Positions 1 through 64,000 are shown, counted from the stretch's first letter. The stretch: 64,000 bases of DNA from Spirochaetota bacterium (GCA_016214035.1 JACRPF010000003.1:124001-188000), one strand, 5' to 3'. Notes: generated from the sequence alone by a model not told the origin. Numbers and translations are program-made.

Positions 1-1
1 C

Positions 2-1480
2 TTTCTTGTGCGATGGCTTTTCGCGCGGACACAGTTGAAGTCCGCGGAAAGCATGAGCAAAGGTATCGTTGCCGAGGCCAAGAACAAGGCCGAAGCCGAA
101 AAGAAAGCATTGCTATTGGAAACTCGTGATCAGATTTCGAAGGAACGGAACAATTTAGAAAATGAGACCCGTGAAAGAAGAGCAGAACTCGGGCAATTCG
201 AGAAACGTCTCCATCAGAAAGAGGAGAATCTCGACCGAAAAGTCGAACTCTTAGATCAACGAGACCAGGAACTCGCGAACAGGGAAAAGCGAATCAAACA
301 GCAGGAAGCCGATCTGTCGACCACGATGGAGAAGCATCGCAAGGAATTGGAACGAATTTCAGGCCTTTCCGCCGAAGAGGCGAAAAAGGCGCTCATAACC
401 GGACTTGAAGAGGACGCGAAGCGCGCGGCATCACGCACCATCGATAATATCGAAAAGGGCGCGATGGAGACCGGTGAGAAGAAGGCGCGCGAGATAATCA
501 TCCAGGCTATCCAGCGCGTGGCGGGAGAAGTGACACAGGATGTGTCCGTGTCGTCGGTGTCGCTCCCCAGCGAAGAAATGAAAGGACGCATCATCGGGCG
601 CGAGGGGCGCAACATCCGCACGCTCGAGACGCTCACGGGCGTCGATATTATCATCGACGACACCCCCGAAGCGGTCATCATTTCATGCTTCGACCCCGTA
701 CGGCGCGAAATCGCCAAACGGTCGCTTGAAAAACTCATCCTTGACGGGCGCATACATCCGGCCCGCATCGAGGAAGTCGTCGACCGTACCGGCAAAGAGA
801 TAGAACATGTGATGGCCGAAGAGGGCGAACGGGCGCGCGTCGATATGAACATCACCACGGTGCACCCCGAGATCATCCGCTACATCGGCAGACTGCATTT
901 CCGCACGAGCTACGGCCAGAATGTGCTGCAGCACGTACGCGAAGTGTCGAATATTTCCGGCATGATAGCCGCGGAGCTGGGCGCGAACGTCGTGCTCGCA
1001 CGCCGCGGCGGTTTCCTCCATGACATCGGCAAGGCAATCGAGGTTGAAGGCGAGGGCTCGCATGCCATCGTCGGCGCCGAGATGGCGAAACGCTATGGTG
1101 AATCCGAGACTATCGTCAATATAATCCGTGCGCACCACGGTGACGTTGACGCGCTCTCTCCCGAAGCGGTCATCGTCAAGGCCGCCGATGCCATCAGCGC
1201 CGCCAGGCCCGGTGCCCGTCGCGAGAGCTTTGAGAATTACGTCAAACGACTTGAGAATCTCGAACATATCGCCGACAGTTTTGCCGGTGTTGAGAAATCG
1301 TTCGCCATTCAGGCCGGTCGCGAGATCCGCGTGATGGTGAAGAACGAGACGGTTGATGACGCCAAAGCCAAAGACCTCGCACGCGACATCGCGCGTAAGA
1401 TCGAAGAAGAACTGAAGTATCCGGGCATCATCCGGGTGACGGTCATACGCGAAATGAGGGCAACAGAGATCGCGCGGTAA
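2..1480 (+). CDS. rny: Ribonuclease Y, 5' end cut by window
   Basis: Membrane-anchored endoribonuclease that initiates mRNA decay. The visible part runs from a long charged coiled coil (first ~150 residues) to a KH domain with the [12 protein letters not shown] signature (about residues 192-203 counted from the GTG at 8), then an HD phosphohydrolase domain with the metal-binding HD pair in [10 protein letters not shown] near residue 337. The C-terminus ends in the family-typical VTVIRE. The usual N-terminal membrane helix is missing, so the true start lies upstream of base 1 and the GTG at 8 should not be taken as the start. It is followed 4 nt later by ymdB, a common arrangement for these two genes. 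Family assignment is very secure. Confidence 0.96.
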
Positions 1481-1484
1481 CGCA

Positions 1485-2279
1485 ATGGCGAAACTACTGA
1501 CGATACTCTGCCTCGGCGACATTATCGGCGAGGGCGGACGTTCCGCGATTGCGGCAAAGCTTACGGCGCTCAAAGCGGCGTATACGGTTGATTTTACCAT
1601 CGCCAACGGCGAGAACGCCGCGGGCGGTTTCGGCATCACACGTGATGTTGCCAACGAGCTCTTTACGGTTGGTATTGACGCGATTACGAGCGGCAATCAC
1701 ATCTGGAAATCGAAGGATGTGTTTGCGATGATCGCCGAAGAGAAGCGATTGCTCCGTCCGTTCAATTATCCCGAAGGCGCTCCCGGCAACGGGTTTACCG
1801 TGTTCACCGTGGGCGAATACAAGATAGGCGTGCTTAATCTGCTCGGCCGCACGTTCATGGATCCGGTCGATTGTCCATTCAGGCGCGGCGCGCATGCGGT
1901 ACGCCTCATCCAGCGCGAGACGAATATTATCATCGTTGATTTTCATGCCGAGGCTACCGCTGAAAAGCAGGCGCTCGGCTATCACCTTGACGGCACGGTA
2001 TCCGCGGTGGTGGGTACGCACACGCATGTGCAGACCGCCGACGAGCACATACTGCCGAAGGGTACTGCGTATATGTCCGACCTCGGTATGTGCGGCGGCG
2101 AGTTTTCCATCATCGGGATGAAGAAAGATCCGGCACTGAAACGGTTTCTCACGTATCTGCCGCATAAATTCGAGGTGGAACGCGAACAGCCGATGATCAA
2201 CGGATGTGTTATCCGTATCGACGCAGATACCGGCCGTGCTGCCGGCATCGAGCGCGTGCTTGTGCGGCATGGACAGTGA
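1485..2279 (+). CDS. ymdB: YmdB-family metallophosphoesterase
   Basis: Calcineurin-like phosphoesterase of the YmdB/TIGR00282 family; the Bacillus member hydrolyses 2',3'-cyclic nucleotides and influences RNase Y-dependent RNA levels. Metal-site motifs are in the expected order: LCLGDIIGEGGR at the N-terminus, NGENAAGG, SGNHIW near residue 68, DFHAEAT, and VGTHTHVQTADE near residue 175. At 264 aa it has normal family length. The ATG at 1485 lies 4 nt after the rny stop, so the two are probably co-transcribed and functionally linked in RNA turnover or signalling. The next gene starts 14 nt after the stop. Confidence 0.95.
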   Translation: MAKLLTILCLGDIIGEGGRSAIAAKLTALKAAYTVDFTIANGENAAGGFGITRDVANELFTVGIDAITSGNHIWKSKDVFAMIAEEKRLLRPFNYPEGAPGNGFTVFTVGEYKIGVLNLLGRTFMDPVDCPFRRGAHAVRLIQRETNIIIVDFHAEATAEKQALGYHLDGTVSAVVGTHTHVQTADEHILPKGTAYMSDLGMCGGEFSIIGMKKDPALKRFLTYLPHKFEVEREQPMINGCVIRIDADTGRAAGIERVLVRHGQ

Positions 2280-2293
2280 CCGGCGGAGGCGAT

Positions 2294-2986
2294 ATGGGTG
2301 AACGGAACTACCGTGAACGGTATGAAACGATAATGCAGGCGGTGCGGGACACGCTTGCCTCGATACATGACGCGAACCGCACGGTGACCATCGTAGCGGT
2401 CACGAAAATGCAGCCGGTGGATGTTCTGAAAGAATTCATCTCGCTCGGTCTTTCGGAGCATCTGGGTGAAAGCCGCGCGCAGGAACTGCGTGACAAAGCC
2501 GCCGAGGTGTCCGGGGCGCTCTGGCATTTTATCGGCCCCATACAGACGAATAAGATTAAATATATCGTACCGCATGCGCACCTGATACACAGTGTTGACA
2601 GCAGCGGCATCATCGACGCGGTGGCAAAGCGCGCCGCGGAAGAGCGCAAGGTGCAGGATATTCTGCTGCAGGTCAATGTGAGCGATGAGCCGCAGAAAGG
2701 CGGTGTAGCGCCCACCGAGAGTGCCATGCTCGTTGAACATGCGATGACAATGAAACATATCCGCATCCGCGGGCTTATGTGCATAGCCGCGAACACCGAC
2801 GATACGCTGCGCGTCGAGCGCGAGTTTGCGGAACTCCGTGAGCTCCGTGAAACACTAGCCGCCCGTTATCGCGGCCTTGAACTGCCGGAGCTTTCAATGG
2901 GTATGAGCGGTGATTATAAACTTGCTGTCAAACACGGCGCCACCATGCTGCGTATCGGTTCATCTCTTTTCGGTGAACGGACGTAA
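2294..2986 (+). CDS. yggS: YggS-family PLP homeostasis protein
   Basis: Single-domain pyridoxal-phosphate-binding protein of the YggS/YlmE/PROSC family, which buffers PLP and affects amino-acid and keto-acid balance and has no known catalytic reaction. The PLP lysine sits in VAVTKMQP (about residue 37). Further family blocks are LGESRAQEL, WHFIGPIQTNK, HSVDS, LLQVNVSDEPQKGG and LSMGMSGDYKLAVKHGATMLRIGSSLFG. I chose the ATG at 2294 because GGAGG at 2284-2288 precedes it; the frame stays open upstream to 2204, but that part overlaps ymdB and is not family-like. The protein is 230 aa, normal for the family. It continues the ymdB operon. Confidence 0.94.
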   Translation: MGERNYRERYETIMQAVRDTLASIHDANRTVTIVAVTKMQPVDVLKEFISLGLSEHLGESRAQELRDKAAEVSGALWHFIGPIQTNKIKYIVPHAHLIHSVDSSGIIDAVAKRAAEERKVQDILLQVNVSDEPQKGGVAPTESAMLVEHAMTMKHIRIRGLMCIAANTDDTLRVEREFAELRELRETLAARYRGLELPELSMGMSGDYKLAVKHGATMLRIGSSLFGERT

Positions 2987-3030
2987 CACGCGGCGCTGCG
3001 CATGAAAATAGAACAATAAAGGATTTGTGT

Positions 3031-3768
3031 ATGTTTCGCGCACTGTTCGTTTTGAGCATCATGCTGCCGCTTACGGTCATCGGCGGTTGTATCGAGCTTG
3101 TGATAATTCTGTTCACATTCCCGTTCCGGCTGGTCAAGAATGATGTGCTCCATCGGGTCAATGCGTTCTGGGGATGGGTATTCTTCAAGGTCGCCGGTTC
3201 GAAGCTTGCCGTGTCGGGACGTGAATACTATGACCCGAAGAAACCCTACATCATCATGATGAATCATCAGAGTTCGTTCGATATATTTCTCCTGTTCGCG
3301 GTACTCCCGGGGCAGTTCCGCTGGATTTCAAAAGACACCTATTTCAAGTATCCTATTATCGGCTGGTCGATGAAGCACTCGGGATATATATCGATTGTCC
3401 GTGAAAAAATGAAAAGCGCATACGACAGCATTCTCGCGGCCGGCAAACGTCTCGAAGAGGGGCGCAGCGTAGCCATTTTTCCCGAAGGGACGCGGAGTCT
3501 CGACGGTGTCATCCGGCGTTTCAAGCCCGGCATTTTGATACTGACTGAGCAGTACCCCGATATACCTATCCTGCCGGTGGTTATCGACGGGACCGGGCGA
3601 ATGATGAAAAAGGGTTCGTTCAGCATTCAGAAGACCGACGTCCGGGTGCGCATACTGCCGCCATACTGCATCAAGGGTATCCCGGGTGACCGGAATGCGA
3701 AAATAGGACATCTTGAGGCGATGATGCGGACCGTTCATGAATCGATGATGAGAGAGACGCCGCGGTAA
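3031..3768 (+). CDS. plsC: 1-acyl-sn-glycerol-3-phosphate acyltransferase
   Basis: PlsC-type acyltransferase that acylates lysophosphatidic acid to phosphatidic acid at the inner membrane. The catalytic HX4D motif is visible as NHQSSFD (about residues 78-84) and the substrate-binding block as FPEGTRS (about 150-156), followed by the PVVIDGTGRMM region. A hydrophobic N-terminal segment of roughly 25 residues should anchor it. The start at ATG 3031 is favoured by an AAAGGA ribosome site at 3018-3023; a TTG six bases upstream is in frame but less likely. The 245-aa length is normal. It probably ends the rny-ymdB-yggS transcription run. Confidence 0.93.
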   Translation: MFRALFVLSIMLPLTVIGGCIELVIILFTFPFRLVKNDVLHRVNAFWGWVFFKVAGSKLAVSGREYYDPKKPYIIMMNHQSSFDIFLLFAVLPGQFRWISKDTYFKYPIIGWSMKHSGYISIVREKMKSAYDSILAAGKRLEEGRSVAIFPEGTRSLDGVIRRFKPGILILTEQYPDIPILPVVIDGTGRMMKKGSFSIQKTDVRVRILPPYCIKGIPGDRNAKIGHLEAMMRTVHESMMRETPR

Positions 3769-3842
3769 CAAACCGGAACGTTAACATATCGTCTTAACAT
3801 ATTGATTTTCTTCATTTGTTTAAAAAGAAGTAAAGGAATTGC

Positions 3843-3870
3843 TTGATTTTTCCGAGAATGGTAGTATATT
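3843..3870 (+). promoter_or_regulatory. Candidate promoter for flgM
   Basis: TTGATT at 3843-3848 and TATATT at 3865-3870 are separated by 16 bp, a sigma-70 pattern about 85 bp before the flgM ATG. An alternative lies in the same stretch: TAAA at 3831-3834 followed after 16 bp by TCCGAGAA at 3851-3858, which resembles the flagellar sigma-28 pattern (TAAA-N15-GCCGATAA) with two -10 mismatches and one extra spacer base. Confidence 0.45.
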
Positions 3871-3953
3871 AGTAAAAGTCACCGCGGTTAGGCCTGCGAA
3901 AGTACTCATGTGTTTTCGTGAAGTGCCGACACTGTAGGTGAAGGAGCATTGCT

Positions 3954-4226
3954 ATGACCATAGACAAAATCGGTACCGGTAACAATATACAGCCCACATC
4001 GCACGTGCGTAAGACCGAGCGGACACAGCAGGCCGTTCGGGCCGACAGGCTTGACATTTCGGTTGAAGCGCGTGAACGCGCCGAGCTTGAGCGCATCGTG
4101 AAGGCTGCCCCGGATATCCGTGCCGACAAGGTCGAGCAGGCTAAAGCGAACCTCGAGCGCTATATGCGCGATGACAAGATATTCGATAACGTCGCAAAGA
4201 CGATCATTAAAGGGCTTTTAGACTAA
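3954..4226 (+). CDS. flgM: FlgM-like anti-sigma-28 factor
   Basis: Small 90-aa protein with the size and layout of FlgM, which holds the flagellar sigma factor FliA inactive until the hook is finished. The N-terminus is polar and low in hydrophobics, as in the disordered export half of FlgM. The C-terminal half (APDIRADKVEQAKANLERY, then FDNVAKTIIKGLLD) fits the conserved sigma-binding helices, including the RxDKV element. The ATG at 3954 follows AGGTGAAGGAGC. No other flagellar gene is in the window; the gene is alone and convergent with slt. The call rests on family resemblance, and DUF-type FlgM relatives would look the same. Confidence 0.8.
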   Translation: MTIDKIGTGNNIQPTSHVRKTERTQQAVRADRLDISVEARERAELERIVKAAPDIRADKVEQAKANLERYMRDDKIFDNVAKTIIKGLLD

Positions 4227-4270
4227 CGCGGGCATTGCCTGCAATCATCTCAGCCGTTTGGCGCAATCCT

Positions 4271-6460
4271 TCATTCACCGTCATTTAATAGCCGGTAGAA
4301 ATGCCGTGCCCGCAGCACTTTCTCGATATAGTACTCCGTTTCAGGATAATCGAGCATCCGTGCGTAATATGACATATCATTCGTGGCGATAGTGTTTTTC
4401 CATCGCTGCACACTTCCCGCGCCCGCATTGTATGCGGCGAGGACCATGACCTCATTGCTGTGATAATCCTTGAAAAGCTTCGCCAGATGCGACGTGCCGA
4501 GCAGCACATTATGCGCAGGCCGGTGCAGGTCAACGTACGGAAGCCGCGCTTTTCCCAGAGAGCGGTTCTCGCCGATAGCCGTATCGGACATGAGCTGCAT
4601 GAGTCCCCGCGCGTTCACCCACGATACACATGACGAATCGAACGCGCTTTCGGTGCGTATAAGCGCATACACAAACGCGGGCTCTATCGAATACCGCTTC
4701 GCTGTCGAGGTGATGAGTGTGTGATAATATTCGGGATACAGATAACCGCAGAGCACCGGCGGGAGCAGCCAGTGGGAATACGTCGACGGAAACTGGAACG
4801 TCCCCGGTGTCGTGTACTTGAACACCGGCCCGTAGTCCTCGGCGAACGCGCAGACGGTCTCAAGCGCGCGGAATGCGTCATATGATGTCGGAGAGTTCGT
4901 ACGGACGAATACGGCTTCATTAAGCGCATTTTCCCTGTCGCCGGCGAATACGAGCGCCACGGCTGTCCTGAGATGCGGCGAGAGCGTGCGCGCACGCTGA
5001 ATGATGACGTCGTCGGACATGGGACGGAAGAACGCATCAACGAACGCATAACGGCGCAGAATCCGCTCGGTAAGGCCGCGGCATTCCGTCAGTAACGGCG
5101 TGGGAACGTCGTAGACTGCCGTGGTGATGAACTGGATGCGGTTAAGCGATGCGAGGGCCGCGGTGTAATTGCTTGCAGCGATATAATTCTTTGCCGCGCG
5201 CAGATACAGCTCATTGGTGACATCGATGGCGCTGAGAAGATCCGTGTCGGCATAGGGATACGCTTCCTGGATGAAATACGGATTTCTGCTTGCGGTAAGC
5301 GTTGCAGCAACAGCGGCCTTTGCGCGGGTTTCGTCGCCGAATTTCATCGCCGCAAGCCGTTCCCATGACAGATAGTAATCATACCGGTCGGTGTTCGTCA
5401 CCACCGCGCGCATGATGCCGAGTGCCGCGTCACAGTCTTCACGCGTCCCGTCGAGGAACATCTTTCTAAGGTAGGCGCGCGCCGCGAGATTGATATGCGT
5501 GCTTTTGGGATATTTTTTAACCGCGTTCTCGAGCGCATCGCGGGCGCACGGCATGTTTTTTTCGGCCATATACGCACTCACGAGTCTGCGGTGCATGTAG
5601 TCCGTTTCGCCGCTTTTCGGAAAGTGTTCGATATAATCGTTGATGAAAACGAGCGCACGGTCATAGCGGCCGCGCTGACGCAGCAGCTCGACGATGCGGT
5701 AGGTGGCCCGTTCCCGGAATGCGCCGCTGTCCCCGGCGAGGTAATCGCGATAGAGCGATTCGGCTTTGTCCGCATGGCCCAGAAGGTCGTTGCACCAGGC
5801 GATGCGGTATTTCGCCTCATCGCGGAATACGGGGAGTACCGCGAGATCGGTGACGTACAGGAGCGATTCGGCAATCTTACCCGATTTGTGAAGCCCCCGC
5901 GCGAGTTTCATAGCCGTGTCGGGAATCGTATCCCTGAGCCTGCGCGCGTCCGGCCTGAAGGTCCGGTGAAGTGCCGCTGCGGCGTCGGCGTTTTCATAGA
6001 TGTCGACGAGATACCGGAGTATCTCATAGGCGGCATTGGTATTGGTGGCAGCGATGAGCGCCTGCGCCGCATTATTGCCGATGAACACCTGCAGGTATTT
6101 CGGCATGTTGGTGAGCGTCGCGAGCGTTCCGCCGCGGTTCATGAATCCGGCGTATGCGTTATACTGCTCCGTTTTGCCGCGTATCAGCGAATTGCTGTAG
6201 AGGGAAAGCGATGCGGAAAAAAGCGATGCGGCATTCGAATAATATCTGAGGTAGAGCGCGCTTCGGCCTGCATAGTAATAGGTGTAATCGTGGAGCGGAC
6301 TCTGCGGCGACAGGTCGAGTGCGCGGGTGAATGCGTGATAGGCGTCATCGAAACGTTCCTCGCGGTATGCGGTAAGACCTTCAGCATAGTCTTCGTCATT
6401 GCAGGATGTCGTTATGAGGACTATCGACAGTGCCAGCAGTGCGGGGAGTGATTTGCTCAT
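4271..6460 (-). CDS. slt: Slt-type lytic murein transglycosylase lipoprotein
   Basis: Soluble-lytic-transglycosylase homologue that cleaves the MurNAc-GlcNAc bond of peptidoglycan, forming 1,6-anhydro ends. It starts with a lipoprotein signal (hydrophobic LLALSIVLITTSC, lipobox cysteine near residue 20). About 550 residues of TPR-like helical superhelix follow, as in Slt70. The C-terminal goose-lysozyme-like domain has the catalytic glutamate in ALIRTESAFDS (about residue 603), then GLMQLM and AAYNAGAGSVQRW. The 729-aa length suits the family. It is convergent with flgM and only 44 nt from its end, and probably serves envelope remodelling. No clear Shine-Dalgarno precedes the ATG. Confidence 0.93.
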   Translation of the reverse strand: MSKSLPALLALSIVLITTSCNDEDYAEGLTAYREERFDDAYHAFTRALDLSPQSPLHDYTYYYAGRSALYLRYYSNAASLFSASLSLYSNSLIRGKTEQYNAYAGFMNRGGTLATLTNMPKYLQVFIGNNAAQALIAATNTNAAYEILRYLVDIYENADAAAALHRTFRPDARRLRDTIPDTAMKLARGLHKSGKIAESLLYVTDLAVLPVFRDEAKYRIAWCNDLLGHADKAESLYRDYLAGDSGAFRERATYRIVELLRQRGRYDRALVFINDYIEHFPKSGETDYMHRRLVSAYMAEKNMPCARDALENAVKKYPKSTHINLAARAYLRKMFLDGTREDCDAALGIMRAVVTNTDRYDYYLSWERLAAMKFGDETRAKAAVAATLTASRNPYFIQEAYPYADTDLLSAIDVTNELYLRAAKNYIAASNYTAALASLNRIQFITTAVYDVPTPLLTECRGLTERILRRYAFVDAFFRPMSDDVIIQRARTLSPHLRTAVALVFAGDRENALNEAVFVRTNSPTSYDAFRALETVCAFAEDYGPVFKYTTPGTFQFPSTYSHWLLPPVLCGYLYPEYYHTLITSTAKRYSIEPAFVYALIRTESAFDSSCVSWVNARGLMQLMSDTAIGENRSLGKARLPYVDLHRPAHNVLLGTSHLAKLFKDYHSNEVMVLAAYNAGAGSVQRWKNTIATNDMSYYARMLDYPETEYYIEKVLRARHFYRLLNDGE

Positions 6461-6508
6461 GCGTGTGTGGGTTGTAAAGACATCCGGCGGGATCCGGATA
6501 ATCGAAGC

Positions 6509-7309
6509 TTATCGCTTCACCGATTTTTCTTTATAGCTTTTCATAATCGACTTGATTTCGTCGGTGGCGTGTTTTCCGAAGATGTCGTCGCGGATATCGC
6601 CTTCTTTCAGATGCGTCACCAGCGTATCGATGGGGCTCGCGAGCGTTTTGCCGTTGTCGCGCACTTTGTGCTTGTGCGCTATGTATGAGGCGTCGCACAT
6701 GAACATGATGGTGCGGAGTTTTTCTCCCTGATCCGCGAACAGCCCGATGAGGCGTTCCGGGCGCGGTACGCTGAGTTTCAGCAGTTTCTGGCAGACGCGG
6801 AAGAAGAGCGGATGTATCTCTTCCGGAAAATGAACGCGGCGTTTGACCGCCTTGGGCTCTTTTCTTTCACTGCTTTTATAGATGGCGGAGAAATCGCGTT
6901 CTGCGGCGCCGATAAGCGACGCGTAACAGCGCTCCTGATGCGGCATGAGGTAATGGTGGCGTACGAGATTCGTGCGCGTGCCCACCTCGATGATGGTGAT
7001 GATGCCCAGCGAGTTGAGCTCGCGAAGCGCCTTCACGATTGTAGCGCGTGAACCGATGCCGGATTCATTCTGTATCTCATTGTGTGTCGCTTTGCTCAGG
7101 CCGTTTTCGTAGTCGTAGCAGGCGGCGAGGACCCGGTAGATTTCCTTTGCCGTGGCGGAGGTTGATTTCCATGTTTTTTTATCGGTGAGCTCTCGCGGCA
7201 CGAACACGGCGCGGGCACAGATATCGGTAAGTTCGTCTTTCCGTTTATCTGAAGGCGAGGTTTTTTCTTCTGATGGTTTAAAATCCTTCGCTACCGCGTA
7301 TGCTTCCAT
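6509..7309 (-). CDS. Winged-helix DNA-binding protein, unknown role
   Basis: A 266-aa basic protein with a probable winged-helix domain in its first half: the ATAKEIYRVLAACYDYENGL block, then THNEIQNESGIGSRATIVKA and LRELNSLGIITI read as helix-turn-helix plus wing, as in plasmid replication initiators and GntR/MarR-like regulators. The C-terminal half is helical and lysine-rich with no motif I recognise. The ATG at 7309 (reverse) is preferred over a TTG at 7315 because GAGGAG lies just upstream. It precedes slt on the same strand with a 48-nt gap. A regulator or a DNA-replication-associated protein are both possible. Confidence 0.6.
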   Translation of the reverse strand: MEAYAVAKDFKPSEEKTSPSDKRKDELTDICARAVFVPRELTDKKTWKSTSATAKEIYRVLAACYDYENGLSKATHNEIQNESGIGSRATIVKALRELNSLGIITIIEVGTRTNLVRHHYLMPHQERCYASLIGAAERDFSAIYKSSERKEPKAVKRRVHFPEEIHPLFFRVCQKLLKLSVPRPERLIGLFADQGEKLRTIMFMCDASYIAHKHKVRDNGKTLASPIDTLVTHLKEGDIRDDIFGKHATDEIKSIMKSYKEKSVKR

Positions 7310-7514
7310 CCGCAACTCCTCACCCAGTATGTGATCATGCCCGTTCTTCAGCGCACGATATAATGCTCAAGTATCAAACGAACCTTCAGCCAAACGTGTT
7401 GCCGGAAAAAACATAACAAGTGCAACGAGACGTCAGCCCATCCCGCGTTCGATTTGCAACGCGGAGTGTCATTCTAATAATTATTTATAAAAATGCAATA
7501 GCGAGTTCCGTCAA

Positions 7515-7530
7515 TGTTCATCGATGAACA
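7515..7530. promoter_or_regulatory. 16-bp perfect palindrome, operator candidate
   Basis: TGTTCATCGATGAACA is a perfect inverted repeat in the 251-bp gap between the FkbM gene and the winged-helix gene. Such a dyad is a typical operator for a dimeric regulator. I see no T-run beside it that would suggest a terminator. The rest of the gap is AT-rich with no gene that I can support. Confidence 0.35.
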
Positions 7531-7560
7531 CCGGGGGACTTGACATGTTTTTAAAATGCG

Positions 7561-8262
7561 TTATTCCGCCATGCCGCACTCATGGTATTTTATTTTTTCA
7601 GCACGGATGGACTTCGTAAGATGCGCTAACAGCCGCTTCGGCGTATATCCTTTGGAGGTAAGAAAGCTGTTCGTGTGAAATTCTCCGGAAAGATACTCTA
7701 CACGGCTGAGTTTGCGGGCGTGCAGCAGCGCCTCGTACTCGCCGCCTTCACAATCAATCTTAAGCAGCTTGCATTTTGAGATCCTGTTTTCTGTCAGGAT
7801 GGTATCGACGGTTGTCGATGGTATCTGATCATACTTGATGTCATCGGCTTTCGGGGCCCATGCTGTCGCGCCGCCGCTATTATCGAAGCTTACGTTAATG
7901 GTGATGTCGCGGCCGTCCGCGGTGACCGCTCTGTTGAACGGCTTGATGTTGGTGACGCCGTTTGCGGCGATATTCATGGTCAGATGACGGTAGTTGTCGG
8001 GTACCGGTTCATAGGCGTAAACAGTGGTGAATGGAAAACATTTCGCAAGGTATATCGAAACTACGCCGACATTTGCCCCGATATCCACGATGATATCGCC
8101 GGCTTCGAACATGATACGGTCGAGATTGTAATTGCGCTCTTCGCGCTGCAGGTCTTTTACCATGCCATAGGTGTTATGAATAGCGCTTCTATATTCATGG
8201 ATGACGATAGATGTGTCATGTATCCGGAATTTCCTTCTGGCCGTTTTATGAAAAAAGTTCAT
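7561..8262 (-). CDS. FkbM-family SAM-dependent methyltransferase
   Basis: Methyltransferase of the FkbM (Methyltransf_21) family, which O-methylates sugars or polyketides and is frequent in surface-polysaccharide loci. The SAM-binding motif I is DIGANVGVVSIYLA from about residue 60, followed by YAYEPVPDNYRHL (acidic ribose-binding residue), and KLLKIDCEGGEYEAL, the family's characteristic motif. Length is 233 aa. The start is supported by AAGGAG seven bases upstream. There are no polysaccharide genes beside it, so the acceptor cannot be inferred from context. Confidence 0.88.
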   Translation of the reverse strand: MNFFHKTARRKFRIHDTSIVIHEYRSAIHNTYGMVKDLQREERNYNLDRIMFEAGDIIVDIGANVGVVSIYLAKCFPFTTVYAYEPVPDNYRHLTMNIAANGVTNIKPFNRAVTADGRDITINVSFDNSGGATAWAPKADDIKYDQIPSTTVDTILTENRISKCKLLKIDCEGGEYEALLHARKLSRVEYLSGEFHTNSFLTSKGYTPKRLLAHLTKSIRAEKIKYHECGMAE

Positions 8263-8406
8263 GCCGTCTCCTTGATAACCAGGATATATTCCGTAGTATT
8301 GGTTTTTTCGGAATGAAATTGATGGTACAGGACCCTCTGTTTTTTGTCAATTGTTTTTTGCGGTTGGAGTGATGTGCCAAGCGCGGCCGTCTAAATTTCG
8401 TTTACA

Positions 8407-8434
8407 TTGACATTATCGTATATTTTATGATAAT
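8407..8434 (+). promoter_or_regulatory. Strong sigma-70-like promoter
   Basis: TTGACA at 8407-8412 and GATAAT at 8429-8434 are separated by 16 bp, 31 bp before the DUF438 gene's ATG, which has its own AGGGAG ribosome site. Only one base departs from consensus. Confidence 0.7.
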
Positions 8435-8464
8435 AATAAATAAAGTAATTTATAGGGAGCAGCT

Positions 8465-9685
8465 ATGCCGATTCCACAACTCACCGACGCAGCAAAACAG
8501 GAAGAACTTAAAGCTATAATAAAGGACCTTCACAGCGGCGTGGCGTTTGCTCAGGTCAAGAAACGTTTCGATACAATGGTGCGCAATGTGAGCGCCGAAG
8601 AGATTGCGGCGATGGAGCAGGCGCTTATCGCCGAGGGAGTACGTCCCGAGGAGATACAGAAGCTCTGCGAAGTGCATGTGGCCGTGTTTCAGCAGTCGCT
8701 GAAGAAACAGAAATCTGCGGCAAAGCTCCCCGGCCATCCGGTGAACACATTCATCGCCGAGAACAAAGCGGCAAAAACGCGCATCGACCGGGTAAAGCGG
8801 CTCGTGTCAAATACGGTGAAGGAACGTACACGCGCGAAAACGCTGCCGGAATTCAAGGCCGCGCTTGACGACTTGCGAACCATCATCGTTCATTATACAC
8901 GCAAGGAGAATCAGCTTTTTCCGATGCTCGAGGCGAAAGGATTCACCGGTCCGTCGAAAGTGATGTGGGGGAAGCACGACGAGGTACGCGCCATGTTCAA
9001 GGATATCGACCGTATACTGGAGCAGGGCGCATGGAATGAACTCAAAGGCGCCGTGGGGAAACTGACCGGAGCCATCGGTACCCTCATGTTCATGGAAGAA
9101 CGCATATTGTTCCCGACATCGCTCAAAAAGCTCTCAGAAAAAGACTGGATAGCGATACGCAACGGCGAAGGCTCAATCGGGTTTGCATGGATAACACCGG
9201 GCAGCGTGTGGGAGCCGGGTGTCGCATCGATGCAGTCCGCCCCTGCGGCCGCACCATCGGCGGATAGCCTAAAAATGGAAGGCATTTCACTTGATACCGG
9301 CGTGCTTACCCCGGAATACATCAATCTGATGCTGAAAAATCTTCCGCTCGATGTGACCTATGTCGACGAGAATGACACCGTGCGTTATTACACCGACAGC
9401 GCCGAACGCGTATTTCCGCGAAGCCCCGCGGTCATCGGCAGAAAGGTGCAGAACTGTCATCCGCACAAAAGCGTTCATATCGTGGAGAAGATACTCGGCA
9501 GTTTCCGCGCGAAGACGAAAACAAGCGCCGAGTTCTGGATAACAATGGGCGGTAAATTTCTGCATATCCGGTATTTCGCTATTTATGATAAGAACGGAAC
9601 ATATGCGGGCTGTCTTGAAGTCACGCAGGATGTCACCGGTATACGCGCGCTTTCCGGTGAAAAACGCCTGCTCGACTGGGAGTGA
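8465..9685 (+). CDS. DUF438-hemerythrin-PAS redox sensor protein
   Basis: Cytoplasmic three-domain protein of a well-known but poorly understood type. Residues 1-90 are DUF438 (conserved LKAIIKDLHSG start). Residues ~100-240 are a hemerythrin-like four-helix bundle whose iron-ligand candidates appear in HYTRKENQLFP (about residue 142), WGKHDEV (about 170) and MEERILFP (about 207). The C-terminus (~275-400) is a PAS-like domain with the NCHPHKSVHIVEKIL block. Relatives accompany nitrosative/oxidative stress or Fe-S repair functions. It lies directly before the DUF1858 gene, which supports a role in redox or NO sensing. The ligand is not determinable from sequence. Confidence 0.9.
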   Translation: MPIPQLTDAAKQEELKAIIKDLHSGVAFAQVKKRFDTMVRNVSAEEIAAMEQALIAEGVRPEEIQKLCEVHVAVFQQSLKKQKSAAKLPGHPVNTFIAENKAAKTRIDRVKRLVSNTVKERTRAKTLPEFKAALDDLRTIIVHYTRKENQLFPMLEAKGFTGPSKVMWGKHDEVRAMFKDIDRILEQGAWNELKGAVGKLTGAIGTLMFMEERILFPTSLKKLSEKDWIAIRNGEGSIGFAWITPGSVWEPGVASMQSAPAAAPSADSLKMEGISLDTGVLTPEYINLMLKNLPLDVTYVDENDTVRYYTDSAERVFPRSPAVIGRKVQNCHPHKSVHIVEKILGSFRAKTKTSAEFWITMGGKFLHIRYFAIYDKNGTYAGCLEVTQDVTGIRALSGEKRLLDWE

Positions 9686-9712
9686 TGTGTACGATAGCCG
9701 CAAGGCCCAATA

Positions 9713-9740
9713 TTGACTTTCAAATATATATTCATATACT
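9713..9740 (+). promoter_or_regulatory. Sigma-70-like promoter for DUF1858 gene
   Basis: TTGACT at 9713-9718 and TATACT at 9735-9740 with a 16-bp spacer, about 30 bp before the DUF1858 ATG. The gene therefore has its own promoter despite following the DUF438 gene closely. Confidence 0.65.
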
Positions 9741-9770
9741 CCAGTTACCAATAAAAGTTACGAGGCTCAT

Positions 9771-9980
9771 ATGATTACCAAGACCATGACTATCGGCGAA
9801 GCGGTAAAAACCGTTCCGGAATCCGGCGCGGTTATGATGAAATTCGGTTTACATTGCATCGGCTGTCATGTAGCCACATGGGAAACCATCGAAGAAGGCT
9901 GCAAAGGTCACGGCCTGAGCGATGAAGATATCGAAGCAATGCTTAAAGAGATAAACGCGCTCACGGCAGCGAAAAAATAG
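9771..9980 (+). CDS. DUF1858 redox-disulfide protein
   Basis: A 69-aa protein that is a single DUF1858 domain (TIGR03980 type, associated with hybrid-cluster proteins). It begins with the family pattern TKTMTIGEAV, continues with a hydrophobic stretch, and carries a CIGC (CxxC) motif near residues 28-31, followed by ETIEEGCKGHGL with a third cysteine. Related domains form the N-terminus of ScdA/RIC iron-sulfur repair proteins. The neighbouring DUF438/hemerythrin gene makes a joint role in nitrosative stress or Fe-S repair plausible. Confidence 0.88.
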   Translation: MITKTMTIGEAVKTVPESGAVMMKFGLHCIGCHVATWETIEEGCKGHGLSDEDIEAMLKEINALTAAKK

Positions 9981-9994
9981 CAGCCCGTGACGCC

Positions 9995-11374
9995 ATGTCC
10001 GGCGCCCGGGGCGTCTTTGATTATCCGGTTACATCGGACGCCAAACGCATCACATTGCTCATCCCCGCTGACCGCCGTTCCACGGTAGATAATCTCGGAT
10101 GGCAGTCCGTATATCACCTGCTTAACAGCGATGGACGCCTGTCCGTTATTCCGTTGTTCTATGAGAACGGCGTCCTTGTCGATATCGACGGCGACACCGC
10201 AAATCCCGAACGTATCGTTCTTACGTCAATTTCTTATGAAATAAACGCCATTACCTTTCTCAGCATTCTCAATCGCTTTCTCGGCGGCTGTACCGTGTAT
10301 GCCGGCGGGTATGCGTTCGCGTCGAATCCATATTTTTTGTCGGGCGTTATTGCCGGCAGCAGCGCCTCGGAATTTGATATGCTTACGGCCGGGGAGCGGA
10401 CTGCATTTATCGATGCGGTTGTCAGCGGAGAACGTCCGAAGCTGTTTGACGGCAGTACTATCGTTTCGGCATCATCGTCCGGCGCATCGCCCGCGCATTC
10501 GGTCATCATCTCGCCGCATTCTGCGTTCGGCAACGCATTCGTCATCGAAGTGAACCGCGGCTGCCCGTTCGCCTGCCGCTTCTGCGAGATACCATCGGTA
10601 CGCACGCTGCGGTATACGCCGCTTGCTGAAATAAAAAAGATTGTTACGCAGATTCCATCGGACATCAGGCGTGTGGCGCTTGTCGGAAGCGCACTCGCAT
10701 CGCATCCCGAGTTTACCGACATGATATCGTTCCTGCTCGGTGCGGGATATGAGGTATCGTTCGCTTCGCTTCGCGCCGACATGCTCGACGGCAACGCCAT
10801 CAGGCTCATCGCATCCACGGGCACCGCAACGCTTACGCTCGCGCCGGAAACGGGAAGCGAGCGTCTCAAGAAAGTGCTGCATAAATCGATATCGCGTGAA
10901 AAACTGATTGCCGCCGTCACCGCGGCGCTTGATCACGGCATGAAGCGTTTCAAATGTTACTATATGCTCGGCGTTCCCGGCGAGGAGGATGCCGACGTTA
11001 CGGCAATCGCCGACGAGATGAACGACATCATGACGGCGGCGAAAAAGGACGCGCCGAAACGCGGATGGATGCCTATCGTCAACGTGAGCGTGAATCCGTA
11101 TATCATCAAACGCACGAACAGAAAACCGGACGATGTGTTCATCGATAAAAGCACATGGACAAAGCGGACGCGCATGCTGTCCAAGGCGCTCGCGGCCATC
11201 GGCGGCATCAACGCCACATTCCACGATTATCATGAGGCGCGGCTTGAGGGTATGCTCTCGTTTGCCCCGGCTGAAGCGGCGATATTCATCCTTCATGAGA
11301 AGCTCTATGAGGCGTCGTATAAACGCATTGCGGACCGGCTAGCTAAAGAATTCCCGATACCTTCATATACCTGA
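9995..11374 (+). CDS. Radical SAM protein with B12-binding-like N-terminus
   Basis: Radical SAM enzyme of unknown substrate. Residues ~1-150 resemble a cobalamin-binding Rossmann-like region without a clear DxHxxG motif. The 4Fe-4S cluster motif CPFACRFC (Cys about 190, 194, 197) follows VNRG, as in B12-dependent radical SAM/Elp3-like proteins. Downstream are LTLAPETGSERLKKVLHKSIS and the MLGVPGEEDADV strand typical of this group. Length is 459 aa. The ATG at 9995 is 14 nt after the DUF1858 stop, so co-transcription is likely. Candidate roles are methylation or methylthiolation of an unknown target. Confidence 0.85.
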   Translation: MSGARGVFDYPVTSDAKRITLLIPADRRSTVDNLGWQSVYHLLNSDGRLSVIPLFYENGVLVDIDGDTANPERIVLTSISYEINAITFLSILNRFLGGCTVYAGGYAFASNPYFLSGVIAGSSASEFDMLTAGERTAFIDAVVSGERPKLFDGSTIVSASSSGASPAHSVIISPHSAFGNAFVIEVNRGCPFACRFCEIPSVRTLRYTPLAEIKKIVTQIPSDIRRVALVGSALASHPEFTDMISFLLGAGYEVSFASLRADMLDGNAIRLIASTGTATLTLAPETGSERLKKVLHKSISREKLIAAVTAALDHGMKRFKCYYMLGVPGEEDADVTAIADEMNDIMTAAKKDAPKRGWMPIVNVSVNPYIIKRTNRKPDDVFIDKSTWTKRTRMLSKALAAIGGINATFHDYHEARLEGMLSFAPAEAAIFILHEKLYEASYKRIADRLAKEFPIPSYT

Positions 11375-11394
11375 TTAAAGGAAACAGTTCTGTC

Positions 11395-12084
11395 ATGCCA
11401 TTCAGCACAATACTTTTCGATCTCGACGGCACACTTGCCGATTCACTGCCCGATATCCACCACTCGGTCGATAATGCGCTCGCCGAATTCGGTCTTCCGC
11501 CGGTCGACAGGTCGGTAGCTCAGATTGGTGTGGGAAACGGAGTCATGAATCTGCTTACCACCGCGGTGCGCGCATCGTTTAAAAGCGCCGGCCGTACAGA
11601 TGATGCCGATGCCTGGTTTCGTGACAACAGCGGGAAACTTGCCGACCGGTACCGGCAGCTCTACGCATCGGCATGGAAGACGTCTACCGTGCTGTATCCC
11701 GGCGTCACTGCCATGCTTGCTGATATGTCGGCGAGGGAAGTGCACTGTTTTGTCGTGTCGAATAAACCGGAAATGTTCTGCCGCGATATACTTTCATTCC
11801 TCGGTGTCGCTGAACGATTTACCGCCATCATCGGCGAGGACAGTTGTGCGGAGCGCAAACCGAGCCGCATCATCTGGAAATATCTTTCAGAGAAATATTC
11901 GCTGCAGGCTGAGTCGACGATAGTTGTCGGTGACGGACAGGCTGATTTCGCCTTTGCGAAGAATATCCCCTGTTCAGTGTGTCTGGTGCGCTATGGTATA
12001 ACGCCGCCGGAAACGCTTGAGGCGCTTCATGCGGATCATTACATCGATGCGGTGTCGGAACTGAAGAAAATTATCGCCCGCTGA
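11395..12084 (+). CDS. gph: HAD-family phosphatase, phosphoglycolate phosphatase-like
   Basis: Haloacid-dehalogenase superfamily phosphatase, subfamily IA. The nucleophile motif is FDLDGTLADS (Asp9, Asp11), with a helical cap after it. Motif II is the VVSNKP block, a basic residue follows in CAERKPS (motif III), and motif IV is VVGDGQADFAFAKN, which lacks the second Asp of the usual GDxxxD. The 229-aa length and general layout match Gph, which clears 2-phosphoglycolate, but substrate cannot be fixed from sequence. Its TGA abuts the stop of the reverse-strand gene with no intervening base. Confidence 0.82.
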   Translation: MPFSTILFDLDGTLADSLPDIHHSVDNALAEFGLPPVDRSVAQIGVGNGVMNLLTTAVRASFKSAGRTDDADAWFRDNSGKLADRYRQLYASAWKTSTVLYPGVTAMLADMSAREVHCFVVSNKPEMFCRDILSFLGVAERFTAIIGEDSCAERKPSRIIWKYLSEKYSLQAESTIVVGDGQADFAFAKNIPCSVCLVRYGITPPETLEALHADHYIDAVSELKKIIAR

Positions 12085-13059
12085 TCATTCGCCCGGATAT
12101 CGTATGCCCCACGATGCACGGAGCGCGTCCATCGTCTTCATGAGCGCGCGCGTTTCATCGAGCGGCATGACGGGGCTTTCAGTGAGACCGGCGGCGAGAC
12201 AATCACCCACATGATCCGCCTCATGCGCATAGGTGTTGTGCGGCATGCTGAATGTCTCAATCTCTTTTCCATTGTCATAGACGGTGACACGTTCCGAGCG
12301 CCACCACGGTGCATGGATGCGTATCTCGCCTTTTGTCCCGCTGATGAACGCCTCGTGTATCGTGACCGCATTGACCGCGGATGAGAGTACCGCAAGCGCG
12401 CCGCTATTGTACTGGAGCACAACGGCGTTCGCCCGGTCCACGCCGGTGGGGCCGATATCGGCGGTGCTGGTCATCAGCGCATGGTCACCGAGGAGGAATT
12501 GCGCGAGCGACAGCGGATAAATTCCCACATCGAGCATGGAGCTTCCGCCCACGGCGGGATCGTTCACACGGTTTTTCGGGTCGTCGGAGCCGCGAAAACC
12601 GAAATCGGCCGCGAGCATGCGTATTTCGCCGATCTTTCCCGCGAGCACCAGTTCCTTCGCTTTGACGACGGCGGGGATGAAGCGCGACCACATAGCCTCC
12701 ATCAGAAATACTTTTTTCTCACGTGCCGTTTGTATCATCGCCTCGGTTTCGCGGGTGTTGAGCGCGAACGGCTTTTCGCAGAGCACAGCCTTGCCGGCGT
12801 TGAGGCAGAGTATCGTATGGTCTTTGTGCTGCGTGTTAAGCGATGCGACATATATCGCGTCGACATCGGTGTCACGGACGAGCGCTTCGTATGACGCATG
12901 ACGATGCGGTATTTTGAACTCATCGGCAAACGCCTTTGCTGTCGATTCCTGCCGCGAGCCGACGGCGATAAGCTCTACGTTCTTCGCCTGCGCCATGGCG
13001 GTTGCGAATTTATGCGCTATCTTTCCGGTGCCGAGAATTCCCCAGCGTATCCTTTTCAT
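12085..13059 (-). CDS. Cytoplasmic Gfo/Idh/MocA oxidoreductase
   Basis: NAD(P)-dependent sugar or polyol dehydrogenase of the Gfo/Idh/MocA family. The Rossmann motif GILGTGKIAHKF is at the N-terminus, the catalytic-lysine motif is AVLCEKPFAL, and the C-terminal substrate domain includes GGSSMLDVGIYPL, where an Asp and a later residue normally act in catalysis. Unlike the three family members further right it has no Tat signal. The start at 13059 follows GGAG; upstream open frame belongs to the preceding gene. It lies 14 nt after the ABC/SpoIIE fusion gene and probably shares its mRNA. Confidence 0.9.
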   Translation of the reverse strand: MKRIRWGILGTGKIAHKFATAMAQAKNVELIAVGSRQESTAKAFADEFKIPHRHASYEALVRDTDVDAIYVASLNTQHKDHTILCLNAGKAVLCEKPFALNTRETEAMIQTAREKKVFLMEAMWSRFIPAVVKAKELVLAGKIGEIRMLAADFGFRGSDDPKNRVNDPAVGGSSMLDVGIYPLSLAQFLLGDHALMTSTADIGPTGVDRANAVVLQYNSGALAVLSSAVNAVTIHEAFISGTKGEIRIHAPWWRSERVTVYDNGKEIETFSMPHNTYAHEADHVGDCLAAGLTESPVMPLDETRALMKTMDALRASWGIRYPGE

Positions 13060-13073
13060 GTGTTCTCCGCGGT

Positions 13074-14933
13074 CTATACTTTCAGCGTCACCATCGTGAC
13101 GTCGTCGTGCTGGTCCTGGCCCTCGGTGAATGCGGTTATCGCTTCTTCGATGCCTTTGGTGAGCGTTTTCGCGTCGCCCGGTGTGCGGCATGCGGCGATG
13201 AGACGGTCGTCGCCGAATTCCTCGCGCTGCGAATTAAGTGCCTCGGTTGCTCCGTCGGTGTATGCGACAACGGCGTCGGCGGGAGCGAGTGCTGCCGTAT
13301 AATTCTCATAGACCGCTTTTTCGGCGATACCCACGGGCAATTCTCCGTCGGTGAGGAGTTCCGTCTTTCCGTCCGCGTGCGCGATGATGAGCCCCGGGTG
13401 CCCCGCGTTCGCGAACACCAGTGAATGAGCATTGTGGTTATAGATATAGCAGAGCGCCGTTGCATACTTCTCGCCGCCCAGTTCCTTCTGCATGATGAGA
13501 TTGACATGGCCGAGAATATCTGCCGGCGTGCGTGATTCAAGCGACATGCTCACCAGAATACTTTTGAGGAGCATCATCACCATGCCCGCGGCAACACCCT
13601 TGCCGGAAACGTCGGCTATGAATACCAGCACTCTGTCGGCGTCTATAGATATGATGTCGTAGAAGTCACCGCCGATCTTTTTCGCGGGTTTTGATATGGC
13701 GTATATGTCGCAGCCGAAGCCGTCGAAATTGCTTTTGAGGAGCGACTGCTGGATGTAGCCGGCAAGCTCGATGTCCTTATGCTCCGCAAGCTCCTTGTGT
13801 CGCGAGGTGATGCGCTGATGCGTTTCGATGAATGCCGCTACGAGCGTCTCGAATTTCGCGTCGTGTACGATTGATGCAAGCACCGCAGAATGCGCGCAGA
13901 TGGTGTATTGTACGTGCCAGGGTGTATCGAAAATATAGCCGTCGATATCGTTCTCAAGATGATGCTCACCTGTGGTGCGTGCGGCCAGCGCTGCTCCCGC
14001 TTTTCTCAGGCGTTCGATATGCTCCGGCTCCACCGTTGATGAACGAAGATTGAACGAGGTGCGCTGTGTGCCGGATATTTCCGTGAAGAGAAACGCATCG
14101 GTCATGAAGAGCACGCGTATGACACGCACGAAGCGGCGTATGAAATCGCGTTCCGCCATGCCGTCCTCGACGTGCCGCGCGAATGAATTCTTGAGCGCGA
14201 GCATCTGCGAATATTCCGATGTGAGCGTAAGCTCGTTCACCGATTCCTGCGTTGCCGTTTCATCGGGACTAAGTACGAGCGCGGTGCCGCGCTTGAGGAG
14301 ATACACGGTGTCCGCGAAAGCGCGCTGCTGGTCGGCGTTGTTTGAGATGAAGATGATATGAGCCTGATCGGCACGAAGATGTTTGAGTATATCGTTGAAC
14401 GCCGAGAACTGAACGGCCGTGAGGTAATCGGTGCAGTATTCGAAGATGCGTACCGGTGCGGTTGAGAAGAGTACGCGTGCGATGACGACGATTTGACGTT
14501 CAGCCTCGTCGAGCGATTCCATGGCGGCGTGTATGTCTATCGATGATTTCAGGCGCGATAGCATCGCCGCGGCGTCACGGTAGAGGTCATGCTTTTTCAT
14601 GACGCCGTAGCTTGAAAATCGGCCGGCGCATCCGACGAAGATGTTCTCGGCCACCGTCATCCCCGGAGCGAACTCGGTGTCGCGCCGTGCCGAGGCTACC
14701 GTGCGCGCGATATCCCGCCGGGAAAGCGTTTTGCCGTTAAGCGTGACGGTACCGGATTCCGAGCGCGCGGTACCGGTGAGAATATCGACAAGGTTCCGTA
14801 CGGAAGCCCGCTCATCGGATATGATGCCGGTGACCGAGCCGGGATTGGCTGCAAGCGTGATGCCGTCAAGCACCGTGCGCTCCGCCTCGCGGCTTGTCAT
14901 GTTCGTTATCGCGTATGTGTTCGTAGTGATCAC
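13074..14933 (-). CDS. Degenerate sugar-ABC ATPase fused to SpoIIE/RsbU phosphatase
   Basis: 619-aa fusion. Residues ~1-235 align by eye with sugar-transporter ATPases such as the intact one at 19821, but every catalytic motif is altered. Walker A GENGAGKS reads SDERASVR. Walker B ILDEPT reads IFEYCT, so the Asp becomes Glu and the catalytic Glu becomes Tyr. The switch histidine in FISH becomes FISN. Residues ~235-390 are a linker, possibly GAF-like. Residues ~395-619 are a PP2C-type SpoIIE/RsbU domain with intact motifs: GGDFYDI (~420), DVSGKGVAAGMVM (~440), YTDGATEA (~558) and HDDVTMV at the end. The expected role is dephosphorylation of an anti-sigma-factor antagonist, with the dead ABC domain as input. 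A GTG start at 14933 fits the domain boundary; its ribosome site is weak. Confidence 0.85.
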   Translation of the reverse strand: MITTNTYAITNMTSREAERTVLDGITLAANPGSVTGIISDERASVRNLVDILTGTARSESGTVTLNGKTLSRRDIARTVASARRDTEFAPGMTVAENIFVGCAGRFSSYGVMKKHDLYRDAAAMLSRLKSSIDIHAAMESLDEAERQIVVIARVLFSTAPVRIFEYCTDYLTAVQFSAFNDILKHLRADQAHIIFISNNADQQRAFADTVYLLKRGTALVLSPDETATQESVNELTLTSEYSQMLALKNSFARHVEDGMAERDFIRRFVRVIRVLFMTDAFLFTEISGTQRTSFNLRSSTVEPEHIERLRKAGAALAARTTGEHHLENDIDGYIFDTPWHVQYTICAHSAVLASIVHDAKFETLVAAFIETHQRITSRHKELAEHKDIELAGYIQQSLLKSNFDGFGCDIYAISKPAKKIGGDFYDIISIDADRVLVFIADVSGKGVAAGMVMMLLKSILVSMSLESRTPADILGHVNLIMQKELGGEKYATALCYIYNHNAHSLVFANAGHPGLIIAHADGKTELLTDGELPVGIAEKAVYENYTAALAPADAVVAYTDGATEALNSQREEFGDDRLIAACRTPGDAKTLTKGIEEAITAFTEGQDQHDDVTMVTLKV

Positions 14934-15506
14934 CTCAGCATACAGTATAGGTGATTTTCGCGGTTATTGTACAGGACTGATATTGATTTTGGCTTTGCGA
15001 TAATTGACGCGGGAACACGGGCGCATGACGGAGCGGGGAGTGGTGTCGAATAGATTGCTTCACCCAGAAGGGCTCGCAATGACGGGTAGTGGCGGTATGC
15101 TGTTGTCATTGCGAGGAGTATTCGACGAAGCAATCTATGATAACTCATGCAGATTGCTTCGCTGCGCTCGCAATGACAGGAAAGTGACGGTACACGATGA
15201 TCTGGCGTATCAGTGCGGTGTCGGTGACAAATATCAGTGAAACGGCAAGTTTTAAATGTCATTGCGAGGGCTCAGCCCGAAGCAATCTTCGATAACTCAG
15301 GCCAATCGTTTCGCTGTGCTTAAGATGACGATATGTGAGCAACTGCCTACGTCTCGATACGCCGCTGCAGTTGTATTCGGTGTCTGGCCGTTTCCGAGTG
15401 AAGCGAAATTTACGGGATTGACAGTGAATAATTGCGGATTATACTGAAAAGATAACATATGGTTTCGTTGAAGATACCATAAAATAAGCTTGGTAAGGAA
15501 AAGCAT
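14934..15506. other. Intergenic region with dispersed repeats
   Basis: This 573-bp stretch holds no supportable gene. Its middle part carries four clear and one decayed copy of a dispersed palindromic repeat. The last ~180 bp are AT-rich and resemble the following island gene rather than the rest of the window. AAGGA at 15495-15499 is the ribosome site of the next gene. Confidence 0.7.
15052..15330. repeat. Dispersed palindromic repeat cluster, left group
   Basis: Copies of a ~27-32 bp element with ends AGATTGCTTC and GCTCGCAATGAC occur at 15052-15083 (+), 15105-15136 (inverted), 15151-15177 (+), 15258-15288 (inverted) and, decayed, 15303-15330. Neighbouring copies are in opposite orientation, so transcripts could form stem-loops. 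Similar GTCATTGCGAGG...GAAGCAATC elements occur in many unrelated bacterial genomes. Related copies lie at 17308-17452 and 17801-17944. Confidence 0.85.
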
Positions 15507-17282
15507 ATGCGTTTAAAGGGATATTCATTACAAGCATCATTAATAATATTATTCGTGTTTACGTCTATTTTAAATGCGAAGATACAGGAATTTACAGGGA
15601 AGAAATATACAAATAGTGCCGGGATGGTGTTTCATAAACTGCCCGAGGGCAGCTTCATGATGGGGAGTGAAAACACCAATGGTCATGGAAGCCCGATACA
15701 CAAAGTCAGTTTGTCGTCGTTTTATATTGCCAGAACTGAAACGACATATGCACAGTGGCAAAAAGTGTATGATTGGGCTATGACAAATGGGTATGCCTCG
15801 TTTGCACAATACGCAGGGTATGAAGATAATTTTGAATTTGCATATAACCAAAGTAAAAATTGTCCGGTTATGGTTAGAAGCTTTTATGATATTATACAAT
15901 GGTGTAATGCTGCCAGCGAGAAAGATGGGAAAACTCCGTGCTATTCATTAAATGGCCACGTATATAGATATAGAGAAACAAACGAAGAAAATATAAATTG
16001 CATTTGGGATGCAAACGGATATCGATTACCATCTGAAGCCGAGTGGGAGTATGCTTGTCGTGCAGGAGCGACTAACATGTATTATTGGGGCAATGAAATG
16101 GATGAATCATATACATGGTGGTATGGGAATAGCGGTGACCAAGCCCATCCGGTTGCAAGTAAAAAGCCAAATGCGTGGGGATTGTTTGATATTTCAGGAA
16201 ATGCAAGCGAATGGTGCTGGGATTGGTATAAAGAATATGATAAAAACCCTGTAACAAATCCCAGAGGGCCAAAGTATGGAATATATCGTGTGCAGCGTGG
16301 CAGCTATTTTGGAAACACAGAAATTCATCCGACAAATTGTTTGCGACCTGATTATCGCGATCCTCGATCTCCAAATGAACCATACTATGGCGTGGGGTTT
16401 CGTCCGGCATTTATTTTAACGGACAATAGACAAATAGAAGGTGATGGCCAATCGAATAGAAATATGAAACAAAGTAATAAGAAATATGATAATGCAAATC
16501 ATGCACGGATAGTAGGGGTGCATGGTTTTACAAATAGTATTGGCGGTATATTTTGCAGAATTCCTGAGGGCACAGTAAATATGTATGAGGGCCTCAGTGA
16601 TCGGAAAGTAAAAACAGTGAGAGTATCGAATTATTATTTAGCGGATACAGAATTGACATATGCGCACTGGAAAATAGTCTATAACAAGGCGTTACGAATG
16701 GGTTATGTATTCAGCAGCACTGGCGAGGAAACAGGGGCAAGATATCGAATAAGTGATGATTCGCCAGTAACAGATATCACATGGTTTGATGCTGTCAAAT
16801 GGTGCAATGCGCTATCGGAATTAGAAAAAAAATCTCCGTGCTATATGAATAAAGGCGAGATTTATAAGGGCAATACTCAAGGGATACCGACATGTCGGAT
16901 TGAATTAAATGGATATCGTTTACCTACCGAAGCTGAATGGGAATATGCTTCCCGGGCAGGATCGCGGACGCAGTATTTTTGGGGGAAATCCATGGCCGGC
17001 GGTGATTTGTATGCATGGTATGAAAAAAATAGCGATAATAAGATACATCCTGTTGCCCAGAAACTGCCGAACGCATGGATGATATATGATACGGTTGGGA
17101 ATGTTATGGAGTGGTGCAATGATTGGGAGTACGCGGAGCAATTTGGTGTTCATTATGTAATATCGAGAGGGATTTTTTTCTGCGATCAAATACAAGCTGA
17201 TGGGGATTATATTCATGCGATGACGCCGCTTGGAGAAGCCACATGGTTTACAGGCTTACGTCTTGCAGCTACAGTGAAGTAA
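15507..17282 (+). CDS. Secreted tandem SUMF1/formylglycine-enzyme-like protein
   Basis: A 591-aa exported protein (signal peptide in the first ~24 residues) with two SUMF1-fold domains in tandem, about 35-310 and 345-590. Each has the GYRLPTEAEWEYA-type block (first copy GYRLPSEAEWEYACRAG) and a late GN...EWC motif. Formylglycine-generating enzymes need a Cys pair near the C-terminal RGGS-like turn. Here the first domain keeps only the later cysteine (CLRPDYR) and the second only an early one (RGIFFCDQ), so neither looks able to make formylglycine. A ligand-binding or scaffold role is more likely. The gene is much more AT-rich than its neighbours and flanked by repeats, which suggests transfer. 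The ATG follows AAGGA. Confidence 0.85.
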   Translation: MRLKGYSLQASLIILFVFTSILNAKIQEFTGKKYTNSAGMVFHKLPEGSFMMGSENTNGHGSPIHKVSLSSFYIARTETTYAQWQKVYDWAMTNGYASFAQYAGYEDNFEFAYNQSKNCPVMVRSFYDIIQWCNAASEKDGKTPCYSLNGHVYRYRETNEENINCIWDANGYRLPSEAEWEYACRAGATNMYYWGNEMDESYTWWYGNSGDQAHPVASKKPNAWGLFDISGNASEWCWDWYKEYDKNPVTNPRGPKYGIYRVQRGSYFGNTEIHPTNCLRPDYRDPRSPNEPYYGVGFRPAFILTDNRQIEGDGQSNRNMKQSNKKYDNANHARIVGVHGFTNSIGGIFCRIPEGTVNMYEGLSDRKVKTVRVSNYYLADTELTYAHWKIVYNKALRMGYVFSSTGEETGARYRISDDSPVTDITWFDAVKWCNALSELEKKSPCYMNKGEIYKGNTQGIPTCRIELNGYRLPTEAEWEYASRAGSRTQYFWGKSMAGGDLYAWYEKNSDNKIHPVAQKLPNAWMIYDTVGNVMEWCNDWEYAEQFGVHYVISRGIFFCDQIQADGDYIHAMTPLGEATWFTGLRLAATVK

Positions 17283-17307
17283 GTAAAAACGGATAGAAAT
17301 AGTCGAT

Positions 17308-17452
17308 AGATTGCTTCGCTACGCTCGCAATGATGGCGTGGCGCGGTGTGCCATGACAGGAGAGTGGCGTATAATTATTCGTCATTGCGAGGGCGTAGCC
17401 CGAAGCAATCCACATAGCGCAGAGTAGATTGCTTCGCTACGCTCGCAATGAC
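17308..17452. repeat. Dispersed palindromic repeats, middle group
   Basis: Three copies of the same element at 17308-17334 (+), 17381-17410 (inverted, GTCATTGCGAGGGCGTAGCC then CGAAGCAATC) and 17426-17452 (+). They fill the gap between the SUMF1-like gene and the GIY-YIG gene, ending 42 bp before the latter's start. Confidence 0.85.
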
Positions 17453-17494
17453 GCTATGCGGCACAACGGCACAATGACATGAACGGAGATTGTG

Positions 17495-17794
17495 ATGTCA
17501 AAGAACGGATACGTCTATATCATGACGAATAAGAACAATACGGTCCTGTATACCGGCGTGACCAATGACCTCGTCCGGCGCGTGTATGAGCATAAGGAGA
17601 AAGTGGTCGATGGGTTTACGAAAAGGTATAATGTAACAAAGTTGGTTTATTTTGAGCCGTTTGATGACATTGAATATGCGATAATCCGGGAGAAACAGAT
17701 AAAAGGCGGTTCGCGGAGGAAGAAGATCGATTTGATTGAAAACATCAATAAAGAATGGCGGGATTTGTATACAGAGATTACGGGACAGAAATGA
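17495..17794 (+). CDS. Small GIY-YIG nuclease-family protein
   Basis: A 99-aa single-domain GIY-YIG endonuclease-like protein. The GYVYIM element represents GIY and VLYTGVTND the YIG half. The conserved Arg follows in LVRRVYEH and the catalytic Glu lies in the later IIREKQIKGGSRRKK helix. Stand-alone proteins of this type are abundant in bacteria with unknown targets. ATG 17495 is preferred because CGGAG lies 7 bp upstream; a GTG directly before it is in frame. Dispersed repeats sit on both sides, the right-hand one starting 7 bp after the stop, so gene and repeats may move or spread together. Confidence 0.88.
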   Translation: MSKNGYVYIMTNKNNTVLYTGVTNDLVRRVYEHKEKVVDGFTKRYNVTKLVYFEPFDDIEYAIIREKQIKGGSRRKKIDLIENINKEWRDLYTEITGQK

Positions 17795-17800
17795 TTCGGT

Positions 17801-17944
17801 AGATTGCTTCGCTGCGCTCGCAATGACGATGTCTTGGCGGTATACGATGACATGACGTACCAGTGCGACGCCGGTGCTCAAACACATGGCAACGGCGAAT
17901 ATTTAACGTCCCGCGTCATTGCGAGGGCGTAGCCCGAAGCAATC
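17801..17944. repeat. Dispersed palindromic repeats, right group
   Basis: Two copies, 17801-17827 (+) and 17915-17944 (inverted). The first starts just past the GIY-YIG stop codon. Confidence 0.85.
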
Positions 17945-18157
17945 AACAAAAGTGTATGTGGATTGATAACCATGTGGTGCATACTCTCATCGAGCATACG
18001 CATTGCTTTTTGGCGCATATGTAACGGCTCATGACGCATGTACGTCGGTTCAACGAGAGGGTACTTCGTTGATCACTCCGGGAACAATGTCTGTTGAAGC
18101 ATCCACATCGGTTCATGTCTCCGGGCGGGAAGCGACGTAGGCTATCAAGTGATTGAG

Positions 18158-18177
18158 CAAGGGGTCATGACCCCTTG
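18158..18177. repeat. 20-bp perfect palindrome
   Basis: CAAGGGGTCATGACCCCTTG is a perfect dyad with no central loop, and the symmetry resumes after one mismatch on each side. No T-run follows, so a simple terminator is unlikely. It could be a protein-binding site. Confidence 0.7.
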
Positions 18178-18271
18178 TTCTCCGAGACGTTGTGCGGACA
18201 TTTCATATGCTGTATTGCCGCCCATACACGAGCTGACTCACGCTGTACACGATCCATGGGGAGTTGCACAT

Positions 18272-18481
18272 ACCCTCGGTGCAGTCGTACGTCCCCTCGG
18301 GGCAGTCATGCATCCCACCGGGGCAGTCGCACATCCCTTCGGGGCAGTCGCACATCCCTTCGGGGCAGTCGCACATCCCTTCGGGGCAGTCGTGCATCCC
18401 TTCGGGGCAGTCGTGCATCCCCTTGGGGCAGTCGTGCATCCCGCCGGGGCAGTCATGCATCCCGCCGGGACGGTCGTGCGT
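18272..18481. repeat. 21-bp tandem array of CCC-NNNN-GGG mini-hairpins
   Basis: Ten units of exactly 21 bp start at 18272, 18293, 18314 and so on to 18461; a decayed eleventh lies at 18251-18271. The commonest form is CCCTTCGGGGCAGTCGCACA plus T. Each unit opens with CCC, four variable bases, GGG. Loops seen are CTCG, ACCG, TTCG, CTTG and GCCG; the stem triplets stay nearly constant while the loop and the GCACAT/GTGCAT tail vary. The TTCG version would be a very stable UUCG tetraloop in RNA. No spacers or cas genes are present. Confidence 0.85.
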
Positions 18482-18508
18482 CCTTGTCCGCTTTCCAATA
18501 TATATATT

Positions 18509-18771
18509 CCGTGTAAAAATCATCAGTACCACTCGCGCATTGGTCCGTACCGTAAGCGCAACCGTCTGTACCGTCGATAAATGGTTAGTAGCGTATTCTC
18601 AGTCATCCGTACGGTATGCGCAACGTTTTGTACGGCGTAAAAATGATCCGTACCACGTGCGCAATGACCCGTACCGCTTGCGCTTTCGTCCGTACCATCC
18701 GCGCTGTCTTCCGTTCCATGTATAAATCACCTGTACCACTCGCGCAGCAATCCGTACCAACTGCGCGATTA
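18509..18771. repeat. Imperfect 20/21-bp array with two unit types
   Basis: Twelve consecutive units start at 18524. Type A (for example 18545-18565) reads CCGTACC-N4-GCGC and carries the short dyads GTAC and GCGC. Type B, richer in A/T with TAAAAAT or ATAAAT near its end, occurs at 18509-18523 (partial), 18566-18586, 18628-18647 and 18711-18730, that is, about every third or fourth unit. Three units are 20 rather than 21 bp, which breaks any reading frame and argues against coding. Confidence 0.75.
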
Positions 18772-18834
18772 AAGTGCAGCCGCAGTTACCGTCGGCCGCC
18801 TCGATACGACTCGGCGTCCGGTTGCTCTTTGAGA

Positions 18835-19725
18835 TTATTGTTCTGGCGATGCTGCCGTGGACACCGTCGGCATGGGGCGCTCACCGGAACGTGCAAGCTC
18901 GCGATACCGCTGCGGGGAAATACCCATGACGCGCTTGAAGCATCGTGAGAAAACCGACGGGTCGATATAACCGAGCGCGGCACCGACTTCAGCTGCGGAA
19001 CGTTCCGTCGATACGAGCAACGATGCCGCTTTGTGTATTTTGAGATTCTGGAGATACCGGTACGGTGAAATGCCTTCATACTTTTTGAACAAACGCGTGA
19101 TATATTCCTGTGAAATGCCTGCCTGCGCGGGGATATCGACGGTATCCATGATAGTCTCGTAATCCTTGTCGATTATCTGCTTGATGCGCACCACATGTTC
19201 ACGCGCCCGGTCGTAGCGCGGATAATTGCGCATGATGCCGCTCTGTACCGTGAGCATCATCGTCTCAAGGAATTTGCGGCATATCTCTTCGTAGAGGAAT
19301 TCGCGTTCCTGTGCGGTGGCGAGCATGGAGCGGAAGAGCGAGTAGATGGCGCCGCTGTTGGGCATGCGAAGGAGGAGCGTGTCCGGCGGCAGCTGCTGAT
19401 GGAACGCGGCGGCGGCGGTGCCGGCGAACATGACGGTGAATATCTCCGACGGTTTCTGTACGGTTATCTCGATGGGCGGGTTGCCGGGTCCGTTGATGTA
19501 GAGCATATTGTCGCTCATCTCAAGCGTTTTCTGCGGCGAGTGCAGCGTGACATGGCCGTTGACCAGGTATGATATGGCGTAATTGGTGGGGAAATGATGG
19601 ACGGTGCACATATCGGTGCCCCATACTTCGCGGGTGACGCTGAGAAGTACAAGGCGCATACGCATGACGTGGTATTTGCCGAAGACGTGTCCGTTCTTCT
19701 CTTTAACGTCGATGCGATGTTTCAT
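18835..19725 (-). CDS. AraC-family transcriptional regulator
   Basis: Regulator with an N-terminal cupin-like ligand domain (~residues 1-170) and a C-terminal pair of helix-turn-helix motifs (~185-285): the PAQAGISQEYITRLFKKYEG block and the family signature AALGYIDPSVFSRCFKRVMG followed by SPQRYR. The ATG at 19725 has AGGA six bases before a GTG/ATG pair; the open frame upstream to 19776 is not needed. It is divergent from the sugar ABC transporter gene with a 95-bp gap, so it most likely senses the imported sugar and controls the large forward-strand gene run. Confidence 0.92.
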   Translation of the reverse strand: MKHRIDVKEKNGHVFGKYHVMRMRLVLLSVTREVWGTDMCTVHHFPTNYAISYLVNGHVTLHSPQKTLEMSDNMLYINGPGNPPIEITVQKPSEIFTVMFAGTAAAAFHQQLPPDTLLLRMPNSGAIYSLFRSMLATAQEREFLYEEICRKFLETMMLTVQSGIMRNYPRYDRAREHVVRIKQIIDKDYETIMDTVDIPAQAGISQEYITRLFKKYEGISPYRYLQNLKIHKAASLLVSTERSAAEVGAALGYIDPSVFSRCFKRVMGISPQRYRELARSGERPMPTVSTAASPEQ

Positions 19726-19785
19726 CACGTATCCTGACTGCGATAACGCCGTCAAAAATCGCACAGTAAAAATCAATGCGTGTCA

Positions 19786-19814
19786 TTGCGCGTTGCCGCA
19801 GTATGTACTATAGT
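19786..19814 (+). promoter_or_regulatory. Promoter of sugar ABC operon, probably leaderless
   Basis: TTGCGC at 19786-19791 and TATAGT at 19809-19814 have a 17-bp spacer. Only six bases separate the -10 box from the ATG at 19821, and there is no Shine-Dalgarno sequence. Transcription should start at or next to the A of the start codon. Confidence 0.6.
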
Positions 19815-19820
19815 ATATTC

Positions 19821-21365
19821 ATGAATGGAAATAATGCAAAACAGCCGGAAAATCAAATAGATCCGGCAGCGCTTTCCACGGAACAGCTGTCGAAGGATTT
19901 TTCCGGCGTCAGCGTGCTGCACGATATCACGCTGTCTTTCAAGGCCGGAGAGATAACCGGCATCATCGGCGAGAACGGCGCGGGCAAGTCCACGTTCATG
20001 AAACTCATGGCAGGTATCCATACGCCGTCGTCGGGAAAGATACTTGTGCGCGGCGAGCATGTGGATATCAGAACCCCCATGATATCAAAGCGTCTCGGTA
20101 TCTCGATGGTGCCGCAGGAGATGAATCTCGTCGATACGCTTACCGTATTCGAGAACGTGTTCCTCGGCAATGAGCTCACCTCCGGTCCGGTGCTCGATAA
20201 GACACGGATGAAGCGCGAGGTCTCCCGCATATTCGAACGGATGCGCATATCGATATCGCCCGACACGTTCGTCGGCGATCTCAGCATCTCGCAGAAGCAG
20301 ATGGTTGAGATCGCCAAGGCGCTCATACACAACGCCCGTTTCCTCATACTCGATGAACCTACATCCACATTGTCGGCCACCGAGATAACCGTTCTGTTCG
20401 ACATCATGCGCGAACTTGCCGCATCCGGTGTGGCGATACTGTTCATCTCGCATAAACTCACCGAGGTCCGCGACATCACGAGCCGCATCCTCGTGTTCCG
20501 CGACGGAAACTGCGTACATGACGGCCGCTCGGCTGACATGACGGAACGCGAGATGGCCAACCGCATGGTGGGGCGCAACATCGACGAGTTCTATCTCCCC
20601 AAACGTGTGCCGATGGAAGAGCAGATACTTACGGTCACGGGCTTAAGCGCCGAAGACATGCCGAAAGCGGTGGATTTCAATCTGGCGAAAGGCGAGATAC
20701 TCGGGATAACCGGACTCGTCGGCTCGGGACGCACCGAACTTGCGGAGACGCTTGTCGGCCTTAAACGGAAAACGGGTGGCACGGTGCTGATGAACGGGAA
20801 CGAGATACAGATACGAAAATACAAAGACGCATTGCTCAACGGCATCGCGTATGTCACCGAGGACCGGGGCGGGCAAGGATTGCTCCTTGATTCGGCAATG
20901 CCGCTCAACATAGCGCTTCGCGGGCTCGGCGGACTTCTGCGCATACTGCCGAAGAAGGATGAGCGCGTTACCGCCGAACGGTATCAGCGGCAGTTTTTCA
21001 TCAAGGCGCCGTCGATGGAATCCGAGGTGCGGTACATGAGCGGCGGCAATCAGCAGAAAGTGCTTTTCGCCAAATGGGTGGAGATGTCGCCGTCGGTGCT
21101 GATACTCGACGAGCCTACGCGCGGCATCGACGTGAACGCGAAAAAAGAGATGTATGTGTTCATGCATGCGCTTGCGGAGAAAGGCGTTTCCATCATCGTC
21201 ATCTCATCGTCGTTCGAAGAGATCATCTGGCTCTGCTCGCGCGTCTATGTCATGCGTGAAGGCCGTGTAAGCGGTATGCTTGCGGGCGCGGAGATCAATG
21301 AGCAGAATATTATGTACAAGGCTGCCGGGTTGCATAGCGGCGATTCTGCGGCTGCAAATCAATAA
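19821..21365 (+). CDS. Sugar ABC transporter ATP-binding protein (RbsA/MglA type)
   Basis: Double-domain ATPase of the CUT2 sugar transporters, energising import through the permease encoded next. The first half is fully equipped: Walker A GENGAGKST (residues 50-58), Q-loop VPQEMN, signature LSISQKQMVEIA, Walker B LILDEPT and switch FISHK. The second half has the usual degenerate Walker A (GLVGSGRTE) but retains YMSGGNQQKVLFAKW and LILDEPTRGID. The length of 514 aa is normal. The ATG at 19821 is the first residue that fits the family; upstream in-frame codons fall inside the promoter. Permease and binding-protein genes follow in order. Confidence 0.94.
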   Translation: MNGNNAKQPENQIDPAALSTEQLSKDFSGVSVLHDITLSFKAGEITGIIGENGAGKSTFMKLMAGIHTPSSGKILVRGEHVDIRTPMISKRLGISMVPQEMNLVDTLTVFENVFLGNELTSGPVLDKTRMKREVSRIFERMRISISPDTFVGDLSISQKQMVEIAKALIHNARFLILDEPTSTLSATEITVLFDIMRELAASGVAILFISHKLTEVRDITSRILVFRDGNCVHDGRSADMTEREMANRMVGRNIDEFYLPKRVPMEEQILTVTGLSAEDMPKAVDFNLAKGEILGITGLVGSGRTELAETLVGLKRKTGGTVLMNGNEIQIRKYKDALLNGIAYVTEDRGGQGLLLDSAMPLNIALRGLGGLLRILPKKDERVTAERYQRQFFIKAPSMESEVRYMSGGNQQKVLFAKWVEMSPSVLILDEPTRGIDVNAKKEMYVFMHALAEKGVSIIVISSSFEEIIWLCSRVYVMREGRVSGMLAGAEINEQNIMYKAAGLHSGDSAAANQ

Positions 21366-21375
21366 GGAGAGCGCA

Positions 21376-22344
21376 ATGAAATTGCCGAAGATCAATGAGA
21401 AGATCGTCAAACAGATAGGACGGTTTGCTCCGCTCATCACGCTCGTCGTCGTGTTCGTTGCGTCGATATTCATCGGCTATCCGCATTTCCTGCAGGGACA
21501 GAACATGGTCAACATTCTCCGGCAGATATCGTATACCGGCATCATCGCGCTCGGTACCACGTTCGTCATCGTCGCGGGCGGTATCGATCTTTCCGTCGGC
21601 GCAATGACCGCCATGGTGGGCGGTATCGTCATCGTGGTGCTGAATCTTTTCGGTGAAGCCTCAATGCTCGGCGTGGGTGTGGCAATGCTTGCCGGTGTCG
21701 CCGCGGGCGGTCTTGCCGGAGCGTTCAATGGGCTCATCGTCACCAAAGGGCGCATCGCTCCGATAATCGTGACGCTCGGTACGATGTCGATATTCCGTTC
21801 GCTGGTCATCTACGCGGGAAGCGCCGGTGAGTTCCGGTCGGTCAATTCGCTTTTTCCCACGGTGGGTGCCGGTTCCGTTCTGGGTCTTCCCGTTCCCATC
21901 ATCGTATTCGTACTGCTTGCGGTGCTGCTGCATCTCCTTTTCAATAACACCGCGTTCGGCCGTTTCGTCTGCGCCATCGGTGCGAACGAACGTGTGGCAT
22001 TATACTCAGCGGTGAATATCAACCGCGTGAAGATGATCACGTATATCATCGGCGGTGTTACGGTGGGTATTACGTCCGTGCTCTGGGCGTCGCGTCTCAA
22101 TTCGGTAAACTCGTCGAATATGGGACTTTTCTATGAACTCGACGCGATAACTGCGGTGGTAATCGGCGGTACCGCGATGTCCGGCGGATTCGGCAGTATC
22201 TGGCGAACGGTGCTCGGATGTCTCACGCTCGGCATCATCAATAACATGCTCAATATGGTTGGCGTCTCAAGCTATCTGCAGGGCGCGGTGAAGGGCGCTG
22301 TCATCATCGGTGCGGTGCTGCTGCAGTACCGCCGGCCGAAATAG
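21376..22344 (+). CDS. Sugar ABC transporter permease (RbsC type)
   Basis: Inner-membrane permease of the CUT2 family (322 aa), with about 8-10 hydrophobic helices. Typical blocks are GTTFVIVAGGIDLSVGA in the first third, AGGLAGAFNGLIVTKGRIAPIIVTLG, and the AVVIGGTAMSGGFGSIW loop that contacts the ATPase. AAGGAGA at 21364-21370 overlaps the upstream stop region and supports ATG 21376. It is the partner of the preceding ATPase. Confidence 0.94.
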   Translation: MKLPKINEKIVKQIGRFAPLITLVVVFVASIFIGYPHFLQGQNMVNILRQISYTGIIALGTTFVIVAGGIDLSVGAMTAMVGGIVIVVLNLFGEASMLGVGVAMLAGVAAGGLAGAFNGLIVTKGRIAPIIVTLGTMSIFRSLVIYAGSAGEFRSVNSLFPTVGAGSVLGLPVPIIVFVLLAVLLHLLFNNTAFGRFVCAIGANERVALYSAVNINRVKMITYIIGGVTVGITSVLWASRLNSVNSSNMGLFYELDAITAVVIGGTAMSGGFGSIWRTVLGCLTLGIINNMLNMVGVSSYLQGAVKGAVIIGAVLLQYRRPK

Positions 22345-22414
22345 TATCAGTGAACCGACCGGTGCGCCCGGTGAGGGATGCATCGTTTGGAATAATATTT
22401 TCGAGGAGTGTCTC

Positions 22415-23380
22415 ATGAAACGGATCGTACTCATGCTGACGGCGGCTCTCTTGGCGGTTGGTGTCGTCAATGCCGCGGGAGCGAAAAAAAAGATGATCGG
22501 TGTTTCGGTACCGAGCGCGGATCATGGCTGGACGGGCGGCATCGTATGGTGGGCGAACAAAGCGGTCACCGACTGGAAAGCGTCGCAGAAGGATATCGGG
22601 TTTTATCTCCTGACGGCGGATTCAGCCACGAAACAGGTTGGCGATGTGGAAGACCTCATTACTAAAAAGATCGACATGCTCGTTATACTGCCGCATGAAT
22701 CGGCGCCGTTAACCCCGGTGGTCCTGGAAGCGCACAAGAAAGGCATCATCGTCGTGGTCGTGGACCGCGGGCTCACGCAGGAGTTCGGGTATGCGAACAT
22801 CGCCGGCGACAATACCGCGTTCGGCCGCATCTGCGGAGAATGGATCGCCAAGGAAATGGGCGGCAAGGGGAACCTCGTATGTCTCGAAGGTCTTCCGGTG
22901 CAGATAAACACCGAGCGTGTGAAGGCGTTTGAAGCCGAGATTAAAAAACATCCCGGCATCAAGATCCTCGATTCGCAGCTTGCGAACTGGTCAACGCAGA
23001 AAGGTCTTGAGGTGATGGAAAATTATCTCCAGAAATACAAAAAGATAGATGCCGTATACGCGCAGGATGACGACGTGCTCAAGGGTGTATTGCAGGCGTA
23101 CGGCGAATCGAAACGCAAAGACGTGAAGGTCATACTCGGCGGCGCCGGTTCAAAGGAAGTGCTTAAGATGATCAAAGACGGTCATCCGCTCGTGAAGGCC
23201 GACGTCACCTACAGCCCGTCGATGATGCGCGACGGCATCAATTTCGGCGTGGAAGTGCTCAACGGCAAACGCCCGAATGATTTCCACACGGCGAAACGCT
23301 CGACGCGCTACGTGATACCGTCGGTGCTCGTGACGAAAGAGAATGTGGATAAATTCTACGAGCCGAAATCGATTTATTAA
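22415..23380 (+). CDS. Periplasmic sugar-binding protein of ABC transporter
   Basis: Periplasmic-binding-protein fold like RbsB/XylF (Peripla_BP_4). A signal peptide occupies the first ~23 residues, ending near VNAAGA. Conserved blocks are ADHGWTGGIVWWANKA in the first lobe, VEDLITKKIDMLVILP, VVVVDRG, and DAVYAQDDDVLKGVLQAYGE in the second lobe. Aromatic residues in GWTGG and WW fit sugar stacking. GAGGAG at 22403-22408 supports ATG 22415. The ligand is not decidable from sequence, but the downstream oxidoreductases suggest a sugar acid, keto-sugar or glycoside. Confidence 0.93.
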   Translation: MKRIVLMLTAALLAVGVVNAAGAKKKMIGVSVPSADHGWTGGIVWWANKAVTDWKASQKDIGFYLLTADSATKQVGDVEDLITKKIDMLVILPHESAPLTPVVLEAHKKGIIVVVVDRGLTQEFGYANIAGDNTAFGRICGEWIAKEMGGKGNLVCLEGLPVQINTERVKAFEAEIKKHPGIKILDSQLANWSTQKGLEVMENYLQKYKKIDAVYAQDDDVLKGVLQAYGESKRKDVKVILGGAGSKEVLKMIKDGHPLVKADVTYSPSMMRDGINFGVEVLNGKRPNDFHTAKRSTRYVIPSVLVTKENVDKFYEPKSIY

Positions 23381-23457
23381 AAGAGCGATTGCGGAAAATT
23401 TCGTTTGACGTAACTGATGAGCGTACCGGCAGCATTGCCGGTGTGCGGGGAGCCTTT

Positions 23458-24786
23458 ATGAAACGACGCAAAGCAAAAGTATCACGGCGTAAATTCCTTG
23501 CAGGTGCCGCGGCCGCTTTTGCCGGTACGCTCATCCTTCCGAAAAACGTGTTCGGTGCGAATGATAAACTTAATGTCGCCTTCATCGGTGTAGGCGGCAA
23601 GGGCGAAGGCGCGGTGAACAGTGTCAAGAACATCGGCGAGAACATCGTAGCGTTCTGTGACGTGGACGACAAGCGCGCGGAAAAGCCATACACACAGAAT
23701 CCCGACGTGCCGCGCATGCGCGATTACCGGAATATGCTCGACGCCGGTTCGAAGTCCATCGATGCGGTGGTGATATCGACGCCCGACCATCATCACTTTC
23801 CGGCAGCCATGCTTGCCATGTCCATGAAAAAACATGTCTATGTTGAAAAACCGATGGCGCATTCCATTACAGAAGTGCGCGCGATGACTGAGGCGGCGAA
23901 ACGCTACGGCGTAGTGTCGCAGATGGGTAATCAGGGGCACTCGAATGCGGGGCCGTATCTGGTGGAACAATGGCTTAAGGAAGGCATTCTCGGCGAGGTA
24001 CGCACCGTCGAGGCATGGACGAACCGCCCCATCTGGCCGCAGGGTATGGCCGCATTTACCGCCACGGATTATCCGCCGCCCACGCTCGACTGGGACCTCT
24101 GGCTCGGTCCGAGAAGTTCACGCGATTATATCCCCGGTCTGCACCCGTTCTCATGGCGGGCGTATTATGAGTTCGGCTGCGGTGCGCTCGGTGACATGGG
24201 CTGCCATGTGTTCGATCTGCCGTATTATGCGCTCGGTCTCGGTTATCCCACGAAAATTACCGCGGAAGTGAAAACGCTGAGCGAGGTGGCGTATCCGGCT
24301 TCGTCAAAAGTGACGTATGAATTCCCCGCGCGCGGTGACAAACCGCCGGTGACATTCATCTGGCGCGACGGTAAAGGCAATCTCCCGCCGCGTCCGAAGG
24401 ATATCGAACCTGAGCGGAAGATCGACGAGATGGGGGGGAGTTTTCTCCTCGGCTCGAAAGCGACGCTCATGAGCGACACCTACGGCAGCTCGGTACGCAT
24501 CGTTCCGGAAACGAAGATGCAGGAGCTCGCGCCGAGTTTGTCGAAGCTTGCGAAGAAGCCCACCGGCCATATGCAGAACTTCATCAATGCCTGCAAAGGA
24601 ATCGAACCCGCGCATTCGACGTTCGAATATGCGGGACAGCTTACCGAGATGGTGCTGCTCGGCGCGATCGCCCAGCGTGTCGGCGGTGAGATCGTGTACG
24701 ATACGGACAAGCGCGAGATAACAAACAACGAGCAGGCTAATAAGCTCATCGCCGGATATAAACCGCGTGACGGTTGGAGTTTTTGA
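23458..24786 (+). CDS. Tat-exported Gfo/Idh/MocA oxidoreductase 1
   Basis: 442-aa member of the Gfo/Idh/MocA family with a twin-arginine signal (SRRKFLAGAAAAFAG, ending near the VFGA cleavage region). The Rossmann motif FIGVGGKGEGAV follows, then STPDHHH, VYVEKPMAH with the catalytic Lys, and a GALGDMGCHVFDLPY block in the substrate domain. Export through Tat implies that it folds with bound NAD(P) in the cytoplasm, as periplasmic glucose-fructose oxidoreductase does, and works outside it. GGGGAG precedes ATG 23458. It starts the oxidoreductase part of the cluster, 77 nt after the binding protein. Confidence 0.92.
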   Translation: MKRRKAKVSRRKFLAGAAAAFAGTLILPKNVFGANDKLNVAFIGVGGKGEGAVNSVKNIGENIVAFCDVDDKRAEKPYTQNPDVPRMRDYRNMLDAGSKSIDAVVISTPDHHHFPAAMLAMSMKKHVYVEKPMAHSITEVRAMTEAAKRYGVVSQMGNQGHSNAGPYLVEQWLKEGILGEVRTVEAWTNRPIWPQGMAAFTATDYPPPTLDWDLWLGPRSSRDYIPGLHPFSWRAYYEFGCGALGDMGCHVFDLPYYALGLGYPTKITAEVKTLSEVAYPASSKVTYEFPARGDKPPVTFIWRDGKGNLPPRPKDIEPERKIDEMGGSFLLGSKATLMSDTYGSSVRIVPETKMQELAPSLSKLAKKPTGHMQNFINACKGIEPAHSTFEYAGQLTEMVLLGAIAQRVGGEIVYDTDKREITNNEQANKLIAGYKPRDGWSF

Positions 24787-24787
24787 T

Positions 24788-26050
24788 ATGAGATTATCTT
24801 CTATCATAGCCGTTCTATCTATCTGTTCCGCCCTGATGGTTTTCTCTCAGCCGTGCATGTCGGGTACGCCTGAGATCATCTTCGACGGCACATCGCTCAG
24901 CAATTGGGTAGGTCCGAACAACGCTCCGGCGGCGTGGAAACTTGAGAACGGTTATTTTGAGGTGGTACCGAAAGCAAAGAATCTGAACACCGCGACGAAA
25001 TACGGCGATTGCCAGCTGCATATTGAATGGGCGTCACCGCAAAAAGTGGAGAAGGACAGCCAGGGCCGCGGCAACAGCGGCGTATTCCTCATGAACCGCT
25101 ATGAGGTGCAGGTGCTCGATTCATATTCCAATAATACCTATGCCGACGGTCAGGCATCGGCGTTGTACGGTCAGCATCCGCCATTGGTCAATGCGGCACG
25201 GAAGCCCGGCGAGTGGCAGGTGTACGATATCATTTTCCGCAGACCGAAATTCGATGACGCGGGCAATGTGATGAAACCGGCGCGGATGACGATATTTCAT
25301 AACGGCGTGCTCGTTCATCACGATGCGGTGCTCATCGGTCCGGGCATGAACAAGAATTATATTCCGTACCGCAAACACGGAGATACCGATATCATATCAC
25401 TGCAGGACCACGGAAATCTCGTGCGCTATAAGAATGTCTGGATAGTACCGCTCGCGTCCGAAGAGGAGATGATGCCCGATCTCGCGCGCATGCAGTATCA
25501 CACTAATAATCTCGATTACGGAACGAACGCGCGTCCCAGCGGCGTGCCGATAACCAAATGGCGTGTCAATGATATGGCCCGCCCGAAACCGCCGGTCATC
25601 ACGGCCGGCACCGGGCCCGGAGATCCGTCATCGGATGCTGTTGTGCTGTTTGACGGAACGCTCAAAGCGGCTGAAACGACCATGAAGGCTGGCGATTCGA
25701 TGCTTACGGCAAAAGGTAAGCTGATATCGACGCATGAATTCACGAACGCGCAATTGCATTTTGAATTCGGTTCATCCGAACCGGTGACCGTGATGGTATG
25801 CGGCATGAAGATCATGACGGAACCCGGCAGCCACAAATACGATATTGCCGCCTCACGCCGTGTGCTGTTTGGCGGCGGTCAGGCGCTTGCGGCGGTGACG
25901 GTGCTCAAGGACGGCGTTTTCTGTTTTGAGCGGCGTAATCTCATCGACCCGTCTGAGTTGAAACCGGAGAAGATTGTCATCACATCGATTGCGGCGGATA
26001 CGAAGATACGCAATGTTTGGGCTCGCGACACCAAAGCGGAGGCGGAGTAG
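24788..26050 (+). CDS. Secreted DUF1080 (3-keto-glycoside hydrolase-like) protein
   Basis: Secreted 420-aa protein with a signal peptide in the first ~25 residues. Residues ~30-225 form a DUF1080 (3-keto-disaccharide hydrolase) beta-sandwich with the usual start IIFDGTSLSNWVG, then GDCQLHIEWASP, GNSGVFLMNRYEVQVLDS and ISLQDHGNLVRYKNVWI. Residues ~285-415 look like a decayed second copy beginning AVVLFDGTLK, without the central motifs. It begins 2 nt after the upstream stop codon, so it is coupled to the Tat oxidoreductase. A MocA dehydrogenase plus DUF1080 protein is a recognised pairing for oxidising and cleaving glycosides through 3-keto intermediates. Confidence 0.87.
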   Translation: MRLSSIIAVLSICSALMVFSQPCMSGTPEIIFDGTSLSNWVGPNNAPAAWKLENGYFEVVPKAKNLNTATKYGDCQLHIEWASPQKVEKDSQGRGNSGVFLMNRYEVQVLDSYSNNTYADGQASALYGQHPPLVNAARKPGEWQVYDIIFRRPKFDDAGNVMKPARMTIFHNGVLVHHDAVLIGPGMNKNYIPYRKHGDTDIISLQDHGNLVRYKNVWIVPLASEEEMMPDLARMQYHTNNLDYGTNARPSGVPITKWRVNDMARPKPPVITAGTGPGDPSSDAVVLFDGTLKAAETTMKAGDSMLTAKGKLISTHEFTNAQLHFEFGSSEPVTVMVCGMKIMTEPGSHKYDIAASRRVLFGGGQALAAVTVLKDGVFCFERRNLIDPSELKPEKIVITSIAADTKIRNVWARDTKAEAE

Positions 26051-26053
26051 CAT

Positions 26054-27424
26054 ATGGAAAAGACATCGGAACCGATATCACGTCGATCGTTTCTCGGAAC
26101 GGCGGCGAAAGTCACGGCAGCAGCGGCATTGGCGCCGACGGTGCTCAGGGCTATTGAACGCAATAATTCAAAAGAGCTTAATGTCGCCATCATTGGCGCG
26201 GGAACGCAGGGCCGGATACTGCTGCGCGATTCACTGCGCATTCCGAATATCAGGTTCAAGGCGGTTTGCGACATATGGAAATACAGCCAACAGTACGCGG
26301 AACGCTCGCTCGGTAAAGCGGGACATCAGGTGAACGTCTACGAAGATTACCGCGAAATGCTCGCGAAGGAAAAGGATATCGATGCCGTCATCGTCGCGAC
26401 ACCGGACTTCGTGCATGCGGAACATGCGATTGCGGCGCTCAATGCGGGACGGAATGTGTACTGCGAGAAAGAGATGTCCAACACGATAGAGCTTTCGCGC
26501 AGTATGGTTGAGGCGTCGCAGAAAACGGGAAAACTCCTGCAGATTGGTCATCAGCGGCGGTCGAGCCCTGCGTACATGAATGCGCTTGCGATGATAAAGA
26601 ACGACAATGTCTGCGGGCGCATCACCAATTGTTTCGGTCAGTGGAACAGGCCGGCACAGCCGCAGCTGCCGTGGCCCAAACGCTATGAGATACCGGCGGC
26701 GACGCTTAAAAAATTCGGCTATGACAACATGGACAAGTTCATGAACTGGCGCTGGTACCGGAAATTCTCGGCCGGCCCCATCGCCGATCTCGGAAGTCAT
26801 CAGATAGACATCTTCAGCTGGTTTCTCGGCTGCGAGCCGTCAACGGTGACGGCCAACGGCAGCGCGGATTATTATCCCGACCGGGAATGGTATGCCGATG
26901 TGATGGCGGTGTATGAATACGCGACGTCCGCGGGCAGCGTGCGCGCGTTCTATCAGGTGCTCAACACAACGAGCTACGGCAGTTACTTCGAACGCTTTCA
27001 CGGCGACGGCGGTACTATCGTCATTTCGGAAAACGCGGCGATGTGTTACTACGTACCGGAGGCAGAAAAGGAATTGCCCGGATGGCTTTCCGGCGTGAAA
27101 CCGGTTGCCCGTGACGGCATGCAGGTTATACCGTTTCTCGAGGCGCTTGCGAAGAAAGGGTCGTCCGCCGCGGCGATGAAGGAATATCAGGAAAAGAATC
27201 CGCATCAATTCCATCTGGAGAATTTTTACGATGCGGTGCGCGCCAACGACAAAAAGAAACTTACCTGTCCGGCCGAGATCGCATACGGTACCGCCGTATC
27301 GGTGCTCAACGTGATACCGGCGATTGAAAAAGCGGCAAAGGTGAAGATCAGCGAAGCGGCCAAAGGTTCGCGCGGGTTTTCCGGCGGCGATATCATGAAG
27401 ACTGTTAAGTGGATATTGGACTAA
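26054..27424 (+). CDS. Tat-exported Gfo/Idh/MocA oxidoreductase 2
   Basis: 456-aa paralogue of the gene at 23458. The Tat signal is SRRSFLGTAAKVTAAAALAP. Rossmann motif IIGAGTQGRILL, then ATPDFVHAEHA, and NVYCEKEMSN where the usual EKP motif is EKE, so the Lys is kept and the Pro lost. The substrate domain has GPIADLGSHQIDIFSWFLG. The start is 3 nt after the DUF1080 stop. It is one of three exported family members in the cluster, and differences in the substrate block suggest different sugars or positions. Confidence 0.92.
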   Translation: MEKTSEPISRRSFLGTAAKVTAAAALAPTVLRAIERNNSKELNVAIIGAGTQGRILLRDSLRIPNIRFKAVCDIWKYSQQYAERSLGKAGHQVNVYEDYREMLAKEKDIDAVIVATPDFVHAEHAIAALNAGRNVYCEKEMSNTIELSRSMVEASQKTGKLLQIGHQRRSSPAYMNALAMIKNDNVCGRITNCFGQWNRPAQPQLPWPKRYEIPAATLKKFGYDNMDKFMNWRWYRKFSAGPIADLGSHQIDIFSWFLGCEPSTVTANGSADYYPDREWYADVMAVYEYATSAGSVRAFYQVLNTTSYGSYFERFHGDGGTIVISENAAMCYYVPEAEKELPGWLSGVKPVARDGMQVIPFLEALAKKGSSAAAMKEYQEKNPHQFHLENFYDAVRANDKKKLTCPAEIAYGTAVSVLNVIPAIEKAAKVKISEAAKGSRGFSGGDIMKTVKWILD

Positions 27425-27581
27425 CACGGCATGGAAAAGCGGCAATGTCGGGATATAAAGATTCAGACCGCACAGGATGTGCGACAGCAGCGGGAAATGA
27501 ATTCCGTGCCGTGTAACGCCGAGCGCAAGCGATCCTGGATGGATCGCGAAAGCGACGGTACAATATAATGAGGTGATAATG

Positions 27582-28145
27582 ATGCTTCACAAGAACGACA
27601 CACTGCACAATCTAATAGGCATCTGCCCGGCGATAGCGGTGACCAGTTTCGCAACCACGGCGATTGCCATGGGCGCGGTGCTGTTTCTCACCATGACGCT
27701 CTCGGCGCTGCTCATCTCACTCACGCGTTCCGCTCTGACGCAGCGTACGCGGCTTGTCGCTCAGGTCGCGGTCATCGTGCTCATCGTCGCCTGTGCGCAG
27801 ATAGTCCTCCGCGCATACTGGTACGACATGGCGAAAACGCTCTCGCCGTATATTGCACTTATCGCGGCGAACTGTCTTACGCTGCATCGCTGCGAGAACT
27901 GTGCGAGCCGTGAAAAGGTTAATGTCGCCGTCGCTGATGCCGCGGGTAACGGGCTTGTTATTGTGCTCGTACTCCTCGCCATCGCGATACCGCGGGAGAT
28001 AATCGGTGGCGGATCGATATTCGGTATTGCGCTTCCGGTGTCGTTCGGGAAGAACATGCTTATGGCCGCTCCGGCGGGGGCGTTCTTCATCGCCGGCATC
28101 ATCGTCTGGGTTATACGCGCGGCGGGCGGGAGGAAGACAGCATGA
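27582..28145 (+). CDS. NqrD/RnfE-like membrane electron-transfer subunit
   Basis: Integral membrane protein with ~6 helices, homologous to NqrD/RnfE, one of the two inverted-topology subunits that carry electrons through the membrane. The conserved first cysteine is in LIGICPAIAVTS (Cys15) and the second in AANCLTLHRCENC (Cys98). In Nqr/Rnf these pair with two cysteines of NqrE/RnfA to hold an intramembrane Fe-S centre. Extra cysteines at about 104 and 107 are unusual. I prefer ATG 27582 with AGGTG six bases upstream; ATG 27579 is possible. The stop overlaps the next start (ATGA). The 157-bp gap before it marks a likely sub-operon boundary. Confidence 0.88.
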   Translation: MLHKNDTLHNLIGICPAIAVTSFATTAIAMGAVLFLTMTLSALLISLTRSALTQRTRLVAQVAVIVLIVACAQIVLRAYWYDMAKTLSPYIALIAANCLTLHRCENCASREKVNVAVADAAGNGLVIVLVLLAIAIPREIIGGGSIFGIALPVSFGKNMLMAAPAGAFFIAGIIVWVIRAAGGRKTA

Positions 28146-28753
28146 AATTGACGATCATTCAATATATAGCGGGAATCTTTTTCAGCGCTGCAATAACAAA
28201 CAACATATTGTTCACGCGGTTTCTCGGCATCTGTCCGGCGGCGGGCGTAGGCCGTGACCCGAAAGCGGCGACATTCATGGGGCTTATCGTAATGGCGCTT
28301 ATGACGGTATCCGCTCCCGTGAATCTTTTACTGTACCGGTTTTTTCTCGCGAAAGAGACATCTATCCTTCATATCGATCTTTCATATCTGTCGTTCGTCG
28401 TGTTCATGCTTGTTATCGCGGCGCTAGTGCAGCTTATCGAAATGATAGCTGAGAAGATGATGCCCGACAGCGCCGGGACGCTCGGTATTTATCTGCCGCT
28501 GGCCGCTGTCAACTGTGCTATTCTCGGTGCAAGTCTTTTCCTGCTCGAAGCGGATATGCATCCTGCATTATCACCGGTGTACGGACTCGGCTGCGGCGCC
28601 GGCTGGCTTCTCGCCGCGTGGATATTCTCGGCACTTGAGATGCGGCTGGCATCGAGCGATGTACCCGAATCGCTCAAAGGCGGCGGTATGACGCTTATAG
28701 CAGCGGGGATAATGGCTGTGGCATTCATGGGCTTTTCAGGGATCACATTATGA
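28142..28753 (+). CDS. NqrE/RnfA-like membrane electron-transfer subunit
   Basis: 203-aa, six-helix membrane protein homologous to NqrE/RnfA. The two ligand cysteines are kept: Cys31 in TRFLGICPAAG and Cys125 in VNCAILGASLF. The paired motif NNILFTRFLG is typical. It overlaps the NqrD-like gene and the next gene by 4 nt each, so the four Nqr-like genes form one translationally coupled block. With its partner it should place an Fe-S centre in the middle of the membrane. Confidence 0.9.
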   Translation: MKLTIIQYIAGIFFSAAITNNILFTRFLGICPAAGVGRDPKAATFMGLIVMALMTVSAPVNLLLYRFFLAKETSILHIDLSYLSFVVFMLVIAALVQLIEMIAEKMMPDSAGTLGIYLPLAAVNCAILGASLFLLEADMHPALSPVYGLGCGAGWLLAAWIFSALEMRLASSDVPESLKGGGMTLIAAGIMAVAFMGFSGITL

Positions 28754-29724
28754 ACAATCTGAAGACAATGCTCAGAAATCTTGTGTTCTTCAATAAGGAA
28801 GGATACACGGCGCATCCGGACAGACCGTCGGCGGATGAGATGGATTCATATTTTGTGACGGCGTTCTATGCGCTTATCCCGTGTATGCTGCTGGCAACGT
28901 ATTATTTCCGCGCGCGTCTGTTTATCGCGCTTTTTGCGGCATTCATCGGTGTCGCGCTCGTGGAGATCATCGTCGCGGCCATGCGCAAACGCCCTATAAG
29001 CGGCGGCGCTTTCGTGTATGCGATGATGTTCGCGCTGTTCGCTCCGTCGGCCGCTCCGGCATGGATGATAGCGGTATCGGCGGCGTGCGGGACGCTTTTC
29101 GGATGTCTTATCTTCGGCGGTGCGGGACGGAATCTCGTTCATCCGGTGGCGCTCGGCAAGGCCTTCCTCGTATACGGTTTCCCGCAGACGGCGATGCTTC
29201 CGTATTTCGGTTCCATGCTCGATATGCCTTCGAAGAACGGCTGGATAGATGTGAGCATCGTCATGCTGGTCTGCATACTTGTCTTTATCATAAAACAGCC
29301 GGACCGCTTCTTTATCCTGCTCGGTATTTTTATCGTGGGATTCCTCACCGCACTGGCGATAACCACCAAAAGTTATCTGCCGTCGGGAAGCACCGCGAAG
29401 ATATTTGTGTCGGACAGCCTTATTTTCAGCATACCGCTTCTGCCGCTTGAACTGAGAAAGATGGGTTCATCGATGCTCGCGATGTGGCATTGGGGCGGAC
29501 TTCTCTTTGCCATGACATTTCTCGTCATCGATCCTGCGATAACACCCCGCGGTATTGCGGCAAAGATTATCTATGGCGCCGTCATCGGCTGTGCGGCGGT
29601 GTTCATGCGTACGCTCACCACGCACGGCGGGGCGGTGGCTTCGGCGGTGATACTCGGTGCTCTCGTGGTGCCGCTCATCGCGTATGCGGTGAACGCGGTA
29701 CGTGCGCAGAGGAGAGCGGCATGA
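28750..29724 (+). CDS. NqrB/RnfD-like membrane subunit
   Basis: 324-aa polytopic membrane protein resembling NqrB/RnfD, the flavin-carrying core subunit of the urea-transporter fold. Recognisable are GGAGRNLVHPVALGKAFL in the middle and MWHWGGLLFAMTFLVIDPAI near residue 250, followed by a GAVIGCAAVFMRTL helix. The usual covalent-FMN motif near the end of the large loop (S/T-G-A-T) is only loosely present as SGSTAK near residue 213. It is shorter than Vibrio NqrB and lacks its long N-terminal extension. It overlaps both neighbours by 4 nt. Confidence 0.85.
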   Translation: MNNLKTMLRNLVFFNKEGYTAHPDRPSADEMDSYFVTAFYALIPCMLLATYYFRARLFIALFAAFIGVALVEIIVAAMRKRPISGGAFVYAMMFALFAPSAAPAWMIAVSAACGTLFGCLIFGGAGRNLVHPVALGKAFLVYGFPQTAMLPYFGSMLDMPSKNGWIDVSIVMLVCILVFIIKQPDRFFILLGIFIVGFLTALAITTKSYLPSGSTAKIFVSDSLIFSIPLLPLELRKMGSSMLAMWHWGGLLFAMTFLVIDPAITPRGIAAKIIYGAVIGCAAVFMRTLTTHGGAVASAVILGALVVPLIAYAVNAVRAQRRAA

Positions 29725-30917
29725 AGCAGCCAGTAAAATACGTCATACTCGCCGTACTCGTCGCGGCATCTATTGCGATACCGGTCACGCTTTCATCGTT
29801 CCTGTCGCCGCTCATCTCAGTGAACGAACAGTATGCCCGCGTCGTCGGCGTACTGTCGGCGTTTCATCTGCCGGTGGCGAAAAGCCGTGCCGATGTATTC
29901 GCTGCATATAAAGCGTCGGTTGCCGATGCGCGTGTAGGTGAGCTGCGGTACAGCACGGTGTCCAACGGGACGACGGGCGGTTATGCTTTTGATATCGTCG
30001 CTCCGGGGAATAACGGTCCGATACGCGGCATACTCGCGCTTGCGTCAGACCGGCGTACGGTGCTCGGTCTTTCGGTGTACGAACATAATGAAGGCCCCGG
30101 TTCCGGCGATGAGATATCGTCCGCAGCATGGCGCAATCAATTCGCAAATCTTCCGCTCTTCGATAATGCGGTCTTCCGCGGAATAGCCGTCATCTCCGGC
30201 AAAAAAAAGGAACCTGTGGCGGGTGCGATACACGGCGATACTCCTGCGGCTGCGGCAGTAGTCCGCGCGCTGAACCGCATGGTCGCTCAGTTTTATGCCG
30301 GCGGACGGCCCGTTGAGGAACTCGATCTCGGGACTACGGTGGATGCCGTCACACGTGCCACACCGGGCTATCCGAAACACGTTGTCAAGCCGCCGAATCT
30401 CCGCGAGGAGGTCAAACGTCCGCCGTTCATGGTGCCGCCGGGACTGACGAACCTGGCGCTCGGGCGTCCGGTCACCGTGAGCATGCCGCCGATCATCGGC
30501 GACCCGGCACAGATCGTCGACAATGTCAAGAAAAGCGGCGACTTCGATTTTGTGGAACTCGGCAAAGGTGTTCAGTGGGCGCAGATAGACCTCGGTGATG
30601 TGCGGACCATATTCACCGTCTGCATCTGGCACTTCTACAAGAATTCCATCATCTATAAAAGCGTCATCGTCCGGATATCCGACGACCCCGCGTTCATAAA
30701 GGACGTGAAGACGATCTACAACAATGATTACGAGAACATCGCCGGGTTCGGCGAAGGGAAAAACACCACATATTATGCGCGCTGGTGGGGCGAACTTGCC
30801 GACGCGCGCGGCGATGATTACAACGGCGTGCGCGGGCGCTATGTCCGCATATACACGGCAGGCGGTGCGGGAGGGGAGGATACGAGGTTCGTGGAGATTG
30901 CGGTTTACGGAAAATAG
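29721..30917 (+). CDS. NqrC/RnfG-like FMN-binding protein fused to discoidin domain
   Basis: 398-aa fusion. One N-terminal helix anchors it. Residues ~30-220 are an NqrC/RnfG-type FMN-binding domain (LSVYEHNEGPGSGDEISSAAW is the family block). The flavinylation site, normally D-x-x-S/T-G-A-T, reads DAVTRAT at ~208-214, so the acceptor Thr is kept but Gly is Arg. A proline-rich linker follows. Residues ~250-398 are a discoidin (F5/8-C-like) sugar-binding domain with WAQIDLGDV and RGRYVRIYTAGG, similar to the separate protein at 35332. The soluble part should face the periplasm. ATG 29721 has GAGGAGAG upstream and overlaps the NqrB-like stop. Confidence 0.86.
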   Translation: MKQPVKYVILAVLVAASIAIPVTLSSFLSPLISVNEQYARVVGVLSAFHLPVAKSRADVFAAYKASVADARVGELRYSTVSNGTTGGYAFDIVAPGNNGPIRGILALASDRRTVLGLSVYEHNEGPGSGDEISSAAWRNQFANLPLFDNAVFRGIAVISGKKKEPVAGAIHGDTPAAAAVVRALNRMVAQFYAGGRPVEELDLGTTVDAVTRATPGYPKHVVKPPNLREEVKRPPFMVPPGLTNLALGRPVTVSMPPIIGDPAQIVDNVKKSGDFDFVELGKGVQWAQIDLGDVRTIFTVCIWHFYKNSIIYKSVIVRISDDPAFIKDVKTIYNNDYENIAGFGEGKNTTYYARWWGELADARGDDYNGVRGRYVRIYTAGGAGGEDTRFVEIAVYGK

Positions 30918-30929
30918 GCGGAGGCAATT

Positions 30930-32198
30930 ATGAAAAAGATCATCAAGAAAAAGTTCTCGAGGCGGTCGTTCTTCGGTGCGGCGGCGGCACTCGCAGCACC
31001 GTTCATCATTCCGTCGCGGGTGTTCGGCCAGACGGCGCCGAGTGACAGGATCAGGATAGCAGCTATCGGTATCGGCAGTCAGGGCGGCGGACTGCTCGGG
31101 GGCTTTCTTGCAAGCGACGCCTGTGAAGTGACCGCGATTTGCGATGTGAGCAAGGTGGCGCGCGACAAAGCCGTTGCGCGTGTTGAAGGAAAATACGGGA
31201 AAAAATGTCCGGTATACGTTGATATACAGGAAATGTTCGACAAGGAAAAGCTCGATGCGGTGGTCACCGCGCTTCCGGACCACTGGCATGCGCTCTCGAC
31301 GATAATGGCATGCAAGACCGGCCTCGACGTATACTGCGAAAAACCGCTTGCGAGATATATCGACGAAGGCAAGGCGATGGTAGCCGCGGTGAATCGATAT
31401 CAGCGCGTTTTCCAGACCGGCAGTATGCAGCGCGCGATGACGCAGACATTCGTCAAACAATGTGAACTCGTGCGTAACGGCTACATCGGCCAGATAAAGG
31501 AAGTGTATGCCGGCGTGGCGCACAAGATGCCCGATATATGCCGGCTTCCCGAACAGGATATTCCCGAGGGTTTCGATTACGAACGCTGGCTCGGGCCCGC
31601 ACCGTGGGCGCCGTATCATCATAACCGCGTCAACGGAAGCTACAGTCAGCGCGTGGGCTGGCGTGCGTGGACCGATTATTCCATCGGCATGTTCGGCGAC
31701 TGGGGCGCGCACCATTTCGACATCGCGCAATGGGGTCTCGGCATGGACGGCACCGGACCGGTGAAAGTGCTCATTCCCGCCGACAGTCCTTACGGCGATT
31801 ATACGTTCAAATACGCCAACGGTATCCCGCTCATCCGTAAGAACGGGCCGAAGGAAGGGAGCGTGCAGTTCATCGGCACCGAGGGCTGGGTGGGCGCGTC
31901 ACGCGAGGGATTCTACTGCTCCGACAACCTCAAGAACGTGCAGCTGAAACCCACCGATATCCGTCTGGGGCGCCGTGTCAGCCATCGCGACGACTTTCTC
32001 AACTGCATTAAGTCGCGGCAGAAGCCGATATGCGATGTTGAAGTGGGTCATCACAGCGCGAACGTCTGCCACATCGCCTATATCGCGGCGATACTCAACC
32101 GGTCGCTCACCTGGGACCCGGCGGCGGAACGCTTTGTCGGTGATGAGCAGGCGAACAGGTTTCTGCGCGGCTCTTATCGTGAACCGTATATTCTGTAA
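30930..32198 (+). CDS. Tat-exported Gfo/Idh/MocA oxidoreductase 3
   Basis: 422-aa exported family member beginning with a lysine-rich n-region and Tat motif SRRSFFGAAAALAAP, cleaved near VFGQ. Rossmann motif IGIGSQGGGLLGG, then ALPDHWHALS, DVYCEKPLAR with the catalytic Lys, and a GMFGDWGAHHFDIAQWGLG block. It follows the FMN-binding/discoidin gene by 12 nt, so this oxidoreductase is co-transcribed with the Nqr-like module. It is the best candidate for a direct electron donor to, or acceptor from, that module. Confidence 0.92.
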   Translation: MKKIIKKKFSRRSFFGAAAALAAPFIIPSRVFGQTAPSDRIRIAAIGIGSQGGGLLGGFLASDACEVTAICDVSKVARDKAVARVEGKYGKKCPVYVDIQEMFDKEKLDAVVTALPDHWHALSTIMACKTGLDVYCEKPLARYIDEGKAMVAAVNRYQRVFQTGSMQRAMTQTFVKQCELVRNGYIGQIKEVYAGVAHKMPDICRLPEQDIPEGFDYERWLGPAPWAPYHHNRVNGSYSQRVGWRAWTDYSIGMFGDWGAHHFDIAQWGLGMDGTGPVKVLIPADSPYGDYTFKYANGIPLIRKNGPKEGSVQFIGTEGWVGASREGFYCSDNLKNVQLKPTDIRLGRRVSHRDDFLNCIKSRQKPICDVEVGHHSANVCHIAYIAAILNRSLTWDPAAERFVGDEQANRFLRGSYREPYIL

Positions 32199-32214
32199 CG
32201 TTGGGGTAATGACG

Positions 32215-35200
32215 ATGAAAAAATATCTGATAACAATATGTGTTGCAGTGCTCGGCGCTGCGTTTCTTGTCGCGCAGGGGAGCCCGAAGGAATTGAAACC
32301 GCTCACGCAGGCGGAGATAGACCGTATTACGGCGGCACTCCCTGAAAAAGCGGAGACGCCGGCAAAAGAGCGGAAGATCCTTTCGTTCTGGCTCTGTCAG
32401 GGCTTTTATCATGATTCGCTCAGGTATATTAACGTTGCGCTCGATCTCATGGGTAAAAAGACCGGTGCGTTCACCGTGACGAATACCGATAAAATGGAGG
32501 TGTTCGACTACGCGACACTTTCGCAGTTCGACGCCGTCGTGTTCAACAATTCGACGATGCTGAAATTTGAGAATACCAATTATCGTGCGGCGCTGTTAAA
32601 GTTCGTCAAAGAGGACGGGAAGGGTGCGGTCGCCATTCACGCCGGGCTTGACAATTTCTACACATTCCCCGAGGCCGCGGAAATGATGGGCGGTATTTTC
32701 GATGCGCATCCGTGGACCGCGGGCGGTACATGGGTCATTAAAAACGATCTTCCCGAACATCCGCTCAACCGCGCGTTCGGCGGCAAGGGCTTTTCGGTGA
32801 AAGAAGAACTCTATCAGTTCAAGACACCGTATTCGCGCGATATCGTAAAAGTACTGCTTACCATCGACATGAAATATGAGCAGAACAGAAGCGGTTCGGC
32901 GTTCAATCCCGAATCCGTACACCGCATGGATGAGGACTTCGCCGTGTCGTGGCTCCGTGAATCGGGCAAAGGCCGCGTGTTCTACTGCGGCATCGGCCAT
33001 AATCCGGAACATACGTGGAACAAAGCGGTGCTGCAGCATTATCTCGATGGTATTCAGTATGCGCTCGGGGATTTTCCTGCGGATGCTGCGCCGGTGAAAA
33101 ATCCGGTGCGTGAAGCCGGTACCGCATATGCCGATCTGGATAAGATGACGGAGGATGTGCTTGCGGCAAAATTAACGAGCACGAGTGATATCGAAGTGAA
33201 GCTCGATATTTGCCGTATTCTCAAAATGAAGGCAACCTGTGCCAGCGTTCCCGCACTGGCATCATTGTTGTCCGACGCGCGCATGTCACATGTGGTCCGC
33301 TACGTCCTTGAAGCACTGTCCTGCGACGAGGCTGCTCAGGCACTTCGTTCTGCGCTCGGTTCCGTTTCCGACATCAAACTCAAAGCGGGTATCATCAGTT
33401 CGCTTGGTGAACGGCGTGACGCATCGGCGGTGCCGGTCATCGCTCAGTATACGGCCAATGCGGATGCAGAACTCGCGAAAGCAGCTCTCATCGCTCTCGG
33501 CAGGATAGGCACCGTTGAAGCTGCTGCAAAACTGGCCGCAGCCCCGAGAACATATATACGCGATTACGAGGATGCGTGTCTCATATGCGCCGATACGCTT
33601 GTCGCATCATCCAATAATGCCGCCGCACTGAAGATATATACCGATATTCAGAAAACGGGAAGTTCGGTGCTCGCGAAGATCGGCGGTTATCGCGGTATGG
33701 TTACGGCGGATCCGGCGAACGCAAAGGCCATTATAAAAAACATGCTTGATAACGCGGATATATCTATCGCCACCACGGGCGCGCTCTGCGTTGCTGACCT
33801 TAAAGAACCCGGTGTGTCGGCATATTTTGCCGGTATGCTCAAAACAATTAAACCGCAGATCCAGGTGGTGATGCTTGCCTCGCTCGCCTCGCTCGGCGAC
33901 AGAAAGACCGGCGACAAAGCCGCGGAACTTCTCGACGCCGGGGATGAGGATGTCGCATCGGCGGCAGCAAAGGCGCTGCTCGATCTCGGAACGGTGTCTC
34001 ATGTAAAGGTGCTTGTGGTGAAAGCCGGCGGCAGCGGCAAAGTATCCGATGCGGCACTCGACACCGTTTCACGGCTCAGCGGGAAGGATATCGATACCGA
34101 ACTGGTAAAGCTTTTGAAAAGCGGCGAGAAACCGGTAGTGCCTGCGGCGGCAAAATGTCTGGCGCGGCGGCAGACAAAGTCGGCGGTACCCGCGCTCATC
34201 GATATCGCAAAAGCGAAGGAATCGAGCACATTGAAAGAGACGTTCAAGGCGCTGCTTGTACTTGCCGATGAAAGCAATCTGTCCGATCTTGTGGCGCTTC
34301 TCAAGGAATATGACGGTGATGAACGGGTGAAGGATGTCATCGCCGGTGTGTACACGCGTGTCGCGAACCGGTCAAAATTCGCCGGCATTTTCACTGCCGC
34401 GTATGCGGGGGCGCAGGGCGGTTTTAAGACATCGCTTCTGCCGCTGCTCGCGATGTCGGGCGGCGCTGATGAATTGGCGCTGGTAGCCGGTGCGCTCAAG
34501 GATGCCGACAGTGAGACGCAGACCGCGGCGGTGAAGGCGCTTGCCGAATGGCCCAATGACGGTGCTCTCGAACCGCTGTGGACCGTGGTACAGACGCCCG
34601 CGGCGCCCGCACATAAGATACTCGCGCTCAGAGGTTATGCGCGTGCGCTGACGGCGCCGTCGCTCACACGGTCAGCGGCGGAAACACTCGCGATGCTCAG
34701 GAACGCCCTGACCGCCGCCGACCGGGACGATGAGAAACGCATGATAATTGGTGCAATCGCGGTGGTGTATCATCCCGATGCGCTCGCCGTGCTTAAGGAA
34801 TATTCGTCCGATAAAGTGCTCGGCAAGGATGCCGAACAGGCGTACCAGAAGCTCAAGAAACAGCTTGAAAGTCCGCCGGCGCTTTATGCATCGCATAATG
34901 ACCGGAATATCAAAAAGGCGATGGATAATGATATTGCGACACGCTGGGATAGCGGTAAAAAACAGGAACCCGGCATGTGGTTCATGGCGGATTGCCGGTA
35001 TGAACGGACATTCGATAATATCAAGCTTGATACCGGGGCATCGGCGAACGATTTTCCCAATGCGTATGAGGTGTATATATCCAACAGCACCAATGACTGG
35101 AAAAGTCCGGTGGTGAAAGGCGAGGGGAAAAAAGGGCAGCTTGTCATTCCGTGCAACAAGGCGCGCGGTCAGTATGTCAAAGTCGTGCAGACGGGGAGTA

Positions 35201-35253
35201 CGACGTCGTGGTTCTGGTCGATCCATGAGTTCTCTTTCAACGTAAAGGAGTGA
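32215..35253 (+). CDS. Secreted ThuA-HEAT-discoidin giant protein
   Basis: 1012-aa secreted protein. A signal peptide covers the first ~22 residues. A ThuA-like (trehalose-utilisation, glutamine-amidotransferase-fold) domain spans ~55-285, with FWLCQGFYHDS, AVAIHAGLDNFY and GRVFYCGIGHNPE. HEAT/PBS-lyase repeats fill ~310-860, alanine-rich and about 30-35 residues each. A discoidin-type domain (from ~885, DNDIATRWDSG, then QYVKVVQTGS) ends it. This composite is typical of sugar-degradation loci of planctomycete and verrucomicrobial type. ATG 32215 has GGGG eight bases upstream; another ATG six bases earlier is possible. It probably acts on or holds exported sugar substrates. Confidence 0.88.
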   Translation: MKKYLITICVAVLGAAFLVAQGSPKELKPLTQAEIDRITAALPEKAETPAKERKILSFWLCQGFYHDSLRYINVALDLMGKKTGAFTVTNTDKMEVFDYATLSQFDAVVFNNSTMLKFENTNYRAALLKFVKEDGKGAVAIHAGLDNFYTFPEAAEMMGGIFDAHPWTAGGTWVIKNDLPEHPLNRAFGGKGFSVKEELYQFKTPYSRDIVKVLLTIDMKYEQNRSGSAFNPESVHRMDEDFAVSWLRESGKGRVFYCGIGHNPEHTWNKAVLQHYLDGIQYALGDFPADAAPVKNPVREAGTAYADLDKMTEDVLAAKLTSTSDIEVKLDICRILKMKATCASVPALASLLSDARMSHVVRYVLEALSCDEAAQALRSALGSVSDIKLKAGIISSLGERRDASAVPVIAQYTANADAELAKAALIALGRIGTVEAAAKLAAAPRTYIRDYEDACLICADTLVASSNNAAALKIYTDIQKTGSSVLAKIGGYRGMVTADPANAKAIIKNMLDNADISIATTGALCVADLKEPGVSAYFAGMLKTIKPQIQVVMLASLASLGDRKTGDKAAELLDAGDEDVASAAAKALLDLGTVSHVKVLVVKAGGSGKVSDAALDTVSRLSGKDIDTELVKLLKSGEKPVVPAAAKCLARRQTKSAVPALIDIAKAKESSTLKETFKALLVLADESNLSDLVALLKEYDGDERVKDVIAGVYTRVANRSKFAGIFTAAYAGAQGGFKTSLLPLLAMSGGADELALVAGALKDADSETQTAAVKALAEWPNDGALEPLWTVVQTPAAPAHKILALRGYARALTAPSLTRSAAETLAMLRNALTAADRDDEKRMIIGAIAVVYHPDALAVLKEYSSDKVLGKDAEQAYQKLKKQLESPPALYASHNDRNIKKAMDNDIATRWDSGKKQEPGMWFMADCRYERTFDNIKLDTGASANDFPNAYEVYISNSTNDWKSPVVKGEGKKGQLVIPCNKARGQYVKVVQTGSTTSWFWSIHEFSFNVKE

Positions 35254-35331
35254 TTTTTCTGAATACACGGCAATGTTGCGGTAATGCTATCGCATCATAT
35301 AATACAACTAATTGAACCGAAGGAGGAACGT

Positions 35332-36000
35332 ATGCATCGCAGATTCAAAGGTATAGCAGCGGCTCTTGCCGGCGTGACGTTGTTCGGCGCACTGGCGTTC
35401 GCCGCCGACAAGATGGTGGAACTGACGCTCAAGCTTCCGAAGGCCATGTTCGCGGGTACGCCCACCAAGATGGTGTCGCCAAATCTCGATCCCAAATCGG
35501 GTCAGAAGCGCGCAGCATTCATGGTGCCTGAAGGAACGAAGCTCATATCGGCTAAGAAAAAAGTCACCGCGAGCGACAAGTATCCGGTCATCGGCGATCT
35601 TGAACAGATTACCGACGGCGACAAGGAAGGCGGCGACGGCAGTTTCGTCGAGCTCGGACCCAACAAGCAGTGGGTGCAGATTGACCTCGGCGCTAAATCG
35701 ACGATACAGGCAATCGCGCTCTGGCATTATCACATGCAGGCGCGTATCTACCGCGACATCGTCATCCAGGTTGCCGCTGACGCCGATTTCATCACCGACG
35801 TGAAGACTGTGTATAACAGCGATCACGACAACTCGCTCGGTCTCGGCGCGGGGAAGGATTATGAATACATCGAGACGTTTGAAGGACGGCTCATCGATGC
35901 GAAAGGTGTTACGGGACGCTATGTGCGGCTTTACAGCGCCGGCAACACGGCGAACGCGAACAATCACTACATCGAAGTGGAAGTGTACGGAGCGCAATAG
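35332..36000 (+). CDS. Secreted discoidin-domain protein
   Basis: 222-aa secreted protein: signal peptide in the first ~24 residues, then a single discoidin-like domain from ~70 with ISAKKKVTASDKYPVIGD, KQWVQIDLGAKSTIQAIALW and GRYVRLYSAGNT. It is recognisably related to the C-terminal domain of the Nqr-like fusion at 29721, sharing the QIDLG, DVKTVYN/DVKTIYN and RGRYVR/TGRYVR patterns. A strong AGGAGG site precedes ATG 35332. It may be a free version of the same binding module, directing components to one glycan or to each other. Confidence 0.85.
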   Translation: MHRRFKGIAAALAGVTLFGALAFAADKMVELTLKLPKAMFAGTPTKMVSPNLDPKSGQKRAAFMVPEGTKLISAKKKVTASDKYPVIGDLEQITDGDKEGGDGSFVELGPNKQWVQIDLGAKSTIQAIALWHYHMQARIYRDIVIQVAADADFITDVKTVYNSDHDNSLGLGAGKDYEYIETFEGRLIDAKGVTGRYVRLYSAGNTANANNHYIEVEVYGAQ

Positions 36001-36011
36001 GTTTCTCAATC

Positions 36012-37547
36012 ATGACGATAGACGTACGCCGGGCGGCACTCTTTGCAGTGCTGTCCGGCGTTGTCATTATTATCGCCGTGTTTCTCCGCTTCAGCAGCCT
36101 TGACGCGCGGGTGATGCATCATGACGAGGCGAATCAGGCGGTGCGTTTCTGTGCATTGTTCACCGACGGCACATACGTGTACGACCCGGTGGAGCATCAC
36201 GGCCCCACGCTGTATTATCTGTCACTGCCGGCGGCAAAGCTTTTCGCCCGCAACGTTTCTTCGGTAACCGAAGCCATGCTTCGTGCCGTCCCGGCTTTTT
36301 TCGGTGTACTGCTCGTGCTTTTGACATTCGCACTGGCGGGTTTTTCTCGGACGGCAAAAGTCATCACGGCGGCTTGTGCGGCGGTGTCACCGGCATTGGT
36401 GTATTACAGCCGGTATTTCATCCAGGAAATGCTGCTTGTCTGCTTTACGTTCGGTGTCATCGTCTCGCTCTGGCGTTTTCTGCGATCACCGACGGCGTTC
36501 ATGGCCGCAATCGCCGGTATGTGTTTCGGTCTCATGTGCGCGACAAAAGAAACATGGGTGCTTGTTACTGCCGCTCTTATACCCGCCGTCATCGTAGTTC
36601 TCATGATGCATCGCCATGACGGTATGTTCCGCTCTGTCCGTGAATATTGCAGAATGCAATTTATCTTTGCCGGAATTCTCGGCGTCGTGATTCCCGTGGC
36701 GCTTTTTTTTACTTCGTTCGGGACGAATCCAACGGGTATTTTCGACGTGTTTCGTTCGGTACTGCCGTATATTTCGCGAAGCAGCGGCAGCGGGCATGCG
36801 CATCCATGGTATTTCTATATAACCACACTCATCGGAAACAGGATTGGGCATTTCTATATTACTGATGTTGTTTTCATGGTATCCGGTTTGGCCGGTGTCG
36901 TGCTGGCGTTTGCCGGAAAGATTGGCGGTCGTGAGCAGAATGCTTTTGCCCGATTCATAGCCGTATATACGCTCTCGCTCGCACTCATCTACTCGATTAT
37001 ACCCTACAAGACACCGTGGTGTTTGGCCGGATTTTTTCATGGCTTCATCCTGCTTGCGGGTATGGCCGCAGCGGCAGTATATGCCGGATATACATCCAGA
37101 GCGGCAAGAATAGTCATGACGATTGCTGCCGGTACGATGGCCTTTTTTTTCGGCGTGCAGTCCTATGCCGCCGGTGTTCTCTATGGCGCCGATTCCAGAA
37201 ATCCGTATGCGTATGTACACACGCTTCCCGATTATCTGAAATGCATGGCGCGTATCAATCAGGTGGCGGATACGAATACCTTTATCGCCGTACTGGCATC
37301 GGCAACCGATACCTGGCCTGCACCGTGGTATCTCAGGAATTATCAGCGTGTCGGGTACTGGACGGACACGAATCCGGATCCGCAGATTCTGCAGGCGCCG
37401 GTCATTCTTGTCGCGCAGGAGTATCAGCCGGCAGTGCACTCCCGCCTTGAACATACGCATGTGCTTGAATATTACGGACTCAGGGAAAATGTCTTTGCGG
37501 CGTTGTACATCGAGCGCGGTCTTTATAAAAAGGTCATACGCCCGTGA
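36012..37547 (+). CDS. TIGR03663-like membrane glycosyltransferase (PMT/GT39 type)
   Basis: 511-aa polytopic protein with about ten hydrophobic helices. The N-terminal loop motif MHHDEANQAVRF and the later HHGPTLYYLSLPAAK match the TIGR03663 group, distant relatives of protein mannosyltransferases that use lipid-linked sugars. It lies 11 nt after the discoidin gene, and its stop overlaps the NusG-II gene start (GTGA), which ties it to the flavin-related genes downstream. Its acceptor is unknown; glycosylation of the exported proteins of this cluster is conceivable. Confidence 0.8.
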   Translation: MTIDVRRAALFAVLSGVVIIIAVFLRFSSLDARVMHHDEANQAVRFCALFTDGTYVYDPVEHHGPTLYYLSLPAAKLFARNVSSVTEAMLRAVPAFFGVLLVLLTFALAGFSRTAKVITAACAAVSPALVYYSRYFIQEMLLVCFTFGVIVSLWRFLRSPTAFMAAIAGMCFGLMCATKETWVLVTAALIPAVIVVLMMHRHDGMFRSVREYCRMQFIFAGILGVVIPVALFFTSFGTNPTGIFDVFRSVLPYISRSSGSGHAHPWYFYITTLIGNRIGHFYITDVVFMVSGLAGVVLAFAGKIGGREQNAFARFIAVYTLSLALIYSIIPYKTPWCLAGFFHGFILLAGMAAAAVYAGYTSRAARIVMTIAAGTMAFFFGVQSYAAGVLYGADSRNPYAYVHTLPDYLKCMARINQVADTNTFIAVLASATDTWPAPWYLRNYQRVGYWTDTNPDPQILQAPVILVAQEYQPAVHSRLEHTHVLEYYGLRENVFAALYIERGLYKKVIRP

Positions 37548-37903
37548 AACGACAGCGTATCATCCGACCTGGAGATGTAATGCTCGCCGTAATCGCCGTC
37601 GCGGCGGCACTTACGATAATCGTGACCGGGCATTCCGGACGCGGCGTGCGGGCGCTCATCTACCGTGACGGTGTACTTGTTCGTACCATGGATCTGGCCC
37701 GTGCGGCATGCGTCGATGCAGGCGGTATGCGAATAGAAACTAAGGATGGAAAAGTACGGATGCGGAGTTCCGACTGTGTGCATCGATATTGCGAACGTGC
37801 CGGTTGGATCGATGCGCCGCATGAACAAATTGTCTGCGTTCCGAACCGTATCCTGATAGCCGTTGACGGCGGAGAAAACCGGTGCGATGCGGTGTCCCGA
37901 TGA
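37544..37903 (+). CDS. NusG domain II protein (EetA-like)
   Basis: 119-aa protein with one N-terminal transmembrane helix (GDVMLAVIAVAAALTIIV) and an extracytoplasmic NusG-II-type domain. Cysteines occur in AACVDAGG, SDCVHRYCERAG and EQIVCVPNRI; the CVHRYC...CVPN pattern is typical of the group and could hold a cofactor or disulfides. Genes of this family pair with Gx-transporter and ApbE genes in Gram-positive flavin-based extracellular electron-transfer loci, where I recall the NusG-II protein being EetA. The GTG start overlaps the upstream stop. Its own stop overlaps ATG 37900 of the next gene. Confidence 0.8.
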   Translation: MKRQRIIRPGDVMLAVIAVAAALTIIVTGHSGRGVRALIYRDGVLVRTMDLARAACVDAGGMRIETKDGKVRMRSSDCVHRYCERAGWIDAPHEQIVCVPNRILIAVDGGENRCDAVSR

Positions 37904-38976
37904 GTGCGCGGCGCGAATACGATACGGCGATACTCGTGGCATTTGCCGCGGCGCTGCAGATAGCCGAGTCGTTCATCCCGTATCCGGTGCCGGGGGCAAA
38001 ACTCGGTCTTGCGAATATCGCTACAATGCTGGCGCTCATGCGTTTCGGCCCTGGTGCTGCGGTCACGGTGGCATTCCTCCGCACGATAGTGGCATCACTG
38101 GTGCTCGGAACGTTTCTCGCTCCGCCGTTTTTTCTGAGCCTTACCGGTGCGCTTGGCGCGGCGCTGCTGTCATCGTTGGTATATGTCGTTTTTGTCAATG
38201 CAAAGCGTCCGTTCATGAGCAGTATAGGCGTAAGCGTTGCCGGTTCTGTCGCGAGCATACTCTGCCAGACTGTTGTGGCGGCGCTCTTTTTCGTGAAGAC
38301 GACGGCGCTCTTCAGCATTGTTCCCTATCTTGTCATCATCGCCGTGGTAACCGGCTGGGTAAACGGATATATCGCCGCACGCATGATTTCATCACATCGA
38401 TATGAGCGTTTCATTGCAGTTATATCCGGGGCGATGCGGCCTGAGGCGCTATCGGCTTCTTCGAAAAAGCCTGCGATGCGTCCGGTACTCAGTGTTATCG
38501 GCGCGTTTGCCGCTGCAGTGATTCTGGCGGTGAGCGATGCGCCGCTTGTCGGTGCGGCGGTTGCGGTGATCTTTATTATTTATGCAGTTGTACTCCGTGT
38601 TCCGTTGCGTGCCCTTTTCCGTGTACTGCGAAAATCCATCCTGCCGATTGCGCTTTTTTCATTCGCCGCTTTCCTTGCCGCAAACAACGGTGCTGTTCTT
38701 GCCGTAATCGGAGGATTTATTATCACACAGGAAGGTGTTTCTATCGCGGTAAAAAGCGCTGCCCGTCTCTTTCTGCTGTCGTTCAACGCGATGCTGCTCA
38801 TGCGTGCGGTAAAGTCTGAAGACCTTGTTGCCATTGCGGTACGATGTGTTCCGCCGATTCCCGTGGTTAGAAAACACCTGATGCCCATGGCGCATGCCGC
38901 GGCACTTGCGCTTGTGGCAACACCGCATGCCGTCGCCGCCATTCGCGCAGAAGTGAATAAAATGTTCTCGCGATGA
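37900..38976 (+). CDS. Gx transporter (EetB-like) fused to EcfT-like domain
   Basis: 358-aa membrane protein in two halves. Residues ~1-165 match the Gx transporter/Hpre_diP_synt_I family (VPGAKLGLANIATMLALMRFGPGAA is the hallmark, cut here from a longer block). Residues ~190-358 look like the CbiQ/EcfT T-component of energy-coupling transporters (YAVVLRVPLRALFRVL early, and late basic helix ending in RCVPPIPVVRKHLMP). No ECF ATPase gene is nearby. ATG 37900 gives an ATGA overlap with the NusG-II gene; a GTG at 37882 with GGAG upstream is the alternative. Possible roles are quinone or flavin handling for extracytoplasmic electron transfer. Confidence 0.75.
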   Translation: MSARREYDTAILVAFAAALQIAESFIPYPVPGAKLGLANIATMLALMRFGPGAAVTVAFLRTIVASLVLGTFLAPPFFLSLTGALGAALLSSLVYVVFVNAKRPFMSSIGVSVAGSVASILCQTVVAALFFVKTTALFSIVPYLVIIAVVTGWVNGYIAARMISSHRYERFIAVISGAMRPEALSASSKKPAMRPVLSVIGAFAAAVILAVSDAPLVGAAVAVIFIIYAVVLRVPLRALFRVLRKSILPIALFSFAAFLAANNGAVLAVIGGFIITQEGVSIAVKSAARLFLLSFNAMLLMRAVKSEDLVAIAVRCVPPIPVVRKHLMPMAHAAALALVATPHAVAAIRAEVNKMFSR

Positions 38977-39007
38977 ACGGATATGTCGCGATTTTTTATC
39001 AATATGA

Positions 39008-39013
39008 TATACT
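39008..39013 (+). promoter_or_regulatory. -10 box directly before apbE start
   Basis: TATACT at 39008-39013 stands six bases before the apbE ATG, the same spacing as at 19821 and 51750. I see no convincing -35 box at 16-18 bp. No Shine-Dalgarno is present, so the apbE message may be leaderless. Confidence 0.4.
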
Positions 39014-39019
39014 GCGGTC

Positions 39020-40021
39020 ATGTTCCGCATAAGCTATATCCGTGTACTGCTGTCCGCCCTCGGCACGATTGTCGCTTTTTCATGCGTACAGTCACCGCGC
39101 GACCGGGTGACTCGGGCCCGGTTTCTCATGGATACGTACTGCTCCATCACCATTCCCGCCGCGGAACACGCACAGGAGTCGCTGGATGCGGCATTCGCGC
39201 GCATGGAGGCGGTAGAACGGTCGTTTAATGTGCATACCAATACAAGTCCGCTCTACGCGTTCAATAAGTCCGGTGTGCCGGTCACGGATTCCGAGATAGT
39301 CACAGCTATGGAATCGGTGCTCGATGTGTGCCGTGACAGCGGCGGTGCGTTCGACTGCACGGTGTTTCCCATTGTCGATGCCTGGGGATTTTACGGGCCG
39401 CATGAGAACACCGTCCCGTCAGCCGCGCATCTTGCAGCGCTGCGCCCGCTCGTGAACTGGCGGTTCATCGCCGTCAATCGCGGAAGACTGGTAAAGCTGC
39501 TGCCTGCGGTGCGTGTCGATCTCGGCGGGGCGGCAAAAGGATACGCTGCCCATGAGGCGGCTAAGACGCTTGCCTCGTCCGGTGTACGTTCCGCTATCGT
39601 CGATGCGGGCGGGAACATCTACGCGCTCGGCGATAACAACGGCAAGCCGTGGCGTATCGGTGTTCAGAATCCGCGCGACGGCTCTCGCATTGTCGGCATC
39701 ATCGTTGCGTCGAACACGAGCGTATCGACATCAGGCGATTATCAGCGATATTTCGAAACGAACGGTGTGCGCTATCATCATATCATAGATCCGGCAACGG
39801 GCTGTCCCGCACAATCCGGTATCGCAAGCGTCACCATAATGCATCCCGACGGGCTCTACGGTGATCTGCTTTCAACAGCGGTATTCGTGCTCGGTGCCGA
39901 ACGCGGCGGTGCGCTCATCGAACGGATGACAAACGCCGGTGCCGTCATCGTGCTCACGAACGGAAACGTGATCGTCTCCTCGCGGATGAAGCCGCATTAT
40001 ATTCCTGAAAAAGCCCGCTGA
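39020..40021 (+). CDS. apbE: ApbE FAD:protein FMN transferase, lipoprotein
   Basis: Flavin transferase that attaches FMN from FAD to Thr/Ser of exported flavoproteins such as NqrC, NqrB and RnfG. A lipoprotein signal ends at VAFSC (Cys near residue 22). Core motifs are MDTYCSITI at the start of the domain, VDLGGAAKGYA, IVDAGGNIYALG, WRIGVQNPRD, HHIIDPATGCPA and the metal-site region DLLSTAVFVLGAERG. The 333-aa length is normal. It is the obvious modifying enzyme for the FMN-binding fusion at 29721. It closes the forward-strand run that began at the ABC transporter. Confidence 0.94.
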   Translation: MFRISYIRVLLSALGTIVAFSCVQSPRDRVTRARFLMDTYCSITIPAAEHAQESLDAAFARMEAVERSFNVHTNTSPLYAFNKSGVPVTDSEIVTAMESVLDVCRDSGGAFDCTVFPIVDAWGFYGPHENTVPSAAHLAALRPLVNWRFIAVNRGRLVKLLPAVRVDLGGAAKGYAAHEAAKTLASSGVRSAIVDAGGNIYALGDNNGKPWRIGVQNPRDGSRIVGIIVASNTSVSTSGDYQRYFETNGVRYHHIIDPATGCPAQSGIASVTIMHPDGLYGDLLSTAVFVLGAERGGALIERMTNAGAVIVLTNGNVIVSSRMKPHYIPEKAR

Positions 40022-40024
40022 CGC

Positions 40025-40762
40025 TTACGGCTTTTTTCGATGTGTCAGTGCATCGATAATCAGTTTGAAAAAATCTGCTATGGCGATGAAATAGTGCTGC
40101 AGTTTCACCTTCGACCCGCCGACCTCTTTCCAATGCAGCACCGGGTACTCATGTATGTATGATTCATAATCACCCGGCAGGGTGCGTTTCAGCCGCATGA
40201 GGAGTTCAACGTCGAATATCCACGATGTTATGAACGGCTGTGCGAATACTGTTTTCGCGGCAGCGGCGGTGAAAAGCTTCGCCCCGCACTGCGTGTCGTA
40301 TACCGGCAGGTTCAGATATATCGACGCGGCGGTGGCGAATGCGCGCCCGATATAATGCCGGTACCATTTCCGCGTGATATCATACCCCATGAGTTTAACG
40401 CGTGAAGCGATGAGACATCTGAGACCAGGATGACGCGTGAAGTGGGCGATCATCCCGGGCAGTTCCGATAACGGCACCGCGAGATCCGCGTCCCAGAAAC
40501 CGATGAGGTCGTAGGTGTCTGCCGCGCTGCATACACCGGCGCGTATCGCTTCCGCCTTGCCGGAATTCTCCTCCAGCCGGAGTATACGGACATGATCGGG
40601 GTGCGCCGCGGCACATGCGGATAATAACGCATAAGTATTATCGGTGCTGCCGTCATCGACAAAGAGGAGATCGATAGGGCGTCCACTGGTGGCGCGCGTG
40701 AATGCGGCCGTATCGATTCGCTTCGATTCGTTGTAACAGGGTATTACCAGACAGGTTTTCAT
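40025..40762 (-). CDS. GT2 glycosyltransferase, dolichyl-phosphate glucosyltransferase-like
   Basis: 245-aa family-2 glycosyltransferase. Sugar-nucleotide-binding Asp residues lie in LLFVDDGSTDNTY, DLIGFWDADLAVP (DAD rather than DxD) and the domain starts with CLVIPCYNE. The YDTQCGAKLF and SWIFDVELLMRLK blocks match Alg5/DPG-synthase-like enzymes, which transfer glucose to a polyprenyl phosphate. ATG 40762 is chosen because it directly follows a promoter; the frame is open further upstream. It would supply the lipid-linked sugar needed by the TIGR03663-type transferase at 36012. It is convergent with apbE, 3 nt apart. Confidence 0.88.
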   Translation of the reverse strand: MKTCLVIPCYNESKRIDTAAFTRATSGRPIDLLFVDDGSTDNTYALLSACAAAHPDHVRILRLEENSGKAEAIRAGVCSAADTYDLIGFWDADLAVPLSELPGMIAHFTRHPGLRCLIASRVKLMGYDITRKWYRHYIGRAFATAASIYLNLPVYDTQCGAKLFTAAAAKTVFAQPFITSWIFDVELLMRLKRTLPGDYESYIHEYPVLHWKEVGGSKVKLQHYFIAIADFFKLIIDALTHRKKP

Positions 40763-40772
40763 GATGTGTACT

Positions 40773-40801
40773 ACTATATCCCGCTCCGGAATATACGTCA
40801 A
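40773..40801 (-). promoter_or_regulatory. Promoter of GT2 gene
   Basis: On the reverse strand, TTGACG (40801-40796) and TATAGT (40778-40773) with an exact 17-bp spacer. The ATG comes ten bases after the -10 box, leaving at most three or four untranslated bases and no room for a ribosome site. Confidence 0.65.
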
Positions 40802-40819
40802 ATTTCAGGATGCGGGTAC

Positions 40820-40847
40820 TTGACGGGTGATTTTTTTATGGTACACT
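40820..40847 (+). promoter_or_regulatory. Promoter upstream of tRNA-Gln
   Basis: TTGACG at 40820-40825 and TACACT at 40842-40847, 16-bp spacer, about 85 bp before the tRNA. It is back to back with the GT2 promoter. Confidence 0.5.
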
Positions 40848-40933
40848 GTCGGCCATGAACGTTGTTAACTGTATTTATCTGCGGGCCGCATATACGTTTT
40901 ATTTGATTGATACATTGTAACAATATCCATTAC

Positions 40934-41004
40934 TGGGGTGTTGTGTAATGGTAGCACGACAGACTCTGAATCTGTTTGTATAGGTTCGACTCCTTTCACC
41001 CCAA
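40934..41004 (+). tRNA. tRNA-Gln (CTG anticodon)
   Basis: The 71-nt sequence folds as a cloverleaf. The acceptor stem TGGGGTG pairs with CACCCCA, a short D arm contains GGTAGC, the anticodon stem ACAGA/TCTGT encloses loop CTCTGAA with anticodon CTG, and the T arm carries GGTTCGACTCC. The discriminator is A and no CCA is encoded. A U at position 1 paired with A72 is typical of bacterial glutamine tRNAs. Confidence 0.93.
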
Positions 41005-41048
41005 GAGACGCGGTATCGAAAATCCGCAGCATCCTGTTTTTCTCACGT

Positions 41049-41091
41049 CGCTGACAGCCGGTTATCTATCACTAGGTCAGCGTGTCTTTTT
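41049..41091. terminator. Candidate terminator after tRNA-Gln
   Basis: CGCTGAC at 41049-41055 pairs with GTCAGCG at 41076-41082 across a 20-base loop, followed by TGTCTTTTT. It lies between the tRNA and the end of the convergent hydE. The loop is long, so efficiency is uncertain. Confidence 0.45.
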
Positions 41092-41096
41092 AAGAT

Positions 41097-42158
41097 TTAT
41101 TCGAGTGCCGGATTGAGTTCCGGCGTGCGATGCCGCCCGCCCTTTCCCGGTGCGAAAACCTTTCCCGCGGCATGTATCGCTGCGACAGCGCATGCATTTG
41201 TGCAGTCTTCGTTGACGCATATCTTATTGTCGTATAACAGATATTTTCCGCGATACGTCGACGGCGTATAATTCGGCATGAACACATTCGCACCGTACCG
41301 CATGGCCTTTATCCTGCCGTCGGACGAGAGTGTTCCCATGGCAGTCGTTGCGGGGATGTTGACGTCGCGAAGCGTTATCCTGATAAGCGCCATCACTTTG
41401 AGCGTCAGGAACAGTTCTCGCGGTTTTTCATCGCCAAGCGGTGTATCCTTATGCGGGAGAAAGGGTCCGATACCAATCATGTCGGGACGGAGATCCATGA
41501 AGTAGAAGAGGTCGTTTACGATGGACTCTATCGTCTGCCCCGGCAGTCCCACCATGATGCCGCTGCCGACTTCATACCAGAGTTCCTTGAGCGAGGTGAG
41601 ACAGTGTTTGCGGTATGCAAGGTCGTCATCCGGGTGCAGCTCGCTGAAGAGAACGGGGTCGGTTGTCTCGATGCGCAGGAGGAACCGGTCGGCACCCGCA
41701 TGCCGCATGCGCTCATATACATCGAACGGACGCTCACCGACGGACAGCGTTACCGCCATGTCGTACCGTTCCCGTATCGAACGGATCAGGTCGATCAGAT
41801 GATCGTCACTTGCCGGGTCTTCGCCGCCCTGCAGAACGACGGTGTGAATATCCTCCCGTACGAGACGGTCAACGGCGGAAAGCACTTCGTCTTCCGTAAG
41901 CCGGTAGCGTTCGACAGTGCCGTTTTCTCTCCGTATTCCGCAGTAGCGGCAGTTCTTTCTGCACCGGTTCGTGAATTCGATGATGCCGCGGATAAATACC
42001 GATTTTCCATAATATGCTTCGCATATCGATTCTGAAAGTTCGAATATCGGCATGAACTCGTTTTCGTTAGTGATGGCGAGCGCGGCGGTAAGCACCTCAC
42101 GCGAGAAGTTGCCGCGTTCAAGTTCACGGCGGATGTCGTCGCCGCTCACCCCGCGCAC
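41097..42158 (-). CDS. hydE: [FeFe]-hydrogenase maturase HydE
   Basis: Radical SAM enzyme that acts in assembly of the H-cluster diiron subsite. The cluster motif is CRKNCRYC (Cys66, 70, 73). Further blocks are VVLQGGEDP, LSVGERPFDVYERM, RIETTDPVLF and GSGIMVGLPGQTIE. The C-terminus includes ICVNEDCTNAC, a probable second-cluster region seen in some HydE proteins. The 353-aa length is normal. The GTG start at 42158 overlaps the end of hydF by 13 nt, making it the last gene of the hyd operon. Confidence 0.95.
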   Translation of the reverse strand: MRGVSGDDIRRELERGNFSREVLTAALAITNENEFMPIFELSESICEAYYGKSVFIRGIIEFTNRCRKNCRYCGIRRENGTVERYRLTEDEVLSAVDRLVREDIHTVVLQGGEDPASDDHLIDLIRSIRERYDMAVTLSVGERPFDVYERMRHAGADRFLLRIETTDPVLFSELHPDDDLAYRKHCLTSLKELWYEVGSGIMVGLPGQTIESIVNDLFYFMDLRPDMIGIGPFLPHKDTPLGDEKPRELFLTLKVMALIRITLRDVNIPATTAMGTLSSDGRIKAMRYGANVFMPNYTPSTYRGKYLLYDNKICVNEDCTNACAVAAIHAAGKVFAPGKGGRHRTPELNPALE

Positions 42159-43357
42159 GCGAGCTCACCGGCGAACGGTTCGAGCACGCGGTCAAGTACA
42201 CCGTGCATCTGCGATATGAGTACGCCGTAGTTGGTGATCGGGATGCCGCGTGTGCGCGCCTCGACAAGGCGGTTCTGCATCTCCTGGCGGTTGATCATGC
42301 AGGCGCCGCAGGAGACGATGAGTTTATAGCGAGACAGGTCCTTCGAAAGATTGCCGCCGGCGTTCACCTCGAACGAAAGGTCTTTTCCGGTATACTTCTT
42401 GAGCCAGCGCGGTATCTTCACCCTGCCGATGTCGTCGGCCTGCGCATGGTGCGTGCAGGTCTCGAGGATGAGCACGCGGTCGCCGTCGTTGAGCATATCC
42501 GCGGCGTTCACGCCGTCGATGAACGCTGAAAGGTCGCCCTTAAGTCTCGAGAACAGTATGGAAAAGGTGGTGAGCGGGACATGCGGCGGCACTTCAGCGG
42601 CTACTTTTTCGACCGCCTGCGAATCGCAGACAACGAGCGCCGGCGGCGAGGCAAGCATGCTGAGCGCATGGGTCAGTTCGAACTCCGTGGCGACAATGGT
42701 GACGGCATTGTGGTCGAGTACATCGCGTATGGTCTGCGCCTGCGGCAGAATCAGCCGTCCGGCCGGGGCGCCGGTATCGATGGGTACCACCAGGAGGACC
42801 ACGGAACCGTGGCGTATCAGCCCGCCGAGTATCGAACCCTGCGCGGCAAGACCGCTCCCGTGCGTGACGATGAGCCGCTTTACGGCGTCGATGTTCTTTC
42901 CGGTATGACAGCTTGCGTCGACGAACGGAACGCCGAGCAGCGCCAGAGAGTGTTCCTTTCCGGCATCCGCTGAAGACTCCGATTTGTTGATGACGACGAG
43001 GAGCCGCTGCACCTGCGTCTTCATCAGCCGTATCGTCTCCAGTTCGTGTGCGTCAAGCGTATCGTACGTGGTGACAAAAATGGCGATGTTGATCTTTCTG
43101 AGGACGGCCTCCGTGCGCGCAACGCGTTTAGCGCCGAGCTCGCCGCTGTCGTCGATGCCGGCGGTGTCGTAGAGATACACCGGCCCGATGCCCGCGAGCT
43201 CCATAGCCGTGCCCACCGGGTCTGTCGTGGTGCCGGGAGTGGCCGAGACGATGGACAGCTCCTGGCCGGTTATCGCGTTGATAAGCGATGACTTACCCGC
43301 GTTCCTCCGTCCGAAAAATCCGATGTGAATCCTGTTCGAGACCGGTGTCTGTGTCAT
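42146..43357 (-). CDS. hydF: [FeFe]-hydrogenase maturation GTPase HydF
   Basis: GTPase and scaffold that receives the diiron precursor from HydE/HydG and delivers it to HydA. The N-terminal GTPase domain has P-loop GRRNAGKSS (from residue 16), ATPGTTTDPV (G2), DTAGIDD (G3) and VVINKSE (G4). The C-terminal cluster domain shows ETCTHHAQADD and, later, VSCGACMINR, the C-x-H...C-x-x-C ligand set. The 403-aa length is normal. It starts 17 nt after hydG ends. Confidence 0.95.
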   Translation of the reverse strand: MTQTPVSNRIHIGFFGRRNAGKSSLINAITGQELSIVSATPGTTTDPVGTAMELAGIGPVYLYDTAGIDDSGELGAKRVARTEAVLRKINIAIFVTTYDTLDAHELETIRLMKTQVQRLLVVINKSESSADAGKEHSLALLGVPFVDASCHTGKNIDAVKRLIVTHGSGLAAQGSILGGLIRHGSVVLLVVPIDTGAPAGRLILPQAQTIRDVLDHNAVTIVATEFELTHALSMLASPPALVVCDSQAVEKVAAEVPPHVPLTTFSILFSRLKGDLSAFIDGVNAADMLNDGDRVLILETCTHHAQADDIGRVKIPRWLKKYTGKDLSFEVNAGGNLSKDLSRYKLIVSCGACMINRQEMQNRLVEARTRGIPITNYGVLISQMHGVLDRVLEPFAGELACAG

Positions 43358-43374
43358 AAGTCCTCCAAAGCAAG

Positions 43375-44841
43375 TTAAAAATAGAGATCTCGTTTTCCGT
43401 TCCTGATACTCGCCAGCGCGGCCTGAGTCTTATTCGCCATGCCTTCTGAATACTGCTCTTTAACGTCCTTTACGTAGGACAAGATAAGCTCATCGCCTTT
43501 ATTTTTGACAGCAGGCGATGCATAATCGAGGAGATATTCCTGAAATGTCAGAATGGCGTTGGGTATGCAGAAATTCTTTATCGTCCCTTTTTTGGCATAT
43601 TCCATGAACTCGCACCCGGTTCTGCCGCACCGGTAATCCGCGGTGCAGAACGACGGCAGATATCCATCGTCGATGAGCTCGCTGATGTAATCGTCGAGGC
43701 TTCTCGTGTCGCTCAACTCGAACTGCTGCTTATCGATTTCAGCCGCATGGTCGCCGTATCCGCCGATGGAAATATTGCTGCCTGCGTCCGTCTGCGTCAC
43801 ACCGAGCTTGATGAGCTCCCGGCGTAGTTCCCCGTTCTCGCGTGCGGTTAGTATCAGACCCGTGTAGGGTACCGCCATACGGAGCACCGCGATGAGCTTC
43901 CGCATATCGTCGTCGCTTACTGCATAGCCCGACTGCCGCACGAACGGAGTATTGTGCGCAGGTTCCATGCGCGGGAACGATATGGTATGCGAACCAACAC
44001 CGAACTCGCGTTCAAGGTCGCGTGCGTGGCTGACGAGCGCCACCGCCTCGAAGCGCCAGTCGTAAAGACCGATGAGCGCGCCGATGGCGACGTCACTGAT
44101 ACCCGCTTCCTGCGCGCGATGCAGCGCAAAGAGGCGCCAGTAGTAATCGCCTTTGATCGTGTTCGCCGGATGGAGTTTCCGGTATGTCGCTTTGTGATAT
44201 GTCTCCTGAAATACCTGATAGGTGCCTATGTCGGCGGATTTTATCATCGCGTATTCGTCAACGAACATCGGTGCCGCATTCACGTTCACACGGCGTATAT
44301 CATCGGGGCCGTTCTTCGTCTGATACATGCGCCAGACGCTGTCGACGATATAATTCGCGTCCGACGACGGATGTTCGCCGTACACCGCGATGATGCGTTT
44401 GTGTCCGCCGCGTGTCAGCGCCCGTATCTCGCGTTCGATTTCGTCCATCGAAAGACAGCGCCGTGCTATCTGCTCATTACCGCTTCTGAATCCGCAGTAG
44501 GTGCAGTTGTTCACGCATTCGCTTGACAGATACAGCGGTGCGAACAGCACTATCCTGTTTCCGTACACCTTCTGTTTGATATCCATCGCGGCGGAGTAAA
44601 TGTCCTTCCACACGGATTCATCATCGATGGTGAGCAGATACGCCGTCTCTTCGGGGGAGAGTCCCTTCAGTGCGCGGCTCTTCGCGATGAGCCCGTCGAT
44701 CTTCGTGCGGTCAATGACACCCGGTGCAGCGACGAGACGCTCTATGTATTCGTCGTTGATGAAATCCGCGCGCATATGTTCCGCGTGATACGCGGCTATC
44801 TTCTCAAGCCGTTCCTCTTCCCAGCGTACCGCTGTCAGCAT
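43375..44841 (-). CDS. hydG: [FeFe]-hydrogenase maturase HydG
   Basis: Tyrosine lyase of the radical SAM superfamily, which makes the CO and cyanide ligands of the H-cluster. The radical SAM motif is CVNNCTYC (Cys109, 113, 116) in LYLSSECVNNC. The C-terminal auxiliary cluster region is CTADYRCGRTGCEFMEYAK and ends with NFCIPNAILTFQEYLLDYA, as in HydG rather than ThiH. The 488-aa length is typical. It begins 35 nt after hydA ends. Confidence 0.95.
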   Translation of the reverse strand: MLTAVRWEEERLEKIAAYHAEHMRADFINDEYIERLVAAPGVIDRTKIDGLIAKSRALKGLSPEETAYLLTIDDESVWKDIYSAAMDIKQKVYGNRIVLFAPLYLSSECVNNCTYCGFRSGNEQIARRCLSMDEIEREIRALTRGGHKRIIAVYGEHPSSDANYIVDSVWRMYQTKNGPDDIRRVNVNAAPMFVDEYAMIKSADIGTYQVFQETYHKATYRKLHPANTIKGDYYWRLFALHRAQEAGISDVAIGALIGLYDWRFEAVALVSHARDLEREFGVGSHTISFPRMEPAHNTPFVRQSGYAVSDDDMRKLIAVLRMAVPYTGLILTARENGELRRELIKLGVTQTDAGSNISIGGYGDHAAEIDKQQFELSDTRSLDDYISELIDDGYLPSFCTADYRCGRTGCEFMEYAKKGTIKNFCIPNAILTFQEYLLDYASPAVKNKGDELILSYVKDVKEQYSEGMANKTQAALASIRNGKRDLYF

Positions 44842-44876
44842 GAAATCTCCTTGTCCGGTATCCGGACATGACCGCG

Positions 44877-46646
44877 CTATTTATAATAGAGCGGTCGCGG
44901 CGTGTAGTGCGTATGCAGATACTTGTGCGATTTCTCGGAGAGCGGTTTGCCGAGAAAATCCTTATAGAGCTTCTGCACCTGTTCATTCTCATGCGACATG
45001 CGATGCGCCTGTTTTTTGTCGTCCTTGTACATGCCGTCGGTGCGCATTTTTCGTATGGCATTCGTCACACCATACGGCTGTCCGCCGCCGGCGATGCAGC
45101 CGCCCTCGCACGCCATCACTTCGATGAAATCATACGGCATGGGGAGTCCGTTCTGTTTCGCGTGACGTATCTCGTCCATAAGCATGCTCACATTGCCGAG
45201 ACCGTGGGCAACCGCGACACGTACGCCGGTTCCGTTCACATCCACCGTACCGCATTTTACACCGGTGAGTCCGCGTACCGCTTCGATGTCGATGTTGCCG
45301 AGCGGTTTGCCCGCGAGGAGGAAGTACACTGTTCTGAGCGCCGCTTCCATCACGCCGCCGGTTGCGCCGAATATGGTGCCCGCACCGCTGTATTCGCCGA
45401 GGAGGCTGTCGCACGCTTCCGCGGGGAGGTCTTTGAACATAATGCCGCTCGATTTGGTCATGCGGACAAGTTCCCGCGTGGTAAGCGATATATCCACATC
45501 CTGGAATCCGCTCGAGTACATGTCCTTCATGCGGCTTACTTCGTACTTTTTCGCCGTGCACGGCATAATCGAGACCATGACGATCTTCGATGGATCGATG
45601 CCTTTTCGTTCGGCATAATATGTCTTCGTCATCGCGCCGAGCATCTCATGCGGCGATTTTGCCGTCGAGAAATGCTCGATGAGATCGGGATAGTATTTCT
45701 CGAGATAATCCACCCATCCCGGGCAGCAGCTCGTGATGAGCGGGAGCCCTTTCTTCGCCTTGAAGCGCTCGATGAACTCGCTGCCTTCTTCCATAATGGT
45801 AAGGTCGGCGGCGAAGTTGGTGTCGAACACAGCCTCAAAACCGAGTCTTCTGAGGAGCGCATAGATCTGTTCGGTCACGATGGTTCCGGACTCCTTGCCG
45901 AAACCCTCGCCGAAAGCCACGCGCACCGCCGGCGCAATCTGCGCCACTACGTGAAGCGACTTGTCTTCCAGTGCGCGCCAGGTTTTCTGAACCTCGCTGT
46001 ATTCCACGAGCGCGCCCACCGGACAATGCGCCGAGCACTGGCCGCATTTTACACACGGGCTTTCCGCGAGCTTGATGTCGCCCGCCGGCGCGATGCGCAT
46101 GTCAAAACCGCGTTTGATGAACTCAAGCGCATAAACGCCCTGCACGTTCTGGCAGACGTCAACACAGCGTCCGCAGCCGATGCATTTCTTCGCGTCGATG
46201 GTCACCGCTTTCGTTGAAACATCGAGCGGAATATCCTTAACGATGGGGGAGAAGGCGTGTTCGCGTATGCCGAACTCATCGGCAAGCTGCTGCAGTTCGC
46301 AGTTGCGGTTCCGCAGGCAGGTGAGACATTCATTCGGGTGCGCCGAGAGGATGAGGTCGAGCACGTTTTTGCGGATATCATAGAGTTCGCCGTCGTGCGT
46401 GCATACTTTCATGCCGTTCTCCACCGACGTGCAGCAGGCGCGGATGAGTTTCCGGTTTCCTTCGACCTTAACCACACAGATGCCGCATGACGCGGTCGCG
46501 TCAAGGTCTTCGTGTTTGCAGAGTGTCGGTATTTTTACCTGCACCAGCCGCGCTGCGTCGAGTATCGATGTGCCTTTCTGGACCGTCACCTCTTTCCCGT
46601 TGATCGCAAGTGTGACCATTGTAGTGTTCATATTCGGGCTGACCAT
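44877..46646 (-). CDS. hydA: [FeFe]-hydrogenase catalytic subunit HydA
   Basis: 589-aa multi-cluster hydrogenase. In order: N-terminal [2Fe-2S] domain (CKHEDLDATASCGIC), His-ligated cluster HPNECLTCLRNRNC, two [4Fe-4S] sites (CIGCGRCVDVC and CVKCGQCSAHC), then the H-cluster domain with all three signatures: L1 TSCCPGW, L2 MPCTAKKYE, L3 MACEGGCIAGGGQP. A C-terminal small-subunit-like tail (HRMSHENEQVQKLYKDFLG) is fused on. ATG 46646 has AGGAG eight bases upstream. Together with hydB and hydC it should form a cytoplasmic, NAD- and ferredoxin-linked, possibly electron-bifurcating enzyme. Confidence 0.96.
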   Translation of the reverse strand: MVSPNMNTTMVTLAINGKEVTVQKGTSILDAARLVQVKIPTLCKHEDLDATASCGICVVKVEGNRKLIRACCTSVENGMKVCTHDGELYDIRKNVLDLILSAHPNECLTCLRNRNCELQQLADEFGIREHAFSPIVKDIPLDVSTKAVTIDAKKCIGCGRCVDVCQNVQGVYALEFIKRGFDMRIAPAGDIKLAESPCVKCGQCSAHCPVGALVEYSEVQKTWRALEDKSLHVVAQIAPAVRVAFGEGFGKESGTIVTEQIYALLRRLGFEAVFDTNFAADLTIMEEGSEFIERFKAKKGLPLITSCCPGWVDYLEKYYPDLIEHFSTAKSPHEMLGAMTKTYYAERKGIDPSKIVMVSIMPCTAKKYEVSRMKDMYSSGFQDVDISLTTRELVRMTKSSGIMFKDLPAEACDSLLGEYSGAGTIFGATGGVMEAALRTVYFLLAGKPLGNIDIEAVRGLTGVKCGTVDVNGTGVRVAVAHGLGNVSMLMDEIRHAKQNGLPMPYDFIEVMACEGGCIAGGGQPYGVTNAIRKMRTDGMYKDDKKQAHRMSHENEQVQKLYKDFLGKPLSEKSHKYLHTHYTPRPLYYK

Positions 46647-46650
46647 TGCA

Positions 46651-48420
46651 TTACGCTCCTTTTGCCACAGCATTGAATTTGCAGACATCGTAGCAGGCGC
46701 CGCATTTGGTGCAGCGCAGCTGGTCGATCACATGCGGTTTCTTGCGTTCGCCGCTGATCGCGTTGGTCGGACATTTAATCACGCAGGCACCGCAGCCGAT
46801 GCAGTTCGCATCGACGATGGTGAACCGCGTAAGGTTCTTGCACTTGCCCGCTTTGCAGGTATGCGCGTGTATGTGGTCAAGATATTCCTGCTCAAAATAC
46901 TTGAGCGTCGAAAGCACCGGATTCGGTGTTGTCTGACCGAGTCCGCAGAGCGAAGCCTTGATCATCGCATTCGCTATTTTTTTAAGGTCGGCGATGTCCT
47001 TTTCCTGGCCGTTGCCTTCGGTAATTCTTGTCAGAATACTCAAAAGCTGTTTCCCGCCGATACGGCAGGGCGCGCATTTTCCGCAGCTTTCATCAACCGA
47101 GAACTGCAGATAAAACTTCACCACGTCGAGAATGCAGTCATCCTCGTCCATGACAATCATGCCGCCGGAACCCATGATGGAACCGATGGTCTGCAGCGTT
47201 TCGTAGTCTACCTTGATATCGAGATGCTCCGCCGGTATAACGCCGCCCGACGGGCCGCCGGTCTGCACCGCTTTTATCTTTTTGCCGCTCTTGGTCCCGC
47301 CGCCGATGTCGTTGACGATTTCTGAGAGCGAAGTCCCCATCGGCACTTCGATGAGTCCGGGATTTTTAATTTTTCCCGTCAGCGCAAATACCTTCGTTCC
47401 TTTCGATTTTTCCGTACCGATGCGTGCGAACCAGGTACCGCCTTTGACGATAATCGGCGCAACACTTGCCCACGTTTCCACATTGTTGATGACCGTGGGT
47501 TTACCCCAGAGTCCCGCCGTCGCCGGGAATGGCGGTCTCGGCTGCGGCATGCCGCGCTTGCCTTCAATGGAGGCTATCAGCGCCGTTTCTTCACCGCAGA
47601 CGAATGCGCCGGCGCCGAGCCTGAGCTCGATGTCGAAATTGAAGTTCGTGCCGAGTATGTTCGCTCCGAGCAGTCCTTTTTCCTTTGCCCGCGTTATCGC
47701 GTGTTCCAGCCGTTCTATCGCGAGCGGATATTCCGCGCGGATGTAGATGAAGCCCTGATTCGCGCCTACGGTATATCCGGCTATCGCCATGCCTTCGAGT
47801 ATGGCGTGCGGGTCGCCTTCAAGTACCGAGCGGTCCATGTAGGCTCCCGGGTCACCCTCGTCGGCATTGCAGATGATGTATTTCTGGTCGGCCGCCGCGT
47901 CTTTCGAGAACTTCCACTTCAGGTACGTTGGAAAACCGGCGCCGCCGCGTCCGCGAAGCCCCGACTTTTTCATCTCATCGATGACGGCGTCCGGTGTCAG
48001 TGTCGCGAGTGTTTTTTTAAGCGCCGCATAACCGTCGCGCCGGATAAAGTCGTCGATGTTGGTCGGGTCGATGTAACCGCTGTTTCGTAAGACCACACGG
48101 AACTGCTTGCTGTGCGGGTCTTTTTCTTCGGTGGTAAGATTGTCGAATGCGTAGCTGAACAGAAAGCGTTCGTCGGGCTTTTTATCGACGAAATGTTTCA
48201 TCACAATGCCCGGGGCATCGTCGGCCGTAAAGTTGCCGTACATCACGTTGTCGGGGACGATACGCATGAGCGGAGTGTCTTTCGTGAAGCCGAGAAACCT
48301 GCTCGCATAGACCTCGACATTGGAAAGCTTGTTCTCGTTCACTGTTTTCAGAACACTGTTGTACAGCGCCGTTTTCTTTTTATCGCCGGGTTCCCAGACG
48401 AAAATATATTGTTTTTTCAT
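46651..48420 (-). CDS. hydB: Hydrogenase NADH/FMN subunit HydB (NuoF-like)
   Basis: 589-aa diaphorase subunit. After an N-terminal cysteine-poor thioredoxin-like remnant (~1-110), the NuoF core has the NADH site [13 protein letters not shown], the FMN site [15 protein letters not shown] and the [4Fe-4S] site [12 protein letters not shown]. Two C-terminal ferredoxin motifs, [11 protein letters not shown] and [11 protein letters not shown], end the protein. This is the HydB layout of bifurcating hydrogenases, where FMN is the branching site. It begins five bases after the preceding gene's stop and ends five bases before the hydA start. Confidence 0.95.
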
Positions 48421-48425
48421 GGTGC

Positions 48426-48812
48426 TTATTCTCCGCGCAGCGTGCCGCACAGGTCCTGTGCCGGCATGAATATGACGTGGTCGTTTACGATATGTTTCTT
48501 GCCCACATGTTCGTCGATTATCCTGCTTGCAATCTCGGGCGTGACGAATCCATAGAGAACATCCGGCATGCCTTCCATTTTTACCATAAGATTCGGTTCG
48601 CAGAAACACATGCCGAGACATCCGGTGCGTTTGAGCTCGATGTCGGGTATGTGTTTGTCACTGAGTTCCTGCTGAAAGGTTTCGTATACCTTGTCGCCGC
48701 CGGCGGCTATGCCGCAGGTGCCGAGACTCACGACGATGCTTCCTTTTGCGACGGGTTCTTTTTTCAGGCCGTCCTGATAGGCGTCGAACGATGCAAGTGT
48801 CAGTTTACTCAT
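48426..48812 (-). CDS. [2Fe-2S] thioredoxin-like hydrogenase subunit
   Basis: 128-aa thioredoxin-like ferredoxin-fold protein. Its cysteines are in [11 protein letters not shown] and [13 protein letters not shown], so three or four can bind a [2Fe-2S] cluster. It is the kind of small subunit found between hydC and hydB in multimeric bifurcating hydrogenases; here it probably replaces the missing cysteine-containing N-terminal domain of HydB. ATG 48812 overlaps the hydC stop by 4 nt, so the two are translationally coupled. Confidence 0.88.
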
Positions 48813-49297
48813 GCCTGCGCCTCCTTTTTGTATTCGCCGATGATACCGGCGATATCCTCTTTTTTCAGATTGCCGTATACTTTTCCGTTGATGACGACGG
48901 CGGGTGCGAGACCGCAGCAGCCGATGCATCGCACGGTTTCCATGGAGAACATGCCGTCCTCGGTGGTCGCATCCAATCCGATGCCGAGAATCTTTTCGAA
49001 TTCATCGAGCAGATTCTCGCCGCCTTTCAGATAACACGCGGTTCCCATGCATACCGATATTTTATATTTGCCGGATTTCTGCAGCTTGAACAGATGATAA
49101 AACGTTATGATGCCGTAGATCTTTGCCAGCGGAATGCCGGCAACGCGGGCCACTTCCATGGCAATATTTCGCGGCACATAACCGTATACTTCCTGTACTT
49201 TGTGAAGAATGGGTATCTCTTTCCCTTTTTTATTCTTCCATTGGGCAATAAAGTCTGTAAGACTCCGGTCGAGTTCAACCTTCTCAAGGGCTTGCAT
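48809..49297 (-). CDS. hydC: Hydrogenase subunit HydC (NuoE-like)
   Basis: 162-aa NuoE-family protein with one [2Fe-2S] cluster. Ligands are in VCMGTACYLKGG and VRCIGCCGLAP, the C-x4-C...C-x3-C arrangement of this family (one cysteine is extra). The N-terminal helical part (PILHKVQEVYGYVP) is typical. It is the first gene of the hyd operon. The ATG is preceded by CAGGAG, with the operon promoter and a Rex-like operator upstream. Confidence 0.94.
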   Translation of the reverse strand: MQALEKVELDRSLTDFIAQWKNKKGKEIPILHKVQEVYGYVPRNIAMEVARVAGIPLAKIYGIITFYHLFKLQKSGKYKISVCMGTACYLKGGENLLDEFEKILGIGLDATTEDGMFSMETVRCIGCCGLAPAVVINGKVYGNLKKEDIAGIIGEYKKEAQA

Positions 49298-49344
49298 TGA
49301 ATACTCCTGAAAAAATACTTCTTAGAGCGATATTTATATTATTA

Positions 49345-49362
49345 ATGTGAAAAAAATAACAT
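49345..49362. promoter_or_regulatory. Candidate Rex operator for hyd operon
   Basis: ATGTGAA-AAAA-ATAACAT has the 7-4-7 layout of Rex sites (consensus TTGTGAA-N4-TTCACAA) with five of seven bases symmetrical. It lies between the hyd promoter's -10 box and hydC, where a bound repressor would block transcription. A second partial copy, ATGTGAA at 49533-49539, overlaps the rex ribosome site. Confidence 0.5.
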
Positions 49363-49375
49363 AAAAACCGTTCAT

Positions 49376-49403
49376 AATATAATACCATTTCATAATAAGT
49401 CAA
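49376..49403 (-). promoter_or_regulatory. hyd operon promoter
   Basis: Reverse strand TTGACT (49403-49398) and TATATT (49381-49376), 16-bp spacer. The spacer end TGGTAT is shared with the opposing rex promoter. Confidence 0.65.
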
Positions 49404-49468
49404 ATAAATTTCATTATTTTTTATAAAAATAGATATATTTGCATAATATTGTGATAAATTATTTTTAA

Positions 49469-49498
49469 TTTGACTTTATTGACCGATGGTATTATATT
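49469..49498 (+). promoter_or_regulatory. rex promoter
   Basis: TTGACT at 49469-49474 and TATATT at 49493-49498, 18-bp spacer. An ATGTGAC half-site (49501-49507) follows at once, which suggests autoregulation by Rex. Confidence 0.6.
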
Positions 49499-49552
49499 TT
49501 ATGTGACATTAGTATTTTATAAAAAATAAATAATGTGAAAAAGGAACATTAA

Positions 49553-50212
49553 ATGATCGAGAACAAGAACTGCATCATACGACTTTCTCATTATAAAAGT
49601 GCATTGAATCGCTTCAAATCACTGGGATTTATCAAGATTTTTTCGGATTATCTCGCCGATGCCGCCGGTGTATCATCGGCACAGGTTCGCAAGGATTTTT
49701 CATTGTTCGGTATTGCGGGCAACAAACGCGGCGGATATCAGATTGATGCGCTGCTTGAGCAGTTGAATGTTATTCTCGGGAAAAACCAGATACAGAACGT
49801 CATCCTAGTAGGTGCAGGACATATGGGTGCGGCACTGCTCAGATATAAGAACTTCGAGAAAGAAGGCATACGCATCGTCTGCGCATTCGATATTGACCCG
49901 GCAAAATGCACCACCAAGCAGGAGATACCGGTATTGCCTCTCAGTGAACTGGAAAAGTATGTGGCTGAGCAGGCGGTACGGATAGCCATTATCTGCGTAC
50001 CGGCAATTGCCGCACAGGCCACGCTCGATATGCTCGTGAAAGCGGGGGTGAAAGGCGTACTCAATTTTGCGCCGATACAGCTCAAGGCCCCCGAGGATTG
50101 TTCGCTGTCATACGTAAACGTGGAGACCGAACTTGAGAACCTTATTTATAAAGTGAACGCACGTGAGCGCTCCGACATGATAACCCGGGAAAAGGCCGCG
50201 CTTCAGGATTGA
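49553..50212 (+). CDS. rex: Redox-sensing transcriptional repressor Rex
   Basis: 219-aa Rex repressor, which leaves DNA when NADH rises. The N-terminal winged helix includes ISSAQVRKDFS-like VSSAQVRKDFSLFG and the wing KRGGYQ. The Rossmann domain starts with VILVGAGHMGAALL and contains VCAFDIDPAK and IICVPAIAAQ. AAGGA at 49541-49545 sets the start. It is divergent from the hydrogenase operon, as expected if hydrogen formation is used to remove excess NADH. Confidence 0.95.
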   Translation: MIENKNCIIRLSHYKSALNRFKSLGFIKIFSDYLADAAGVSSAQVRKDFSLFGIAGNKRGGYQIDALLEQLNVILGKNQIQNVILVGAGHMGAALLRYKNFEKEGIRIVCAFDIDPAKCTTKQEIPVLPLSELEKYVAEQAVRIAIICVPAIAAQATLDMLVKAGVKGVLNFAPIQLKAPEDCSLSYVNVETELENLIYKVNARERSDMITREKAALQD

Positions 50213-50216
50213 TAGA

Positions 50217-51632
50217 TCAGTTTTTCAACTCGGCAAGACGCTGTTTCACCTCGTCCTGTTTTTTCGTTATCCCGAACGCCGTGTAGAGGGCAAGCGCTTT
50301 CTGGTAATACGAAACGGCTGCCGCGCTTTCTTTTTTCTTCATGGAAAGATCGCCGAGATTATGCATAACCATGGCGTAGCCGAGTGTTTTTTCAAGCTGC
50401 ATTTTTTCACGTATATGGCCCGAGGTGAGAAATGCATCCCTCGCCGCGTCCAGTTCTCCCCGTTCCATTGCCACACCGCCGATGTTCATAAGCAGTGCCG
50501 CATATGACGGGGTGAATTCTATTGACAGCTTTTCATATATTTTTTGGGCCGCGGCAAGTTCAACCGAGGCTTTGTCGTACTGTTTCGTACGGGCATAAAC
50601 GACGCCGCGGTTCATGAGCAGATTGGCGAAATCCGGCGTGTCCGCCATGCCGAGACCGGTTTTAAGCCGCTGTGATTCATCGTACCACCTGAGCGCGTTC
50701 TCCGCGTCGTTTTGCTCAGTGTAAAGAGCGCCGATGTTCATGAGCACATCCGCATGCGCCATTGTACCCGTAAGCGACAGTTTTTCGCGAATCGCCTTTG
50801 CGTTCTGATAACAGGTGAGCGCGTCCGGATATTGCCGCAGCCGCGTGTATATCATTCCCGCCGTATTGTATACCGATGCGAGCGATGCGTCATCGCCGCC
50901 GGTGCGGTAGAGATCGTATGCCGCTTTCACGTATCCGCCGGCTGCGTCGAATTTGCTGATGGCGACCGCCGCTTTCGCCGCTTCGAGCATGGCTTCCTTG
51001 CAGTTCTTGTCCCGTTTCAGCGCTTCCTCAAAATAGTAGAGCGCCCGCACCGCGTTGGTGGGTTTGACTTCAAGGCCCTTTGCATAAAACTCATAGGCAT
51101 TCCCCGGGATACGTTCCTGCGCCACCGCGATCTCTATCACCGGCGTTATTTCGGGAACGGTTACGGTCGACGTTTTTTTATCGATGTTCTTGATAAGCGT
51201 GACCGCAAGCGCATCCTGCAGTTTGAAAAGATCATCCACTTTGCCGTCGAGTTTCGATGCGCTCAGTATGCGCGCCTCTTCGATGCCGGTAAGCCGCGCG
51301 GTGATGCGCACATTGTTGTTGATTACGGCAAACTCGCCGGAGAATATCGTGTTCGCACCGAGCGCTTTGCCCGCCTTTGCTGCTTTGTCGGCGTCCACCA
51401 TGCCGGAGAGCTGGAACTCCATCTCCTTAAGCACGCGGTTGCGCTCCTCCTCGCTGATGACCTCGATGCCGTTTATTTTTGCAAAATCATTCAGCACCGA
51501 TGAGCTGACGCCGGAACCTACCCAGCTGAACTGCGCGGGCCCGTTGTTTGAAAGTGTATTGACGAATATGCGCAGCGTTTTCGGGAACAGCATCACCGGA
51601 ATGATGATGAGGACGGCAATGACTTGTTTCAT
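50217..51632 (-). CDS. Exported TPR-repeat protein with FlgO/CsgG-like N-terminus
   Basis: 471-aa exported protein: a hydrophobic signal (IAVLIIIPVMLF), then ~30-165 a domain resembling the CsgG/FlgO-type region (LNDFAKINGIEVISEEER, ALGANTIFSGEF, RITARLTGIEEA), then from ~180 about seven TPR-like repeats of 34-42 residues with tyrosine/alanine patterns such as NTAGMIYTRLRQYPDALTCY. This layout is frequent in spirochaete envelope proteins. It is convergent with rex (4 nt) and probably a scaffold; no enzymatic motif is visible. Confidence 0.75.
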   Translation of the reverse strand: MKQVIAVLIIIPVMLFPKTLRIFVNTLSNNGPAQFSWVGSGVSSSVLNDFAKINGIEVISEEERNRVLKEMEFQLSGMVDADKAAKAGKALGANTIFSGEFAVINNNVRITARLTGIEEARILSASKLDGKVDDLFKLQDALAVTLIKNIDKKTSTVTVPEITPVIEIAVAQERIPGNAYEFYAKGLEVKPTNAVRALYYFEEALKRDKNCKEAMLEAAKAAVAISKFDAAGGYVKAAYDLYRTGGDDASLASVYNTAGMIYTRLRQYPDALTCYQNAKAIREKLSLTGTMAHADVLMNIGALYTEQNDAENALRWYDESQRLKTGLGMADTPDFANLLMNRGVVYARTKQYDKASVELAAAQKIYEKLSIEFTPSYAALLMNIGGVAMERGELDAARDAFLTSGHIREKMQLEKTLGYAMVMHNLGDLSMKKKESAAAVSYYQKALALYTAFGITKKQDEVKQRLAELKN

Positions 51633-51715
51633 ACGGCACCTCGTAATGGAGATTGGTATATTTTAATGACATGCGCGGTTATTGCAAGTGATTCACATGG
51701 CATAAACCGCGACAG

Positions 51716-51743
51716 TTGCAAGCCTCAGGTTTTATTGTACTAT
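51716..51743 (+). promoter_or_regulatory. Promoter of second AraC gene, leaderless type
   Basis: TTGCAA at 51716-51721 and TACTAT at 51738-51743, 16-bp spacer. The ATG at 51750 is six bases after the -10 box, and no ribosome site is present. Confidence 0.55.
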
Positions 51744-51749
51744 CATTGC

Positions 51750-52586
51750 ATGGACAACATTCTGCGCAAACTCCCGGTGGATCTTGGTGAACACCTGCAT
51801 ATCTCATTTCCGCTGGCCCATCTGCGTGAGGTGAAAACGCCTTTCGGATGGGCCGATGTGCGGCCGTATAACCGATTGTTCTTCGTGCTCAAAGCGCCGT
51901 CCGGCGGAGGCGGTGATATACGCGATGCATTCGGACGTCAGCGACTGGTTCTCAAAAAAAATACCGTTCTCTATATGCCCCCGCAGACATTCGTCGACTG
52001 TCGATATCGCCCCGGTGTGATGGTGGCGGCTTTTCATGTGCAGGCCGAACTGTTCCATGGCAATGATCTCTTTCTCGGGCAGACACGATTTCTGGCGATA
52101 CATGATGTTCATATCGCGGACCGCATGATGGAACCCGTTGGTAAACGATCCGTCGGCAGTGCGCTTGCCATGCGCAGCATATGTCTTGACATTATTAGCC
52201 GCGTTGCCGATATGCTCGGGGTGGAGGTCGATAAGACGCTGCAGCTTGAAGCGCGTCATGGCGAATTGTTAAGAATAATACGTACGCATCCGGGATACGG
52301 ACTTCGTGTGGGTGATCTCGCACAGCGTCTCGGCGGGAACCGCGTCCGGCTGTCGCGTGACTTCGCCCGTGAGGCCGGATTACCGCTTAAGAAATATATC
52401 GACCGGGCCGTATTGGAAGAGGCTAAACGCCTCCTGATGTATTCCCGTCTGAGCGTACGTCAGATTGCCGACCGGCTTGAGTTTCCCGACGAATTTTTCT
52501 TTTCCCACTTTTTCAAACGCCGTACAGGCAGAAGCCCGGTGCAGTGGCGCGATACCGCGCGCAGTCGGGAGCCGTTCGAGAGCTGA
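51750..52586 (+). CDS. AraC-family transcriptional regulator
   Basis: 278-aa regulator. Residues ~1-160 are a cupin-like sensing domain. The C-terminal AraC domain (~175-270) has one helix-turn-helix at VGDLAQRLGGNRVRLSRDF and the second at VRQIADRLEFPDEFFFSHFF followed by KRRTGRSPVQWR. ATG 51750 is the first codon after the promoter. Its stop overlaps a possible 34-aa ORF, and the TIM-barrel isomerase gene follows on the same strand, so it may regulate sugar genes to its right. Confidence 0.9.
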   Translation: MDNILRKLPVDLGEHLHISFPLAHLREVKTPFGWADVRPYNRLFFVLKAPSGGGGDIRDAFGRQRLVLKKNTVLYMPPQTFVDCRYRPGVMVAAFHVQAELFHGNDLFLGQTRFLAIHDVHIADRMMEPVGKRSVGSALAMRSICLDIISRVADMLGVEVDKTLQLEARHGELLRIIRTHPGYGLRVGDLAQRLGGNRVRLSRDFAREAGLPLKKYIDRAVLEEAKRLLMYSRLSVRQIADRLEFPDEFFFSHFFKRRTGRSPVQWRDTARSREPFES

Positions 52587-52690
52587 TGGTCAGTCCGCAC
52601 AAAGTGACATGGTCCGATACCATATTCGCATGTCTGTTCGCGGTGTTCATGGGTATTATTGCAGCAGCACGACGTAAGGACGCACCATGA
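52586..52690 (+). CDS. Possible 34-aa single-helix membrane peptide
   Basis: An ATG at 52586 overlaps the AraC stop (TGATG), and the TGA at 52688-52690 overlaps the isomerase start (ATGA). The peptide has a polar start MVSPHKVTWSD, one hydrophobic helix (TIFACLFAVFMGIIAAA) and a basic tail RRKDAP, which fits a positive-inside membrane peptide. Coupling at both ends favours real translation, but there is no family match I can recognise and no separate ribosome site. Confidence 0.35.
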   Translation: MVSPHKVTWSDTIFACLFAVFMGIIAAARRKDAP

Positions 52691-53568
52691 ATGCAACAAT
52701 GAAGCACATCGATCCGCACACGAAGATCACATCGTCGGGCAGGCGATTCCCCGGCCTGCGCGCTGCGCTGAACGCATATTCGTTCCACCTGCGGCTGGGC
52801 GGCTCGAAAAAGGCCTCCGCGACGATGACGCTCTATCACGCCTTGGCGTTCTGCGCCGCGAACAACATCCCCGCAGTGGATGCCACTGCATATTTCTTCC
52901 CCGGTTATCCGGACGTCCCGGGCGACGCAGCGCTCAATGCGTTCAAGCGCGAGGCTCTGCGTATGGGCGTTTGCCTGAGCGGCACGGGCATACGCAATGA
53001 TTTCGTCACCGCCGATGCAAACGTCCGGGCGGAAGGTGTTGCGCTTGCCAAAAAATGGATTGAAGCTGCCGCGCGTCTCGGTGCGCCGGTGCTCCGGGTA
53101 TTCGCGGGCGCCGCACTGCCGCCGGATGAAACAGCGGAAGGCATGAAGCGGCTGACAGATTGTCTGCATCAATGCGCTGAATACGGATCGAAGCACGGCG
53201 TGGTGATCGGCGTTCAGAACCACGGTGATTTCCTGCAGACCGCAGACCGCTGCATCGACGTGGTGAAACGCATCGATTCACCCTGGCTCGGTCTCGTGGT
53301 CGACACCGGTAATTTCAAAACACCGGATCCGTACGCGGACATCGCCCGTGTGGTGCCCTATGCGGTGAACTGGCAGATCAAGGAAAGTCCTCTCGGCATC
53401 GGCAATAAGCAGCGCACCGATATTGAGAAGCTGCTCGGCATTATCCATGCGGGCGGGTATCGCGGATTCGTGCCGATAGAGACCATAGAGCGTGAGAATC
53501 CGGAATATGATCTTGCGGCAGAACTGGCATGGCTGCTCGACGCATTTGAAAACGCGCAATCGGCGTAA
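52687..53568 (+). CDS. Sugar phosphate isomerase/epimerase (TIM barrel)
   Basis: 293-aa xylose-isomerase-like TIM-barrel protein (AP_endonuc_2 family). Metal-ligand regions are visible: VVIGVQNHGDFLQT, LGLVVDTGNF, NWQIKES and the terminal FVPIETIERENPEYD with its glutamates. The LRVFAGA strand is also typical. Such proteins isomerise keto-sugars or act beside MocA dehydrogenases and DUF1080 proteins in sugar degradation. AAGGA precedes ATG 52687. The TolB-like gene follows after 15 nt. Confidence 0.87.
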   Translation: MNATMKHIDPHTKITSSGRRFPGLRAALNAYSFHLRLGGSKKASATMTLYHALAFCAANNIPAVDATAYFFPGYPDVPGDAALNAFKREALRMGVCLSGTGIRNDFVTADANVRAEGVALAKKWIEAAARLGAPVLRVFAGAALPPDETAEGMKRLTDCLHQCAEYGSKHGVVIGVQNHGDFLQTADRCIDVVKRIDSPWLGLVVDTGNFKTPDPYADIARVVPYAVNWQIKESPLGIGNKQRTDIEKLLGIIHAGGYRGFVPIETIERENPEYDLAAELAWLLDAFENAQSA

Positions 53569-53583
53569 CATCAAGGAGTTTTT

Positions 53584-55056
53584 ATGAGAACATTCGCATG
53601 CACTCACCCCCGGGGACTTTTCGACTCTTCATCCGACATAGGCGCTGCAGGATGCGCGGGAAAAAGCATCTTCGACCCAAGCGATGAATCCTACCGCATA
53701 AGCGGCGGCGGTGAGAATGTCTGGTGGAACGTTGACGCATTTCACTTTCATCATCGCAAAATGCGCGGCGACCTCATCGCTGATTGTGCGCTTGAGTGGA
53801 TCGGCGATGGTCTGATCGCTCATCGTAAAGCGGGGATCATGATACGGGAATCGCTTGATGCCGATGCGCGAATGGTGATCGCCGTTCTTCACGGTGACGG
53901 ACTTACGAGTCTGCAGATACGGCGCGAGACGGGGGGCAAAACCGAGACCATGGATGCTCCGGCAGGCCCATTGCCGGTCATGCGGCTGTCGCTCGAACAG
54001 GGAAAGGTCCGTGTTCTGGCCGCGACAAAAAATAATCCACTCGCTGGTGTCGCTGAGACGGAAATCGATTTTGCCGGAAAAGAATATTATGCCGGGCTTT
54101 TTGTCTGTTCACATAAAGCCGGAAAATTGGAAGAAGCTATATTCCGCAATGTCCGGCTGACGGTTCCGGTGCCGGCGCAGGCCGGGAAAAACGCGCCTAT
54201 GTGTTCACGTGTGGAAATACTGGAACTGAAGACCGGTGTACGGCGCATCATCCATGAATCACAGCGCCATTTTGAAGCCCCGAACTGGTCGCAGGATGGA
54301 AAATATCTGGTGCTTAATTCTGATGGCTCACTTTTCCGCATACCCATCGACAGCGGTATTCCTGAAAAGATTGACACCGGCTTTGCTGATAAAAACAACA
54401 ACGACCACGGTATTTCACCGGATGGAAAAACGCTCATCATCAGTCACAAAGCCGTCAGCCAGTACGGCGAGGAAGGATCGGTGATACACACGGTGCCGAT
54501 GACAGGCGGGACACCCACGGTTGTCACCGCACATGCGCCGTCGTATTGGCACGGGATATCTCCCGACGGTAATTGGCTCGTGTATGTCGCAAAACGTGAC
54601 GCCAAAGAGACATTCAATGTGTTCAGCATCGCAACCAGCGGAGGAGATGAAGCGAGACTCACCGCATATCCGGCACATCATGACGGTCCCGAATATTCCG
54701 TAGACGGTAAATGGATATGGTTCAACAGTAACCGCAGCGGCACGATGCAGCTTTGGAAGGTGAAAGCCGATGGCAGCGATGCCCGGCAGATCACATATGA
54801 TTCATGGCAGAACTGGTTCCCGCATCCATCTCCCGACGGCAAATGGGTCATTTTTCTTTCATATCCGCCGGAGGTACCGTCACAGATGCATCCCGCCAAT
54901 AAACATGTCATGCTCCGGATCATGCCGGCTTCAGGCGGTATACCCATCGTCGTTGCACATCTCTACGGCGGCCAGGGTACTATCAATGTGGCGTCATGGT
55001 CCCCGGACAGCAGCTATGTCGCCTTGGTGAGCTATACTGCGCCGCTGTTCGAGTGA
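53584..55056 (+). CDS. TolB-like beta-propeller protein
   Basis: 490-aa protein without a signal peptide. Residues ~1-195 resemble a DUF1349/concanavalin-like beta-sandwich (NVWWNVDAFHFHHRKM, then HRKAGIMIRESL). Residues ~215-490 are a six-bladed TolB/PD40 propeller with repeated SPDGK(W/T)-type turns: WSQDGKYL, ISPDGKTLI, ISPDGNWLV, YSVDGKWIW, PSPDGKWVIF and WSPDSSYVAL. It is co-oriented with the isomerase and resembles oligogalacturonate-lyase-like or carbohydrate-binding propellers. AAGGAG precedes ATG 53584. Specific function unknown. Confidence 0.82.
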   Translation: MRTFACTHPRGLFDSSSDIGAAGCAGKSIFDPSDESYRISGGGENVWWNVDAFHFHHRKMRGDLIADCALEWIGDGLIAHRKAGIMIRESLDADARMVIAVLHGDGLTSLQIRRETGGKTETMDAPAGPLPVMRLSLEQGKVRVLAATKNNPLAGVAETEIDFAGKEYYAGLFVCSHKAGKLEEAIFRNVRLTVPVPAQAGKNAPMCSRVEILELKTGVRRIIHESQRHFEAPNWSQDGKYLVLNSDGSLFRIPIDSGIPEKIDTGFADKNNNDHGISPDGKTLIISHKAVSQYGEEGSVIHTVPMTGGTPTVVTAHAPSYWHGISPDGNWLVYVAKRDAKETFNVFSIATSGGDEARLTAYPAHHDGPEYSVDGKWIWFNSNRSGTMQLWKVKADGSDARQITYDSWQNWFPHPSPDGKWVIFLSYPPEVPSQMHPANKHVMLRIMPASGGIPIVVAHLYGGQGTINVASWSPDSSYVALVSYTAPLFE

Positions 55057-55062
55057 TGCGTT

Positions 55063-55440
55063 CTATTTCTTTTTGCGCATCGCTTCGAGCTCGTCAACAC
55101 TCGACGGCCAATCGCCCTTGAGCAGACGCGACAGTGCCCGGTCGGCGAGCAGTTTTCCGCCGGTTTCACGCCGCAGCCGTTCGGTCCATTCGGCGAGCGC
55201 GGTGCGCACAGCATTGAATAACCGCTTCGCGTCATTGTCGGATATTTTTGCGGTGAGCAGTATCGGCGAAAGTTTCGCCCGGTGCAGTATCTCATCAGAA
55301 TACGCGTTGTCGATGCCGCTGTAGAGATGCGGGTCCACCGAGTGCAGGAGAAAAAACGAGAGCAGCCGGATGTTCTCAAGTGTCATTCCCTTGATGCGGG
55401 CTTCCAGCCGTTCAATATATATATCCGGCAGTTCCGGCAT
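55063..55440 (-). CDS. Miniature Fpg/Nei-type DNA glycosylase with two internal deletions
   Basis: 125-aa protein clearly derived from a formamidopyrimidine-DNA glycosylase (normal length ~270). It keeps the N-terminus MPELPDIYIERLEARI with catalytic Pro2 and Glu3, the helix-two-turn-helix region GIDNAYSDEILHRAKLSP, and the usual C-terminal GGKLLADRALSRLLKGDWP. Missing are most of the N-terminal beta-sandwich (after FLLHSVDP) and the whole zinc finger (between RRETGG and GGKLLADR). The frame is intact. ATG 55440 is favoured over 55446 because AGGA fits it and Pro becomes residue 2. It may be a decaying gene or a functional mini-protein. It is convergent with the TolB-like gene. Confidence 0.75.
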   Translation of the reverse strand: MPELPDIYIERLEARIKGMTLENIRLLSFFLLHSVDPHLYSGIDNAYSDEILHRAKLSPILLTAKISDNDAKRLFNAVRTALAEWTERLRRETGGKLLADRALSRLLKGDWPSSVDELEAMRKKK

Positions 55441-55713
55441 GCGCATTCCTCACATTTGTATGCAGACGATCGGCGAGCTGTCCTGTATGGCGCCGCAGAT
55501 TTGAGTATGGCATCTGTAGTCATGAGTACCGCCTGTGAGATACCTGTTGGATATGCCGGATCACTTTACCGGAACACGCACACAGTATATGACAGTGACG
55601 GTACAGCATCAAGCAAAATAAAATTTGACTTCAGCCATTCCTTTGACTACACTGTCTTTATCGGTATTAGCGCACAGCGATGTACATTGCCACGTATATT
55701 TCAGGAGGCTGAT

Positions 55714-56622
55714 GTGAGATTAACCCCTGCCGTCTTTGATCTTGATTACGATGCTGCCGTCAAAAAAATAGAAGCGTTCATAGCGCGGTATATGAAGGAA
55801 TTACGTCGATTGGGCATCGTTGTACCGCTGTCGGGCGGGCTCGATTCGAGTACAGCGCTTGCCGTCTCCGTCAGGGCAGTGGGTGCTGATAAGGTTAGGG
55901 CGCTGCTCCTGCCGGACGCTAAGGGAGCTCCGGATGCGCTCCGGTTCGGCCGGTCAGTTGCAAAAAAACTCGGGGTGAAGGCAGTTATCATGAATACGAC
56001 AGCAGTGAACCGCGCTGCGGGTGTGTATCGCTTCATCGCGAATATCGTTCCCGGACGAAAACTGTTGTCCTGGATCGTGAAAAGACATATAAAGAGATCG
56101 AACGAGAATCTTTTCATCGACGGTATCAGGGGAAGTGATCGTCCGCTCACCAGGCAGACGATAGCTTCCATTTATGCCAAGCAGCGCCTCAGAATGGTCA
56201 TGACGTACCGTTATGCCGAACTGAATCGGCTGCTCGTCGTAGGTTCCGCGCATAAGAGTGAAGACCTGCTCGGACTGTTCGTGAAATTCGGTGCTGATGA
56301 TGCCGCGGATGTAATGCCATTTAAACGGCTGTTCCGCACGCAGGTGATGGAGATAGCCCGTCGCACCGGCGTCCCCGAAGAAGTGCTTGCGCGAAGTCCC
56401 AATCCGGAAATGCTTCCCGGTATCGAAGATAAATATCTGGATATTCTCGGGATACCGGCACCTGTTGTTGACCTCATACTGAAAGGCTTAGAGCTGACGA
56501 TGAAGGACGATGCTATCGCCGCCGCTGCCGGTGTAACTGCTGCCAAGGTTGCCGAGCTGCGCGGACTAGTAGCAGTCAGTGCGCATATGCGCAATCCGTC
56601 GTTATGCCCCGAGTTTGCGTGA
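55714..56622 (+). CDS. nadE: NAD+ synthetase (NadE)
   Basis: ATP-pyrophosphatase-family amidating enzyme that converts deamido-NAD to NAD. The PP-loop is SGGLDSS (residues 40-46). Later blocks are RMVMTYRYAELNRLLVVGSAHKSEDLLGLFVKFGADDAADVMP (the NadE hallmark is cut from this stretch) and RRTGVPEEVLARSPNPEMLPG. No nitrilase domain is present, so it should use ammonia. GTG 55714 is chosen because AGGAGG at 55703-55708 precedes it and the family N-terminus starts there; a longer open frame upstream has no similarity. It overlaps the convergent radical SAM gene by 21 nt. Confidence 0.9.
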   Translation: MRLTPAVFDLDYDAAVKKIEAFIARYMKELRRLGIVVPLSGGLDSSTALAVSVRAVGADKVRALLLPDAKGAPDALRFGRSVAKKLGVKAVIMNTTAVNRAAGVYRFIANIVPGRKLLSWIVKRHIKRSNENLFIDGIRGSDRPLTRQTIASIYAKQRLRMVMTYRYAELNRLLVVGSAHKSEDLLGLFVKFGADDAADVMPFKRLFRTQVMEIARRTGVPEEVLARSPNPEMLPGIEDKYLDILGIPAPVVDLILKGLELTMKDDAIAAAAGVTAAKVAELRGLVAVSAHMRNPSLCPEFA

Positions 56623-58401
56623 CACCGTCAGCGATAGATACTGTGCGTTCAGCGAGCGTTCGAACGCCGATATCGCATCGCTCATGAGATAGTGGAAGTC
56701 CTTATCGAGATGACTGCGCTTTTTCTGCACGGCATGTATGTATCGGTTTTTTATCCTGCCCGCCTTTTTAAGCACGAGTGAGATATCAATGTGCGGTAGT
56801 TCGTGCGCGATCATTTTCTCAAACGAAGCGGCGAATTGCTCGAGCGTCGACTTGATGTCGTTGACCGCGAGAAATGTCCGTGTAATCCTGAAAAAATGAT
56901 GTCCCGTTATCGCCAGACGCACCGCTTCGGAGAACATGCTGATCCTCGTGAAGAAGGCGCGTATCAGGAAGCCGATGTACCGATAACCGTAGCGTGAAAA
57001 CGACTGGCGCACCAGTGATCGGGCGAATACGATAAGGTCCCTGATCTTGAACGCACGGGAACTTTTGCGATGCGGACGGATGTTCTTGAGGAAGGTGATG
57101 CAGCGTTTGAAATAATTCGCCGGTTTGTAGATGTGCGCGATTATCTTTTTGTAACCGTCGGTCACCGTCTGTTCGTCCAATACCGGAACGAAATTCATTG
57201 TAAGGTCGTGTGTGTTGTTTCCGCTTGAATCGGCACGGAGCCGTCCTTCGCGTTCAAGCCGCCGGTAGAGCTGTGTTTTCGGCAGCGCCGTCAGGAGCCC
57301 CACCATTGCCGTTGGGATTCCCGCCGCCTCGATAAAGCGTATCTGCCGGTCAAAGATGTCATCCGTATCGGTATCGAATCCGACGATGAAACCCGCGCTC
57401 ACCTCCATGCCGTGACGCTGTATCGTCCGTATGCTTTCCAGGAGGTCATGTTTGAGGTTCTGCACTTTACCCGCGCTCGCGAGTGATTCCTCCGACGGCG
57501 TTTCGATGCCGAGGAACACCATGTTGAAGCCCGCCTCAGCCATGAGTGTGAGCAGCTCCTCATCGGATGCGAGATTGACCGAAGCCTCGGTGTAGAACAG
57601 GAAGGGGAATGAATGTTCTCGCTGCCAAACAGCGAGAGCGGCGAGAAGGCGTTTCACATCGGCCACATGACCGATGAAATTGTCGTCAACGAAAAAGATG
57701 GAATCCCGCCAGCCCAGATCATACAGCGTGGTGATCTCTTTGATCACCTGCTCAGGCGATTTGGTCCGCATGCGTCTGCCGAAAAGCTCGACGATATCGC
57801 AGAACTCGCATTGGAACGGGCAGCCGCGCGAATACTGCAGCGCCATGTTCACATACGAATCGCGCGCGAAAAGATCAAAGCGCGGTACGGGGCTTATGTT
57901 CATCGGCGGTTTATCGCCGTCATCGGTGTATACATGCGCCGGTATTCCGTTCTCAAGATCATGGAGAAACCGGGGCAGCGTTCTTTCGGCCTCATTGAGT
58001 ACAAAGTGATCAACGTTTGCGATCTGTTCGTATGAGGTTGTCGGATACGGACCTCCGGCGACTACGCATGCTCCGAGATCTTTGCAGCGGCGTGCGATAG
58101 CGGCGAACGAATCCTTCTGTACGATCATCGCCGAGATGAATATATAGTCCGCGCTCCGAATCATATCATCGGTCAAAACGCTTACGTTCATATCAACGAT
58201 TACAGGTTCATAGGTGTCGCCGAGCATCGCGGCAACGGTAGCGAGGCCCAGCGGAGGGAGCACCGCTTTCTTCCCGGTGAACGGAAGCGCGTATGTGTAG
58301 CTCCAGTAGGTGACCGGACACTCGGGATAGACGAGAATGATTTTCTTCCGATGCAATCTTTTTTTATCGGAAGCGAGATCTCCGGATTTGTCTTTTATCA
58401 T
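56602..58401 (-). CDS. B12-binding radical SAM protein with DUF4070-like tail
   Basis: 599-aa enzyme. Residues ~15-165 are a cobalamin-binding domain (KIILVYPECPVTYWSY, PPLGLATVAAML, VAGGPYPTTSYEQ). The radical SAM core follows with CPFQCEFC in SRGCPFQCEFCDI, VDDNFIGH, FYTEASVNLASDEEL, FLGIETPSEESL and VGFDTDTDDIFDRQI. The tail from ~440 is DUF4070-like, helical and basic. Relatives of this layout modify lipids, including hopanoid methylation and ring reactions, but the substrate is open. AAGGAG supports ATG 58401. Confidence 0.9.
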   Translation of the reverse strand: MIKDKSGDLASDKKRLHRKKIILVYPECPVTYWSYTYALPFTGKKAVLPPLGLATVAAMLGDTYEPVIVDMNVSVLTDDMIRSADYIFISAMIVQKDSFAAIARRCKDLGACVVAGGPYPTTSYEQIANVDHFVLNEAERTLPRFLHDLENGIPAHVYTDDGDKPPMNISPVPRFDLFARDSYVNMALQYSRGCPFQCEFCDIVELFGRRMRTKSPEQVIKEITTLYDLGWRDSIFFVDDNFIGHVADVKRLLAALAVWQREHSFPFLFYTEASVNLASDEELLTLMAEAGFNMVFLGIETPSEESLASAGKVQNLKHDLLESIRTIQRHGMEVSAGFIVGFDTDTDDIFDRQIRFIEAAGIPTAMVGLLTALPKTQLYRRLEREGRLRADSSGNNTHDLTMNFVPVLDEQTVTDGYKKIIAHIYKPANYFKRCITFLKNIRPHRKSSRAFKIRDLIVFARSLVRQSFSRYGYRYIGFLIRAFFTRISMFSEAVRLAITGHHFFRITRTFLAVNDIKSTLEQFAASFEKMIAHELPHIDISLVLKKAGRIKNRYIHAVQKKRSHLDKDFHYLMSDAISAFERSLNAQYLSLTVSRKLGA

Positions 58402-58530
58402 GGTGTTCTCCTTATCGCTGGTTCTGTGGGTGAAATATGTATATATCACACGTAAAAGGTACGATTCTATTTCAGGAAAGCAAGCGATTCTGTCATTCCG
58501 GACTGCAGCGAATGTTATCTGCGAGGCGTT

Positions 58531-59856
58531 TCAGCTGACGTCTTTGCCCCAGACGGCGTAACAGCATTTGCCGCGCGATTTTGCCGTATACAGTGCTTTA
58601 TCCGCGTTCGCCAGCAGTTTGTCAATCTCCATCTCGGGCCCATAGGTGGCGATGCCGATGGAACAATTGATGAGTGAATCCCGGGGGATAGCAGCGTCAC
58701 GTTTGAGGAATGTGCACAGTTCGGTGTGAAAGTGTTTTCGAGATGCAAGCAAGGGGGGAATTCGTGCGGCGAATTCCTCGGCTCCGGTTGATTCGGTTTC
58801 CGGCAGTATGATCACGAACTCGTCGCCGCCGAACCGGGAAACGATGTCGCTCGTGCGGACCATCTGGCGCAGGAGTTCGGAGAAAAGCTGCAGAATCAGA
58901 TCCCCGGCCTGATGGCCGAAGGTGTCGTTGTAATATTTGAAGTTGTCGAGGTCGATGAACACCGCGGAGAAAGATTTTCTGGACTGGCTGCGGTAACGAA
59001 GATATCGTGAACGCTCTTCCTTGATGCGGCTTATCAGTTTCTGCCGGTTGTCGAGACCGGTGAGCATATCGGTTGTCGCGAGCGCAAGGAGCTGCGTGTT
59101 CGCTTTTTCAAGTTCCATCGTGCGTTCCTTGATGCGCGCCTCAAGCTCTGCGTTGATATGCGCCAGACGTTCCTGGTTATCGCTTTCCTCGCGCAGAAAG
59201 GCGAACGATACGATGAGGAGCAGCACGAAAAAATAATATTCGCTGAGGACGATGTGGCGGAGTATGCCGTGAACGACGAGGAAGTCATTGAATGCGAAAC
59301 CGACCGGCAGCATCATGAGCACCGCATAGAACTTCCGGGCCTGAATGACCCTGCTGCGCGCAACGACTACGGTGGCGATGATGAAGAGCGCCACCAGCAG
59401 TATCGAGAATACCGTGTACCCGATGCGCGTCTGGGCGATGGCGTAATTGAAATTGCCGAGCGGCGTTGCGATCACCATCTGACGCGTGGGGTATGAAAGA
59501 AAGAAGTTGAAGGGGACCACGCAGAGTGACGGAATGAAAAACGGCAGCAGGAATTGAAGTGTGGTGCGGTCGTTGCCCGACGCGATGACCGACATGGTCG
59601 TCAGATACGCCGGGACCAGGATGATGACCGCGATGATCTTTATCCGGTGAAACAGCAGTATCTGGTTCGGTGACAGCGGCAGGCTGAGTGCAAACTGCAT
59701 GGCAATGAATAACGCGATGCCGAATGCGGTGAGCCCCAGATAGAGATATTTGTAATGCGCTCTTTTATAAACGAGAAAAAAGCGGTAAATATGCGTGAGT
59801 CCCAGCGATATAACGATTGCACACATCGCCACCAGCGATATCTGAAAGAAGCTCAT
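58531..59856 (-). CDS. 7TM-sensor diguanylate cyclase (GGDEF)
   Basis: 441-aa membrane protein. Six to eight hydrophobic helices (~1-225) form a 7TM-type sensor, a coiled coil (ERLAHINAELEARIKERTMELEKAN) links it to a GGDEF domain (~265-440). The active loop is FGGDEFVII (~341) with upstream IDLDNFKYYND holding the metal Asp. It should make cyclic di-GMP. A classical RxxD inhibitory site is not obvious. AAGGAG precedes the ATG. Confidence 0.93.
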   Translation of the reverse strand: MSFFQISLVAMCAIVISLGLTHIYRFFLVYKRAHYKYLYLGLTAFGIALFIAMQFALSLPLSPNQILLFHRIKIIAVIILVPAYLTTMSVIASGNDRTTLQFLLPFFIPSLCVVPFNFFLSYPTRQMVIATPLGNFNYAIAQTRIGYTVFSILLVALFIIATVVVARSRVIQARKFYAVLMMLPVGFAFNDFLVVHGILRHIVLSEYYFFVLLLIVSFAFLREESDNQERLAHINAELEARIKERTMELEKANTQLLALATTDMLTGLDNRQKLISRIKEERSRYLRYRSQSRKSFSAVFIDLDNFKYYNDTFGHQAGDLILQLFSELLRQMVRTSDIVSRFGGDEFVIILPETESTGAEEFAARIPPLLASRKHFHTELCTFLKRDAAIPRDSLINCSIGIATYGPEMEIDKLLANADKALYTAKSRGKCCYAVWGKDVS

Positions 59857-59958
59857 TACCGGATTTCTCCTTACGAGATAGTATAGTAGGTTCAGAGTGG
59901 AGCGTCAAGGCCGGGGTGCCGCATTTGTGAACGTTTTATGTTTTTCAGTCTGCTCTGA

Positions 59959-59986
59959 TTGACGGAAATAATTTTTACGATATACT
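59959..59986 (+). promoter_or_regulatory. Promoter of adenylate cyclase operon
   Basis: TTGACG at 59959-59964 and TATACT at 59981-59986 with a 16-bp spacer, about 90 bp before the cyclase ATG. Confidence 0.6.
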
Positions 59987-60074
59987 GCATGAGCGGGCGG
60001 GGATGCTCCGATGAACAGTCAGGCATCAACTCCGATGGACAGCACAATGTACGTTTGTATCTGGCGGGTACGGC

Positions 60075-61772
60075 ATGAACGGAATTCTTGATATTATTTT
60101 CGGGAAAAAAATCGGCGGATCGCGCATCATGCCGGTGAGCATCAAAATTATCGGCGTGTTCACGGTGTTCATTCTCGGCACCGGGTTTGTTTCCAACTAC
60201 ATCAATCTGCTTTTAAACCGCAATGAACAGCTCCGGCTTGCACGCCAGATTCTTGTCAAAGAGCTCAAGGATATTCACACCTTCTGCAATAATCAGTTTG
60301 AGATCGTCGCTTACAGCGGCGATAAAAAAGCAGCTCTGGATGCGATCAGCAAGCGTGCGATGTCGGAATTCAAGAACTCAAAGGCGCTTGCCGTGGGTGT
60401 CAAAGAGGACGGCAAGGTGCTGTTCCTCGCATACGCGAGCAATGCGCTGCCGTTTGAAGACCGATCGGTGCTTGCGCTCATGGCTACCAACCGCGCACGG
60501 GGCGTTACCGAAGGCTGGCTGCCGTTCCGGTTCAACGGCGCGGACTACTTCGGCATGTACAAGTTCAATCAGCATTGGGATATGTATGTCCTGCGCGGCG
60601 AGGAGGAGAACGAGTTCCGCCGCGACTCGCGCAACATCATGACCACGGTCGCTATCATCATCAGTCTCATTACGCTTGTAGCGGTCGCCGCCGGTATATT
60701 CCTGCTGTCATACATCCTCCGTTTCGTGCGTGTGATGACCGACGCGCTCATCGCCATGGACCGTGAACAGAAGATCACCCATATCGACCTCAAGGGCGCG
60801 TCAAACGACGATATCACCTTTCTCGGCATGTCGTTCAACTCGGTTGCAAACACGATCAGCACGCTGCTGGCAATATTCAGGAAATTCGTCAACAAGGACA
60901 TCGCGCTCAAGGCATATCGGGAACGCGAGATACGTCTTGAGGGTTCCCGGATGGAACTCACGATGCTTTTCTCCGACATCAAGGGATTCACCACGATTAC
61001 CGAGATGCTCGGTACCGACATCATCAAACTCCTCAATATGCATTATGACAAGGCGATACACGAGATCATTCATCTCGACGGTGTCATCGGTTCTATCATC
61101 GGGGATGCGGTGCTTGCGGTATTCGGCGCCATTGAAGAATCCACCATGAACAAATCGTATGCCTCGGTACAGGCCGGTTACCGGATACAGGCGATAGCCG
61201 CGGGACTGCGCAAACAGATGAAACATCGTCACGACGAGATGACAAAGAAGAAACGCCTCACCGAGATCGAGGAAAAGGTATATCATGCCGTGCTCATCGA
61301 AGTCGGCGTGGGCATCGACGGCGGCGAGGTGTTCTACGGTAACATCGGGTCGTTCGAGCGCATGACGAATACGGTCATCGGCGACACGGTGAACTCCGCA
61401 TCGCGGCTTGAAGGGCTTACCCGCGTATACAAAGTCCCGGTGATCTGCTCCGAGTACGTGAAGAATGATATCGAAGAAAACGTTAAGAGTCACGGTGTTC
61501 ATTTCGTTGAGATCGACACGGTTATGGTGAAAGGCAAGACCGTGGGAAAGAAAATATTCTGGCCGGTACCGCATGAAGCGATGAACGCATCGCTTGAGAA
61601 ACAAATTGCGCTTTTTGAGGCTGCACGCGAGCGATACGATGCGGGGCAGTGCCCGGAAGCGAAGAAGGCATTTGCGCATGTTACGCTGCCGATCGCCGAT
61701 GTATTCCGCGAACGGCTTTCACAGGATAAACCGACTCATTGGAACGGCATATGGACCATGACAAGCAAATAG
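60075..61772 (+). CDS. Membrane class III adenylate/guanylate cyclase with HAMP
   Basis: 565-aa receptor-type cyclase. One helix near residues 20-40, an extracytoplasmic sensor of about 150 residues, a second helix (~193-217), a HAMP-like linker, then the class III catalytic domain from ~285. Metal site: LFSDIKGFTTI (~299) and GSIIGDAVLAVFG; the transition-state block is TNTVIGDTVNSASRLEGLT with Asn and Arg. An inserted basic helical stretch (KQMKHRHDEMTKKKRL) precedes VGVGIDGGEVFYGNIGS. Probably makes cAMP in response to an external cue. Similar receptors are numerous in spirochaetes. Its stop lies 22 nt inside the next gene. Confidence 0.92.
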   Translation: MNGILDIIFGKKIGGSRIMPVSIKIIGVFTVFILGTGFVSNYINLLLNRNEQLRLARQILVKELKDIHTFCNNQFEIVAYSGDKKAALDAISKRAMSEFKNSKALAVGVKEDGKVLFLAYASNALPFEDRSVLALMATNRARGVTEGWLPFRFNGADYFGMYKFNQHWDMYVLRGEEENEFRRDSRNIMTTVAIIISLITLVAVAAGIFLLSYILRFVRVMTDALIAMDREQKITHIDLKGASNDDITFLGMSFNSVANTISTLLAIFRKFVNKDIALKAYREREIRLEGSRMELTMLFSDIKGFTTITEMLGTDIIKLLNMHYDKAIHEIIHLDGVIGSIIGDAVLAVFGAIEESTMNKSYASVQAGYRIQAIAAGLRKQMKHRHDEMTKKKRLTEIEEKVYHAVLIEVGVGIDGGEVFYGNIGSFERMTNTVIGDTVNSASRLEGLTRVYKVPVICSEYVKNDIEENVKSHGVHFVEIDTVMVKGKTVGKKIFWPVPHEAMNASLEKQIALFEAARERYDAGQCPEAKKAFAHVTLPIADVFRERLSQDKPTHWNGIWTMTSK

Positions 61773-62965
61773 CAACGATAGAACGCGCACGTCAGTATTT
61801 TCTCAAGGACGTGCTCACCGACGACACCGACAAGCCGGGAAAATATAATCTCGGCGATGAATTCAAGAAGATGAAACGCAATCGTTCAATCGGATTGTAT
61901 GTGGTGGTATTTTTGTTTCTCGCGTCACTCGCATCGCTTACCGTGGTTGTCGCGGTGAACTGGCAGAAGAAGTCGCGCAGTGCAGATATCGCCGTCGCCG
62001 ATTTCGAGGCGTTCAATCTTACCGAACTCGTCAACGCCTCGCGCCGGTATACCGATCGTCTCGGTGTGGCGCTTTCGGAGCTCGCGGAACTGCGGGCGTC
62101 GCGTGAAAATGCGCTCAAAGCGGCAACCGCACTCGGTGAAGAGGCGACCATCGCCGCGGTGAAGGTGAAATACGATCCGCTCATCGCTGAAAAGCAGGGT
62201 GAGGTGAACGACCTTCGCGCGCGTCTTGATGATCAGCAGCGCATGCTTTCCCGTCAGGCAAAGAAAGGCGAGGCAATGGTTGACAGTTTCGAGGCGGTGA
62301 TGCGTCTTGAACTTGCCAAACAGCGGCGTGATTATGAAGAAAAGATCGCGATGCTTCGCGACGAGGTTACGCTCCTCTATAATCCGATAATAGCATCTCC
62401 CGAGATGCTCCGTATTATCGAAGGACGCGATCGTCCGCGCGATACGGCGGCACGTGATTTTACCCGTGAGGCGGTCGGCGAACGCATCGCCACCGAGGAC
62501 GATATACGCACACTCCGACGGGCGCAGACGAATACCGCGCTGCTGCTTGAAAAACTATCCCGCATTCCGTATACCAATTCAGTGCCGCCGGCGCTCACTG
62601 CCGTCGGGCGCAACGCCCAGCACGCCGCGTCCGGTTACGAATCGATTGCCGGACGTTTTGCCGATCTGATGTCACGAAGGACCGCTGAGCTTACCGCCTA
62701 CCGCGCCGCACTCAACGATCTTCTGCGTAAACGCCGTGACGCGAGCGGCTATGTCATCGACCCGCGCGTTGCCACGAACATGGTGGTCCATATCGATCCG
62801 CTCTACCAGGTCACCAGGTCGGCTACGGCTATCGTATTCCGCGATGACGACTCGGTTGCCGCTACGATCACCGTGTTCCGCACCCCCGACGGTATGCGCG
62901 GTTCGATTATTTCGTCAAACGGGCCGATCGATCCGTTTAACCGTATTCTGGTAAAAATCCGCTGA
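61751..62965 (+). CDS. Single-helix membrane protein with coiled coil, unknown
   Basis: 404-aa protein I do not recognise. A ~45-residue charged N-terminus, one membrane helix (IGLYVVVFLFLASLASLTVVVAV), then a long alpha-helical, Ala/Arg/Glu-rich region (~85-215) of coiled-coil character, and a more folded C-terminal third (~315-404) with DPRVATNMVVHIDPLYQV and TVFRTPDGMRGSIIS. It overlaps the cyclase gene by 22 nt, so translation is coupled and a role with the cyclase is likely. The start ATG has GGAA six bases upstream. Confidence 0.75.
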   Translation: MDHDKQIATIERARQYFLKDVLTDDTDKPGKYNLGDEFKKMKRNRSIGLYVVVFLFLASLASLTVVVAVNWQKKSRSADIAVADFEAFNLTELVNASRRYTDRLGVALSELAELRASRENALKAATALGEEATIAAVKVKYDPLIAEKQGEVNDLRARLDDQQRMLSRQAKKGEAMVDSFEAVMRLELAKQRRDYEEKIAMLRDEVTLLYNPIIASPEMLRIIEGRDRPRDTAARDFTREAVGERIATEDDIRTLRRAQTNTALLLEKLSRIPYTNSVPPALTAVGRNAQHAASGYESIAGRFADLMSRRTAELTAYRAALNDLLRKRRDASGYVIDPRVATNMVVHIDPLYQVTRSATAIVFRDDDSVAATITVFRTPDGMRGSIISSNGPIDPFNRILVKIR

Positions 62966-62973
62966 GAACGAGG

Positions 62974-63777
62974 ATGATAAAGCCCATGAAAAACATAGTT
63001 CTGTTTCTTGCAGGAACGCTCGCATTGTACGGTGCGTGGGATTTTCCCGGAGCATCGGTGAAATCGGTGACCACCAACGAGGACCGTATCACCGCCGTTC
63101 TATCTGCCGGCGGAAAGACGATTCACGTCACCGCAACGGCTGAACCCACCGCCGCGGATATGGAACGTGTCCGTTCCCGCTGGGATGTGTTTTCCCGCTG
63201 GCAGAGGATTAATGTGAAGCAGGCGGAGTTCACGCTTTCCGCGTCGGCACTTGAAATGATTGTGATTCCCGAGACCATCGATGCCGGCGCCACGAACGCG
63301 GCCGTTTTCCTTCCGGCCGGCATGCTGTTCTACGATTTTGACGGCACGCTCCGGTATATGATACGGCTTCTCAAGGACGGTACGCTTGTGAAGATCGCCG
63401 GGTCATTCACCGCCGAGGTGGAACTGATCGCACGCCTTGAACGCGCGATAGAGAACCCCGTGCTTTTCGCCCGCATGAACGATGTCGATTATCTGTCGGC
63501 GCGCGTGGAAGAACTCACCGGACGCATCGAGTCGCTCACGGTGAGCGTAGACCTTCTGCGGCAGGCGTTTATCGGCGTCGAGAACCGGGGCTTTCTCGGT
63601 ATCGGCAATAAGCCCGTGACGCCGGCTGCGCTGAAGGCCGCACTCGCCGCCAAACGCGCGAATCCGGCAATTGCCGCGGGCGATCTTGCCGCACAGCTCC
63701 GCAAGGGCGGTATAGAGCTGTCCGATCAGGAAGCGTCACTCATACTTGCCGTATTTTTCAACGAGTTCCCGAAATAG
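62974..63777 (+). CDS. Exported protein of unknown function
   Basis: 267-aa protein with a signal peptide in the first ~20 residues (MKNIVLFLAGTLALYGA). The rest has an N-terminal beta-rich part (SVKSVTTNEDRITAVLSAGGK) and a C-terminal helical part with a heptad-like stretch (ARVEELTGRIESLTVSVDLL) and a closing helical segment ILAVFFNEFPK. No family recognised. It begins 8 nt after the coiled-coil gene, so cyclase, membrane coiled-coil protein and this protein form a three-gene operon ending at a terminator. An ATG 12 bases downstream (62986) is an alternative start. Confidence 0.7.
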   Translation: MIKPMKNIVLFLAGTLALYGAWDFPGASVKSVTTNEDRITAVLSAGGKTIHVTATAEPTAADMERVRSRWDVFSRWQRINVKQAEFTLSASALEMIVIPETIDAGATNAAVFLPAGMLFYDFDGTLRYMIRLLKDGTLVKIAGSFTAEVELIARLERAIENPVLFARMNDVDYLSARVEELTGRIESLTVSVDLLRQAFIGVENRGFLGIGNKPVTPAALKAALAAKRANPAIAAGDLAAQLRKGGIELSDQEASLILAVFFNEFPK

Positions 63778-63783
63778 ATCGGG

Positions 63784-63813
63784 CAGAACACTATTGCCGT
63801 GTGCTGTTTTCTT
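63784..63813 (+). terminator. Candidate intrinsic terminator of cyclase operon
   Basis: CAGAACAC at 63784-63791 pairs with GTGTGCTG at 63799-63806 (one mismatch) over a 7-base loop and is followed by TTTTCTT. It lies 7 bp after the stop codon. Confidence 0.6.
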
Positions 63814-63901
63814 ATTTGACGAAATGATATTTTCACACCTGCAGTGACCTGTGACGTAGGGAGCTGGGTTCGGGGGGCATGCCGTCCCGGGGAGCAGAAG
63901 T

Positions 63902-64000
63902 ATGATCTGTCTGAACGTATGCGGCGCAATGCGCGTGTCAGTGCTGTCATCGGTTATGCTTATATCGCTCAACCTGGGGTGCATATTCGCGCAGCGCACG
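63902..64000 (+). CDS. Start of a secreted protein, cut by window end
   Basis: An open frame of 33 codons runs from ATG 63902 to the last base. GGGGAG at 63889-63894 is a good ribosome site seven bases upstream. The peptide MICLNVCGAMRVSVLSSVML followed by ISLNLGCIFAQRT reads as a signal peptide, possibly with a cleavage after FAQ. Nothing can be said of the mature protein. Confidence 0.5.
   Translation, partial: MICLNVCGAMRVSVLSSVMLISLNLGCIFAQRT

Follow-up and report, generated by a model that had tools for sequence, protein, structure and literature searches.

A divergent NqrD-E-B-C gene cluster in a Spirochaetota genome as a putative NqrF-less member of an Nqr-derived conduit family

The window, meaning the whole stretch of DNA analyzed here, is 64,000 nucleotides in length and comes from a Spirochaetota bacterium (GCA_016214035.1, JACRPF010000003.1:124001-188000). 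It contains a cluster of four genes that resemble the D, E, B, and C subunits of Nqr and their Rnf counterparts (Table 1). Each neighboring pair shares 4 nucleotides, and the ribosome-binding sites are plausible. Pfam matches are Rnf-Nqr for NqrD (1e-33) and NqrE (9e-43), NQR2_RnfD_RnfE for NqrB (7e-30), and FMN_bind for NqrC (1e-4). The best NCBIfam models are nqrD, nqrE, nqrB, and rnfG/nqrC, with every score far under the curated cut-off; the four subunits are therefore divergent. NqrB carries PF03116 as its sole domain and has no NAD-binding domain fused to it. An earlier reading made from the sequence alone (the sequence-only reading) had described D-E-B-C-like genes with 4-nucleotide overlaps, and the coordinates and model matches agree with it.

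Table 1. Features of the gene run, with positions counted from the first nucleotide of the window.
Feature	Position	Strand	Remarks
Sugar-type ABC importer: ATPase, permease, periplasmic binding protein	19776..23380	+	
MocA1, Tat-exported Gfo/Idh/MocA	23458..24786	+	best match BT_2158 glycoside 3-dehydrogenase family
DUF1080 / 3-keto-disaccharide hydrolase domain protein	24785..26050	+	start codon unfixed
MocA2, Tat-exported Gfo/Idh/MocA	26054..27424	+	
NqrD/RnfE-like subunit	27582..28145	+	Fe-S ligands Cys15, Cys98; extra Cys104, Cys107 outside family pattern
NqrE/RnfA-like subunit	28142..28753	+	Fe-S ligands Cys31, Cys125; long branch
NqrB/RnfD-like subunit	28750..29724	+	without covalent-FMN motif DxxTxATP; predicted fold NqrB/RnfD
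NqrC/RnfG-like subunit	29721..30917	+	C-terminal F5/8-type domain fused; ApbE-type motif DAVTRATPGYPK
MocA3, Tat-exported Gfo/Idh/MocA oxidoreductase	30930..32198	+	between NqrC and F58
ThuA-HEAT-F5/8 protein	32215..35253	+	between NqrC and F58; start codon approximate
F58, small exported F5/8-domain protein	35332..36000	+	conserved downstream partner of NqrC in relatives; start approximate
Agl23/PMT-like membrane glycosyltransferase	36012..37547	+	after F58 in three relatives
ECF S component (PF07456, EetB family) + EcfT/CbiQ fusion	37882..38976	+	candidate FAD exporter
ApbE flavin transferase	39020..40021	+	sole ApbE found in genome

All genes from the ABC importer (19776) through ApbE (40021) lie on one strand. 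The widest gaps in this gene run precede NqrD (157 bp) and follow the Agl23-like gene (334 bp). MocA1, the DUF1080 gene, and MocA2 are spaced by -2 and 3 bp, and the gaps from NqrC through MocA3 and ThuA to F58 are 12, 16, and 78 bp. A promoter scan returned matches at chance level. An [FeFe] hydrogenase operon adjoins the gene run.

Gfo/Idh/MocA proteins with twin-arginine signals (SRR-x-F) are present on both sides of the cluster, as the sequence-only reading held. MocA1 scores 404.9 bits against the BT_2158-family model, which has a cut-off of 750, and the DUF1080 domain match is above its cut-off. The bacterial 3-keto-glycoside pathway is represented by BT2157/BT2158 and by Caulobacter LacABC with DUF1080 in two reports (PMC9007349, PMC11300592). 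The three Tat-MocA genes, DUF1080, and ThuA around the cluster suggest, by their predicted functions, a 3-keto-sugar pathway.

The four Fe-S cysteines of NqrD and NqrE were found as first read, and they are invariant across the subunit alignments. The residues that follow Cys31 of NqrE are altered (CPAAG versus CSFIA). Cys104 and Cys107 of NqrD were considered as an additional metal site and rejected; only Cys104 recurs, in one relative.

The covalent-FMN motif DxxTxATP is missing from NqrB in all 17 family members, which are the Spirochaetota genome and 16 relatives described below. One NqrB of the family (L201) is a fragment cut by a contig edge. Among 45 other NqrB/RnfD sequences, 38 contain the strict FMN pattern. 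Most of the remaining seven show a near-variant, and one (L161) shows none visible. The predicted structure of NqrB has a pLDDT of 73.6, and its significant structure matches are NqrB and RnfD entries only. With the covalent-FMN site of NqrB lost, the Nqr/Rnf electron circuit would lack its return half, and the FMN-less NqrB may serve as a scaffold.

NqrC has a second flavin-type motif, DAVTRATPGYPK, at residues 208-219, after the FMN_bind domain. This motif 2 has the form DxVTR[AS]TPGYPK and is kept in 17 of 17 family C proteins; the strict form, DxVTRATPGYPK, is missing from all of 103 other NqrC-like frames. Most Lentisphaeria relatives retain the canonical NqrC FMN site (DAITGAS and similar), but in the Spirochaetota genome it is degenerate (GAIHGDT). 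The ApbE consensus is D-x-x-[S/T]-G-A-[S/T] (PMC12052999), and motif 2 agrees with it apart from Arg replacing Gly. From this likeness we infer that motif 2 may carry a covalent FMN. The AlphaFold model of NqrC (pLDDT 41.6) is too poor for use. ApbE and the EetB-FmnA-type fusion are adjacent to each other, 7-8 kb downstream of NqrC in the same gene run. In Listeria, EetB (PF07456) with FmnA exports FAD for flavinylation (PMC9973259).

The genome searched for the absent subunits is a 22-contig draft of 5.2 Mb that is 98.2% complete. No NQRA_N match (NqrA) and no RnfC_N match (RnfC) was found anywhere in it. For RnfB it gives only sub-threshold 4Fe-4S matches, and for NqrF only partial, sub-threshold matches located in other enzymes. 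The best NqrF match is a 291-aa FAD/NAD protein amid hydrogenase-type genes, and the other is a protein that has a 2Fe-2S domain at its N terminus; judging by sequence, neither is NqrF. The genome has no third Rnf-Nqr gene besides the NqrD- and NqrE-like pair. The absence of NqrA/RnfC and NqrF/RnfB, first stated for the window, thus extends to the whole genome, and given the completeness of the assembly the absence of NqrF is likely, not certain.

Relatives were sought among 85,000 genomes in a motif-guided scan. The query consisted of the window NqrE and NqrB plus two X-mask rows with motif alternatives, which are search wildcards and not real proteins. The scan returned at least 80 loci, and more relatives may exist. 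Among the matches listed, 78 of 80 loci lack a D-E-(F)-B-C arrangement, and most have the canonical B-C-D-E order. The other two (L078 and L087, both Lentisphaerae MAGs) have D, E, one gene, B, and then a C bearing the same F5/8 fusion. The gene between E and B is NqrF, scoring 258-272 bits (cut-off 295). When the window NqrC was compared with 198 genomes from the class to which L087 belongs, full-length orthologs were found in 16, with 42-49% identity and the F5/8 fusion included. A set of 388 genomes drawn from the whole phylum of that class added no full-length NqrC ortholog outside the class set.

The operon of the relatives, where contigs show it, is (D)-E-F-B-C, and in several of them no NqrD was found beside E. 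F58 directly follows C in nine relatives, and an Agl23-like gene follows F58 in three. In one genome (G420), a single protein combines C with an F58-like domain. The F58 domain alone is common in Verrucomicrobiota, where it occurs without the C fusion. Neither the window nor any family locus contains NqrA; the same NqrA queries succeed at two canonical Nqr loci of one relative genome (L159 and L164), which served as positive controls.

No second family member was seen among 393 genomes of the window's phylum, whose RnfD proteins group with those of named Spirochaetia MAGs, which points to Spirochaetota. Searches restricted to Spirochaetota gave canonical Rnf-type neighborhoods only. A single-protein NqrB scan of genome contigs and test scans of viral contigs with motif alignments gave no match. 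Plasmid records contained canonical NqrB only, and the F5/8 domain was unmatched in them.

The window protein joins the Lentisphaeria family in the NqrB tree (99% SH-aLRT) and in the NqrD tree (87% SH-aLRT). NqrE forms a long branch of ambiguous placement, and grouping with the family is not rejected by the AU test (p = 0.19). Membership in the family is shown by the NqrB tree and by the full-length orthology of NqrC. The window branch lengths are 4.7 for NqrD and 3.4 for NqrE, much longer than the branches within the family. These two subunits are the fastest evolving, yet they have kept the four Fe-S cysteines. In known complexes D and E take electrons from NqrF or RnfB (PMC12174285), so an acceleration after the loss of F fits either a new cytosolic partner or relaxed constraint. 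We favor a changed partner on account of the kept cysteines; relaxed constraint following F loss could also produce the long branches.

Judged by its genes, the Spirochaetota locus is a divergent, F-less member of an undescribed, putative Nqr-derived conduit family. It has the F5/8-fused NqrC with DxVTR[AS]TPGYPK and the NqrB without its FMN site; it lacks NqrF between E and B, which overlap by 4 nucleotides. Sixteen Lentisphaeria genomes have the same operon with NqrF retained, so the arrangement represents a variant not described before and more than a pump that has broken down. The missing NqrF is read as a derived loss here, because the NqrB tree and the NqrC orthology hold.

MocA3 and ThuA lie within a C-F58-Agl23 block that the Lentisphaeria relatives otherwise conserve. 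No MocA, DUF1080, or ThuA gene was found at any Lentisphaeria family locus, some of which are on short contigs. The sequence-only reading had coupled the conduit to periplasmic sugar oxidation. As a general rule this is not supported: judged by the refuting condition set in that reading, the Tat-MocA neighbors are unique to one genome among the relatives found, and the coupling therefore becomes a local hypothesis. For this one genome, the gene context makes the link plausible.

The electron path of Nqr runs from NqrF through the NqrDE Fe-S center, the FMN of NqrC, the FMN of NqrB, and riboflavin to quinone. With the FMN gone from NqrB and NqrA dropped, this circuit would be cut after NqrC. 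The cluster probably encodes an Nqr-derived half-complex (usual operon NqrD-E-F-B-C(F5/8)-F58) that has kept the cytosol-to-periplasm half, here without NqrF. The NqrD/NqrE Fe-S center would carry electrons across the membrane to a covalent FMN on the periplasmic NqrC, with no quinone or NAD+ output. Ion pumping by such a D-E-B-C complex appears unlikely. A minimal transmembrane conduit in place of a normal pump had been proposed before, and the loss of both the NqrB FMN site and NqrA in all 17 members supports it. The proposal that the conduit has no input subunit is true of the Spirochaetota genome; it is not the ancestral state, as the relatives encode NqrF.

In Lentisphaeria, NqrF would feed in electrons from NADH, which would give an NADH-to-periplasm path. 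Because the relatives place NqrF between E and B, the lineage is best read as an NADH-to-periplasm half-Nqr from which the Spirochaetota genome lost F. With NqrF gone, a soluble cytosolic carrier would have to meet D/E directly. This carrier is most likely ferredoxin or flavodoxin in a cell that has an [FeFe] hydrogenase. On the periplasmic side, the partner is probably one of the exported proteins encoded alongside, and the Tat-MocA dehydrogenases of a 3-keto-sugar pathway are possible candidates. Electron transfer, the identity of the partners, and the direction of flow are what we infer for the conduit. In a further form of the proposal, which we regard as unlikely, a ferredoxin-type carrier in the cytosol would exchange electrons with the NAD held in the Tat-exported Gfo/Idh/MocA dehydrogenases.

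The direction of flow may be weighed from the neighboring genes. In a more specific version of the coupling proposed from the sequence alone, Tat-MocA enzymes may oxidize glycosides at C3 with bound NAD and pass the electrons inward through NqrC-FMN and NqrDE to the cytosol, with DUF1080 splitting the 3-keto product and the ABC importer taking it up. The BT_2158-like MocA1 is tightly spaced with DUF1080 and MocA2, the ABC importer lies upstream in the same direction, and MocA3 and ThuA lie within the conserved C-F58 interval. If glycoside oxidation is periplasmic and keto-sugar reduction is cytosolic, an inward path is needed. However, the association is found in one genome only, the NqrF of the relatives implies outward flow from NADH, and the pathway could be redox-neutral inside the periplasm; inward flow is on balance doubtful. 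Tentatively, and with slightly more confidence, electrons may instead leave through NqrC-FMN and F58 to another acceptor in the periplasm or envelope (iron, thiols, or a glycan-bound target to which the F5/8 domains give access), with the Tat-MocA genes as bystanders on one transcript. The conserved neighbors are F58 and the Agl23-like gene and not MocA, C is fused to the F58-like domain in G420, and the NqrF of the relatives sets an outward direction. No acceptor gene was identified, however, and F58 need not be electron-linked, since in Verrucomicrobiota it is often found where the C fusion is lacking.

The cluster could also be a decaying remnant that has been non-functional since NqrF was lost, given the long D/E branches and the degenerate canonical FMN site of C. 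This is improbable, as the four frames are intact with their 4-nucleotide overlaps, none of the four cysteines has been lost, motif 2 is retained, and the gene run also includes the only ApbE detected in the genome. An ordinary Nqr or Rnf with its other subunits elsewhere, or in the missing 1.8% of the genome, is conceivable for a 22-contig draft. It would require that NqrA or RnfC and also NqrF or RnfB be missing simultaneously, and both the FMN-less NqrB and the lack of NqrA in the relatives speak against it; we give it very little credence.

The half-complex resembles Na+-NQR in its NqrD, E, B, and C homologs, its Fe-S cysteines, the FMN_bind domain of NqrC, and, in relatives, NqrF. It differs in lacking NqrA and the NqrB FMN site, in the fusion of NqrC to an F5/8 domain, in its gene order (D-E-(F)-B-C versus A-B-C-D-E-F), and, in the Spirochaetota genome, in the absence of NqrF. 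With Rnf it shares a homologous membrane core and an expected dependence on ApbE, whereas it lacks RnfB and RnfC, and its RnfD-like subunit has no FMN site. Nqr/Rnf-like two-subunit systems have a B subunit fused to an NAD domain, plus C, and no D or E (PMC8238504, PMC10979944). Their B-like subunit also lacks the FMN threonine; the conduit, in contrast, keeps the D/E Fe-S site, and its NAD enzyme, if present, is a separate NqrF. The BT_2158-like MocA, DUF1080 hydrolase, and ThuA in one gene run recall the 3-keto-glycoside pathway; the accessible sections of PMC9007349 and PMC11300592 mention no Nqr genes alongside its known versions. The literature searched, which included few subscription papers, contained no D-E-F-B-C system with an F5/8-fused C.

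Described partial Nqr systems keep B and C, whereas this family keeps the D/E Fe-S path and drops the return path. The family is a natural experiment that separates the parts of Nqr and Rnf required to move electrons across the membrane from those required to pump ions. An exchange between ferredoxin and MocA-bound NAD, if real, would account for the balancing of NAD-dependent sugar oxidation in the periplasm. Should the partner in that compartment be a Tat-exported NAD enzyme, the conduit would offer a solution to the recycling of the bound NAD(H) there.

The NqrD-like protein of the window carries two additional cysteines, Cys104 and Cys107, directly past the Fe-S ligand Cys98 (NCLTLHRCENCA). 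The Fe-S site requires cysteines from NqrD and NqrE alike. In a Lentisphaeria subgroup (loci L199, L200, L202, L205, and L206), NqrE is the first gene of the operon, and no NqrD was found beside it among the adjacent genes.

The hydrogenase genes of the window are convergent to the gene for the flavin transferase ApbE.

Coordinates of the features in the window
Feature	Position	Strand
NqrD	27582-28145	
[FeFe]-hydrogenase maturases HydE, HydF, HydG and NADH-linked trimeric hydrogenase	41097-48929	minus

Elsewhere, six Rnf-Nqr gene pairs are present within one genome (or bin), the 14.1 Mb MAG G393. Another B subunit, at locus L161, also seems to lack the covalent-FMN motif.

The small exported F5/8-domain protein, F58, has the signature LPKPxFxGTP...MVPxG...WVQIDLG. 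It is common across Verrucomicrobiota (loci L209-L217 and others), mostly without the NqrC fusion. In genome G420 (loci L180 and L208), a single 721-amino-acid frame joins NqrC-F5/8 to a second, F58-like F5/8 domain. This fusion suggests that NqrC-F5/8 and F58 are functionally linked.
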